The notes: a model not told the origin generated them from the letters alone. 53,408 nt of DNA from Deltaproteobacteria bacterium (GCA_016935665.1 JAFGQN010000011.1:1-53408), one strand, 5' to 3'. Shown: positions 1 to 53,408, counted from the first letter of the stretch. Numbers and translations are program-made.

Positions 1-906
1 ACAGACACCCACGCGGACACTGCCCCGGACACCCACGCGGATACCAACGCGGACACGGCCCCGGACACCCACGCGGACACCAACGCGGACACGGCCCCGG
101 ACACCCACGCGGATACCAACGCGGACACGGATTCCGACGCTGACTATATCGCTGACCCCATAATTCCCACGATTACCGAAACCTGCCCTGTGTTCGCTTC
201 GGGCAACATCACATTTATGGGACTCAGCGGCATTAAGTTAATCGTAGGCCCCATGGGATCCGGCGACGGGTCCATTGTCTTTTATTGGCACGGCACCGGT
301 TCCAGCGCCAACGAAGCCACGTTGCTCATGCCCAGCAGCGTACGCGATGACATCATTGGCAGCGGAGGTATCATTGTTTCGTTCGACAACTCTTTGGGAA
401 CCGGCGGAGATTGCTCCGGCACAGCCACCTTCAGCAAAGATGACTTAAATATCGCCGATCAGTTGGTGGCTTGTGCGGTTCGCGACCACAACATCAACCC
501 GCGCCGCGTGTACACCACCGGGTGCAGTGCCGGTGGACTACAGTCCGGTTGCATGGGCGCCCTTCGCGCCAATTACGTGGCCGCCACCGTACCCAATTCA
601 GGAGGACTCGTATTTCCGCAGGCCATTCAAAACGATGACCACACTCCCGCAGTAATGACGATGCACGGCGGTGTATCGGACTGGGTGGTCGTCTCCTTTG
701 CAGAAACCAGTGCCACGTTTGACGCCATGATGGATGATGCCGGCAGTTTTGTGGTGAACTGTGACCACAATGGCGGCCATTGTCAGGCGCCGGCCGAACT
801 GTATGAAGCAGGATGGGAGTTTATGAAAGCACATCCCTTTGGGGTGAATCCATTTCCCTTTGAAACCGGCCTCGTGGGATTCCCAGACTACTGCGCGATA
901 TACTGA
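1..906 (+). CDS. Secreted PHB-depolymerase-like esterase, 5' truncated
   Basis: The open frame runs from the first base to the stop at 904-906, so the N-terminus (and any signal peptide or lipobox) lies outside the window. The first ~50 visible residues are a low-complexity Asp/Thr/Ala linker built of 12-residue repeats. The folded part starts near base 184. It looks like an alpha/beta hydrolase of the polyhydroxybutyrate depolymerase/feruloyl-esterase (LpqC-like) group. A GTGSSAN stretch could form the oxyanion region, the nucleophile elbow is GCSAGG (G-x-S-x-G), a later HGGVSDWVV segment would carry the acid, and HNGGHC gives a catalytic His. Linkers of this kind are common on surface lipoproteins of Myxococcota and Bradymonadota. 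Substrate is unknown. A GTG at 190 could be mistaken for the start, but the frame and repeats continue upstream of it. Confidence 0.8.
   Translation, partial: TDTHADTAPDTHADTNADTAPDTHADTNADTAPDTHADTNADTDSDADYIADPIIPTITETCPVFASGNITFMGLSGIKLIVGPMGSGDGSIVFYWHGTGSSANEATLLMPSSVRDDIIGSGGIIVSFDNSLGTGGDCSGTATFSKDDLNIADQLVACAVRDHNINPRRVYTTGCSAGGLQSGCMGALRANYVAATVPNSGGLVFPQAIQNDDHTPAVMTMHGGVSDWVVVSFAETSATFDAMMDDAGSFVVNCDHNGGHCQAPAELYEAGWEFMKAHPFGVNPFPFETGLVGFPDYCAIY
22..129 (+). repeat. Three 36-bp in-frame tandem repeats (Asp/Thr linker)
   Basis: Three consecutive 36-bp units (22-57, 58-93, 94-129) encode A-P-D-T-H-A-D-T-N-A-D-T with only single-base differences. A partial unit precedes them at the window edge, and the array probably continues to the left. 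It is a coding repeat with no spacers, so it is not a CRISPR array. Near-identical units suggest recent expansion or slippage. Confidence 0.9.
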
Positions 907-1649
907 CGATTCATTTCAGACAGGCACACACGCGTTCGGCAACAGAGTCTGATGCTTCGAGATTGACATCAGAGTGGAGTAGCCACCAGAACCACCTTCC
1001 TAAACAATGCGTTAAAATTTGAAACGCGGATTGCCAGCTGTTGCGCTGGGGCTTCGGTATCGCGTGTTTCGAAAGCATCCATACTTACAATTTTTTCTGG
1101 AATTTAAATGTCGTTACTATTTTTCGAACAGACAAAACGGCTGGGGGCCGCAATTCTCAATTGGTTTCGTATTCAGAAAACATGACAGTTATTGAAAGTC
1201 TGTAATTTATTCCCCAATACAAAGGAGACCTGTTCAGCAAAACGATAAAGTCGCTGCGCTGCGCTCACGATCTATTTTTCAGTCCCATTTATTTCAGTGT
1301 ATCATTTGTAACTGCAAAGTGCATTCCCGGTATTTCAGATGACCGCCATGGCCCGCACCCACTATAGACTGCTGATTTTACCAACCAGCATTGAATCCCA
1401 ATTTTTCGCCGGATTCATGAGCCTGGGCATTGTCAATTGTATCTTGTACAAAGTTCTTGCCAGCGTTGATGCCATGGGATTGGACTATCCGGTTTTCGAA
1501 CAGGTTGCAGGAGTCCTGTGCAACCGGATACCAATCCTGCGCGGCAGGACTGCAACAAAAAGAAGCACTCTCCCAATGCGTTGCGAGGGACGAAAACCTC
1601 CAATTTATTGCAATGGCATCCGTGGCATTCGGTTTTGTCGCCAGTTCAC
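907..1649. other. Intergenic region without a supportable gene
   Basis: No open frame here has a start, ribosome site and protein character that I trust; the frames over 1339-1976 mainly run antisense to the HPF gene. Visible structures are a 7-bp inverted repeat at 948-973 just after the esterase and a cluster of inverted repeats at 1503-1556. The rest, including an AT-rich stretch at 1080-1210, shows nothing I recognise. Confidence 0.6.
948..973 (+). terminator. Possible hairpin after the esterase gene
   Basis: TCTGATG (948-954) and CATCAGA (967-973) can pair as a 7-bp stem with a 12-nt loop, 41 bp after the stop codon. There is no T-run after it, so a rho-independent terminator is only a weak suggestion. 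Confidence 0.25.
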
Positions 1650-2021
1650 TCAGTCATGTTCATCTTCCGGTTCCAACTCTACCTGCGGCGGATCAGTTCT
1701 TCGATGCCGTTGACTGCGTTGCCGTTCCAGAGTGCTTGCCACCAGGTGGGTTATCTTATCTGTTGCACTTTCGATGGCCTGTTCCAGGGTCTTGGAAAAG
1801 CTGCTTACCGCTATTGGCTGCTGGCTTTCCAGTCGCGCTTCCATCATACAGCGTTTTTCGCTATGACCGCGTTTGTCGCTGTTCTCATCACTCAAGTGAA
1901 CCTCCACACGTGTGATGTGAATACTGTTTCGACCCAAAGCACCTTGCACTATTCCCCGTATGTACGCGGACAGTGATTCATTTCCTTCAATGTGACTATC
2001 AGTATTGATTTGTATTTTCAT
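1650..2021 (-). CDS. HPF/RaiA-family ribosome-associated protein
   Basis: This 123-residue protein begins MKIQINTDSHIEG and contains TRVEVHLSDEN and a K-R-C-M-M-E-A-R segment. That pattern is typical of the short hibernation-promoting-factor group (sigma-54 modulation/S30EA family), with a beta-alpha-beta-beta-beta-alpha fold. Members bind the 30S decoding region and inactivate or dimerise ribosomes in stationary phase. It lacks the long C-terminal dimerisation domain of long HPF. The frame can be extended 25 residues upstream, but homology starts at the ATG at 2021, which has a weak AGAAAG upstream, so I chose that start. A small gene on the same strand lies 106 bp upstream and may share its transcript. 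Confidence 0.85.
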   Translation of the reverse strand: MKIQINTDSHIEGNESLSAYIRGIVQGALGRNSIHITRVEVHLSDENSDKRGHSEKRCMMEARLESQQPIAVSSFSKTLEQAIESATDKITHLVASTLERQRSQRHRRTDPPQVELEPEDEHD

Positions 2022-2127
2022 GATTTCTTTCTGACATTGTATTGGTTTTGTCCATTTTTGCGAAGAACTCACAGCGCGCAACAGCGAACACGGCAAATGA
2101 CTTCACTTTGGAAGCAATGGGCGCAGT

Positions 2128-2370
2128 CTAATTTTTCATGTGTGTATGCGCCAGCTTTACCTGTGCATCAAAGAGCTCCTGTTTCGGCACGACAGCTCTC
2201 ACAATATGATTTATTTGCGAACGGGAGTAACCGGCTTCGGCAGATTCCGGAAACGCAGTGATGACGCCTTCATAGAGAACGAGTGCTTCGCGCAAATCCT
2301 CCGATTCGTATTGCATTTCGTAAGCTGCCAGGTACTGACGACCGACTTCTGATTTTTCGATGTGTTTCAT
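2128..2370 (-). CDS. Small hypothetical protein, helical, TPR-like
   Basis: An 80-residue protein whose ATG at 2370 is preceded by a good ribosome site (AGGAG, 7 nt before the ATG), supporting that it is real. The sequence is amphipathic and probably all-helical. The segment EDLREALVLYEGVITAFPES resembles a tetratricopeptide helix pair (A-x3-Y-x3-I-x2-x-P), but there is room for only one repeat. No signal peptide, Cys pair or membrane segment is visible. It sits directly upstream of the HPF gene on the same strand, which hints at a stationary-phase or ribosome-related role. That is inference from context only; I do not recognise the family. Confidence 0.65.
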   Translation of the reverse strand: MKHIEKSEVGRQYLAAYEMQYESEDLREALVLYEGVITAFPESAEAGYSRSQINHIVRAVVPKQELFDAQVKLAHTHMKN

Positions 2371-2755
2371 GTTGTTTCTCCTATTCCTTTGTATTGCAAG
2401 CGCAGTATAGGCGCACCTTTGCCCCTGATATGTAATTGCAATTTTCGAGCCAAAAAAATGGCGAAAATGCAGAAATTATATCCTGACAATCCCGATGGTG
2501 AGCGAAGATTCGAATTCAAACTCGCTGTATATTGCCTTTGACATCCGTATTGACGTATGAATACCCATCGATAATGGATTGCCGTGGTTGCACGCAGAAA
2601 GAGAGAGCGCCGTATTGAAGAGCGTGAAAAGGCACACGTTCTCTTTTACACTGTATCACAAACCGGCCGCGTTCCACCTCACCAAAGCAGCCAGACAGGC
2701 CGTTTAAGGTGTGTACTAAAAGATAACCACGTTAAATAGCGAGACAGATAAACCG
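2371..2755. other. Divergent intergenic region upstream of enzyme I
   Basis: This 385-bp stretch separates the minus-strand small gene/HPF pair from plus-strand enzyme I and must hold both promoters. TTGACA (2538-2543) and TTGACG (2550-2555) are possible -35 hexamers, but neither has a convincing -10 at 16-18 bp. I see no gene, RNA or clear operator. Confidence 0.4.
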
Positions 2756-4486
2756 ATGAAACAGCAAACCCAGACACAAACACCTGTTTTTGAGCAGTCG
2801 GAACCCCTCATTATTCAGGGCGCACCAATTTCCCCGGGATATGCTCAAGGGACACTTTATCTTCAACCCGGCTTATTGGGGCCAGTTGATATTCCGTTAA
2901 ACAGTACTCAACATAACGTTGAGGAGGAATTTTATCGGCTGGATGAGGCGACGGCGAAAATATCCGATGATTTACTGATATTGGCCGCACGGGTAGAAAA
3001 AGAAATAGACGCGCACCTGGCGGCAGTATTTGGCGCTCACAGAGAAATGCTTAATGACCAGGTCTTAAAAGAAGAATTGCGAAAGGAAATTGTCGACAAT
3101 CTTGCCACTGCCGGGAGTGCTGTTAAAAGTGTATTTTTACGTTGGGAAACGCGATTTCTGTTGATGGAATCCGCGATGGCACGTGAGAAAAGCGACGATT
3201 TGCGCGACATTTCCATACGTTTGCGCAATGCGTTGGCGGGTATAACCGTTCATCCGCTGGAAGCCATTCCAGAAGACTGTATACTGGTGACGCAGCGACT
3301 ATTGCCCTCCGATACCGTGTTTTTAGGCCGCCGTTCAGTAGCGGCAGTGCTGCTGGAATACGGTACCACTGGCTCCCACGCCGCTCTGTTTGCGCGGCAA
3401 ATGGGCGTGCCCTGCATTTCTGATATTCCCGAAATTATGAATCGTTTGCCAAGGGGGGCGGCAGCACTGGTGGATGCCCATAAAGGCGTGCTGACAGTAA
3501 ATCCAAATAGGGAGATGCTGGAGGATTTCGATACGCAGGTAAAGTCTCATAAGCAAATATTTCACGCAGCAAGGGTCAACGCCACAAAGCCAGCGATTAC
3601 CACAGATGGTGTCATCATTCATGTGAATGCCAATATTGGCTGCAATGAAGATTCCCTCAAGGCGGTTGAATATGGCGCCGATGGTATTGGGCTTTACCGG
3701 CTGGAGCAATTTTATATTGGTCGAACGAACCCGCCTGGCCGTGAAGAACTCATCGCCGAGATGCGCCATACGCTGGCGCCCTTCAAGGGAAAGCCCGTGT
3801 GCGTGCGACTGTTGGATGCCGGTTCGGACAAGCCATTGCCGTTTATTGGATTTATGGCAGAGACAAATCCCGTTCTGGGCAGAAGAGGAATTCGCCTGAT
3901 GCGAAAATACCCGGAGCTGCTTAAAATGCAACTACAGGCCATTTTAGCGCTGCATAAAGAATTTGAAATGCAGTGTCTCGTGCCCATGATCACTCTGCCC
4001 GAGGATATCCAGTTCGTTCGAAATATGTTGACATTGCAATGCAACCAGCTGAACATCAGGCCCCCTGAACTGGGCGCCATGATCGAAACGCCGGCAGCGG
4101 CCTTATCAGCCAAAACGATTGCCCCATTTGTCGATTTTATGAGTTTTGGCACAAATGATCTAACACAATATGTATTTGCTGCCGACAGAGAAAACGCTGC
4201 GGTGGAAGAATACTTCAACGACGCATCCGATGTGATATTTCGATTGATGGCACTGGTTCACAGCGATGTCCCCGCCATGAAGCTGTCTATCTGCGGCGAA
4301 TTGGCAGGACGCAGTGAACATATTGCCAGAATGTTGCGGTGCGGCATCTGTTCACTCAGCGTTGCGCCCCCGCTGGTCGCCATGGTTAAGGAGACCATCC
4401 GTGTTTCCGAAGGCCCCCCGAAGGCCGGCGAGGTGCCTGCAATGGGACAAAGGGATCCACTGGATTCGAGCTTGAGGGGACGGTAA
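2756..4486 (+). CDS. ptsI: Phosphoenolpyruvate-protein phosphotransferase (PTS enzyme I)
   Basis: Enzyme I takes phosphate from PEP on a histidine and passes it to HPr in the cytoplasm. The 576 residues match the family's usual ~575. Visible motifs, in order: the phospho-His site GSHAALFAR with His208; the substrate motifs GLYRLEQFY and VRLLDAGSDKPLP; NPVLGRRGIRL; GAMIETPAAA; FGTNDLTQYVFAADREN; and the catalytic Cys513 in SICGELAGR. The usual R-T-E in the GLYR motif is R-L-E here. There is no N-terminal GAF domain, so it is not the PtsP (nitrogen-PTS) form by architecture. No HPr, EIIA or sugar permease gene is present, so whether it serves sugar uptake or regulation cannot be told from the window. 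The start lacks a strong ribosome site. Confidence 0.93.
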   Translation: MKQQTQTQTPVFEQSEPLIIQGAPISPGYAQGTLYLQPGLLGPVDIPLNSTQHNVEEEFYRLDEATAKISDDLLILAARVEKEIDAHLAAVFGAHREMLNDQVLKEELRKEIVDNLATAGSAVKSVFLRWETRFLLMESAMAREKSDDLRDISIRLRNALAGITVHPLEAIPEDCILVTQRLLPSDTVFLGRRSVAAVLLEYGTTGSHAALFARQMGVPCISDIPEIMNRLPRGAAALVDAHKGVLTVNPNREMLEDFDTQVKSHKQIFHAARVNATKPAITTDGVIIHVNANIGCNEDSLKAVEYGADGIGLYRLEQFYIGRTNPPGREELIAEMRHTLAPFKGKPVCVRLLDAGSDKPLPFIGFMAETNPVLGRRGIRLMRKYPELLKMQLQAILALHKEFEMQCLVPMITLPEDIQFVRNMLTLQCNQLNIRPPELGAMIETPAAALSAKTIAPFVDFMSFGTNDLTQYVFAADRENAAVEEYFNDASDVIFRLMALVHSDVPAMKLSICGELAGRSEHIARMLRCGICSLSVAPPLVAMVKETIRVSEGPPKAGEVPAMGQRDPLDSSLRGR

Positions 4487-4516
4487 CATACTCTGTTGCT
4501 GTACAAAATGCGTTCC

Positions 4517-4536
4517 ACGCATCATCGAGGATGCGT
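4517..4536. terminator. Possible bidirectional terminator hairpin
   Basis: ACGCATC (4517-4523) and GATGCGT (4530-4536) form a perfect 7-bp stem with a 6-nt loop. It lies inside the 52-bp gap between the convergent enzyme I and ATC-hydrolase-like genes. Flanking T-runs are poor on both strands, so its strength is uncertain. Confidence 0.45.
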
Positions 4537-4538
4537 AT

Positions 4539-5156
4539 TCACTTCTTGTGGTAATATCTGAAATCGCAGCAGGTTCCTTTGGCGGATAGTGTTTGCGTCC
4601 GCTCAAACCGCAAGCCTTTCATCAAAGAGGCGGCGGCCACATCGCTCTGGCAAAAAGCCGAACACAAGGGCAATGCATCGTGTGATTTTAAATAGATCAT
4701 CAGTCCACATTGATGAACGTCAAACGCCCAGTGCGCATCCGTCACAGGAATTGTGGCCAGCCAGCCATCAGGCTCGTTCAATGCGGCAAATGCCCTCGCA
4801 CTCGATGCGGCCATGAGTTTTGATTTGGCCAGCCATCCCAGGGCCATCCGTTTCGGCCACGATTCCGCTAAAAGGGAAACCACCGCTTCTGGTATGGCAA
4901 GATGCATTATATCAAGGGCCTTTTGCTGCGACAGTCCCCCTGTCTCCTGCAGGGATTGATACAGAGCCAGCGCTGCGGTAGCAAACCTGAAATTGTCCCG
5001 ATTGATGGAACGACGAAACACAGGGGCGCCGTTCTTAAGAACTGCATTTCGTTCGTGGGCATCCGAAGCAATTCGATTGAACATATCTTCCCCACTCAAT
5101 GAAACGACATAGTCCCTGCTGTGGTGCAGCAACCGCATAAGTATTGTTTGGCGCAT
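4539..5156 (-). CDS. L-2-amino-thiazoline-4-carboxylate hydrolase-like protein
   Basis: The frame is open to 5333, but the ATG at 5156 has a good ribosome site (AAGGTGA) and gives a 205-residue protein starting MRQTILMRLL. The C-terminal half fits the ATC_hydrolase-type domain: a late Cys pair followed by D-F-R-Y (GTCCDFRYYHKK at the end) and an earlier C-x-x-C-S-A-F-C-Q region. The namesake enzyme opens the thiazoline ring on the way to L-cysteine, but most relatives are uncharacterised and the real substrate here is unknown. No signal peptide or membrane segment is seen. It converges on enzyme I and has no same-strand partner close by. Family assignment rests on remembered motifs. Confidence 0.55.
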   Translation of the reverse strand: MRQTILMRLLHHSRDYVVSLSGEDMFNRIASDAHERNAVLKNGAPVFRRSINRDNFRFATAALALYQSLQETGGLSQQKALDIMHLAIPEAVVSLLAESWPKRMALGWLAKSKLMAASSARAFAALNEPDGWLATIPVTDAHWAFDVHQCGLMIYLKSHDALPLCSAFCQSDVAAASLMKGLRFERTQTLSAKGTCCDFRYYHKK

Positions 5157-5685
5157 AAACTCACCTTGACCCATCTGTTTTGACCGTTGACACATATTTT
5201 CAGGCAAAGTTCCAGTCGTAAAAAAGAAAGCGTGTTGCGGTCTTATCTTCCTGCATAATCGTTGTATGCTACCCAAAAAGACAACATTCCAATTTTCGAG
5301 AAAACAGAAACCGCCATCGAGCATGATAATCAATTTTTCGTTTTTTTTACAAACGCCCGGGACAATTCAACTCTACTGCCGCGGTGTTTGATTCCAGCGA
5401 CCCCGCACGCACGGTGTTTTCCAAACCGGTAGTGGATATGGCAGGGGGTTCTGACACATTTTTCAATGCGTACCATTGCGCACTCTGCAAAACGGCCTGC
5501 GGCCTCCTTGGGAACACGGAATCTGACAGAGCTGAGCCGCGAGGCCTCAACCGTTTGAGGGCTTCGAGATAGAATCGCTGCCAACGCAAATCTCGTGTTA
5601 AAACATAGTATTTGCTTGATACATCCGCTGGCACGCAAACAATTAAATTGGGGGTTGCATGCCAGGGGCGTTTTGCGAAACGCAC
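5157..5685. other. Intergenic region, possible degenerate or spurious ORF
   Basis: A minus-strand frame of 112 codons opens with GTG at 5685, directly after the stop of the PEP-synthase-like gene, and ends at 5347. It has no ribosome site, no recognisable motif and an atypical composition rich in Arg, Pro and Ser. I cannot support it as a gene. The region probably holds the promoter of the ATC-hydrolase-like gene and the end of the upstream transcript. Confidence 0.4.
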
Positions 5686-9641
<3,956 letters not shown>

Positions 9642-9807
9642 TCACGGTGACAGTATAGCGCATTGTGCCCAAAACGAAAATGATTTCCCACAGCTACACT
9701 ATCCTGCTCCCAACGTGAACGATTGTGACGTACAGCTTGACAATCGTATGAATCGATTTCAGACTCCAGCCAGCATTGTCGTAAATATTCCGCAATCGAG
9801 CCTCAAA

Positions 9808-12093
9808 ATGAATATCGAACTTACAATTTTTGTTGCCTCATTCATTTTTCTATTCTGCGCCGCCACATTGATTCGCATCTGGGTAAAAAAGGCGCAGGAA
9901 GCGCGCTGTTTAAATCGGTACAACGCCATTATTCGCCAGGGCATGCAAATTCCGCCGACCCTGCATCCAGTATTCGACGCCACGCGGTGCATCGGTTCGG
10001 GCGCGTGCACAAAGGTCTGTCCCCAGGGAGACGATGTGGTGGGACGCATCCATGGGCGCGGGGTATTAATAGATCCATCCATGTGCATTGGTCACGGACG
10101 CTGTGCGGCGTCCTGCCCCATGGGCGCCATCCGACTGGTGTTTGGTTCAGCGCAGCGGGGCGTTGATATTCCTCATCTGTCGCCCCAATTCGAAACAAAT
10201 GTAAAAGGCCTGTACATCACCGGCGAGCTGGGGGGAATGGGACTCATCGCCAATGCGGTGCGTCAGGCCAAAGAGGGAATATCGAATATTGCCCAAACAC
10301 TCCCATCACGCACCCGCGACGGCGCGTCAACGCAAATGGTGGATGTGGTGATTGTGGGAGCGGGTCCAGCGGGCATCACCAGTGCGCTGGCTGCCATGGA
10401 GCACGGCCTCACGTATCGGCTTTTTGATAAAGAGGCACAGGTGGGAGGCGCCATTCTTCAATATCCGCGAAGTAAAATAGTCATGACACGCCCCATGCAA
10501 CTGCCACTCGTGGGCAATATTCGCGCCACCACCATGAGCAAGGAAGGTTTGGTGGCGCTCTTTAACAAAGTTGTGACAAGGCACAACATCCGTCTGGAAG
10601 GCGGTGTGTATGTTGAAGAGATTCTCCAAAACGCGGACGGGACCTTCTTTGTTACTGCCGGCAGCGAAACCGTCCACACCCGAACCGTGATGCTGGCCAT
10701 TGGTCGTCGGGGCGTTCCCCGGAAGCTCGGCGTTGCGGGCGAACAGCTCCCTCATGTGTGCTACAGCATGATTGAACCGGACCCATTCGTTGGCCGCCGC
10801 GTGCTGGTGGTTGGCGGGGGCAATTCCGCTGTGGAAACCGCCCTGATGCTGGCGGAAGAAAAAGACACCATTGTCCAGCTCTCGTACCGCGACAGCGGAT
10901 TAACAAGCGCCAATGCGGCCAACCGCGACAAATTTGACCGCGCGGTGAAGGATGGCAAAATCAACGCCCTCCCCAACAGCACCGTCAGTGAAATTACCCA
11001 AACCCATGTCCAATTGCTGGTCAACGGCGAAATTAAAACGGTGCCGGTCGATGCGGTCATCATCCAAATTGGCGGGGAACTGCCCACCGCAATGCTCCAT
11101 CGGATTGGCGTCTCCATTGAGCGCCATTTTGGGGAAGAAATCGAACAGCACCGTAAGATAGACAATGCAAAAGAAATCTTTACCCATATCCGCAACCAGC
11201 GTCGCGCAAAGGGATTGCAGAATTTTCATGTGACCCCCGCTTTCCCTCCGGTCTGGCTCAAGTGGGTGATGGGCCTTTTGGGAGTGGCCGCCCTGCTGTT
11301 CCTGTTTTACGCGGGGCGGGAGTACTATCTGGCGTCAGATACCATGAGACGCGACAATGACGCACTTCGCATCTTCAGCGCGTCCGGCGCAATGGGTCAC
11401 CGGCTGGGGATTTGGGCCGCTGTGCTGATGCTCATTAACGTCAGTTATTTTGCGCGCAAGGAACTGCGAACGCTCTCCCGTTTGGGGAATATACAAACGT
11501 GGATGTTTTTCCACCAGCTGAGCGGATTGATAGTGGCCACTATGGTCCTTTTGCATACAGGTCTGATTTTAAACAACGCATTCGCACTGGCGCTGTACAT
11601 CAGCCTTGGCATCGTGGTTGGAACAGGCATCATTGGTCGAACCTTTTTTACCATGGTCCCCATCGATCCTCGCGGACGGCCGCTGACCCACGCAGCACTG
11701 GTGGACCTGTCGGCACGAATGAAAAAAAGATACACCGATTTATTCGGCAGACTGGACCAGGCCATAAAGGTGAACCGCATTCTCGATTTGAGTTACAAAC
11801 CCCAAAGGCCGTGGTTCAGTCTGTTGTTTCGACTGTTTACCATCTGGCCGTATCGATATGTTCAATTGATGACAATCCTTTTTACTGCCCAAAAAAGAAT
11901 GAAAACCGCAGCGGAATATCGCTCGTTCAAACGCTACTCCCTCGAAATGGCACGGCTGCGCCTGCAATTGGAAATCTCTCCACGCATAAAGGGCGTTCTT
12001 CAACTGTGGCGTTCCGGTCATGCGCTCCTCGCGCTGATGACCATCACTCTGGTAGTGATTCACATTTTTGTGGAGATATGGCTGGGATACTAA
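9808..12093 (+). CDS. Membrane Fe-S/FAD oxidoreductase with cytochrome-b-like domain
   Basis: From the ATG at 9808 (chosen because a membrane helix, IFVASFIFLFCAATLIRIW, starts at once; the frame is open to 9613) the protein has 761 residues. Order: N-terminal TM anchor; two ferredoxin-like motifs (C61-x5-C67-x3-C71-P and C93-x5-C99-x3-C103-P); a thioredoxin-reductase-type flavoprotein with an FAD site VIVGAGPAG near 181 and an NAD(P)H site VLVVGGGNSA near 332, but no redox-active CxxC; then from ~485 about five TM helices rich in His (GHRLGIW, FHQLSG, LLHTG, GHALL, VVIHIF). The helices suggest b-heme binding. I infer a cytoplasmic NAD(P)H or ferredoxin oxidoreductase that hands electrons to the periplasmic cytochrome 2 bp downstream. 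Confidence 0.8.
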   Translation: MNIELTIFVASFIFLFCAATLIRIWVKKAQEARCLNRYNAIIRQGMQIPPTLHPVFDATRCIGSGACTKVCPQGDDVVGRIHGRGVLIDPSMCIGHGRCAASCPMGAIRLVFGSAQRGVDIPHLSPQFETNVKGLYITGELGGMGLIANAVRQAKEGISNIAQTLPSRTRDGASTQMVDVVIVGAGPAGITSALAAMEHGLTYRLFDKEAQVGGAILQYPRSKIVMTRPMQLPLVGNIRATTMSKEGLVALFNKVVTRHNIRLEGGVYVEEILQNADGTFFVTAGSETVHTRTVMLAIGRRGVPRKLGVAGEQLPHVCYSMIEPDPFVGRRVLVVGGGNSAVETALMLAEEKDTIVQLSYRDSGLTSANAANRDKFDRAVKDGKINALPNSTVSEITQTHVQLLVNGEIKTVPVDAVIIQIGGELPTAMLHRIGVSIERHFGEEIEQHRKIDNAKEIFTHIRNQRRAKGLQNFHVTPAFPPVWLKWVMGLLGVAALLFLFYAGREYYLASDTMRRDNDALRIFSASGAMGHRLGIWAAVLMLINVSYFARKELRTLSRLGNIQTWMFFHQLSGLIVATMVLLHTGLILNNAFALALYISLGIVVGTGIIGRTFFTMVPIDPRGRPLTHAALVDLSARMKKRYTDLFGRLDQAIKVNRILDLSYKPQRPWFSLLFRLFTIWPYRYVQLMTILFTAQKRMKTAAEYRSFKRYSLEMARLRLQLEISPRIKGVLQLWRSGHALLALMTITLVVIHIFVEIWLGY

Positions 12094-12095
12094 TC

Positions 12096-14747
12096 ATGAA
12101 GCGCAACAGACAACGCAAAATGCACCTTGTCTTTCTGATTTCGACTGTTTTCAGCATGTCCATCAGCATCAGTGGCAACGCTGCGGGGCAGGTATTTTCC
12201 CCAGGAAAACTCTCCAATGCACACGCCCAATGGGACTCCCTGAACCATTGCGACAAATGCCACACGCCAGGCCAAAAAATCGATCGTCAAAAATGCCTCA
12301 CGTGTCATCGGCCGCTGGCAGAGCGCATTCGAAAGCAACAGGGATTTCACGGTCAAAAACAGATTCGAAAGCAGCGATGCGAAAAATGTCACCCGGAACA
12401 TCGTGGCCAGGAGGCGTCACTTGTGGACTGGACCAAATCCAGTATCAGTGGCGCCCCGCCCACTTCAAAAAAACAGTTCGATCACTTGCAAACGGGCTGG
12501 CCCCTTAAGGGCGCCCATGCCAAAGCGGAATGTGCCGACTGTCATCAGTCACGACGTATAAAAGATGCCAAAGTCCTTGCGTACCTCAAAACAACTCGGG
12601 ATGCGGAAACGTTTCAGGGACTGTCCACGGCGTGTATCGACTGTCATTTCGATGAACATCGAGGGCAGCTAAAAGCCGCCTGTGACAAATGCCATACCGA
12701 AAAATCGTTCAAACCAGTATCGAAATTTACTCACGACAAGTATTGGAAGCTGGAAGGTGCTCATAAAAAGGTCCCGTGCATCAAATGCCATCTTGAACAA
12801 ACCGATGCCACGTATTCTCAAAAAGCGTTTCCAAAGCCCCGGGCGGCAACGTACCTGAAAATGAACGGTATTCCCCATGACAGCTGCACAGACTGTCACA
12901 CCGATGCCCACCACAATCGTTTTGGCAAGAATTGCCTGTCCTGTCACAACGTCAACAGTTGGGTCATTGATACGCCCACACGGGACCTCTCTTTTCACAA
13001 TCGTACGGATTTTCCGCTTTTGGGACGTCATCGATTTGTGCCCTGCGAACGTTGCCATCCCCGCAATGCGAAGGGCAACATGAAGCTGACCCCCATTGCC
13101 CATGAGCGATGCAACACCTGCCATCCCAACGCACACCCGGATTTTTCGCCTGCCCATTATTTGAAACGCGATTGTGGTGAGTGTCACACCAATGGGGGGT
13201 TCGCCCCCTCAAAATTCACCCTGAACGACCATCAAAAGACAAAATTTCCATTATCCGCGCCCCACCAGACGGTGGCCTGTCCGGTGTGTCATCTCAACAA
13301 AATGGGCCAGCCCGTAACCGATACCGGTTCTAAAAAGCTGGCCGGATTCACGGCGAAAAGAGTGCTGTCCAAATGGCGACTCATATCCGATGTGGCCCCA
13401 CAGAAATGTGATCGCTGCCATGCGTCCCCCCACAGAAGTCAGTTTGCTGGACAACAGTGCACCAATTGTCACAACGGCACATCCTGGCGAATTGATGCAA
13501 CCACATGGCAACACGAAAAGCACAGCACCTATGCACTCAAAGGTCGCCACAAAAAGGTGGCCTGCGCCAAATGCCATCTGACAGAATCCGATTTGGACGG
13601 AACATTCGTGCGTTATCGCCCCATCGACCATGCGGATTGCACCCCCTGCCATGGCGACCACCATCTGGGACAGTTTCGCCTGCTCTCTCCCAAAAAGAAA
13701 TGCAGCAACTGCCATGAGGAAAAGGGATTTGCGCCGAGCAAATTTGATCACAACAATCCGGCATTCTGTACGTTCCCCCTCAGGGGAAAGCACCTTAAGA
13801 CCCGTTGTATCAAGTGCCATCCAAGGACCACACTGGCGGACGGAGTGTCCACCATTCGCTATCGGCCCACGTTGAGTGACTGTGATCTGTGCCACGCGGA
13901 TGAACACCGGGGCGCGTTTAGCAAAGCCGCCACTGTGCAGCATCGACCCAACAGTGCGATACCATCCGCAGGAACATCCCCCCCCAACGCGCGCGATTTA
14001 TGGGGCGCACCGAAAAACTGGTTTCCGCCTCAAAGCACCCGTACCGATTGCAGTGCCTGTCATAAGGAATCCGGCTGGCACGATGTGCAATTCGATCACT
14101 CCCAAACAACATTCCCCCTCAAAGGGCATCATCGCCAGGTGCCCTGCGACCAATGCCATAAAAAAGACATCAGCACGCCGTTGCCCCTCAATTGCGTGGG
14201 GTGTCACGAAGATGTGCATCGCGGCAGTCTGGGCGCCAACTGCGCGGAGTGTCACAACGAAGAAGGCTTCCGCAATACATCCCCCGCGGTACTGGCCAGA
14301 CACAATCGCACCCGATTCCCGCTGGTGGGCAGACACGCGGCGCTGCCCTGCACCGAGTGTCATCGGGATGCCAATGGACGGGAGTTTCAAAAAGTGCCAA
14401 CGCAGTGTGTTGCCTGCCATGCAAAGGATATTCCCGCACCTGGCCAAACCAGCGTGGATCACAGCGCCATCCACATGGCCTGCGATCGCTGCCATACGCC
14501 CGTGAGTTGGAAAACAGCCGCCTTCGAAGGACATGACCGCTGCTTCCCCATTGGGACATTCAGCAAACACGGTTCGGTGAGTTGCACAAAATGCCATCAG
14601 GGCGCTCCACCATCATCATTGTCAGACTGTTCCACAGGCACATTCTCGTGCCGTCAATGCCACGGGTGTCAAACGGCGCGTCACAGAGGCGTGCCAGGTT
14701 ATGCCTGCGAAGACAGGAGGTGCTACGAATGCCATCGAAATCCCTGA
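12096..14747 (+). CDS. Periplasmic 30-heme c-type cytochrome
   Basis: The ATG at 12096, two bases after the upstream stop, gives 883 residues with a signal peptide (basic start, then HLVFLISTVFSMSISISG and NAA before the mature part). I count 30 CxxCH heme-binding motifs, the last at the C-terminus (CYECH), so the protein is nearly all heme-binding. Eight copies of a motif like FPLxGxHxxVxCxxCH recur every ~70-110 residues, and the conserved His before the Cys pair is a likely distal heme ligand. This modular plan suits a long electron wire across the periplasm. The frame extends 199 codons further upstream, but that part lies antiparallel in sense to nothing and simply overlaps the previous gene in another frame, so I excluded it. 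The downstream beta-barrel gene overlaps by 19 bp. Confidence 0.93.
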   Translation: MKRNRQRKMHLVFLISTVFSMSISISGNAAGQVFSPGKLSNAHAQWDSLNHCDKCHTPGQKIDRQKCLTCHRPLAERIRKQQGFHGQKQIRKQRCEKCHPEHRGQEASLVDWTKSSISGAPPTSKKQFDHLQTGWPLKGAHAKAECADCHQSRRIKDAKVLAYLKTTRDAETFQGLSTACIDCHFDEHRGQLKAACDKCHTEKSFKPVSKFTHDKYWKLEGAHKKVPCIKCHLEQTDATYSQKAFPKPRAATYLKMNGIPHDSCTDCHTDAHHNRFGKNCLSCHNVNSWVIDTPTRDLSFHNRTDFPLLGRHRFVPCERCHPRNAKGNMKLTPIAHERCNTCHPNAHPDFSPAHYLKRDCGECHTNGGFAPSKFTLNDHQKTKFPLSAPHQTVACPVCHLNKMGQPVTDTGSKKLAGFTAKRVLSKWRLISDVAPQKCDRCHASPHRSQFAGQQCTNCHNGTSWRIDATTWQHEKHSTYALKGRHKKVACAKCHLTESDLDGTFVRYRPIDHADCTPCHGDHHLGQFRLLSPKKKCSNCHEEKGFAPSKFDHNNPAFCTFPLRGKHLKTRCIKCHPRTTLADGVSTIRYRPTLSDCDLCHADEHRGAFSKAATVQHRPNSAIPSAGTSPPNARDLWGAPKNWFPPQSTRTDCSACHKESGWHDVQFDHSQTTFPLKGHHRQVPCDQCHKKDISTPLPLNCVGCHEDVHRGSLGANCAECHNEEGFRNTSPAVLARHNRTRFPLVGRHAALPCTECHRDANGREFQKVPTQCVACHAKDIPAPGQTSVDHSAIHMACDRCHTPVSWKTAAFEGHDRCFPIGTFSKHGSVSCTKCHQGAPPSSLSDCSTGTFSCRQCHGCQTARHRGVPGYACEDRRCYECHRNP
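14715..14720 (+). promoter_or_regulatory. Ribosome binding site deciding the beta-barrel start
   Basis: AGGAGG lies 8 nt before the ATG at 14729, inside the last codons of the cytochrome gene. It favours 14729 over the ATG at 14747, which overlaps the cytochrome stop as TGATG but has no ribosome site of its own. Confidence 0.75.
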
Positions 14748-16480
14748 TGCTTCCGGCAACTGCTCGCGCCGCCCTGGCAATGGCGATAATCGCGATATGC
14801 GTAGCCATTTTTATGGCGTCCACTGCATTCGCCCAGCAATTCCATACGGATGTGTTGGTTACGTATGTGAGCCCAACTCAGATATATCTCTCCGGCGGGA
14901 AGGACGCCGGCATTTTCACTGGCGACAGCGTGACCATCATGCGCAATGGGGAGACGATTGCCAGGGGATTGATTGACAAGACAAGCGACACCGGCGCCGT
15001 GGCAATCCTGATCGCATCAAAGACACCTGTTCGGGAGGGCGACATCATCGTACCCATGTCCCACAGCCGCGACGAAAACAAACGAGCCCTGCCCCAAACG
15101 GCCCGCCGACACCGCGAATCCCCGCCCAACTGGAGCAATCAACAACTTCAAACCCAATGGCAGCAATCGCTTGTGGATGATCCGCCTGTCAAGGTGGTCT
15201 ACAATGGCACATCCAGACGACAGTCGCCAGGCGAAACTCTTTCTGCGGCGGTGGCGACCGAAGTGCGACAGTATTCATACTTTCAAAGCAGCCAATATTT
15301 GCAGACAGAACAAACCGTTTGGTTTTCCGTTCACGGCGCCAATCTGTGGCAACCGGGTCTGGCCTTTGCCATTGACGGCTCGGTAAGGGGACGATACGAC
15401 AATCACGACGATGCGTATTTGAACTCCCGGCGTGCGATTCCGCTCATTCGAACACTGGCCCTCACCTATCGCATGCGGCAGTATCCGTTTGTGACCACCC
15501 TTGGCCGATTCACACCCAATGCGCCAGTGGTGCACACCATTGACGGGCTATCCACCGAACTTGAGTCCCGGCGGTTCGCCATCTCGCTGTTTGGCGGGTT
15601 GCAACCGGACGAAGAAGACCTGATGGTTAACGTCCACAGAACGGTATTTGGCCTGGCATCCCGCTTGTCACCGGGAAAAACGGGCCGATACACGGTGGAG
15701 ACGGTTGCCATGGCACAGATGTATAAAAGTCATTTTTATCGCGCCGCCATTGGCATCAACAATCGATATTTCCGCCCCAGTGGCTTTCATTTTACCCAAA
15801 GTGCGGTGCTGGATCTTCTCTCGACCCAAAACACTGAGCACTCAAAGGGGGACGTGACGCTGTCCAGAGCCGCGGTGGACGCGGTGTGGCCCATTCGCAA
15901 ACGGGTGGGTCTGGACCTTCATGCCCGCCACATTGACAATGTTGTATTTTCAGAGGATGGTTCGTTCCTGCCAAAGGAATGGCTGACGTCGGTCTCCCAC
16001 TCCGGAAGTACCCGGTTGGAAACGGGTCTCAGCGTGAAATCAAAGAGAAACAACCTGCTGCGACCGTACATTTTTGGTCTGGGCGATTTGACGTCCGGCA
16101 GTTATGATGGCGCTCTTGGCGGTGTGGGATTCAGCGTTGAAGACAAAACGCTGTTTTCGTCAAGAACCGGCATTCTGACGGTTGTGGATTACGGCATCGG
16201 CACGGGGCAGCGCGCCAACATTGATGTCACCTTGAACACGCCATTAAAAAACAGCCGATTGTATCTGTTGAGCGGTTTGTTCACCACCTGGAACTGGGTT
16301 TACGAGTCCGATGTGCATACCCTTCGAAACCTGGCCTTTGCGATGCTTCGCGGACAACTCAAAAGAAACTTCGACATAACCGCCAACTGGCAGGTGGGCT
16401 ACGACCACGCGCTGGTGCGTCTGACGTATCCCTTTGGTGTTTGGATGCAATTCCAGCTGGGCATTACCGCACGTTACTGA
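14729..16480 (+). CDS. Probable outer-membrane beta-barrel of the electron conduit
   Basis: The 583-residue protein has a signal peptide (hydrophobic AALAMAIIAICVAIFMAS, then TAFA before QQFH). Residues ~40-100 form a small beta domain (VSPTQIYLSGGKDAGIFTGD, VTIMRNGETIARGLI) like the SH3-like module of FlgT-type proteins. A Gln/Arg-rich stretch follows. From ~residue 175 the sequence alternates polar and aromatic residues and ends ...FQLGITARY, with a terminal aromatic typical of outer-membrane barrels. I infer a ~18-22-strand barrel that could sheath the 30-heme cytochrome, as MtrB does for MtrA, although sequence similarity to MtrB is not evident. The stop lies 1 bp from the stop of the convergent sulfatase gene, leaving no room for a separate terminator. 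Confidence 0.65.
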   Translation: MPSKSLMLPATARAALAMAIIAICVAIFMASTAFAQQFHTDVLVTYVSPTQIYLSGGKDAGIFTGDSVTIMRNGETIARGLIDKTSDTGAVAILIASKTPVREGDIIVPMSHSRDENKRALPQTARRHRESPPNWSNQQLQTQWQQSLVDDPPVKVVYNGTSRRQSPGETLSAAVATEVRQYSYFQSSQYLQTEQTVWFSVHGANLWQPGLAFAIDGSVRGRYDNHDDAYLNSRRAIPLIRTLALTYRMRQYPFVTTLGRFTPNAPVVHTIDGLSTELESRRFAISLFGGLQPDEEDLMVNVHRTVFGLASRLSPGKTGRYTVETVAMAQMYKSHFYRAAIGINNRYFRPSGFHFTQSAVLDLLSTQNTEHSKGDVTLSRAAVDAVWPIRKRVGLDLHARHIDNVVFSEDGSFLPKEWLTSVSHSGSTRLETGLSVKSKRNNLLRPYIFGLGDLTSGSYDGALGGVGFSVEDKTLFSSRTGILTVVDYGIGTGQRANIDVTLNTPLKNSRLYLLSGLFTTWNWVYESDVHTLRNLAFAMLRGQLKRNFDITANWQVGYDHALVRLTYPFGVWMQFQLGITARY

Positions 16481-16481
16481 A

Positions 16482-18731
16482 TCACAACTTCGGCTGTGGC
16501 ATTTTGGCGAGGGCCCCATCTTCGTAATCCACCGCCAAAATGGGCCGAAATTCGGTGGCCAGGAATAAATCGTACGCATCTTTCACCCTGGCATAGTCGG
16601 CGGGATGCGACTTTTCGAGCGAATCGCCATATTCTCCCTTATCGGCCAGATTGTAAAAGCGTATCGCGCCGGTCTGATCCAGCAAATGCAACTTCCAGCC
16701 ATCGAAAATGAACACGCGCCGGGATTCGTACATTTCGTTCTGGCGCAAATCGGCAAACACGTAGGGCATTTGCAGTTCCTGACCGGGTACCCAATCCGCC
16801 AGCAGACTTTGGCCATGGGTCCCCTTTGGTACGGGAACGTCAAACAAATCGAGCAGTGTGGCATACATATTGATAGCACTGGTGGGTCTGGCAATCCGTT
16901 TGGACGTAAGGCCCGGGCCCACAATCGCCAGGGGGATTTTAATATTTTCCTCGTACAGTTCGTATCCGTGCAGCCAGCGGCCGTGCTCGTTGAAGGACTC
17001 GCCGTGGTCGGCGGACAAAATCACCACCGTTCTTTTGTCCAGACCCAGCTCCCGGAAGGTATCCAGAACCTTGCCGATGTAAAAATCGGTAAAGAGCACC
17101 TCGTGGTCGTAGCCATCCCGTCGGCTGGTACCAAATTTTTTAAATCCCTCGTGTTCGAGATAGTCCCCATGGGGATCCATGAAATGCACCCACATAAAAA
17201 AACGCCCCGAGGTGTTTTTGGGATCCTTCAGCCACTTTATGGCAATCCGGGCCACATCGGGGGAGGTGAACTGTTTGGCGGAATTCACGGTGTTGGTGGG
17301 CTGCCCCGTCACAAACTCCCAATGTTGAAAGCCCTGGTGCCAGCCATAAAACGGCCGGAACAGAAAGTGACTCATCAGCGCGCCGCACATGACCGTTGGA
17401 CCGCATATCCGTTCGGCGGCAAATGTTTCATCCAGCCCCACACGAAGCTTATGCGCTTTGCTGCGGTGCAGCTCACTGGGATACTTGCCGGTCATCAGAG
17501 CGGGGATGGACTGTGATGTATACGAACTGATGGAATAAGCGTTTTCGTAGATGACCCCGTCCTTAAACATTTTGTCGATATTGGGAGTCACGTCTCGCTC
17601 GTAGCCCATGAACCCCGGCGCGTCCGCGCGCAAGGCATCCACGGTTATCAGCAGTACGGATACATCTTTGGGCAATGTTGGCTTTTCAAGTGTCTTTTTG
17701 GGGGCGCCGCCGGGCTTGTTTACCCGTCCAGCGAGTTCATTGAGATTCAGATCCGCACCGGAGCAGTCTTCATCAATTCGGTTGTCCGGAATCTCTCTGG
17801 CGCCCGGATAAATAGTACCGTCGCTGTCGTTGCAGTCGCGACCACCGAACCACCGGGCATGCCCGTCGCCGTCTTTATCGCCAATCCGCCGAAGCACTTT
17901 GCCAGACAACATGGCCAGTCCGCCCACATCGTTAACACGCTCCACCATCACGGGATTATGTTTCGACACCTGGAATGCCAGCAACGGTGGAACGAGAATC
18001 AGCACACCGGATACGCTGCCGGTAATCCAGAGGGTATTGGCCCTGAGGCGCTTGCGGACAAAAAAATAAAAAACGAGCGATACCACGATTACCGCCAGCA
18101 TGACAAACAGCGGTTGGGCCCCCAATCCATCCAATTTGAATAAACTCATAAAGGCAAACGGATTGCCTGTGCCACTGTCTCCAAAAATATATCCGTAACC
18201 CATCGCCACCGTCCAGATGAGCGCCACACCCACCAACGCATTGACCGGTATGGCGGCGCGGGATGATGCGCCCATGCGTCGCATCGCCCATAATCGCAAC
18301 AGGATGTAAACGCGCCCGCCAACAAGTCCCAGCAGTACAATACATATCAGCAGTGTCATCAGCAATGCAAACGCCGCCAGTCCCATGTGGTGAAAACGCG
18401 TCATGTAAAATACGGTTGTAAAGTAAAATAGTGGCATTGCCACAAGTCCCATGGCGCCCGTTGCGCCAATTGCCGCAAACAGCGACGCGTTGGGAGTGAA
18501 CAGCAACCGTCTCCAGTCCGCGGACCGCACTCCTTCAGGTAGCATCCAAACCAATGCCAACAGGGAGCCCGCTAAAACCATGCCCAACGGAATTAACAAT
18601 CCGGTTGTAAACACCATTACGGCTGGAGCGCTCCACATCCCTGCCAACCATCCCTCGGCAATACCGGCAATACCCCCCGACGCCGCACCACACACAACCG
18701 CCAGCAGCAGCGCCCGTATAAATTTGTGCAT
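16482..18731 (-). CDS. Seven-TM membrane sulfatase-fold enzyme with calcium-loop motif
   Basis: From the ATG at 18731 (AGG 9 nt upstream; an in-frame TTG at 18740 is the alternative) the protein has 749 residues. About seven TM helices fill residues 5-260. Next is a short motif, DKDGDGH...GGRDCNDSDGTIYPGA...DEDCSG, of the MopE-type metal/calcium-binding kind seen in myxobacterial secreted proteins. A sulfatase/alkaline-phosphatase-superfamily domain follows from ~345: VDALRAD for metal, SSYTSQSIPALMTG around the nucleophile, ADHGESFNEHGRW for metal. No C-x-P-x-R formylglycine site is present, so it is more likely a phospho- or sulfo-group transferase/hydrolase using Ser or Thr, acting in the periplasm. 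Substrate unknown. Confidence 0.75.
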   Translation of the reverse strand: MHKFIRALLLAVVCGAASGGIAGIAEGWLAGMWSAPAVMVFTTGLLIPLGMVLAGSLLALVWMLPEGVRSADWRRLLFTPNASLFAAIGATGAMGLVAMPLFYFTTVFYMTRFHHMGLAAFALLMTLLICIVLLGLVGGRVYILLRLWAMRRMGASSRAAIPVNALVGVALIWTVAMGYGYIFGDSGTGNPFAFMSLFKLDGLGAQPLFVMLAVIVVSLVFYFFVRKRLRANTLWITGSVSGVLILVPPLLAFQVSKHNPVMVERVNDVGGLAMLSGKVLRRIGDKDGDGHARWFGGRDCNDSDGTIYPGAREIPDNRIDEDCSGADLNLNELAGRVNKPGGAPKKTLEKPTLPKDVSVLLITVDALRADAPGFMGYERDVTPNIDKMFKDGVIYENAYSISSYTSQSIPALMTGKYPSELHRSKAHKLRVGLDETFAAERICGPTVMCGALMSHFLFRPFYGWHQGFQHWEFVTGQPTNTVNSAKQFTSPDVARIAIKWLKDPKNTSGRFFMWVHFMDPHGDYLEHEGFKKFGTSRRDGYDHEVLFTDFYIGKVLDTFRELGLDKRTVVILSADHGESFNEHGRWLHGYELYEENIKIPLAIVGPGLTSKRIARPTSAINMYATLLDLFDVPVPKGTHGQSLLADWVPGQELQMPYVFADLRQNEMYESRRVFIFDGWKLHLLDQTGAIRFYNLADKGEYGDSLEKSHPADYARVKDAYDLFLATEFRPILAVDYEDGALAKMPQPKL

Positions 18732-18840
18732 ATCCGTCAACCTGTATAATAAATAAAATTTGTATTCATGAGTGCGTTAAAAGGTTTAGCTGAGAGCTGT
18801 AACACAATTCTTTTTATTTGTGCACGTGAAAAACTCCGGA

Positions 18841-21048
18841 CTAATACCCCATGCTCTCGCGGGGATTGGAGGGAATATCCATCACGCCGCGTTCACGCAT
18901 GACGAGGTGCAGTTCGTGGGTTAATACCGGTGATCGCTCCGCGATGCGACGCAAATCCGCCCCTGCAATTCGAAATGCCGACAGGGATGTGCGGGCAATC
19001 ACCGAGGCATTTCGACGACTGCTGTATCCCATGGCAACGTTCTCTCCAAAAAAGTCACCGGGCCCCAGTTCATCCTCCAGCGTCTCGCCGCTGCGCGAGC
19101 GTTTCACCACATTGGCCATTCCGGAAAGAATCACATAAAAATCATCGGACTTGCCCCCCTGTCTTAAAATATGCGTACCCTGGGGATATTCCCGTTTCTC
19201 CGCCAGCAATGATATTTCATGTTTGGCATGGGGATGGAGGTTTCGAAACAGTTTCACTCTGGAGATTACTTCACGGGATCCCCAAAGGCGTTCAAATCGC
19301 GCCTTCAGCCCATTGGCTTCCACAAACTCAAGGAAAATATCTCCAGGCAGCCGAAAAAGGACACAGGCCGATAATGTGCGAAAAGAGGCGTTTCGCTTCA
19401 CATCCCGAATAATTGACATTTCCCCAAAAAAATCACCGCTCTCCAGCATGGCAATCTGTTCGGGCGTTTCGCCGTTCAAATCCAGTATTTCACCACTACC
19501 CGAGAGGATGAAATAAAAGCCGTCCCCATGGGCGCCCTGATCGATCACATCCACCGAAGGCCCCACTTCCATCACCTTCCCCTGGGAAAACACCACATTT
19601 ATCCAAAACAGATCCGACACATCCAGAAGCTTCATGGTCTTTAAAAGCTTCAACACCAGCGATTGGGCCATCGAATTGCATTCCAGATACGTTTTTCCCC
19701 ATCCCGGCGTTTCCACAGGAAACCGCGACGTATCCACTTTGTCCGGATTAACATGGTAAAACAGAAAGTCAGTATCTGGATTATTCAAAATATCCGATGC
19801 AAAATCCGATGGCTCGCCATGAATCGGGGGACCGCCGCCATCAATCATCACCAGCCGCTCCCCGCCCTGCACCAGTTGTTTCATGCGTTTGCATTTGGCT
19901 TCCGTTATGGCTCCCTGAGCGGTCATTTCATCAAGTCTGGCAAACCCCGCCGTATCGCTGCTGTGCACAATAGTATGCAACCGCCCGTCGGGTCCCTGAA
20001 CGGACACGCGAAACCCCACCGTTGGGATGGAGTGAACGGTATAAAAGAATTCCCACTGAGCCCCGTACATATTGAATATCTTCCCAGGAATCACTTCGGT
20101 AAACGTCAAATAATTCCGAATCACATCCGTGGATTCACCCAGCACATTGCTGGTTTTAATTAGCATGGACTCATATATTTCCCGTGTGGTGATAATATTT
20201 GCCGTCTGCTCCGACAATATCATGTCCATAAGGGTGCAGTGATCATCGTGCACGTGGGACAGGATGACGCCCGCAAGGTCCGACTTGGGAATTCCCAGCC
20301 GGCGCAGATATTCCGAAGTTCCCACCGGTCCATCCACGAGGAATCCATTGCAGTTAATCCACATCACCATACCCGTCGTCGGCCCTTCCGTATCGAATCC
20401 AGAGTAGGTGCCCAACAGTTTCACGCGCAATATTTGCGGGATTTCCGGCTGCATTTCAGTATCCACGCTAATGGGGAGTTGCTCCCCTTTGAAATGCAGG
20501 TCAATCAGGTGACTCGTCTTTGGGGTGTTCAACCGATACTGATTTTCGCCCATATGGGTGACCGTTGGCCCTTCCTCCCACAACGGAATACCCGAAGTCG
20601 CCGCGTCCGGCAATATTACGAACTCCAGCATGTCATCCAGCTGCAGTGGCCGACCGTCGTTTTTCAGCGCCATGTAGTCCATCATTTTGGAAAGTGTTTG
20701 AATACGCCGTTTAGACACCTTCCAGCTCTTCATCTGTTCGCGAGAGGGACCATAAAGCGTTACCATCATTGTTTCCCGCACACGCTGACACATCTGAGCG
20801 GTGCCAATGACGCGGAAGCGGCAATTGCAATCGCGTGTATCGAAAAACAAATGCCAGTACGCCAGAAATTCGAGCGCAATTTGAGATACACCGTTGACGT
20901 AACCCAAATCCGGCAGAACGACCACGCGAGGCATCTTTCGCCCTGCTCTTAAAACGAATTTCAGAATCTCGGGCGGCGCGCCAAAAAGAACGGCATCATT
21001 ACCATCCTGATAATGACAACATCCGGGCAGAATCTGTTGAATATCCAT
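18841..21048 (-). CDS. Metallo-beta-lactamase-fold protein with two cNMP-binding domains
   Basis: The 735-residue protein begins at an ATG (21048) with GAGG upstream. Residues ~215-460 hold a metallo-beta-lactamase fold: SHVHDDHCTL (the HxHxDH site), a following HSIPTVGF His and HSSDTAG Asp, and DGGGPPIHGEPSDF. Residues ~490-600 and ~615-720 are two cyclic-nucleotide-binding domains, each with the G-[ED]-x-F-G-E core (SGDFFGEMS and PGDFFGENV). The fold and domains suggest a cyclic-nucleotide-controlled hydrolase, possibly a phosphodiesterase acting on the nucleotide that binds it. The N-terminal ~210 residues are unassigned. No signal peptide, so it is cytoplasmic. The gene sits 100 bp upstream of the sulfatase-fold gene on the same strand. 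Confidence 0.8.
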   Translation of the reverse strand: MDIQQILPGCCHYQDGNDAVLFGAPPEILKFVLRAGRKMPRVVVLPDLGYVNGVSQIALEFLAYWHLFFDTRDCNCRFRVIGTAQMCQRVRETMMVTLYGPSREQMKSWKVSKRRIQTLSKMMDYMALKNDGRPLQLDDMLEFVILPDAATSGIPLWEEGPTVTHMGENQYRLNTPKTSHLIDLHFKGEQLPISVDTEMQPEIPQILRVKLLGTYSGFDTEGPTTGMVMWINCNGFLVDGPVGTSEYLRRLGIPKSDLAGVILSHVHDDHCTLMDMILSEQTANIITTREIYESMLIKTSNVLGESTDVIRNYLTFTEVIPGKIFNMYGAQWEFFYTVHSIPTVGFRVSVQGPDGRLHTIVHSSDTAGFARLDEMTAQGAITEAKCKRMKQLVQGGERLVMIDGGGPPIHGEPSDFASDILNNPDTDFLFYHVNPDKVDTSRFPVETPGWGKTYLECNSMAQSLVLKLLKTMKLLDVSDLFWINVVFSQGKVMEVGPSVDVIDQGAHGDGFYFILSGSGEILDLNGETPEQIAMLESGDFFGEMSIIRDVKRNASFRTLSACVLFRLPGDIFLEFVEANGLKARFERLWGSREVISRVKLFRNLHPHAKHEISLLAEKREYPQGTHILRQGGKSDDFYVILSGMANVVKRSRSGETLEDELGPGDFFGENVAMGYSSRRNASVIARTSLSAFRIAGADLRRIAERSPVLTHELHLVMRERGVMDIPSNPRESMGY

Positions 21049-21353
21049 GTAGCCTCGTTCTTTCTTTACTCCGGTCTTTCAAGAGATAAAAGGCCCAGCA
21101 TGATGATTCCTACTCCTGTATCTTTCAGAACCGACAACAGATTATAATATGGAAACACCGGGTTTCGAGAAAAAAACGGCGCGACAATGTTTCCAGGAAT
21201 TCTCTTCGAAATCCCCTGGGTCAGTTCAACCCATGCAGGTCATTTCATACCCCCTCCGGAGCGTAAAACTCAAAAACGCCAAATCTCTTATAAACTTTTA
21301 AATTGGGTAGCCGTGTTTAGGGTGTATGGCTCTTTTGGGCGAAAGGAGAACGA
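21049..21353. other. Divergent promoter region of the chemosensory operon
   Basis: This 305-bp region lies between the minus-strand MBL/cNMP gene and the plus-strand STAS gene. A TATAAT stands at 21143-21148 on the plus strand, but no good -35 lies 17 bp upstream, and I find no clear sigma-54 or sigma-28 site. The STAS gene has a strong ribosome site (AAAGGAG) at 21340-21346. Confidence 0.4.
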
Positions 21354-21638
21354 ATGCAAACCATCTCAATAGTGGAACCTTTAACTGTGTTAAATATCCG
21401 TTCCGCACATAAAATCATCAGCGATGCCGTCGCGAAAAACACGGATGGCGTTGTTGTTGACTTGAAGGATGTAAGCGATTGTGACACCAGCGGGGTACAA
21501 CTCGTCATCGCAGTATGGAAATACGCAGCAAACAAAAATCGGAAAATCGATTTTAAAAACATTTCAGACGCAGTGGCGAACGCTTTTTCAATTGTTGGGA
21601 TAGACGACATTAATGACTTTTTTAGCGCGAAGGAGTGA
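21354..21638 (+). CDS. STAS-domain protein of the chemosensory operon
   Basis: The 94-residue protein is one STAS domain of the anti-sigma-factor-antagonist type, cytoplasmic. It has the alternating beta/alpha pattern and the loop DCDTSGVQLV, which corresponds to the phosphorylatable Ser/Thr-Gly loop of SpoIIAA. A good AAAGGAG ribosome site precedes the ATG. It heads the cheY-cheA-mcp-cheW-cheR-cheB cluster. Single STAS proteins open several deltaproteobacterial chemosensory operons, where their role is unclear; no anti-sigma kinase is encoded in the window, so a partner within the receptor array or CheA is only inference. Confidence 0.85.
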   Translation: MQTISIVEPLTVLNIRSAHKIISDAVAKNTDGVVVDLKDVSDCDTSGVQLVIAVWKYAANKNRKIDFKNISDAVANAFSIVGIDDINDFFSAKE

Positions 21639-21646
21639 GGTGGAAA

Positions 21647-22012
21647 ATGACGAAAACGATCATGACCGCTGACGATTCCGCAAGCATGCGGCAGATGATA
21701 ACGTTTACGTTGAAGCAGGCCGGCTACGACGTGGTGGAAGCAGAGGATGGCAAAGATGCGTTGTCAAAAGCGGAATCGGGCAGCATCGACATGCTGATCA
21801 CGGACTTGAATATGCCCAATATGAATGGCATGGAGCTGATTCATGCCATACGCCAGATAGAAAAGTACAAGTTTATTCCTATCATTATGCTGACCACTGA
21901 ATCCGACGCGGAAAAAAAACAGCAGGGCAAACTGGCTGGCGCCACCGGATGGTTGGTGAAGCCGTTTCAGCCACCACAACTGACGGCTGTGATAAAAAAA
22001 GTGTTGCGCTAA
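21647..22012 (+). CDS. cheY: CheY-type response regulator
   Basis: A single receiver domain of 121 residues. The phospho-acceptor is Asp53 (ITDLNMPNMNG), the acidic pocket is TADDS near the start, and Lys in WLVKPFQPPQ is the conserved Lys. Receiver-only output fits a CheY that binds the flagellar motor or another effector. A GTG at 21635 in frame is possible, but the ATG at 21647 has GAGGTGG before it and starts at the family's usual position. The gene lies 8 bp after the STAS gene and is followed at once by cheA. Confidence 0.93.
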   Translation: MTKTIMTADDSASMRQMITFTLKQAGYDVVEAEDGKDALSKAESGSIDMLITDLNMPNMNGMELIHAIRQIEKYKFIPIIMLTTESDAEKKQQGKLAGATGWLVKPFQPPQLTAVIKKVLR

Positions 22013-22028
22013 AATGAAAGGCACTGGC

Positions 22029-24140
22029 ATGAACTCGCCGCAAAGTTTTAAAGATGCGTTTATTGCAGAAGCGGAAGATCTATTGGTAGAAATAGAGGAA
22101 TGTGTTCTGGACATTGAAACCAATCCGGAAGACATGGATGCTATTAATCGCCTGTTCCGCGCGATGCACACCATAAAAGGCTCCGGAGCCATGTTTGGCT
22201 TTGAAGACATTGCATCCTTCACCCATCATGTGGAAACGGCACTCGACTTTGTGCGTGAAGGCAAGCTGAAAATCTCAACCAAATTGATTAACATGGTTCT
22301 CAAGTCCAGAGACCATATTAAAGCAATGCTGGAACATTCGCAAGGCGGCCCCGTTGTTCGTGCATCGCAGACAGAAGACCTCATTAAGGTAATCGAGTCT
22401 TTGATTCCCAACAAACTGAAGAATCAACCACCCCGGGAAACCATAGTTCCAAGCATGCTTCCCAAAACGCCAACTCCTGTGGAAAAAGTGTTTCGAATCA
22501 GTGTCAAACCTAACGAGAATATCTTTTCATTTGGAATGGATCCGGCACTATTGGTGGAGGAGCTGCGTCAACTGGGGGAATGCACGGTGACGCCGTATAC
22601 CGGAAGCATCCCCACACTGGACCAAATTGCCCCGGTGTCCTGTTATATCCACTGGGACATCATCCTTTTTACCAATTTTGATGAAAACGCTGTGAGGGAT
22701 GTATTCATTTTCGTCGAAGACGAGTGCGAAACCAAAATTCTGGATATTTCAGACAACCGGGACGATATTCCAAAAGTTGGGGAAATTCTTGTCAGCAAAG
22801 GCGATACCACGAAGGAACAGGTGGAAGATGCGCTCAGAAGACAGAGCAGAATTGGCGATCTGTTGGCGCAGACCAGCGGCATCCCAAAAGAACGAATAAA
22901 GTCGGCATTGGCGGAACAAAAAACACTGGAAAGAAAGAAAGCCGCCAGCCAGCAGGAAACAGTGAAAGTGGCCGCTGAAAAACTGGATGCACTGGTAAAT
23001 CTGGTTGGGGAGCTGGTAATTGTCCAGGCGCAGCTAAGCAGCATCTCAAGACACGTGAACGCGCCTCCGCTTCAGACATCCGTTGAAGAAATAGAACGAC
23101 TGATTAGCGAACTTCGGGATGTAGCGCTGAATGTGCGCATGATGCCCATCGGAACCACTTTTGCCAAATTTCGGCGGCTGGTTCGGGATTTGTCTTCAGA
23201 ACTGGGCAAGGAAATCAAGCTGGAAACCGAAGGTGCTGAAACTGAAATGGACAAAACCGTTTTGGATAAACTGGGAGACCCATTGGTGCATCTGATACGC
23301 AACAGTATTGACCACGGCGTTGAATCGCCTGATGTGCGTCTGGCATCCGGAAAACCATCGACGGGAACCATTCGGTTGGCTGCCCAGCACCGTGGCGCGA
23401 AAGTGGTCATTTCCATCACGGATGACGGCAAAGGGCTGGATGTAGACAAAATCTTAAAAAAAGCCCAGGAGCGGCAACTCATTCCCAAAGACGCGGATTT
23501 GTCGGAAAGAGAAATTTACAATCTCATTATGGCGCCGGGATTCTCAACCGCCGAACAAGTATCCCAGGTTTCCGGTCGCGGTGTGGGAATGGATGTAGTA
23601 AAAAAACAGATTGAGGCGCTTCGGGGCAGTGTGTCGATACAAAGCGACACAGGCAAAGGCACGCATATCGAGCTGTCCCTGCCACTCACACTGGCAATCA
23701 TTGATGGTCTTTTAGTGGAGGTAGATGAGGACAAATACGTTATCCCGGTGAACTCAGTGGAAGAATGCCTTGAATTAACCGAATCCAGCAAGGCAATGGA
23801 TAAGTCCAGAAATCTTTTGAAGGTTCGCGGAGAACTTGTGCCGTTTGTTCGGTTGCGCGAAGTTTTTGGTATCAAGACAAAAGAGTCCAAACTGGAAGAA
23901 GCCGTTGTGGTGGAGATGGGAGACTCCCGCATTGGCATCGTTGTGGACAGAATCGTGGGCGATCACCAGACGGTTATCAAATCTCTGGGCCATTTATATC
24001 GAAATGTGCAGGGCGTTTCTGGTGCAACCATTATGGGCGACGGGAATGTTGCCCTGATTGTGGATATTCCAAGTCTGGCGTCCATCGCAAACATTGATGA
24101 ACAACAACATTTGCAACAGAATCGATCAGTAATCCAATAA
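22029..24140 (+). CDS. cheA: Chemotaxis sensor kinase CheA
   Basis: CheA autophosphorylates on His and passes phosphate to CheY and CheB. I chose the ATG at 22029 (703 residues) because AAAGG stands 7 nt upstream; an ATG at 22014 lacks a site. Order: Hpt domain with His47 ([10 protein letters not shown]); a P2-like segment of the deltaproteobacterial type ([17 protein letters not shown] to [10 protein letters not shown]); a [20 protein letters not shown] stretch; dimerisation helices ([19 protein letters not shown]); the HATPase domain with [18 protein letters not shown] and GRGVGMDVV; and a C-terminal CheW-like domain. All catalytic boxes are intact. It lies between cheY and the receptor gene. 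Confidence 0.95.
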
Positions 24141-24153
24141 AGGGGGAAAAGGC

Positions 24154-26565
24154 ATGAAAAATAAATTAGATTCAGTTTCAAATCCAACCACAGAAGGAGA
24201 CGGTTTTTCGCTGAGTTCGGTGCAGAAGTGGTTAAAAAATGTGCCCATCGCCATGAAGATTTCAGGAATGGGGCTTGCAATAGCGGCAATGTTTATCGTT
24301 TTTATTTTTGGATGGGTTCTGCCATCGGCTAAAGACGGTATGTTGGACAAAAAGAAAAATAAAATTCAGGAACAGACACAGCTGGCATACAGCATCGCAG
24401 AGAGTTACTACGAACGCGCAAAGAAAGGCGAAATGACCGAAGACGAGGCAAAAAGGGCGGCCAGCGAACAGATAGGCGCATTGCGTTACGGCCCAACCAA
24501 CAAAGACTATTTCTGGATAAATGACACACGCCCGTACATGGTCATGCATCCTTTTTCACCCCAGCTCAATGGCACCGATCTGTCTGGCAAAGTCGATTCC
24601 AGCGGCAAATACATGTTTAAGGATTTCGCAAAGGTGGCAAAGGAGAAAGGGGGGGGATTTTCGGAGTACATGTGGCAGTATCTGGATCAAAAAGATAGGA
24701 TTGTCCCAAAAATATCCCATATCGCCTATTTCAAACCATGGGATTGGTGTATTGGCACAGGGATGTACATAGAAGATATCAATGAGGAGATGGCGGCATG
24801 GGCCAACAGTCTCATCTGGATAATATCGCTAATATCCATCATTGCAGTTGTTGCCGCTTTCCTGATGGCTTCCACCATCGCCAAAAGAATAAAACAGGCA
24901 GCAAAGGCGATGAACGCTGTGGCCGTTGGCAATATGGACTACAAACTGACGACGGACAACGACGATGAAATTGGTTCGATGATTAAGTCGTTCAACAAGG
25001 TGGTCGGCAGCATCAGGGAAATCATAGCGGCCATCACACAGAATACCGTTGATATTCAACACGGGCACCTCACCATGCGCGCGGACGATTCCCCATATGA
25101 AGGTGGCTGGAAAAATCTGGTTGCAGGCATAAATACACTCAGCGACGCCCTGGTTGGACACATCGCGCAGATTCCGTCTCCGGTATGGGTTTTGGATAAG
25201 AACGCCAAAGTCATTTTTGCAAACGACATTATGCTGGAGTTACTTGGAACCACTCAAAAAGAGATACTTGGGACAAAATACAACCGCCATTTCCAGGCTG
25301 GCAGTTATTCTGAAAATATCGATGTTGTGGGGACAGCGTTGCAGTCCGGGCAATCCGAATCAGGCAGGGGCGAAATCATAGTGAAGGGCCGCAAATTTGA
25401 CATGAATTTTGTAGCGTCCCCCATATTTGACGAAAAAAACGACCCCATTGGCGTTGTTGAATTTGTTGTGGATCAGACAGAAATTAAAAATGCCGCTCGT
25501 CGAACGGAAAAACAGGCGGAATACCAATCCGCGCAGGTTGCGACACTGCTGAAGGTGCTTGACGAAATTTCAAAAGGAAATCTACTCGTCTCAATGACCG
25601 TGGGCGAGCACGATGAAGACACGCAGGATATCGCCGCAAACTTCACAGCAATAAAGAGCACTATCGATTCAATGCTGAAAAATCTCTCAACGTTCGCCAA
25701 AGAGGTTCAGGACGCGGCACATCAGGTTATTCTTGGATCCAATCAAACCAATATTGCCACCCAGGACATGGCTCAGGGCGCCACGGAACAGGCTGCCAGC
25801 ATAGAAGAAATTTCCAGTTCCATGGAGCAGATGAGCAGTACGGTCAAACAGAATGCAGACAACGCACAGCACACAGCGACCATTGCGGAGAAAGCGGCAG
25901 ATGACGCCATAAAAGGGGGTGAAGCCGTTGAAGAGACCCTGACGGCAATGACCAATATTGCGGAGAAAATCACAATCATCGAAGAGATTGCCCGACAAAC
26001 CAATATGTTGGCGCTGAATGCGGCCATTGAAGCGGCCCGGGCAGGCGAACATGGCAAAGGGTTTGCTGTTGTTGCAGCGGAAGTCCGCAAGCTGGCGGAA
26101 AGAAGTCAAATAGCCGCACAGGAAATTGGCGTTCTTTCTTCGTCCAGTTTACAGGTATCGGAGCAGGCAGGCGCGCTCCTCAAGGAGATAGTGCCGGTCA
26201 TTCAGCGGACCAGTGAACTGGTGAAGGAAATCAACGCGTCGTCATCTGAACAGGCATCTGGTATTGATCAAACCACCCACGCAATTCATCAGCTGGATCA
26301 GGTCATTCAGAAAAACGCCGCCGGCGCGGAAGAAATGACAGCGACCAGCAGTGAACTGCAGGACCAGGCGGAACACCTGGCGGAATCGGCATCATTCTTT
26401 AAAATTTCGGACGAACCTTCCAGTAAACGTCGCGGGAAACAGGTTCGGAGTCCAAAGGCGACGCCAGGGACGTCCGGGAACGAACCCAGTCGAAAAAGTG
26501 GGTCAAGGGGAATTGAGTTAAGTCTGAAATCAGATGACGAAGAAGACAGTTTTGAAAGGTTCTAG
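24154..26565 (+). CDS. Cache-HAMP-PAS methyl-accepting chemotaxis receptor
   Basis: The 803-residue receptor has a first TM helix ([17 protein letters not shown], near residue 45), a periplasmic single Cache_2-type domain ([16 protein letters not shown]), a second TM ([20 protein letters not shown] near 215), a HAMP domain, a PAS domain ([18 protein letters not shown]), and a signalling region with the canonical hairpin tip [20 protein letters not shown]. Cache_2 domains often sense small organic acids. The signalling domain is followed by ~50 basic, Ser-rich residues and an acidic tail ending DSFERF. That tail fits a CheR/CheB tether (see finding). The gene starts 13 bp after cheA. Confidence 0.95.
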
Positions 26566-26569
26566 CATC

Positions 26570-27112
26570 ATGGGTGATATCAGTTTAAACACAAATCAAT
26601 ACCTGACATTCAGATTAGGGCAGGAACATTTCGCACTGGAAATATCACGAGTGCGGGAAGTGCTGGACTATATCCACATCACCAGGGTTCCCCGTACCCC
26701 GGACTTTATGTTGGGAGTTATCAACCTGCGAGGCAATGTTGTACCGGTGATAGACCTCCATCTCAATCTGGGGATGGAGCCAGAGGACCGAACAGTGAAC
26801 ACGTGTATCGTGATTGTGGAGATTGACCTCGGCCATGAACTTCTGCAGCTTGGAGCTCTCGCGGATTCTGTAGAGGAAGTGGTGGAAATTGATTCCGACA
26901 AAATCAGCCCGCCTCCCAGACTGGGTATCCGACTGAATACGGAATTCATAAAGGGGATGGGAAAACGGAATGATGATTTCGTCATCATACTCGACATGGA
27001 CAAAGTGCTTACCGCGGAGGAAATCGAAGAGGTGGAGATTGCCGCCTCGGTGGTCCCCACAGATTTGCTGGAAAAAGGAAGTGGCGGCGCGGAATCGGAA
27101 AATAGTGTGTAG
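26570..27112 (+). CDS. cheW: CheW coupling protein
   Basis: A 180-residue CheW domain protein that links CheA to receptors. Motifs include YLTFRLGQEHFALEISRVREV and PDFMLGVINLRGNVVPVIDL, the standard CheW signature. I start at the ATG at 26570, 4 bp after the receptor stop; a 12-codon in-frame extension to 26534 would overlap the receptor and has no support. AAAGG stands 10 nt upstream. The C-terminus has an extra ~20 residues (PTDLLEKGSGGAESENSV) beyond the fold. Confidence 0.93.
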   Translation: MGDISLNTNQYLTFRLGQEHFALEISRVREVLDYIHITRVPRTPDFMLGVINLRGNVVPVIDLHLNLGMEPEDRTVNTCIVIVEIDLGHELLQLGALADSVEEVVEIDSDKISPPPRLGIRLNTEFIKGMGKRNDDFVIILDMDKVLTAEEIEEVEIAASVVPTDLLEKGSGGAESENSV

Positions 27113-27117
27113 CAGTG

Positions 27118-27972
27118 ATGCAAGAGGGAATTCCAGAGGAACAGCTTCTTTCTCCGGCGTTATTTGCCCATTTTCAAAAACTGATTTACAAATCCTGCGG
27201 TATTTCGCTGGCGGATAGCAAACGAACAATGCTGTCGGTTCGATTATCTAAAAGATTGTCGGCCCTTCAGCTGCAGACGTTTGAGGAATACCTGGAGTAT
27301 GTCGGCAACGTTTCCCATATCGATAATGAATTCCTCGAATTCCTGAATGTAGTGACCACGAACAAAACCGATTTTTACAGGGAAAGGCATCACTTCGAAT
27401 TCCTGACCAACGACATAATTCCGGAACTTCTGGCGCGCAAACAAATTTCCAAAGACAAACCTCTTCGCATATGGAGTGCCGGTTGTTCATCTGGTGAGGA
27501 GCCCTACACCATCGCCATGGAAGTGGCCGAAATTCTGGGACTGGACAGTGGCGCATTTGAAGTTCTGGCCACAGATATCTCCACCCGTGTGTTGAACCAG
27601 GCCATTGGTGGTGTTTACGCAGAGGAAAGTATTGCCCCTATTCCCGAAAAGCTCCGGCACAAATACCTGATGCGCGGCAAAGGGAAATACAGCGGACGCT
27701 ATAAAGTGGTACCGGAAATCCAGACGCATGTCCGGTTCAGTCGTCTTAACTTCACTGCGGCCAATTACAATATCACGGAGCAGATGCACGTTATTTTTTG
27801 TCGTAATGTCCTGATTTATTTTGATGTTAAGACCAAAGCCTACATCCTGAATAAAATTTGTGACCAGTTGGTCTCACACGGACACCTTTTCATAGGTCAT
27901 TCCGAAACGTTGGTACCGCAGGAATACCGTCTGGAACGCGTGCTTCCCACGGTGTACCAGAACATAAGGTAA
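27118..27972 (+). CDS. cheR: Chemotaxis protein methyltransferase CheR
   Basis: CheR methylates receptor glutamates using S-adenosylmethionine. The 284-residue protein has the N-terminal helical domain (FAHFQKLIYKSCGISLADSK, KRLSAL), the catalytic start TTNKTDFYRERHHFEFL, the SAM motif IWSAGCSSGEEPYTIAM, and IFCRNVLIYFD near the end. All are standard. A GTG at 27115 precedes the ATG at 27118 and the true start could be either; there is no clear ribosome site, so it may rely on coupling with cheW, which ends 5 bp before. Confidence 0.94.
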   Translation: MQEGIPEEQLLSPALFAHFQKLIYKSCGISLADSKRTMLSVRLSKRLSALQLQTFEEYLEYVGNVSHIDNEFLEFLNVVTTNKTDFYRERHHFEFLTNDIIPELLARKQISKDKPLRIWSAGCSSGEEPYTIAMEVAEILGLDSGAFEVLATDISTRVLNQAIGGVYAEESIAPIPEKLRHKYLMRGKGKYSGRYKVVPEIQTHVRFSRLNFTAANYNITEQMHVIFCRNVLIYFDVKTKAYILNKICDQLVSHGHLFIGHSETLVPQEYRLERVLPTVYQNIR

Positions 27973-27984
27973 AAGGGGTTTACC

Positions 27985-29082
27985 ATGAAGAAGATCAAAG
28001 TATTGATCATAGATGATTCCGCAGTAGTTCGGCAAACAATGAAAGGCATTCTCGAACAGGATCCGGATATTGTCGTTATCGGTACGGCCGGAGATCCATT
28101 CATTGCCGCATCAAAACTACGTCAGGAGAGGCCGGACGTCATCACGCTGGACGTGGAGATGCCGCGGATGGATGGATTGACGTTCCTGCAAAAATTGATG
28201 CACCAGCACCCTATTCCGGTCGTTATGTGTTCAAGTCTCACCGAGCGGGGCGCCGAAACAGGCATAAAAGCGCTGGAACTGGGGGCGGTGGATATTATCA
28301 CAAAGCCCAAAATGGGAGTCCAGCAGTTTCTGGAAGAAGCCCAAATCACTATTTGCGATACAGTAAAAGCAGCTGCAGGCGTGATTCCAGGAAAACTGAA
28401 TAAACGACACTCCCATCCGGGTATTTCCGCCCTGTCGGTAAAACCAAAATTAACCGCCGATGCTGTGTTACCGGCGCCTGGCTCCCAGGCGATGATTCAA
28501 ACAACAGAGAAGGTGGTGGTGGTGGGAGCGTCCACCGGCGGCACAGAGGCGTTGCGCGTGTTCATCGAAGCGCTGCCCAGACACTCACCAGGGATTGTAG
28601 TGGTGCAGCACATGCCTGAAAAATTCACTACATCATTTGCCAAACGACTGGATTCTCTCTCGGTGGTGAATGTGAAAGAAGCACAGGACAATGATACCGT
28701 TATTCCCGGCCATGTACTCATTGCCCCTGGTGGTACGCGCCATACAATGCTAAAAAGCAGCGGGGCCAGATATTTTGTATCTCTTAAGGAAGGTCCTCTA
28801 GTGACTCGACACCGTCCATCAGTGGACGTATTATTTCGCTCAGCGGCGCGCTACGCCGGAAAAAACGCCATTGGCATTATCATGACCGGTATGGGGGATG
28901 ATGGCGCCCGGGGGATGAAGGAGATGAAGGATGCGGGCGCATACAATATCGCCCAGGATGAAAAAAGCTCCGTTGTTTTTGGTATGCCCAAAGAAGCCAT
29001 TCGCCACGGCGGAGTGGACACGGTAATTTCGCTGGATGAAATTGCCCGCCATCTTATGCAAACGTTTGAAAAGATGAAATAG
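27985..29082 (+). CDS. cheB: Chemotaxis methylesterase CheB
   Basis: CheB removes methyl groups from (and deamidates) receptors once phosphorylated by CheA. The 365 residues hold a receiver domain (Asp56 in [12 protein letters not shown]) and a C-terminal esterase domain with the triad Ser183 (GASTGGTEA), His209 (VVQHMPEKF) and Asp306 (MGDDGARGM). Both domains look intact. AAGGGG stands before the ATG. It completes the adaptation pair with cheR directly upstream. Confidence 0.95.
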
Positions 29083-29148
29083 ACTTATTTTATTTTTCCA
29101 GGATGCGCCGTTAATAACGATGGGATTCCATGCTGATTAGGGGTAAGA

Positions 29149-30918
29149 ATGTCCGAAAGTTTGACCAACAAACACAGTCTCGCACTCACCGCAACTGCCA
29201 TAATAGAGGCGATTGACAGTATCCACGCCACTATTGCCGCATTACAAACCACTAATGCGGAGGCCGAAGACAAATTTGTATCGCTGGGTACCGGTCTGCA
29301 GGAACTTTTTACGAACTCGAGCGAAATGACAAACGCGGCGGAACGGTCATTGAATACAGTATCGCAGGACAACAACATCTCGTTGATCATCAGCGGGATT
29401 TCCAATCAGATTCTAACGCGTTTCAGTCAGGCCCAGGTGAACGACCAGAAAATTCTGGAGCATGCCACCCGCACATCTGAGCTGATAAAGGATTTGATTA
29501 ATACGACACCCGAAATCCGACAGATAGATAAAGAGCTCTGGATTCTGGGGAGCAATATGGCAATTCAATCATCATGGAATATCCACACCGAAAAGATGTT
29601 CGGTGAGTATTCGGAGGAACTGAAACAATTTTCCAAAAGCATTAAAGCGGTCTTCCTTGAATTCCAGAACGACTTGAATGGAATGTACGAGAGCATTCAA
29701 AAGTTGCAGTTTTCGATTCGTTCCGAAACTCAACGTCTGGAGGATCTGATTGTCCGCTCTCAGCGAAATGTTCTGGATGCCACACAGCAATTGGAACAGC
29801 TGTTGGCAGATTCGGCAAAGAAAATTCAATTTGTAAGAGAACAATCAAGGATTATCGCCGATAAAGTCGCCCATGTCGTCACATCCATTCAGTTTAACGA
29901 CATCACCAGACAACAAATAGAGCATGTCATTGAAGCGTTGAAGGAAATTCACGGAAATGAGAAAGCGTTTGATGTATACAGATGTATGCGAATCCAATCG
30001 GCGCAGCTGAATCAGGTAGCGTCCACGCTGCACACTGCGAGAGAAACCATTTCAGCGTCATTTACAGACATCATCCGAACCGGGGAAGCAACAGCAAACC
30101 AATATCAGGCGTATGAAATCGTTGAACACGGTGACTCTCCATTTTCCAAAATAAAAGGCGCCCTCAGTGAACTGGATGAATTGCTCAAACTCTCGGCAAC
30201 ATTGAGAGAACAGACATTCGAATCCATGCAGATTGCCTCCATCGCATCAGACCGGCTGGCCTCCCATCTGGACAAAATATCGGAAATCACAGGGGAGCTG
30301 AATCTTCAGGCCATCAATGCACTGGTAATGTCCCGAAATATCGGAGATGGCGGCGCGAGTCTGGTGGCGTTGTCTAAAGAAGTACACTCTCTTTCCAAGG
30401 AATCCACAACCACTGTCGAACAGGTGGTGCATATTCTCACTGAAATCGGAAAACAAACCAGCGAATTGAGTACCCTGGCGAGTGAAGATGCAACGGATGA
30501 TCATTCCTTTGGTGTTCTGAAGGGATTTGAGCAGATTGATGAAATAAGCAGTATGTACTATGGCGCGGTAATGGATACAGCGAGTCGATGCAGTCGGCTT
30601 CAGCAACAGGCATTGCAGACACGGGAAAAGTCCGAATTTATCCAGGAGTTAAGCTCCAGATTCAGAAATATTCACCTCGATATGGAAAGATCTGCAGAGC
30701 TTCTGTCTGAACACGTGGTTCTCGAAGAGGATGTGCAATCGAATCTCCGCGACCGATATACCATGGAGAGCGAACGACAAGTGCACGACAGAGTTCACGG
30801 GGAACTTACTGGAACGTTTAGAATCCCCCAGGATACGCAATCCGTGAATTCCACCACGCTGTCCTCCGCAGCCGCAGCCTCGGGCGACGATGAGTTAGGC
30901 GATTTTGAGCTTTTCTGA
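29149..30918 (+). CDS. Soluble receptor-like chemotaxis protein with CheZ-like motif
   Basis: The 589-residue protein has no TM helix or signal peptide and is almost entirely predicted coiled-coil/helix. Near residue 384 the segment LNLQAINALVMSR resembles the receptor hairpin tip ([14 protein letters not shown]), followed by LVALSKEVHSLSKES in place of [15 protein letters not shown], so it is a degenerate signalling domain. Near 246-258, SIQFNDITRQQIEHV resembles the CheZ catalytic helix (F-Q-D-L-T-G-Q), with Asp251 and Gln255 in D-x-x-x-Q spacing. The tail is acidic and ends GDFELF, like the preceding receptor. It is the last gene of the operon, which has no separate CheZ, CheC or CheX. I infer a cytoplasmic signalling or CheY-P phosphatase role. 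Confidence 0.7.
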   Translation: MSESLTNKHSLALTATAIIEAIDSIHATIAALQTTNAEAEDKFVSLGTGLQELFTNSSEMTNAAERSLNTVSQDNNISLIISGISNQILTRFSQAQVNDQKILEHATRTSELIKDLINTTPEIRQIDKELWILGSNMAIQSSWNIHTEKMFGEYSEELKQFSKSIKAVFLEFQNDLNGMYESIQKLQFSIRSETQRLEDLIVRSQRNVLDATQQLEQLLADSAKKIQFVREQSRIIADKVAHVVTSIQFNDITRQQIEHVIEALKEIHGNEKAFDVYRCMRIQSAQLNQVASTLHTARETISASFTDIIRTGEATANQYQAYEIVEHGDSPFSKIKGALSELDELLKLSATLREQTFESMQIASIASDRLASHLDKISEITGELNLQAINALVMSRNIGDGGASLVALSKEVHSLSKESTTTVEQVVHILTEIGKQTSELSTLASEDATDDHSFGVLKGFEQIDEISSMYYGAVMDTASRCSRLQQQALQTREKSEFIQELSSRFRNIHLDMERSAELLSEHVVLEEDVQSNLRDRYTMESERQVHDRVHGELTGTFRIPQDTQSVNSTTLSSAAAASGDDELGDFELF

Positions 30919-31042
30919 TGAATCCGCAGGATGAATGCCATCACACCCAATCTGATAGCGACACCACGGATCGCAGTCCGAGCAGTGTGGCCATCCCTGC
31001 AAACAGCGTCAAACTCAGTGCAGGCAATACCGCACCATCCAT

Positions 31043-31444
31043 TTATTGCGAGTTCTCCCGATAACCCAGTGCCACCAACACACACGAACCGTCGGCGATA
31101 ACATTCGCTCCGGCATCCACTGCAAGTCGAATGGCCTCCGGATGTTCCGCACCAGGTTGCATCCAGATATTCTTAATATTTCTGCGAAGCGCTTCCCGAA
31201 CTATCTGAAGCGTCACCGTGGGCGGGGTTACCACGGAGATGGCATTCACATCATCCGGGAGATCCGCCACGCTGGCAAACGCTGGCAATCCCTCAATCTC
31301 TGGCATCTGGGGGTTCAACGGATGTACTGTCCTGCTGTTCTGTTTGTACGCTCGAACCACCTTGTTGCCATACTTGGCGCGGTTGGCCGAAGCGCCGGCA
31401 ACAGCAAAAACGTTATTCTGTAAAAACTGTTCTATATCGTTCAT
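31043..31444 (-). CDS. CoA-binding-domain protein (YccU type)
   Basis: A 133-residue protein made of one CoA_binding (Rossmann-like) domain of the succinyl-CoA-synthetase alpha-subunit type. Features: FAVAGASANRAKYGNKVVRAY at the start, VHPLNPQMPEIEGLPAFASVADLP, VDAISVVTPP-like segment and IWMQPGAEHPEA, which replaces the phospho-His region of succinyl-CoA synthetase with the YccU pattern. The relatives bind CoA or nucleotides, but function is unknown. Cytoplasmic. It is downstream of truD on the same strand (62 bp gap). Confidence 0.85.
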   Translation of the reverse strand: MNDIEQFLQNNVFAVAGASANRAKYGNKVVRAYKQNSRTVHPLNPQMPEIEGLPAFASVADLPDDVNAISVVTPPTVTLQIVREALRRNIKNIWMQPGAEHPEAIRLAVDAGANVIADGSCVLVALGYRENSQ

Positions 31445-31506
31445 CCACTATACTCTACTCCCTGGCATACCCCCTTTCGGGCGATCACCATGCGAACATA
31501 TCTGTT

Positions 31507-32745
31507 CTATTCGAAATCAAATGTTGTCCGGGTGAGCTCCCGAAGGAGCACTGTTGCATACGCACCAGCCGGCAAACAGAAATCAAACTGATAATAATCA
31601 CCATGCTCGTCAGCGCTTCGCTCCACAGTGCATTGGGACGGAAAAATTCGGAGCGGCCGTCGTCCCCCCGGGGATTTAAATGGTCCAGGCTTTGAAAAAA
31701 GGTCCGCCGTTATTCCTTCCTTATCCAGAAGTTCTTTCTCAAAATCGCCAGACACGCCGGAGGGCCATTTCATTTTTTTTCCGAAAAGAGGACCAGTGGG
31801 GGAAATTTGCCCTTCCTGCGCACGCAATGAATCAACCGACGAATCAGTTACTTGAAAACATACCCCCTTGTCGTGCTTCCAGGCTATATCGCCTATCAAC
31901 ATTGTCTGCATTGTGCCACTTTTCAGCCGACGCGACAGAACCTGGTTAAAAAGCCAGGATTGATATGCAGAAACATAAAAGGTGAGCATCTTTTTCCCTG
32001 CGGACAGAATTGTTTTCTTATAATGTCCCTCCGAAGTGGCAAATATTCGACACAAACGGGCGTTGTCACCAAACCCCGAAGGCCAGGCATCCGCTGCGGC
32101 CATGGGATCCCCTGCATCAAACAACTGCCGTGCACGGACCAATGCATCGCCCTCCAATTCAGGAGCCGGCCTGCCGAGAATAATAGATAACGCCTCTTTA
32201 TAATCAGATTTCACAAGCGCCCGGCCCACCTCCCAAGTATCTCCTTTGATACCAAAGCGTTGCTCCCCAAAATAGTTGGGAACACCATTTTTCTGAAGCC
32301 AGTCCAGTAATTTTTGAACCTGCTCAATATCAACGGATGCCGCATTACGTAACCGAATTGAAAATCGATTTCCCGCCAGGTGGCCCATTTTCAGTTTGTT
32401 CCGATGCCTGTCCACCTTAAGAATCCGAATCCCGGGAATATCGAGAGATTCCACCCTGGAGGGTGATACGTGTTCAATGCTCAGCATCTGCCGAGTGACT
32501 GCCCGCGAATCTTTCAGACCGGCGACGCCAACATCCCGCGGATGCATATTTAACGCCTGCGCGATTTTAACGATGGCGCTGTTCGTTGTCATTCGGCGTT
32601 TCTCTATCAGAAAATAAACATGATCCCCTTCCCCACTGGGCTCATACAGCGGAATTTCAGTCACCTGAAAATCTGCTTCAAAAAATTTAATTTCTCCTGC
32701 CAACTCAAAAACAGGCGACGAATAGAACGGATATTGGTTTTTCAT
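31507..32745 (-). CDS. truD: tRNA pseudouridine(13) synthase TruD
   Basis: It isomerises U13 in tRNA-Glu. From the ATG at 32745 the protein has 412 residues, somewhat longer than the ~350 of Escherichia coli. The N-terminal part shows KFFEADFQVTEIPLYEPSGEGDH, the catalytic motif GVAGLKDSRAVTRQ with Asp79, and NRFSIRLRN; NYFGEQRFG is the family's later signature. The middle holds the TRUD insertion domain. A GTG at 32751 is an in-frame alternative. The gene is divergent from plsB with a 146-bp shared promoter region. Confidence 0.93.
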   Translation of the reverse strand: MKNQYPFYSSPVFELAGEIKFFEADFQVTEIPLYEPSGEGDHVYFLIEKRRMTTNSAIVKIAQALNMHPRDVGVAGLKDSRAVTRQMLSIEHVSPSRVESLDIPGIRILKVDRHRNKLKMGHLAGNRFSIRLRNAASVDIEQVQKLLDWLQKNGVPNYFGEQRFGIKGDTWEVGRALVKSDYKEALSIILGRPAPELEGDALVRARQLFDAGDPMAAADAWPSGFGDNARLCRIFATSEGHYKKTILSAGKKMLTFYVSAYQSWLFNQVLSRRLKSGTMQTMLIGDIAWKHDKGVCFQVTDSSVDSLRAQEGQISPTGPLFGKKMKWPSGVSGDFEKELLDKEGITADLFSKPGPFKSPGGRRPLRIFPSQCTVERSADEHGDYYQFDFCLPAGAYATVLLRELTRTTFDFE

Positions 32746-32891
32746 GTTCACTTCTTTAAATATTGTTTTTCAAGAATTTGCGGACTCATCACATGTCGTA
32801 TCACTGATTCTGCGTCAAGATAGTTTTTTCTTTCAAAACCCTCAAGCATATCTTCCAATTCTCTCGCGCTTCAGTTAAGAAAGGATACTTT

Positions 32892-35474
32892 TTGTTGAAC
32901 TTTTTTTGGAAGATTATGACAGGAAATAGAAAACCCAAAATTCTCATAAATTGGTGGATTGCAATTCTGGAAATAATTCTGGTCCGATATGTCAGAGTGT
33001 CTGATCAATGGCTGGAAACAGTTCGCGCAACTGCGTCCCAGGGCGCCATCGTCTACATATTGAGAAATAGAAACCTGATTGATTTTCTCTGTCTGCGAGG
33101 AATCTGCAAGCGGTATAGTCTTCCGCCGGTTGGGTTTGTTTCAGGTTTGCCACTGCTTTCATTTATGCCCCTATGGAAGATTGTACTCTCAATATTTGTT
33201 TCAAAAGGCAAAAACCGACAACTGAAAAGATGGATACAAACCCTTCAATCTGGTGGCAGCGGTGTTGTTTTCCTTCGCCGCCCCGCGCTTCGAAACGCAC
33301 TGGGAAATCGCCCCACTGAAGTTGATGGCATAGAGTTGGCGGTCCGGGCACAAGCAGCACTTTCCACTCCAGTGATTGCCATGCCAACCGTTTTTCTTTG
33401 GGGGGAAGCCCCCATGAAGCGTATCCGAAGCAATTGGTCGTATTTATTTGGCACAGCAGAATATCCCAGGCTCCTTCGGTCCATCTGGCTCCTCATGCGC
33501 CGTCGTTCCGTGCATGAACTCATCTCTGAGCAACCCATAAATATCGCTCTCCTGAAGAAAACCAGAGGTGAAGACGAAAAGAGATTGCAGGGAATCATTC
33601 GCGCAAAAATCGGTCGAATTATCGAATCTATTCGCACCCGAAAACTCGGTTCATTTAAAAAAGCATCCGCTCGTGTAAAATACGAAGTGGTTCACTCGCG
33701 CCGACTACATAGGGAACTTGAAAGAGTCATCGACGAGCAACAGATTCCCGAAGAAGAGATCTCTTCGCGCACCCAGGAAATAATTGAAAAACTGGCCACC
33801 GATTTCAGACCTGGTGTGCTGGCCGGTTTCGCAATGGTCATGATGTTCGTCTGGAAGAAGATCTATTCGGGATTGGAAATCCCTAAAGAAGACCTGGACA
33901 GAATTCGCGACGCGGTGGGAAAAGGGCCTCTCCTTCTGATTCCCTGCCATCGCAGTCATATCGATTATCTGGCCATCTCTGAAACAATGAATTCCGCGAA
34001 CATTATGCTGCCCCACATCGCCGCCGGGGACAATCTGGCCTTTTGGCCCATGGAATTTTTCTTTCGATCCTGTGGGGCTTTTTTCATTCGAAGAAAGTTT
34101 GTCAACGACAAGTTCTATCGAGCCGTTGTGAATGCCTACATTCGAAAGCTGATACAGGAAAAATACGCCATAGAAGTCTTTATCGAAGGTGGAAGGTCTC
34201 GCACTGGAAAGATGCTGCGCCCCATGCTGGGAATGCTGGAAATGGCGCTCAATGCCTCGGCGGATTTACCTGGCAGAAATCCAGGGGTGCTCCCTGTCTT
34301 CATCGGCTACGACAAAGTAATTGAGGAAGATGCATACGTCCGAGAATCAACTGGTAAAAAGAAAAAATCCGAAAACGTTTTCGGACTCCTTAAATCCGCC
34401 AGGGTTCTCACGCGAAACTACGGAAAACTCTACGTTCGCTGCGGCCGTTTTTTTACGGTTCGGGACCTTCTTGTTGAGAGAGGATACGATTTATCTCAGT
34501 TGACAGACAGCAGCATCAGAAGAAAGATTGCCCAGGAAATCGGACGAAAGACCCTGCTGGAAATTAACCAAAATGCAGTAGTCACACTCAACTCAGTCAT
34601 GGCAACCAGTCTCCTGTCCTGGACAGAACAACGAGTGCCCGTTGATGCGCTCCATCGTCGCTGCACACGCGCTCTCGAAATTCTGGACCATATGGGTGTG
34701 TCATTATCAGAGGATGCCAGAAATGCGCTGGTCGAATCGAAATCAAACGACATGGCAGTCTTTAACAGAACGCTGACACAATTTTGCAGAGACAAACGTA
34801 TCCAGCATTGCGGAAATCGACATGTGAAAGATATTGAAATTCGCACATCGGCCAGAATGGGACTGGATTATTACAAGAATAACGCCATTCACTACTGGAT
34901 CCCGGCAAGTCTCCTTGCCCCACAAATCGCTTCTTCTCAGGATGGATGCACATTTTCGCAATTGCATGCCACCATTTGCCTGATAAGTCCTTTGTACAAA
35001 TGGGAATTTCTACTTCCCGACCAGAAGACCTGTACCGACCAGGAGTACGAGCAACTCACTCATAACGGGCTGCAATTTCTGGAGTCATCCGGAATCATCT
35101 GCAGGCGTGCAGAACGGTACCATGTTGAAAAAAAGGATGATTTGGCCTTTATCGCCAGCATTTTAAGAACGATTCATGAGATCTACCATTGCGCACTTTT
35201 TGTATCGCGTCAGAAAGTTCTATACAAAGATGTATCGAATACATCTCTGGCAGCGCAACAACGGTTCGCATTTGAGTTGAAAAACGGAATGTATGCCATG
35301 CCAGAGGGACAAAACCGAATCATCTTACAAAATGCGTTTTCAGCAATCAAAGACATAAAGCTGAATCGGCCGGGTAAAGACGAAAAACCCTATTCAGAGG
35401 GCGGAATCGGATTCAAACTGCTACAGTATCTGGAAAATGCCATCTCCATAAGTTCCCAGCCCAGGGCTTTTTAA
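32892..35474 (+). CDS. plsB: Glycerol-3-phosphate 1-O-acyltransferase PlsB
   Basis: It acylates sn-glycerol 3-phosphate at position 1, the first step of phospholipid synthesis, on the inner membrane. The 860-residue length fits the PlsB class (about 800). The acyltransferase blocks are HRSHIDY (His353-Asp358), GAFFIRR, FIEGGRSRTGKMLRPMLGML and PVFIGYDKVIEE. A TTG at 32892 has AAAGGA 6 nt before it; the ATG at 32916 is the alternative start, with a poorer site. The long N- and C-terminal helical extensions typical of PlsB are present. It is the only phospholipid gene in the window. Confidence 0.92.
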   Translation: MLNFFWKIMTGNRKPKILINWWIAILEIILVRYVRVSDQWLETVRATASQGAIVYILRNRNLIDFLCLRGICKRYSLPPVGFVSGLPLLSFMPLWKIVLSIFVSKGKNRQLKRWIQTLQSGGSGVVFLRRPALRNALGNRPTEVDGIELAVRAQAALSTPVIAMPTVFLWGEAPMKRIRSNWSYLFGTAEYPRLLRSIWLLMRRRSVHELISEQPINIALLKKTRGEDEKRLQGIIRAKIGRIIESIRTRKLGSFKKASARVKYEVVHSRRLHRELERVIDEQQIPEEEISSRTQEIIEKLATDFRPGVLAGFAMVMMFVWKKIYSGLEIPKEDLDRIRDAVGKGPLLLIPCHRSHIDYLAISETMNSANIMLPHIAAGDNLAFWPMEFFFRSCGAFFIRRKFVNDKFYRAVVNAYIRKLIQEKYAIEVFIEGGRSRTGKMLRPMLGMLEMALNASADLPGRNPGVLPVFIGYDKVIEEDAYVRESTGKKKKSENVFGLLKSARVLTRNYGKLYVRCGRFFTVRDLLVERGYDLSQLTDSSIRRKIAQEIGRKTLLEINQNAVVTLNSVMATSLLSWTEQRVPVDALHRRCTRALEILDHMGVSLSEDARNALVESKSNDMAVFNRTLTQFCRDKRIQHCGNRHVKDIEIRTSARMGLDYYKNNAIHYWIPASLLAPQIASSQDGCTFSQLHATICLISPLYKWEFLLPDQKTCTDQEYEQLTHNGLQFLESSGIICRRAERYHVEKKDDLAFIASILRTIHEIYHCALFVSRQKVLYKDVSNTSLAAQQRFAFELKNGMYAMPEGQNRIILQNAFSAIKDIKLNRPGKDEKPYSEGGIGFKLLQYLENAISISSQPRAF

Positions 35475-36021
35475 CAAATAGGTACGTATCCACAAATGAC
35501 CAGAGCCATCGCAGCAAAAACATTTTTTGAGCCAAAAATAATTCTCATCCCACTGTAGCTATCGTTGTGTTTGAGTGTACCCAGCATTGGTACATAGACA
35601 ATTCTGACATTATCGAAGCGTAACATGTTGCAAAAATAACACAGTTTCGCTGTCTGCTTTCAATGCCAATTTCCAAAATTGTCTTAATTTTAGTACATTT
35701 TGTTGTAAGGCTGTGCCAACCTCAAAAATGGCCCTAAATTTGCAGAGACAACTTCGTCACGCGGGCAATGCTATTTTGATGAAACTGTACATCAAATATT
35801 GATAAAGAAATTTAGTAACAAATATTAGTTGCCTGTGCGTTTTGAGTTACAATATGATTGGCAAAATAACAAAATTATGGCAAGGACATCACCTCAAAGG
35901 GAGGAATAGAGTCGACCGATACCGTCGTAATGAATTTTTTTCATGGAAGCCGTCGAACACGGTAACGCTTAGAATTGCCTTTCCCAATTGAAGTTGGGAG
36001 TTTTGAGGAGTTAATAACGTT
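35475..36021. other. AT-rich intergenic region before the capsule locus
   Basis: A 547-bp gap without a supportable gene. It holds a possible promoter (35799-35828), a degenerate 30-bp direct repeat 50 bp apart (35664-35693 and 35714-35743), and a short hairpin TCCCAA/TTGGGA near 35984-36001 in the presumed leader of kdsD. I found no JUMPstart/ops-like element of the enterobacterial capsule type. Confidence 0.5.
35799..35828 (+). promoter_or_regulatory. Possible sigma-70-type promoter of the capsule locus
   Basis: TTGATA (35799-35804) and TATTAG (35823-35828) are separated by 18 bp, with 5/6 and 4/6 matches to the vegetative consensus. It would leave a ~190-nt leader before kdsD. In such AT-rich DNA a match of this quality can arise by chance. 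Confidence 0.25.
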
Positions 36022-37023
36022 ATGTCAGAAGATTTTGGAACTGGAAATAATGTCATTTCCCTTGCTAGCAAAAGAAAGCAGGCACAGCAGATAGTTGAAG
36101 AAGCCAGGGATGTCTTTCGGATGCAAGCCTTAGCCATTGCCAGTCTTTCCGACAAAGTTAACGGCGAATTCACACGTGCGGTGAAAATTGTCTTAAACAC
36201 ATCTGGTCACCTTATTGTTTGTGGTATTGGCAAATCCGGTCTTGTGGGTCAGAAAATGGCAGCAACATTTGCATCGACGGGCACCCCAAGTTTCTTCGTA
36301 CATCCGGCCGAAGCCTACCACGGCGACCTCGGTATGATTACCGAGGAGGATACTATTCTGCTTATCTCCAACAGTGGAGAAACTGAAGAAATCATTCGGT
36401 TAATTCCGTATCTTAAGCAGCTGGGTGTGCCGATTATTGCATTGGTTGGCAGACAGGATTCCCATCTTGCAGCTCAGGCAGATGTGTGTATCGATATATC
36501 TGTTGACAGAGAAGTGTGCCCAAACAACCTGGCCCCAACAAATTCAACCCTTGCCACTCTCGCAATGGGCGACGCGTTGGCAGTGTCCCTGATAAAGGAA
36601 CGGAATTTCCAGGCCAACGACTTTGCGCGGCTGCATCCAGGTGGAACACTGGGACGCAAACTTCTGACAGAAGTAAAAGATGTCATGCACACAGGAAGTC
36701 TTCCTGTTGTAGCGCCTGAGCAAAGCGTTCAGGATTCCCTGCTTCCGATGACACAGGGGAGATTGGGCCTTGTTCTTGTGATGAATAACGAAGAACTGCT
36801 GGGCATCGTCACAGATGGTGATCTGAGAAGAGCGCTACAAAAGCATAAAGATCTTTCCCAAATCGCCGTCAGCTCGGTCATGACGTCTACGCCCAAAACT
36901 ATCTGTGAAAACGCAAGACTCAATGATGCCGAAGACATCATGAAGCAAAACAAAATAAAAGCACTTGTTGTTTTAAACAATGAAGGTAAAGTGTCGGGGA
37001 TTTTGGAGATTTTCGACGATTAG
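36022..37023 (+). CDS. kdsD: D-arabinose 5-phosphate isomerase KdsD/KpsF
   Basis: It converts ribulose 5-phosphate to arabinose 5-phosphate for KDO synthesis. The 333 residues comprise a SIS sugar-isomerase domain (CGIGKSGLVGQKMAATFASTG, HGDLGM, SNSGETEE, ending HPGGTLGRKL) and two CBS domains (VKDVMHTGSLPVV and SSVMTSTPKTI). As in many group-2-type capsule clusters, kpsF lies at the start of the export genes. GAGGAG stands before the ATG, 10 nt upstream. It is cytoplasmic and probably the first gene of the capsule transcript. Confidence 0.94.
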   Translation: MSEDFGTGNNVISLASKRKQAQQIVEEARDVFRMQALAIASLSDKVNGEFTRAVKIVLNTSGHLIVCGIGKSGLVGQKMAATFASTGTPSFFVHPAEAYHGDLGMITEEDTILLISNSGETEEIIRLIPYLKQLGVPIIALVGRQDSHLAAQADVCIDISVDREVCPNNLAPTNSTLATLAMGDALAVSLIKERNFQANDFARLHPGGTLGRKLLTEVKDVMHTGSLPVVAPEQSVQDSLLPMTQGRLGLVLVMNNEELLGIVTDGDLRRALQKHKDLSQIAVSSVMTSTPKTICENARLNDAEDIMKQNKIKALVVLNNEGKVSGILEIFDD

Positions 37024-37051
37024 TCGAATAGCGGGAAATAAAGTTTAAGCC

Positions 37052-37420
37052 ATGAGAATACTTTTTTTGATGTGCCAGATTCTGATTATGTTGTCTTTTT
37101 CATCTTGTGGTGCCAGAAACACTGCCAGTACTTCTGCTGATGGTATCATCGCTTCGCAGATAGCTATTCAACCACAAAATGAAGTGGAAAAAGTTGTACT
37201 CGCCAAGGTACCAACTGTTCAGGCGGGTACCCAGATAAACGTTGGGAAATACTCATTTGTTGTAACTAACGAATATTTTGCAGCAAGCGGCCATGAATGC
37301 AAGTCAATTGAGTTTCTGTCCGGCGAGCATTCCTCTCCCTCGCATTTAAAAACCGTTTGCGAATTTGATGGGAAATGGGGATACACACAGGAAGTATTGG
37401 CCCCTTCATTAAACGAATGA
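37052..37420 (+). CDS. Small putative lipoprotein in the capsule export cluster
   Basis: A 122-residue protein with a hydrophobic signal sequence (ILFLMCQILIMLSFSSC) and a possible lipobox, FSSC, whose -3 Phe is atypical. The mature part (~100 residues) shows two Cys residues (ECKSIEF and KTVCEFDGKWGYTQE) that could pair. No family is recognised. It lies between kdsD (28-bp gap) and the permease gene, and its stop overlaps the permease start (ATGA), so it is made together with the exporter. I infer a periplasmic or outer-membrane accessory of capsule export, without direct evidence. Confidence 0.7.
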   Translation: MRILFLMCQILIMLSFSSCGARNTASTSADGIIASQIAIQPQNEVEKVVLAKVPTVQAGTQINVGKYSFVVTNEYFAASGHECKSIEFLSGEHSSPSHLKTVCEFDGKWGYTQEVLAPSLNE

Positions 37421-38214
37421 TTACTACTGGCATCAAAGATTTCGTAAGTGGTCTCTTCCAGCACTTACACGTAATACATGCGTTAATTCTAAGAGAAACC
37501 CGCACACGTTTTGGTAAGCATAGCCTTGGATACGTATGGGCGTTCATGGAACCATTTCTGAACGTTGGTGTGTTTTTCGTTATGTTTTACTTTTTGAATC
37601 GGCAAACCCCCGCAGGAACGGACGCTATTGGTTTTCTTTGTACCGGTTTTTTAACGTTTTATGTTTTTACCGGAACATTGAATAAGGCTCAAACCGCTGT
37701 ACAGGCCAATTTGGCATTATTGTACTACCCTCAAGTTCAGACTCTTGATTTAGTAGTCGCTCGCTGTGCACTGGAGACGGTCACACTGGGCGTTGCCTTC
37801 TTTATTTTCATGCTTTTCAGTACAATGCAATTGCATCATTTACCATTGGATAGTGCAGCAAAAACTATCATGGGGTTATCCTTTGCCTCTCTGCTTGGAA
37901 CTGGAATCGGTCTGATTTTCAATGGTCTTGTCACTGTTTTTCCAACGATTGAGCATTTTATCAGTCTCATTACCAGACCTCTATTTTGGCTATCCGGGTT
38001 GTTTTGGGGCCTTAACGAAATACCGCAGGAATACAGAGGTGCACTTTTATGGAATCCCATTTTACACATTGTCGAGTTGACGCGGGATGGCTGGTATAAA
38101 ACATATAACTATGAGTACTATAGCTATTCGTACATCCTACTTTGGATATTAGGAGCTATTTTTTTTGGGCTTGTTTCAGAGAAAATGACCAGAAAATATG
38201 TCGTGTCAGGCTAA
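37417..38214 (+). CDS. kpsM: Capsule export ABC permease, KpsM type
   Basis: An ABC-2-type permease of 265 residues with six TM helices in the classical pattern. The region before the first helix is RETRTRFGKHSLGYVWAFMEPF, the conserved start of polysaccharide exporters. It forms the inner-membrane channel with KpsT-type ATPase to move finished polysaccharide out of the cytoplasm. I start at the ATG at 37417, which overlaps the lipoprotein stop by 4 bp; the frame extends 14 codons further. It ends one base into the ATPase gene. Confidence 0.9.
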   Translation: MITTGIKDFVSGLFQHLHVIHALILRETRTRFGKHSLGYVWAFMEPFLNVGVFFVMFYFLNRQTPAGTDAIGFLCTGFLTFYVFTGTLNKAQTAVQANLALLYYPQVQTLDLVVARCALETVTLGVAFFIFMLFSTMQLHHLPLDSAAKTIMGLSFASLLGTGIGLIFNGLVTVFPTIEHFISLITRPLFWLSGLFWGLNEIPQEYRGALLWNPILHIVELTRDGWYKTYNYEYYSYSYILLWILGAIFFGLVSEKMTRKYVVSG

Positions 38215-38864
38215 TGATTGCGTTAAGAAATATTTATAAAAGTTATAATGTGCATGGCAATGTCAACCATGTTTTGAACAATATTAGCATCGTCTTTCCC
38301 GACAATACCAACATAGGGGTTGTTGGACTGAATGGTGCAGGAAAATCAACGATGCTCAGGCTTATGGCAGGAGTTGAATTACCAGATGAAGGACGAATAA
38401 TTCGGACAGGACGAATTTCGTGGCCGATTGGTTTTGCAGGCGGATTTAACGGCTCGTTGAGTGGTGAAGAGAATTGTAGATTTGTTGCACGAATATACCA
38501 TGAAGACGTTGATCGCGTCGTTGGATTTGCTCAGGAATTTGCAGATATTGGAAAACATTTTTACCAGCCAATTCGGACGTATTCATCAGGGATGAAGGCA
38601 CGTCTTGCATTTGGTGTCAGCATGGCTATCGATTTTAATGTGTATCTCATCGATGAGGTAACAGCGGTGGGCGACAATGTGTTTAAGGAAAAATGTCAAC
38701 GGGTTTTTGACGAACGCAGAAATCACACATCCCTGATTATGGTTTCGCATAATATGGCAACCATCAAGGCCTATTGTGAAAAATGCGCTATCCTCACTAG
38801 AGGATCAATACACATTTTCGATTCAATCGATGATGCAGCTGAAATTTACAGAGCGTTGAGATGA
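38214..38864 (+). CDS. kpsT: Capsule export ABC ATPase, KpsT type
   Basis: It powers polysaccharide export. The 216-residue ATPase has Walker A (GLNGAGKST), signature (YSSGMKARL), Walker B (NVYLIDEVTAVGD) and the switch His (SHNMATIK). The short length and the GMKARLAFGVSMAIDF block fit the KpsT/BexA/CtrD group, as opposed to the longer Wzt type with a C-terminal carbohydrate-binding domain. ATG at 38214 shares its A with the permease TAA (TAATG). An in-frame upstream extension to 38142 is discarded. Confidence 0.93.
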   Translation: MIALRNIYKSYNVHGNVNHVLNNISIVFPDNTNIGVVGLNGAGKSTMLRLMAGVELPDEGRIIRTGRISWPIGFAGGFNGSLSGEENCRFVARIYHEDVDRVVGFAQEFADIGKHFYQPIRTYSSGMKARLAFGVSMAIDFNVYLIDEVTAVGDNVFKEKCQRVFDERRNHTSLIMVSHNMATIKAYCEKCAILTRGSIHIFDSIDDAAEIYRALR

Positions 38865-40147
38865 AAGAAAATACTACTACCAATAAACCATCCCCGGCTA
38901 CTGGTCAGGCAGGCAAAGCTGCACAGGCAGGACCTGCGGCGCCCATTCAATTGGACAAAATAAAAAATATGCAGACAGCCAGGAAATTCAACAAAATACA
39001 AAAGGAACTGTCCAGTGCGCCAACGGATTATGAAGCAAAATCCCGTAAGCGGAGAAAAAAACGAGCAATTCGTTTGGTGCAAAAACTAATGTTCTTTGTG
39101 GTTATACCAACTATAGTCGCATCCGTTTATTTCTACCGATACGCAAATGATCAATACGAAAGCATTGCATCGGTTTCCATACAGAGGGACGGTGCACCTT
39201 CTGTAGGGCTTGATACAATAATAGGTTCTTTTGGCGGTTCGGGATCGGCGCAAGATGCTCTTACAATCGAGGCATATATACTCTCCAGGGACATGCTTCG
39301 TTCTTTGGACAAAGAAGAGAATTATATTCAGCATTTTAAAAATCCAAAGATTGATATAATCACTCGACTTAAAACTGATGCAACATTCGAAGATGCATAT
39401 GAATTTTATCAGAAAATGATATTGGTGGAATACTCCAGCGAATCTGGCGTATTAGGCTTAAAGGTGAGAGCGTTTGATGCACAAAGTGCACAGCGTTTTG
39501 CCAGGCGAATTATTGAGTTGAGCGAAGTTAAAGTAAATAAATTGTCTTCAAAAATGCAGGAAGACAAAATCAATTTTACCACGAAGGTGTTAAAAGAATC
39601 CAAGGAAAAACTGGCTGTCGCACAAAAAGGCGTACTGGATTATCAAAAAGAAGTTGGCGATTTTGCCCCAGAGTCAACAGCCGGTTCGTTGATGCATCTC
39701 AAAAACCAACTCGAAGGCAATTTAGCCATGGCGCAGACACAGCTGAGCGAAGCTCGAAGCATTATGACCGCCGATGCACCTAAAGTCGTGAGATTGACAC
39801 AAAAAATCCAGTCATTAAAAGCACAAATCCGAAAGGAAAATGAGAAACTCATCGGTGACGAAGAAGGTGGAATGGGCCAAAAAATTGTAGAATTTGAAAT
39901 GGCTGCCCTTGATAAAAAGCTCGCTGAAAGAGAGTATCAATCCGCTCTCGTGTCCCTTGAGGCCGCGCGTTTGGACGCGATGAAACAAAGCCGATATCTT
40001 GTGGAAATTTCAAGCCCCAATTTGCCAGATGAAGCAACCTATCCCATCCGCTGGCTGAAAGTTTTAACCGTATTTCTTGTGTCAATTGCCATATTCGGGG
40101 TGTTATCCCTTACTGTGTCCGCAATCAAAGAACACGCTCGAATTTGA
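38861..40147 (+). CDS. kpsE: Inner-membrane capsule export protein, KpsE/CtrB type
   Basis: A 428-residue polysaccharide co-polymerase-3-type protein: a Lys/Arg-rich cytoplasmic N-terminus (residues 1-70), a TM helix (LMFFVVIPTIVASVYFY near 80), a periplasmic part with long coiled coils (about 240-340), and a C-terminal TM helix (VLTVFLVSIAIFGVLSLTV near 405). Such proteins link the ABC transporter to the outer-membrane channel. The N-terminal 40 residues, rich in Ala, Gln and Pro, are longer than in KpsE. The ATG overlaps the ATPase stop (ATGA). Confidence 0.88.
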   Translation: MKENTTTNKPSPATGQAGKAAQAGPAAPIQLDKIKNMQTARKFNKIQKELSSAPTDYEAKSRKRRKKRAIRLVQKLMFFVVIPTIVASVYFYRYANDQYESIASVSIQRDGAPSVGLDTIIGSFGGSGSAQDALTIEAYILSRDMLRSLDKEENYIQHFKNPKIDIITRLKTDATFEDAYEFYQKMILVEYSSESGVLGLKVRAFDAQSAQRFARRIIELSEVKVNKLSSKMQEDKINFTTKVLKESKEKLAVAQKGVLDYQKEVGDFAPESTAGSLMHLKNQLEGNLAMAQTQLSEARSIMTADAPKVVRLTQKIQSLKAQIRKENEKLIGDEEGGMGQKIVEFEMAALDKKLAEREYQSALVSLEAARLDAMKQSRYLVEISSPNLPDEATYPIRWLKVLTVFLVSIAIFGVLSLTVSAIKEHARI

Positions 40148-40220
40148 ATCCTTTCTCTTGAAAAAAAAAAACAATCAGATACCTTGGCAAAGCTTTGATA
40201 ATTTTGCAGGAAAATAGGTT

Positions 40221-41951
40221 ATGACGAAGTTAATAAAACATCTACCCATCATTATATTTCTGATTATATTGCAACTTTCATTAAATACTTTTGCAGGAAT
40301 TCCTCGGACAGGATCCCTGATAGCGGAATTTTGTTTATCGAATGTTCCCGGAGAACCGGAACCCGCCGCAGAGGCACTCCAGCCGACGCCACCATCACCG
40401 GAAGAACTGATTCTCGAACCTCAAATGCCGCCTCCAGTAGCTCACGCTGCCGCAAAAAAAAGAGGCGTGATTCCCTTTGGCGCTAATTTGTTTTCTGGAA
40501 ATTTTATTAAAACCAGAGAAAATGGCCTGAATCCATATTACAAAATAATGACTGGCGACAAAATTCAGGTCTCTGTCTGGGGAATTGCGGATATAACGAA
40601 CATTTTTACCGTCGATGGTCAGGGGAACATTTTTCTACCCGAAATTGGCCCAATTCACGTGGAAGGCGTTCGGTACGCGAAATTAAATGATGTTGTTTCA
40701 GCGGCTATTAAACAAGTATATTTGCGCAATGTGAAGGTATACACGAATTTGCTGACAGCCAATCCCATAGCTGTTTTTGTTACAGGAGGGGTGCAGAACC
40801 CGGGAAGGTATGCTGGACTTCCATCAGATAGCGTCCTTTTTTTCCTGGACCAAGCCAAAGGAATCGATCCGGCGCTGGGGAGCTATCGAAAGATAAAAAT
40901 TCTCAGAGAGGGGGAGGAAATTGCCAGCGTGGACTTGTACGATTTTCTACTTCGCGGAAATATACCAGTTCCCCAACTGCAGGACAATGATACGATTCTC
41001 ATCTCTCGGCGAGGTCCAATTGTAGAACTGGCAGGGAATGTTGCATCCCCGTGTTTGATAGAGTTCAAAGAAGACGGGAGTACCGGAGAGGATGCGATGA
41101 ACATCATTCCCAACGCTGCCACTGCGACAGAGGTTACGATTACTGGGATTCGTAAAAACAGACCGTTTGTAAAAACTGTTTCAATAGCCGACTTTTCCCG
41201 TGTACCCCTCTATCATGGCGATAAAATAGACGTTCGAACCGACGGACGAACAGAAACTATTCTTGTGAAACTTTTCGGCGAGTTCGAAGGGCCTACTATT
41301 TTGAACGTGAACCGTGGTTCCCGTCTGTTGGATGTTTTGAACCTTGTTCCAACCAGTAAAGAACTTGGGAATGTGAATGCAGTTCATATCCTGCGGCGTT
41401 CAGTGGCAATTGCTCAAAAAGATTCTATCAACGACTCTCTGTTCAGACTTGAAAAAAGCGCACTGCTGGCACTTTCCAATTCGCGAGGTGAAGCAGATAT
41501 TCGAGTAAAAGAAGCACAGTTAACGGCGCAATTTGTGAACCGAGCCAAACAGATTCAACCGCTGGGGAGACTGGTTACGGCACGAAACGGTAAGCAACTC
41601 AATGTACTTTTGGAAGATGGAGACACAATCGTTATCCCGCAAAAAACAAATGTTGTCCGAATTGGTGGAGAAGTCATGATGGCACAGGCGGTGATATTTC
41701 AGCACGATACCACTGCTTACGATTATATAAAAATGGCTGGCGGCTATTCCGACCGCGGGGATGATGATGTGGTAATTATATTGCATGCGGATGCCTCTGT
41801 ATCGATGGCCGATCCAGATACTGAAATCCAGCCAGGTGATGAAATTCTTGTGCCACCACGAATCGATGTGAAGGTACTTCAGAATGCCACCGATGTCATG
41901 CAAATCATCTATCAGGTTGCAATGTCTGCCGGTGTTGTTCTTGCAATATAG
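40221..41951 (+). CDS. kpsD: Outer-membrane polysaccharide export protein, KpsD type
   Basis: A 576-residue periplasmic/outer-membrane protein with a signal peptide (IIIFLIILQLSLNTFAG), a Pro-rich linker, a Poly_export domain (YYKIMTGDKIQVSVWGIADITN, VDGQGNIFLPEIGPIHVEG) and SLBB domains (VFVTGGVQNPGRYAGLPS, VRIGGEVMMAQAVIF). The length and lack of a lipobox fit KpsD, not the shorter lipoprotein Wza. The gene starts 73 bp after the KpsE type gene, with AGGAAA upstream. Together with the three preceding genes it forms a complete ABC-dependent capsule export path. Confidence 0.92.
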   Translation: MTKLIKHLPIIIFLIILQLSLNTFAGIPRTGSLIAEFCLSNVPGEPEPAAEALQPTPPSPEELILEPQMPPPVAHAAAKKRGVIPFGANLFSGNFIKTRENGLNPYYKIMTGDKIQVSVWGIADITNIFTVDGQGNIFLPEIGPIHVEGVRYAKLNDVVSAAIKQVYLRNVKVYTNLLTANPIAVFVTGGVQNPGRYAGLPSDSVLFFLDQAKGIDPALGSYRKIKILREGEEIASVDLYDFLLRGNIPVPQLQDNDTILISRRGPIVELAGNVASPCLIEFKEDGSTGEDAMNIIPNAATATEVTITGIRKNRPFVKTVSIADFSRVPLYHGDKIDVRTDGRTETILVKLFGEFEGPTILNVNRGSRLLDVLNLVPTSKELGNVNAVHILRRSVAIAQKDSINDSLFRLEKSALLALSNSRGEADIRVKEAQLTAQFVNRAKQIQPLGRLVTARNGKQLNVLLEDGDTIVIPQKTNVVRIGGEVMMAQAVIFQHDTTAYDYIKMAGGYSDRGDDDVVIILHADASVSMADPDTEIQPGDEILVPPRIDVKVLQNATDVMQIIYQVAMSAGVVLAI

Positions 41952-41995
41952 ACACGTGATGTTTCGAACACCTGATGTAAAAAGGACAAACCTCA

Positions 41996-44900
41996 TTGAC
42001 ATTCGTGAAAAATTTGTCCCTGCAAAAACTAAAGAAACACTGTTCTAACCTGGCGCGACGTTTGATATGGAAGTGGTCGGTCTATCATAAAAAAAAAATT
42101 CAGGAATCGGGCCTATTCGATGCCACATTTTATGAAAAGAATAATCCGGACGTAGATTTTCTATCGATCTCTCCTCTTCAGCACTTCATCCATTATGGAT
42201 GGCGAGAAAAACGAAATCCCAATCCACTCTTCGATATTGATTACTACTTATCGACAAACACAGACGCTGCCAGTATTGATTCGGATCCCCTGCTTCATTT
42301 CATTCAATGCGGCAGCCTTCGTTCCAAAAATCCTCATCCCCTTTTCGATGTCAGTTATTACAAACGGACCAATAACATCGTTGCTAAAAATAAAATTAAT
42401 CCCTTGACCCATTTTTTACGCGAAGGTGGCAGGACGCTGAGTAATCCTCATCCTCTTTTTGACTCCAGGTACTTTTTACAGTGTTGCCCGGAAGCTCAAG
42501 AAAGCCCATTGCTCCCAGTCGTCTACTACTGTCAATTTGGGCATTTGCATCAGCAGGGGCCACATCCGTTGCTGGACTATAAATTTTATCTCTCGCAATT
42601 TTCCAATGATTCAAATCTGAACATCGATCCGCTGATTCACTTCTGTGAAGAGGGATATAAAACCGGGAAGGACCCTGGTCCACTTTTCAGCACGGCATAT
42701 TATTATCAACACTACCCCGACGTACGTTTGGCAGGGATAAATCCCCTAAGTCATTTTGTACAGAATGGATGGAGAGAGCATCGAGACCCATCCCCTGATT
42801 TTTCAGTAAAACAATACCTGGAATTGAATGAAGATGTAATCGAATTGCAAATCGATCCCCTGTCACACTACGTGCTGTTTGGTCGAAAGGAGGGGCGTCG
42901 CATTTTTACAGACGCAACCACCGTCCCTTCAGCGTCACTTCTGGCCCCCCGAACCATCGTGACAGATGAGTCCTTTTATCAGTCGGCGTCGAAATTTCTG
43001 CATGTAGCACAAACTTATTCTTCCCACATAAACTTCCCACAATTTTCAATAGTGATGCCCACACACAACAGAGGAAATCTTATATGTAAGGCCATTGATT
43101 CGGTTTTAATGCAGCATTACCCTTATTTTGAACTGATCATTGTTGACGATGGCAGCACAGACAACACTTCAGCGATCATCAAACAACGTTACCAGAAGCA
43201 ACTGTCGACCCAAAAGGTCCGATACATGCCAATACCGAAATCAGGTCTTGGCGATGCACGAAATGTCGGCGTACTGGCTGCCCATTTTAACTGGATTGCA
43301 TATCTGGATTCTGACAACCAATGGTTGGAAAACACTTTAACATACATTGCATACACAATTTCCACAAACGGTTCATACAAGACTTTTTACGGCAACATTT
43401 GCCATGTCGATAAAGATAAGAATATCGTTGGCAAGAGTTTCTCGTTTAGAGAATTGCTTCACGAAAACTTTATCGACTTGAATGCATATGTTCATGCCCG
43501 GGAAATCATTTTCGATTGCGGATTCTTTGATACAACGCTGACTCGGTTAATCGACTACGACCTTGTCATCAGACACACTCGAAAATACAGTCCTGTTTAC
43601 ATTCCTGTCGTTCTCGTGAATTACCACCATTGCGGCGATAGTGTTACCCAGACGGTGAACGGTGTTATCAACCAGGACAGAATTAACAGGAAGCAACAGC
43701 GATATAACACCACTATCCATTTTAAAATCCCAGCATCATTTGACACAAGAGACGACAGCACCGTCCATCGCCGGGCAAAAAAGGTACAAACATGTTTAGC
43801 GGCGATGAACTACACTGTGGCAACGGAGTGTGTTGAACAAAGGCAGTCCAATATAAACGGCTATGGCGGACATATCAACCTGGTCATTCAAGGGGCCACT
43901 CCGTACACGCCGAATCCCAAAGACAAAAACATTCTCGTGGTTCCCCCTCTCGCATCACGCTTATCCGCCACGAAATACAATAAATTTGATGCCATCGTCG
44001 CGTCATCTGGGGAGTGGATAGATGATCAGTCTGACACCGTTTCTATCCCCTGCTACGAACTGGAATTGTTCTTTGAAAAAGCGATTACCCAGTCCATGCA
44101 GCTACCTCCCCGTGTTGACTCCGCTCAATATGAGCAGGATGGGCACAGTGATTCGGAGAATCATCCCAAAAGTCTGTTTAAAAAAGCCGTCGTACTCGCT
44201 CAAATTTTTGATTCGCTGAACCAGGCAGAAAGTTCAGTAGTTCCAGACAATGTCAGCCCCCCGGATAATATCCTTGATGAGCGCAACAGGAGCAGTCAGA
44301 TTGGCATCATTGACATAAACAGAGCGGCCAACAAGCTGCAGTGGCGAGTTCGGCTCGCTGACAAACTGGACAGCAACAGTGCATTCAGCCCATTCGACGG
44401 CAGAAAAATATGTCTTCATGTTCACGCTGTGGATATTGCCATGCTTGAAACACTAATGCCACATATCGCCGGTCTCTCCGCGATGTCGATAGATATTTTT
44501 GTTACCACCAGCAGCCCTAATAAAACCTCTTCGATAAAGACACTGCTAAAACAGCATCAATTGGCAGCGCGCCTTGAGGTTCTTCCATCGAAAAGCGAAA
44601 ATATAGACGGGCATCTGATGCAATTTGGATTGATGTGCGAAGGCTATGAATACATCTGTCATATCCACACAGATTTAAATAGCATGTCTCATTTCGATGA
44701 ATTATGGCTGACGTATCTGGTAACGAATCTGCTGCGGCACGCACCAGCTATCATTCACAAATTCGATGCAACACCGGAGCTGGGTCTCTATTACCCCGTC
44801 AATTATCCGCTCGTTATCAATGATAATCAGTGGGATGGCAGTTATCCTCTCGTTACGTCTATTCTCAAGGCTATTGGCGTATACTGTCCGCTGGGCAGCG

Positions 44901-45922
44901 CGTCGCACCCAGTTGAATCACCTCGCGGCGGTATGTATTGGGTGAGGACAAAATCAATTAAACAGCTGTTTTTAAATGCAGACAACATTAAACAGGAGCA
45001 GTTTACAACGTCTCCCCGCCCAGCCCTGGAACGCGCCTTTGAGTGTATGCTTCCAAAAGTAGTGACGCACAACGGATTTTGCTCCCGAAGTTTCCTACCC
45101 ATTTTATCCTATCAAGGAATATCTGAACCCAGATCGCGAATACTTCTATACGCGCTCGACGTCTCAAAATCGCCAGTTGATGACACTATTATTGACCAAC
45201 TCGGAGCAATGAAGTCTGTCGCAGAATCAATTCATGTCATTTGCAGTTACTGGCCGGGGACCAAAGCCCGATCCCGCATACGCAGCGTCACTGGGCGCGA
45301 TATTGTTATTCATTCCGGCCCATGGAGCGATACAAGCGCATGGAAGGCATTGATTCGGCGTATTCGCCCACGAAAGCTGCATCGCTTCCGTGATGTGATT
45401 CTAATGAACAATGCGTGCCTCGGACCAATCCTGGATATGCGGCCTATGTTTGACCAAATGGAAAAAAAAGCGTGCCATTTCTGGGGAATTACCGGCGAGG
45501 AACACTGTCCCCCTGGCGACGGATTGCCTGCGACAAATCAGACTGGCTTGGCGGGTCAACCATTTCATATTCATCCGTATTTTATAGTGTTTAAAAGAGA
45601 GGCAGTTGCAACACAGAATTTTGCCCAATTCTGGCGTTCAACGGATTCAGCAACGGATTTGATAGATGAATCGTTTTCCGGAGACTCGACTACGGACGGC
45701 ATTGAAGCAACACATTTTTTTGCAAACAGAGGCTACATCCCGGCTGTCTATATCCAGGAATCACTGAAACTGTCTTTGACGCACGCGTCATGCGACAATC
45801 TCCCCGAACTCTATTTACCACTAGGCGCGCCACTCTTGAAAAGAGAAAAAATGGACAAATATCTCAGAACACAAAAGATATCCGATATTGTCGAAGATCT
45901 AAAGCGCTTTTGCCCCTGGTAG
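41996..45922 (+). CDS. Large multidomain glycosyltransferase with seven N-terminal repeats
   Basis: The 1308-residue protein starts at TTG (41996), with AAAGGA 9 nt upstream; no better start is near. Residues ~41-305 hold seven repeats of ~38 residues (F-D-x2-Y-Y, DPLxHFxxxG, NPxPL). From ~350 is a GT-A family-2 glycosyltransferase (FSIVMPTHNRGN, IIVDDGSTDNTS, YLDSDNQW). A middle region (~560-800) is less clear. Two later parts resemble the RgpF rhamnan-synthesis fold: KICLHVHAVD...YICHIHTDLN near 804-885 and RILLYALDVSKS...MNNACLGP near 1048-1135. I infer a cytoplasmic polymerase adding several sugars to the capsule chain. Domain order is seen; substrates are not known. Confidence 0.85.
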   Translation: MTFVKNLSLQKLKKHCSNLARRLIWKWSVYHKKKIQESGLFDATFYEKNNPDVDFLSISPLQHFIHYGWREKRNPNPLFDIDYYLSTNTDAASIDSDPLLHFIQCGSLRSKNPHPLFDVSYYKRTNNIVAKNKINPLTHFLREGGRTLSNPHPLFDSRYFLQCCPEAQESPLLPVVYYCQFGHLHQQGPHPLLDYKFYLSQFSNDSNLNIDPLIHFCEEGYKTGKDPGPLFSTAYYYQHYPDVRLAGINPLSHFVQNGWREHRDPSPDFSVKQYLELNEDVIELQIDPLSHYVLFGRKEGRRIFTDATTVPSASLLAPRTIVTDESFYQSASKFLHVAQTYSSHINFPQFSIVMPTHNRGNLICKAIDSVLMQHYPYFELIIVDDGSTDNTSAIIKQRYQKQLSTQKVRYMPIPKSGLGDARNVGVLAAHFNWIAYLDSDNQWLENTLTYIAYTISTNGSYKTFYGNICHVDKDKNIVGKSFSFRELLHENFIDLNAYVHAREIIFDCGFFDTTLTRLIDYDLVIRHTRKYSPVYIPVVLVNYHHCGDSVTQTVNGVINQDRINRKQQRYNTTIHFKIPASFDTRDDSTVHRRAKKVQTCLAAMNYTVATECVEQRQSNINGYGGHINLVIQGATPYTPNPKDKNILVVPPLASRLSATKYNKFDAIVASSGEWIDDQSDTVSIPCYELELFFEKAITQSMQLPPRVDSAQYEQDGHSDSENHPKSLFKKAVVLAQIFDSLNQAESSVVPDNVSPPDNILDERNRSSQIGIIDINRAANKLQWRVRLADKLDSNSAFSPFDGRKICLHVHAVDIAMLETLMPHIAGLSAMSIDIFVTTSSPNKTSSIKTLLKQHQLAARLEVLPSKSENIDGHLMQFGLMCEGYEYICHIHTDLNSMSHFDELWLTYLVTNLLRHAPAIIHKFDATPELGLYYPVNYPLVINDNQWDGSYPLVTSILKAIGVYCPLGSASHPVESPRGGMYWVRTKSIKQLFLNADNIKQEQFTTSPRPALERAFECMLPKVVTHNGFCSRSFLPILSYQGISEPRSRILLYALDVSKSPVDDTIIDQLGAMKSVAESIHVICSYWPGTKARSRIRSVTGRDIVIHSGPWSDTSAWKALIRRIRPRKLHRFRDVILMNNACLGPILDMRPMFDQMEKKACHFWGITGEEHCPPGDGLPATNQTGLAGQPFHIHPYFIVFKREAVATQNFAQFWRSTDSATDLIDESFSGDSTTDGIEATHFFANRGYIPAVYIQESLKLSLTHASCDNLPELYLPLGAPLLKREKMDKYLRTQKISDIVEDLKRFCPW
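42116..42912 (+). repeat. Seven ~38-residue coding repeats in the glycosyltransferase
   Basis: Seven successive units begin F-D/S-x-x-Y-[YFL] and end with DPL-x-HF-x3-G-x-x-x-x-x-NPxPL. They are diverged at DNA level (no long identical tracts) yet conserved at protein level. Such repeats precede glycosyltransferase domains in other bacterial capsule and S-layer loci, with a presumed structural or substrate-binding role. Confidence 0.85.
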
Positions 45923-46046
45923 CACCACTGCTGCCGATACGCACCCTCCCCGACTCGTGGAACACGATTTGTGCTGGACGCACCGAATTAAACCGGATAA
46001 ATAAATGCCCCGTCCTGCTGTGACATAAAAATGATATTCACATGGA

Positions 46047-46832
46047 ATGCCACTAATGCAAAAGTTATTTTTTATACACATTATGAAAACAGCCGGCACA
46101 TCGATTCGCGGAATGCTGACTGCGGACCTTGGCGCCAAAGCCGTGTTCCCAAATGATAGCGATTTGAAGACGTTTCCCAATGGCTGGTACCCCCCAACAA
46201 CTGAAATGATTCGACTCTGCGCTGAAACGCGTCCACATAAGGTCGTATGCGGCCACTATCCATTTTCTCTTTCAGAACAACTGCCAAATTACAAAACCGC
46301 CACGTTTCTCAGAGAGCCTATCGCAAGAGCCATATCGCTGATTGAACATCGCAAGCGCTGTGCTCCCCGCTTACGCAATTTAACGTATGAACAAATAATC
46401 AACAGGGAAAAAGAATTTGTTTCCAAACAGCTTTTAAACTACCAGACCAAAGTGATGTCGATGACGCTTGGCGATGTGAACGCCGTTGCCGGTCCCATAG
46501 TGGAGAGCGCATTAACCGAAGCGGCAAAGAATATGCAGCGTTTGGACTTCCTGGGCATCACTGACCAATTCCAACAAAGCTGTGCTATTTTTGATCACCA
46601 ATTCGGTACTCAGCTTAGTCAACGAATCAGCCGACAAAATGTTGGCAACTATCGCGCTGAATGCTCACAGAAAGACAGGGATTTCATCGCGTCCTTTCTC
46701 AACCTTGACATCGCGCTTTATGCCTTGGCGAAAGAACAGTTCGCGCAAAGAAATGAGATTGACAGAACCTCAATAGCTCAAAAGCTTCGCGGCTTATTTA
46801 ACAGGCGTGGTACTTTTTTCGGACGCCGCTGA
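46047..46832 (+). CDS. Sulfotransferase family protein
   Basis: The 261-residue protein has the PAPS-binding loop FIHIMKTAGTSIRGML (Lys14) near its start and a 3'-phosphate-binding segment ATFLREPIARAISLIEH near residue 90. Both fit the Sulfotransfer_2-type family that moves sulfate from PAPS to a sugar hydroxyl. It lies among the polysaccharide genes, so a sulfated capsule is inferred. The ATG at 46047 and the one at 46056 are both possible; GGA is 8 nt before the second. It sits 124 bp after the glycosyltransferase gene and about 140 bp before rfbF. Confidence 0.82.
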   Translation: MPLMQKLFFIHIMKTAGTSIRGMLTADLGAKAVFPNDSDLKTFPNGWYPPTTEMIRLCAETRPHKVVCGHYPFSLSEQLPNYKTATFLREPIARAISLIEHRKRCAPRLRNLTYEQIINREKEFVSKQLLNYQTKVMSMTLGDVNAVAGPIVESALTEAAKNMQRLDFLGITDQFQQSCAIFDHQFGTQLSQRISRQNVGNYRAECSQKDRDFIASFLNLDIALYALAKEQFAQRNEIDRTSIAQKLRGLFNRRGTFFGRR

Positions 46833-46970
46833 TGGTTTGCCCAAAAATGCGCTGCTGATACACAAACGGTCAACCACTAAAATGATTGTCGTTCCAATTG
46901 GGTTATGATAACAAGCTGCCTTCATGTGCTTTTGTTTGCATTTTGATGCAAATCTCTTAAGGAGAAAGTT

Positions 46971-47753
46971 GTGAAAGTAGCAATTTTATGTGGTGGGCAG
47001 GGCACAAGACTTCAGGAAGCAACGGCAGGTTTGAAGCCCAAACCGATGGTCGAAATTGGCGGCCGACCAATTCTTTGGCACATCATGAAATACTATTCGT
47101 GTTTTGGTCACAGTGATTTTGTACTCTGTCTGGGACATCTCGCGTATGTCATCAAGGAGTACTTTTTAAATTACGAAGCAAATAACAGCGATTTTACCAT
47201 TCAACTCGATGACAGACATGGTATCCAATTCCATAGAAAACACGACGAGTCAGACTGGAGCATTACATTGGCAGACACCGGACCATCAAGTATGACAGGT
47301 TCCAGGGTTGCTCAAATCCAAAAGTATATTGGCAACGAAACCTTCATGCTCACATATGGCGATGGCCTGTCAGATGTCAACATCGATGATCTGCTGAAAT
47401 TTCACAAATCCCACGGGAAAACTGCCACCGTCACTGGCGTGACGCCGTCCGGCCGATTTGGACGCCTCAATTTGAGTGGAAACAAAGTCAATTCATTTGA
47501 AGAGAAACCAGCGGATGAAGGCGGAGGGAAAATCAACGGTGGGTTCTTTGTATTCGAACCCGGCATATTCGACTATGTCCAGACTGACCCATCCTGTGTT
47601 CTGGAGCGTACCCCAATGGAGCAACTGGCGCGGGACGGGGAGTTAATGATGTATGCTCACAATGGTTTCTGGGAATGTGTGGATACATACCGTGATTTGG
47701 TATCGCTGCAAAAAAAATGGAACAACGGCTCATCCCCATGGAAACGCTGGTAA
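46971..47753 (+). CDS. rfbF: Glucose-1-phosphate cytidylyltransferase
   Basis: It joins CTP and glucose 1-phosphate to CDP-glucose, the first step to CDP-3,6-dideoxyhexoses. The 260 residues match the family (about 257). The nucleotidyltransferase motif CGGQGTRL and GLKPKPMVEIGGRPILWHIMKYYS are clear, as are YGDGLSDVN, TPSGRFGRL and GGFFVFEPGIFDY. The start is a GTG at 46971 after AAGGAG. It opens the run rfbF-rfbG-rfbH-reductase-SDR. Confidence 0.95.
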   Translation: MKVAILCGGQGTRLQEATAGLKPKPMVEIGGRPILWHIMKYYSCFGHSDFVLCLGHLAYVIKEYFLNYEANNSDFTIQLDDRHGIQFHRKHDESDWSITLADTGPSSMTGSRVAQIQKYIGNETFMLTYGDGLSDVNIDDLLKFHKSHGKTATVTGVTPSGRFGRLNLSGNKVNSFEEKPADEGGGKINGGFFVFEPGIFDYVQTDPSCVLERTPMEQLARDGELMMYAHNGFWECVDTYRDLVSLQKKWNNGSSPWKRW

Positions 47754-47774
47754 TTTTTCAAGGAAGTTGGATAC

Positions 47775-48878
47775 ATGCTATTTGAAAAATTATCGGGAAA
47801 ACGCGTTTTACTCACTGGCCACACCGGATTTAAGGGTAGCTGGCTCAGTATGTGGCTAAATCAGCTGGGGTGTAAAGTGGCGGGTTATTCACTTTTGCCG
47901 GAAACAACCCCAAATCTGTTCACCCTCGCCAATGTCCAGGATATGGTTTCCCACCATGTGGCAGAGATTGAAGATTTTGATTCGCTGCTGAAGTTGTTTT
48001 CAGAGTTTCAACCGGAAGTCGTCTTTCATTTGGCGGCACAGCCACTGGTCAGACGCTCCTACAGAACACCAAGGGAAACCTTTTTCACCAATGTGGGGGG
48101 AACCATCAATGTAATGGAGGCTATCCGCCAAACCAGTTCGGTTGAGGCGGCTGTAATTGTGACCACTGACAAAGTATACGAGAACCGGGAATGGCTCTGG
48201 GGATATCGAGAGAACGAAGCGCTTGGCGGTCACGACCCCTACAGCGCGAGCAAAGGTGCTTGCGAAATTGTTGTATCCTCCTATATTCGGTCATTCTTCT
48301 CCTCGACATCGGCGGGGAATCCCGCAGTGGCCTCCGTAAGAGCTGGAAACGTTATCGGAGGTGGCGACTTTTCTGAAGATCGAATTATTCCCGATGCTGT
48401 GCGCGCCGTGTTGAATTCGGAACCTTTGCAGGTCCGCTCACCAGACGCCACTCGTCCATGGCAACACGTGCTGGAGCCGTTGGGGGCTTACCTGCTCCTC
48501 GCTTGCAAGCTTCTGGAAGCACCCCATTTCTCGGGCGCATGGAATATCGGTCCTTTTGGCCACGATGTCGCCACCGTTAAAGAAATCGTCGAGCATTTCT
48601 ACGAATCATTTGGTTCGGGAACTCTGGAATACCCCTCAGTGGATTCTCAAAAAGGGGTTCACGAAGCAAGACTCCTGGCACTATGCTGCGACAAAGCGCG
48701 AACTGAACTGGAGTGGCAGCCACAGTATTTGTCCCGCGATGCCATTTCGCTGACGTCGACATGGTATCACGATGTCCTGGTCAAAAACAAAGATGCACAA
48801 AAATGCTGTGTTCAGCAGATTTCACATTACAGTGGACTGCTCGAACAGTTTTATAATGGGAGTAACTCGACAAGATGA
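47775..48878 (+). CDS. rfbG: CDP-glucose 4,6-dehydratase
   Basis: It turns CDP-glucose into CDP-4-keto-6-deoxyglucose using bound NAD. The 367-residue extended SDR has GHTGFKGSWLS (cofactor loop), HLAAQPLVRRSY, TTDKVYENREW, YSASKGACE (Tyr-x3-Lys), and RAGNVIGGGDFSEDRIIPD, all diagnostic for the RfbG group. AAGGAAG precedes the ATG. Its stop overlaps the rfbH start (ATGA), so the two are coupled. Confidence 0.95.
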   Translation: MLFEKLSGKRVLLTGHTGFKGSWLSMWLNQLGCKVAGYSLLPETTPNLFTLANVQDMVSHHVAEIEDFDSLLKLFSEFQPEVVFHLAAQPLVRRSYRTPRETFFTNVGGTINVMEAIRQTSSVEAAVIVTTDKVYENREWLWGYRENEALGGHDPYSASKGACEIVVSSYIRSFFSSTSAGNPAVASVRAGNVIGGGDFSEDRIIPDAVRAVLNSEPLQVRSPDATRPWQHVLEPLGAYLLLACKLLEAPHFSGAWNIGPFGHDVATVKEIVEHFYESFGSGTLEYPSVDSQKGVHEARLLALCCDKARTELEWQPQYLSRDAISLTSTWYHDVLVKNKDAQKCCVQQISHYSGLLEQFYNGSNSTR

Positions 48879-50197
48879 CCTTAAAATCCAAACAAATTCG
48901 AAATCAAATTCTCGAACTTGTGAAAGAATTTCACATTGCCAGACAACGGGAAAATGATACGCTGTTTGTTCCTGCGGAAGTTCCAGTTCGTTATGCGGGG
49001 CGGGTTTTCGACCATACAGAAATCCAAAAAGCAACAGATGCTGCGCTGGATTTCTGGCTAACAGCCGGGCGATTCTCAGAAGAGTTTGAAGAGAGACTTT
49101 GCGAAATTCATGATGACAGAGAGACACTCATGGTGAACTCCGGTTCATCTGCCAATCTGATAGCCATTTCCACACTCACGTCTCCGCAACTGGGAGACAG
49201 ACAACTGCATCCTGGGGATGAAGTTATAACTGTGGCCGCCGGATTTCCAGCCACGGTGTCTCCCATCACACAAAATAATCTTATTCCGGTGTTCGTTGAT
49301 GTTGATTTGGGCGGTTACAACGCAATTCCCGAACAGATTGAAAAAGCGGTATCAGATAAAACAAAAGCAATCTTCCTGGCACACACCCTTGGAAACCCAT
49401 GGGACGTTGACGCCATATCTCAAATTGCCAAAGAAAATAACCTGTGGCTGATTGAAGACAATTGCGACGCCTTTGGTTCTTACTACAATGGCGAACGGAC
49501 AGGCACGTTTGGCGATATAGCCACATTTTCGTTTTATCCCGCGCATCACATTACCACAGGAGAAGGTGGTGCTGTGGCCTGCGCCACAGAGCTGCTGGCC
49601 AGAATTGCCAAGTCATTCCGTGACTGGGGTAGAGATTGTTATTGCAATGGCGGCGAAAACAATACCTGCGGCAAGCGATTTTCTCAGCAATACGGCACTT
49701 TGCCGCTGGGGTACGACCATAAATATGTATACTCGCACATCGGTTACAACCTGAAGGCAACAGAGTTTCAGGCGGCCATCGGTTGCGCGCAACTGGATAA
49801 ACTGGCGCATTTCGGTGAGGCCCGGCGGCGAAACCACGCCATTCTGACCGAGGGCTTAAAATCACTTGAAGACAAATTGATTTTGCACACCCCCACTGAA
49901 AAGTCAGACCCTTCCTGGTTTGCATACGTCATCACGGTGAAACCAGACGCCGGATTCACACGAAATGAGTTGGTGCAATATCTGGACGCTCAAAAGATTG
50001 AAACGCGAAATCTGTTTAGTGGCAACCTGTTGAGACATCCGGGATTTCAAAACATTGAACACAGAGTGATTGGAGACCTGGCCAACACCGACACAGTGAC
50101 AACAAACACATTTTTTATAGGTGTGTACCCCGGCATGACCGATGCCCATTTAAACCACATGATTGACGCTATTTCCGCGTTTACCAGGCAGAAATGA
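48875..50197 (+). CDS. rfbH: CDP-6-deoxy-xylo-4-hexulose 3-dehydrase (E1)
   Basis: A PMP-dependent, [2Fe-2S] enzyme that removes the C3 hydroxyl, the key step to 3,6-dideoxy sugars. The 440 residues show the aspartate-aminotransferase fold with His224 in place of the PLP lysine (SFYPAHHITTGEGG), the hallmark of this dehydrase. Four cysteines stand in the E1 pattern C197-x57-C255-x-C257-x7-C265, which I counted directly; it holds the [2Fe-2S] cluster. E1 needs a reductase to pass electrons, and the next gene is the expected place for it. The ATG overlaps the rfbG stop. Confidence 0.95.
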   Translation: MTLKSKQIRNQILELVKEFHIARQRENDTLFVPAEVPVRYAGRVFDHTEIQKATDAALDFWLTAGRFSEEFEERLCEIHDDRETLMVNSGSSANLIAISTLTSPQLGDRQLHPGDEVITVAAGFPATVSPITQNNLIPVFVDVDLGGYNAIPEQIEKAVSDKTKAIFLAHTLGNPWDVDAISQIAKENNLWLIEDNCDAFGSYYNGERTGTFGDIATFSFYPAHHITTGEGGAVACATELLARIAKSFRDWGRDCYCNGGENNTCGKRFSQQYGTLPLGYDHKYVYSHIGYNLKATEFQAAIGCAQLDKLAHFGEARRRNHAILTEGLKSLEDKLILHTPTEKSDPSWFAYVITVKPDAGFTRNELVQYLDAQKIETRNLFSGNLLRHPGFQNIEHRVIGDLANTDTVTTNTFFIGVYPGMTDAHLNHMIDAISAFTRQK

Positions 50198-50200
50198 ACC

Positions 50201-50917
50201 ATGGCAGCCGCCAAAAAAATCCCTGCGACAGTGACCGCCGTCATCCATCATCTTGATGGTGTACGGACCCTGCTTTTAAAACCCCAGCGGCGTATACCCA
50301 AATTTGCGCCAGGTCAATTTTTGCATCTGGCCATTGACAGCTACGATCCCAGCCTGCACTGGCCCGATTCCAGGGTTTTTTCGATTTGCAGTGCCCCCGA
50401 AAGTAGAGACGAGGTGCGAATCACCTTTTCGAAAGTGGGCAAATTCACATCCCGCATGATGGAACTGACTGAAGGCGATGATGTTTGGCTGAAACTGCCA
50501 TATGGGGACTTTACAATTGCTGGGCATGGCCACAAAACAAACATCCTGATAGCTGGCGGGACAGGGATTACCCCCTTTATGTCATGGATTTGGTCCGAGG
50601 CGAAAGAGACCTGTGAAACCAAAATCATTTACGGTGCTCGCAGTCCGGAGCATCTTATATTTGAAAATGCATTGAATACTGCATGCTATGAAAACGGCAA
50701 CCTGTCCTGGACACCATTTCTCGAAGAAGGAGAATACCCTGGCGCCATCAGAGGAAGGCTCAATATAAACGATATATTCAGGGTATGCAAAATTGATTTG
50801 AGCCACAAAGATTACAACTTTTTTATTTCCGGCCCCCCTCAAATGATAGATTATTTCCAGAAATCCCTGATAGACAAAAGTGTTCCGCAGAAAAACATAT
50901 TCGTGGATGCGTGGTAA
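50201..50917 (+). CDS. Dideoxysugar pathway flavin reductase without ferredoxin domain
   Basis: A 238-residue ferredoxin-reductase-type flavoprotein: FAD motif RVFSICSAP (Arg58) and NAD(P) motif GGTGITPFMSW (119-129), ending FVDAW. It sits in the slot of the CDP-6-deoxy-delta-3,4-glucoseen reductase (E3; AscD/DdhD). Known E3 enzymes have an extra plant-type [2Fe-2S] domain and are about 330 residues; this one has no N-terminal CxxxxCxxC motif and none is encoded nearby. It could reduce the E1 cluster directly or through a ferredoxin encoded elsewhere. Cytoplasmic. Three bases separate it from rfbH. Confidence 0.75.
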   Translation: MAAAKKIPATVTAVIHHLDGVRTLLLKPQRRIPKFAPGQFLHLAIDSYDPSLHWPDSRVFSICSAPESRDEVRITFSKVGKFTSRMMELTEGDDVWLKLPYGDFTIAGHGHKTNILIAGGTGITPFMSWIWSEAKETCETKIIYGARSPEHLIFENALNTACYENGNLSWTPFLEEGEYPGAIRGRLNINDIFRVCKIDLSHKDYNFFISGPPQMIDYFQKSLIDKSVPQKNIFVDAW

Positions 50918-50921
50918 ACCA

Positions 50922-51890
50922 ATGAAGATTGCCATTACCGGAGGAAATGGATTCCTTGGGCGCCACTTTATACAGGTCGCTCTCCAAAAAGGATTTCATG
51001 TCACTGCCCTGCAAGGTCCCGGAGCTTCTATCCGCAATTCCAGCCATTTTCTGAAAATTGTAGAAGGAAGCTTGGGCAATAGGAATGGTGAAGCACGGAA
51101 CGTTTTGGAGGGCGCCGATGTGTATATCAATATGGCGGCTCTCGGTGTGCAAAGCAGAGATCGCAGTTGGTCCAAAATGATCGATGTGAATTGTCAGCAA
51201 CCGCTTGAATGGCTGGAAATGGCCAAAGAAATTGGTGTCCAACATGCTATCGCGCTGGGGACTGCTCTTGAATATGCAGGAACGGGCAATTTACCACACA
51301 ACACCCCAGAAGAGCTACCAGCCCCCTCTCACAAGCTATCGGATGAAGAGTCTTCTCTGGAATGCACAGATGCGTATGGCGCCACCAAAGCCGCAGGAGG
51401 CATCCTGTTGCGCAGCTATTCCAGAACGATAGATCTGCCACTCACATACCTTCGACTGGCATCGCTGTTTGGTCCGAACGATGACGCGCGTAAGTTTTTG
51501 CCATCAGCAATAGCAGCTGCGAGGCATGAACGCGAATTTCCCATGTCGCAAGGAGAACAGGTCCGGGAATGGCTCCATGTGACAGATGCTGTTAACGCCA
51601 TCCTGCTGGCTGCAACGGATGAGTCCCCCTGTGAAGGCATCTACAATGTTGGGACTGGTCAAGGGATCACCTTGGTGGAAGCGGCTCAAAATGTTTTCGC
51701 ATCTTTTGGCACGCCAAGGGAGCTCATACAGATTGGGAAATACAAATACAGAAAAAACGAAAGTCATGTTTTGGTAATGGATTGTCAAAAATTCAGCCAA
51801 AGATATGCGTGGCGGCCAACCATCGCACTTCAGGATTGGCTTATTGAACTTGCCCAAAACCATCTCGTGGAGAAAACCAATGCCAACTGA
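50922..51890 (+). CDS. NAD-dependent epimerase/reductase of the dideoxysugar pathway
   Basis: A 322-residue extended SDR starting at the ATG at 50922 (MKIAITGGNGFLGRH), 4 bp after the reductase gene. It has the cofactor loop GGNGFLG, a GTALEYAG segment, YGATK (Tyr-x3-Lys), and a REWLHVTDAV motif. Its position fits the last step, a 4-keto reductase (abequose/paratose-type) or epimerase that gives the final CDP-3,6-dideoxyhexose. The exact sugar cannot be told. A longer frame to 50880 is ignored because the SDR fold begins at 50922. Confidence 0.82.
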   Translation: MKIAITGGNGFLGRHFIQVALQKGFHVTALQGPGASIRNSSHFLKIVEGSLGNRNGEARNVLEGADVYINMAALGVQSRDRSWSKMIDVNCQQPLEWLEMAKEIGVQHAIALGTALEYAGTGNLPHNTPEELPAPSHKLSDEESSLECTDAYGATKAAGGILLRSYSRTIDLPLTYLRLASLFGPNDDARKFLPSAIAAARHEREFPMSQGEQVREWLHVTDAVNAILLAATDESPCEGIYNVGTGQGITLVEAAQNVFASFGTPRELIQIGKYKYRKNESHVLVMDCQKFSQRYAWRPTIALQDWLIELAQNHLVEKTNAN

Positions 51891-53169
51891 TACATTTCGG
51901 AGATTTTTTAAAGTGGAGGAATGTCCTCCTGGTAAAGATCTCTTTTCTCTGAAAGCTGACCATAAGGGAAACTATGATTTTTACATCAAAAGGACCCGGC
52001 CGGCATGGTTCAAAACCAATGTGCGCACTATTAAAAACGCACTGCTGATGCCATTTGTTTCCCCAAGGCACGTACCACCGAATTTTTTGATGGAAAACAC
52101 CGTTTACGACGCCAGGTACAGACCCGTATATGAAGGGAATCATTACAAATCAATATATCGCGGATTCACAGATCACCCCAACCTCCCCTCTCAACCCACT
52201 ATGTCGAAAGGTGTTGAGAGGATACGGAAAAAGGCGGTGTATTTCGGCGCATTTCAAGGACATTACGGTCATTTTATTATAGAGACTCTTTCAAGAATGT
52301 GGCCGTTGCTAGAGCGTCAGTTTGATTCCGACGAATATGATATTGTTTTCAACTTGTTCGGTACGGAGAAATATCGAACGGAAGAAAGCGTTTTTAACAG
52401 CTACTATGGGCAGTATTTATTTGACGGACTGGGAATTCCACAGCACCAGGTTAAATTTCTTCGTCGACCAAGTCTCTATAATGAAGTATTCGTTCCAACC
52501 AATGCCATATCCCTAAGCAATTACGATTGCTTTGCAAGCGCTGAGGCGCTGAAAATGTGGCATCATATTAATACCCAAATGAGCAAACGCGGAACGCAGG
52601 ATTGGTCAGAAAAGATTTACATCACCCGCGCTCACTTAACCAATCCTGTGCAGGGAAGACGGCTGGTGAATGAGGACGACGTTGAGCAGCTGGCCAGAGA
52701 AATGGGGTATTCCATTTTAATCCCCGAAGAGCTGCCAAACGAGTTTGAAAAACAAAAGGCCCTGAGAGGTGCAAAGATAATTATGGGCTGTCCTGGCTCG
52801 GGATTGTTGAATAGCATTTTTGCCCCGGTTGGAACAAAAGTAATCAGTGTTTTCAATCTGAAATCGTACATTGGCAATCCTGCAGTTGTCCATCAGATTT
52901 GTTTGAACCACTTTAAATCTCAACAAACATTTATGTATGCCGAAGATGACCTTATAGCAGATTCCGAGCGGGAATGGTCCGTGGATATTGACAAGGTAAA
53001 AAAATTTATGCTTCAAGTTGAGGAATATCAGGGGCCCGGAACACAATCCCAATGCCCCCATGGACATATTTCTGCCAGGCAGGCCCAGGAGGGAAAAAAG
53101 AAGAACCGAACTGGTTTACTCGGATTAAAAGCAGCGTTGCTGCGAAAACTGTTTGGTTCGCAAGTCTAG
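51880..53169 (+). CDS. GT61-type (DUF563) glycosyltransferase
   Basis: The 429-residue protein starts at the ATG at 51880, 11 bp inside the preceding gene. It fits the DUF563/GT61 family: AVYFGAFQGHYGHFIIETLSR near residue 125 (the conserved GHxxHF-like start), KIYITRAHLTNPVQGRRLVNED near 245 (usual yISR...RRxxNE), and IIMGCPGSGLLNSIFAPVGTKVI near 300 (usual GaHGAgLtNxlF). Its C-terminal ~45 residues are basic (RQAQEGKKKNRTGL). It likely adds one sugar of the capsule repeat; donor and acceptor are unknown. Soluble, no signal peptide. Confidence 0.85.
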   Translation: MPTDTFRRFFKVEECPPGKDLFSLKADHKGNYDFYIKRTRPAWFKTNVRTIKNALLMPFVSPRHVPPNFLMENTVYDARYRPVYEGNHYKSIYRGFTDHPNLPSQPTMSKGVERIRKKAVYFGAFQGHYGHFIIETLSRMWPLLERQFDSDEYDIVFNLFGTEKYRTEESVFNSYYGQYLFDGLGIPQHQVKFLRRPSLYNEVFVPTNAISLSNYDCFASAEALKMWHHINTQMSKRGTQDWSEKIYITRAHLTNPVQGRRLVNEDDVEQLAREMGYSILIPEELPNEFEKQKALRGAKIIMGCPGSGLLNSIFAPVGTKVISVFNLKSYIGNPAVVHQICLNHFKSQQTFMYAEDDLIADSEREWSVDIDKVKKFMLQVEEYQGPGTQSQCPHGHISARQAQEGKKKNRTGLLGLKAALLRKLFGSQV

Positions 53170-53378
53170 CCCCCCGATCCCCGTTAAAATCTTTAGATAG
53201 CAGCTGACTCAGATACCTTCCAAACGTCATTTATCACTTTTTTGCAAAGGCTCCATGACTGTGCAAGCCAGTGGCACCACAAACTCTTTTGCGGCGCTTA
53301 TCGTGTCCTTCCGGTGAGCGTGCATGAATGCAGAAAAGAATTGATGAAGAGTGAGGCCAGCTTTGAAAGGAGCTGGAG

Positions 53379-53408
53379 ATGACGGAAGTATCAATTGAGA
53401 AAATGATA
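53379..53408 (+). CDS. Start of a new gene, cut by the window edge
   Basis: An ATG at 53379 with a good ribosome site (AAAGGAG, 6 nt before it) opens a frame that runs ten codons (MTEVSIEKMI) to the edge. It is 209 bp after the GT61 gene. Too short to identify; a chance frame is possible. Confidence 0.4.
   Translation, partial: MTEVSIEKMI

Follow-up and report, generated by a model that had tools for sequence, protein, structure and literature searches.

Three adjoining genes at 9808-16480 of the window (the whole stretch of 53,408 nucleotides that was analysed) raise the question of how electrons could cross a complete cell envelope, from which donor and in which direction. The original prediction, made from the sequence alone, read these genes as a trans-envelope conduit between cytoplasmic NAD(P)H or ferredoxin and the cell surface, working outward or in the reverse direction. 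A described system to be compared is PCC3, the putative porin-cytochrome c complex 3 (He et al. 2017, PMC5566968). Its inner-membrane protein (IMP) has about 300 aa, five TM helices, two WX3HX13H motifs as the hallmark and an SGXXG motif, and was likened to ferric reductases and NOX and guessed to be quinone-active (PMC5566968). PCC3 conduits are widespread and include some of the largest known cytochromes. PCC3 has been described as functionally unverified (PMC12442390), and no experiment on the activity of any PCC3 was found in the literature searched.

Gene organization of the locus

The operon contains the following genes.

9808..12093, + strand: gene 1, 761 aa, a fusion of an N-terminal TM anchor, two Fe-S motifs, a FAD/NAD(P) flavoprotein and a PCC3-type inner-membrane di-heme b protein (IMP)
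12096..14747, + strand: gene 2, 883 aa, a secreted c-type cytochrome with 30 hemes (30 CxxCH; Cytochrome_C7, E 2.4e-28)
14729..16480, + strand: gene 3, 583 aa, with a signal segment, a small beta N-domain (about 40-110) and a predicted outer-membrane barrel (about 168-583, about 20-22 strands)

The reading frame of gene 1 is open over 9613-12093, and the ATG at 9808 is the best start. Its TAA (12091-12093) is followed by "tc" and then by the ATG of gene 2 at 12096, while the ATG of gene 3 at 14729 falls 19 bp inside gene 2. The start and stop positions thus bear out the 2-bp gap and the 19-bp overlap of the original prediction.

The source genome is a fragmented assembly, which was placed nearest to Myxococcota in an rpoB tree with weak support. 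The operon is patchy within the family of this genome and is missing from one genome of the same genus. In another genome of the family (G010; L018:1-2027), a flavoprotein fragment joins a barrel 45% identical to gene 3 and the IMP and cytochrome are absent, owing either to a true deletion or to misassembly. Barrel fragments in two frames in a genome of the same genus (G002; L019:9238-9562) are apparently the remnant of a lost operon. Such a distribution could mean that the operon is inactive or decaying in the window lineage as well. Against this, all three window genes are full length and stop-free, retain every heme, Cys and His ligand, and have a GC3 that is ordinary for the window; we consider decay quite improbable.

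The other genes of the window near the operon and further downstream are as follows.

16482-18740, convergent with gene 3: membrane-anchored sulfatase-like protein with a MopE-type metal-binding motif
18841-21048: one protein that combines a metallo-beta-lactamase-like domain with two cyclic-nucleotide-binding domains behind it
21635-29082, downstream of the operon: chemotaxis cluster (response regulator, CheA-like kinase, Cache-PAS receptor, CheR, CheB)
37375-53169: polysaccharide export and sugar biosynthesis cluster (ABC transporter, Poly_export, glycosyltransferases, RgpF)

Domains of gene 1

Gene 1 is divided into three parts behind its anchor.

9988..10116, + strand: two Fe-S motifs, residues 61-103, C61xxS64xxC67xxxC71P and C93xxH96xxC99xxxC103P (Pfam Fer4_10, 5.6e-11)
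10339..11127, + strand: FAD/NAD(P)-binding domain, residues 178-440, with GAGPAG and GGGNSA motifs and Y360-R361 (Pyr_redox_3, E 2.4e-34)
11233..12090, + strand: TM domain corresponding to the PCC3 IMP, residues 476-761, five TM helices, with W565x3H569x13H583, TGxxG at 606-610 and W734x3H738x13H752

The Fe-S motifs are non-classical. Each has three Cys, with Ser64 or His96 where the usual second Cys would stand, so the classical four-Cys set is incomplete, which counts against the electron path proposed below. The six Cys are invariant in 92/92 relatives and His96 is found in 91/92, while position 64 is S, C or T; a His-ligated or 3Fe cluster is possible. The flavin domain, for which the Pfam search also matched Pyr_redox_2, is YpdA-like, and its top PDB matches were thioredoxin reductase, YpdA/Bdr and ferredoxin-NADP reductase. 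It belongs to the thioredoxin reductase/YpdA type without the redox disulfide, having a single Cys. The second Rossmann motif (GGGNSA) is followed by Y360-R361, a pair that would favour NADPH as substrate.

The C-terminal 286 residues gave a five-helix model with pLDDT 91. Both WX3HX13H motifs are exact, and TGxxG replaces the SGxxG of the PCC3 consensus. Their four histidines are invariant across 63 to 74 relatives (H569 and H583 in 74/74, H738 in 70/70 and H752 in 68/68 ungapped relatives). The predicted inner-membrane Fe-S/FAD protein with a His-rich TM domain is therefore matched with the Pfam domains and these four His. Between TM4 and TM5 of the IMP there is a helical insert of about 100 residues (11689-11997, residues 628-730), which is predicted to be cytoplasmic. 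Because the TM domain contains no Cys at all and the flavin domain only one, a thiol relay by gene 1 was rejected.

The fold link of the IMP to the FRD superfamily and STEAP is weak. Ferric_reduct (PF01794) scored 17.1 bits, below the cut-off of 28; model comparison with VIA-align placed STEAP4 (Z 7.3) and Dcytb (Z 7.0) amid unrelated helical proteins, and Foldseek gave no significant PDB match for the IMP.

The link to PCC3 is direct. Amphritea atlantica DSM 18887 is a published PCC3 bacterium with 63- and 21-heme cytochromes (PMC5566968). It is also one of the loci in the present set (L040), carrying the same 63- and 21-heme cytochromes, and the TM domain of gene 1 is homologous to its IMP.

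The 30-heme cytochrome and the predicted outer-membrane barrel

Gene 2 has exactly 30 CxxCH in 883 aa, or 29 residues per heme, behind a hydrophobic signal segment (residues 9-29), as expected for the secreted 30-CxxCH cytochrome first proposed. Two modules were recognised.

12150..13922, + strand: 20-heme module, residues 19-609, homologous to the stand-alone 20/21/24-heme periplasmic PCC3 cytochrome (phmmer q19-609, end to end, up to 445 bits)
14043..14744, + strand: 10-heme C-terminal module, residues 650-883, matching the second cytochrome, which is a separate gene in Myxococcaceae

Judged by these alignments, gene 2 is a 20+10-heme fusion, and the homologues of the 20-heme module include the Amphritea atlantica (L040) cytochrome. 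A sequence search of gene 2 against solved structures gave no useful match, and the DmsE match (29.7 bits) was far under the cut-off of 192.2. The 53-kb window has no second multiheme gene; when the rest of the genome was searched for an extracellular cytochrome there were no matches, but gene 2 itself was missed too, so this blank carries no weight. In G018 (L017:3477-6026), a second relative of gene 2 lies upstream of rpoB without an adjoining flavoprotein.

Gene 3 has a hydrophobic signal segment at residues 16-34 and ends with Tyr, which agrees with the signal-peptide protein with a terminal aromatic residue in the original prediction. No Pfam family matched it. Its AlphaFold model had pLDDT 73, over 90 in the best part and lower near the C-terminus, and outer-membrane barrels made up 50/50 among the PDB matches listed for this model (Z 14.8-17.4). 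Iterated profiles collected 49 barrel homologues, and nearly all were at the cluster position beside relatives of gene 1, although position was not a search criterion. Gene 3 is thus predicted to be an outer-membrane barrel, the outcome sought when structure prediction was proposed as a check. The TM domain and the 20-heme module match PCC3 and the barrel probably does so too, and the system is not wholly new.

Association of the flavoprotein with the IMP across genomes

The flavoprotein part of gene 1 was used alone as query over named genomes. Its best 80 named loci held an IMP in 73, a cytochrome of at least 8 hemes in 73 and a barrel in 49, with many of the gaps at contig ends. The hosts belonged to Bacteroidota, Ignavibacteriota, Myxococcota, Nitrospirota, Nitrospinota, Thermodesulfobacteriota and Pseudomonadota. 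In the reverse test, which started from the IMP in 284 genomes of the phylum of the window, a strong IMP was found in 57 genomes, a strong flavoprotein in 54 and both in 49 (Fisher p ~1e-40, uncorrected for kinship), and 43/57 flavoprotein genes were located within 15 kb of an IMP. Some strong-IMP genomes of this set were without a strong flavoprotein. In a Pseudomonadota sample, all six strong-IMP genomes (6/6) had the flavoprotein, and the two were at most 9 kb apart in four of them. The co-occurrence of the parts across genomes, which had been suggested as a check, is therefore supported. Weaker IMP matches were seen in G103:C400, G294:C103, G139:C94 and G291:C394. Their open frames have 665-1057 aa, no strong flavoprotein is close by, and they possibly form another IMP fusion family (compare PCC4).

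A quick tree was used to read the fusions. The flavoprotein-IMP order occurs in the window, G018, G046, G209 and Myxococcaceae as one clade (SH-aLRT 98). The IMP-flavoprotein order occurs in another family (L165-L167, plus others by shared open frame) as a separate clade (SH-aLRT 99), and in other loci the two are separate genes. Fusion on two occasions in opposite orders is strong evidence that flavoprotein and IMP work together. On the sequence evidence, the Fe-S and FAD/NAD(P) flavoprotein with its six Cys and one His is a regular PCC3 partner, adjacent in most loci. This partner is new with respect to the freely accessible PCC3 literature searched, which had no mention of it.

The three-gene form is unusual, since the cluster in most relatives consists of four or five genes, for the TM protein, the flavoprotein, the 20-heme cytochrome, the second cytochrome and the barrel. 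The nearest relatives, L163 and L164, have a flavoprotein-IMP, a 30-heme cytochrome, an extra 42- or 12-heme cytochrome and a barrel, while the order in Myxococcaceae is flavoprotein-IMP, 20-heme, 10-heme, barrel and 27-29-heme.

Partner proteins of the relatives reach 63 hemes each. Such a number, together with the thioredoxin reductase/YpdA-type FAD domain, could be taken to mean that the flavoprotein-IMP unit exports reducing power to mature or protect the CxxCH cysteines of its partners, like DsbD/CcdA, and does not serve respiration. This is very improbable in our opinion, as the heme ligands are conserved and the co-inherited barrel would be superfluous.

Proposed electron path and direction

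We propose that the operon is a PCC3-like trans-envelope conduit with its cytoplasmic end built in, which probably passes electrons from NAD(P)H to the outside, independent of quinones and in the manner of NADPH oxidase. We infer the cofactors, the electron path and its direction, the preference for NADPH, the heme module inside the barrel and the acceptor as follows. The cytoplasmic flavoprotein domain of gene 1 would oxidise NAD(P)H, more likely NADPH, or take electrons from ferredoxin. From the flavin they would pass over both Fe-S clusters to a stack of two b hemes that spans the inner membrane, the heme of H569/H738 near the cytoplasm and that of H583/H752 near the periplasm; positive-inside reasoning suggests these sides and a cytoplasmic flavin/Fe-S part. 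The 20-heme part of gene 2 would then carry the electrons across the periplasm, and its 10-heme part may pass through the gene 3 barrel to the surface. MtrA, which sits inside MtrB, has 10 hemes, the same count as this part. The further cytochromes of the relatives would be extracellular.

Electrons would flow outward to an extracellular acceptor and bypass the quinone pool. Since NAD(P)H has a potential of about -320 mV and the inside-negative membrane potential favours electron exit, the outward path is downhill. The fusions in two opposite orders support the link to NAD(P)H in the cytoplasm. Electrons flowing inward to NAD(P)+ would have to overcome the redox potential as well as the membrane potential, and the reverse direction left open by the original prediction is thermodynamically disfavoured. 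As NADPH oxidase does, export would draw on the membrane potential. Energy gain at this step is therefore less likely than redox balancing or the use of an abundant extracellular acceptor.

The published model runs the other way: an extracellular donor such as Fe(II) would deliver electrons through the IMP to the quinone pool (PMC5566968), and the flavoprotein would be an accessory or a later quinone-to-NAD(P)+ link. PCC3 is present in iron oxidisers (PMC10734462), which agrees with that model, and quinone reactions are frequent among di-heme b proteins. Electron exchange between the IMP and quinones is still possible. However, the flavoprotein is too regular a partner, fused to the IMP in two orders, to fit easily; the uphill step to NAD(P)+ also counts against it, and most hosts in the present set are not known as iron oxidisers. 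In addition, ES-1 down-regulates its PCC3 on Fe(II) (PMC8788666), which says nothing on outward flow. We regard inward flow as unlikely and retain the outward path from NAD(P)H.

The inner end of PCC3 has so far been guessed to be quinone-linked. The fused gene 1 gives it a concrete inner partner and predicts that the electrons come from NAD(P)H or ferredoxin and not from quinol. If this is true, the assumed direction of PCC3 changes from iron oxidation to outward flow, and the operon may offer a compact three-gene part for bioelectronics. It is evenly balanced, in our judgement, whether a route for respiration or redox balancing that is independent of quinones is widespread, in at least seven phyla, with an NADPH-oxidase-like flavoprotein/di-heme b unit that is wired directly to giant outer-membrane cytochromes and discharges NAD(P)H to extracellular acceptors. 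If that route exists, the window would be its most compact form.

Comparison with known systems

MtrAB, MtoAB and PioAB likewise combine a periplasmic multiheme cytochrome with an outer-membrane barrel, but the inner-membrane donor of the window is not a CymA-type quinol dehydrogenase. An MtrAB/MtoAB assignment was rejected, because 0/41 barrels had an MtrB-type Pfam match and DmsE/MtrA stayed far under the cut-off.

The FRD superfamily (NADPH oxidase, ferric reductase, STEAP) uses b hemes to take electrons of NAD(P)H and flavin across a membrane, as proposed here for gene 1, and NOX and ferric reductases bind two b hemes by HX13H pairs (PMC5566968); the matches of the window are weak in sequence and fold. 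It differs in having a flavoprotein of thioredoxin reductase type with putative Fe-S clusters, and the electrons would end on a multiheme cytochrome and not on O2 or Fe(III) at the membrane.

PCC3 is matched in its defining parts. Both have, in one cluster, an IMP with two WX3HX13H motifs, a periplasmic cytochrome (20-24 hemes in PCC3, or about 20-27 in a wider definition; 20 in the module of the window) and an outer-membrane porin, which in the window is the predicted barrel. The conduit first proposed thus stands in its co-occurring parts, its predicted barrel and its NAD(P)H link by fusion, whereas its outer part was already known as PCC3. The window differs from PCC3 in that a separate extracellular multiheme cytochrome gene is absent beside the operon, the 20-heme and 10-heme parts are fused, and the IMP is fused to an Fe-S/FAD/NAD(P) domain.
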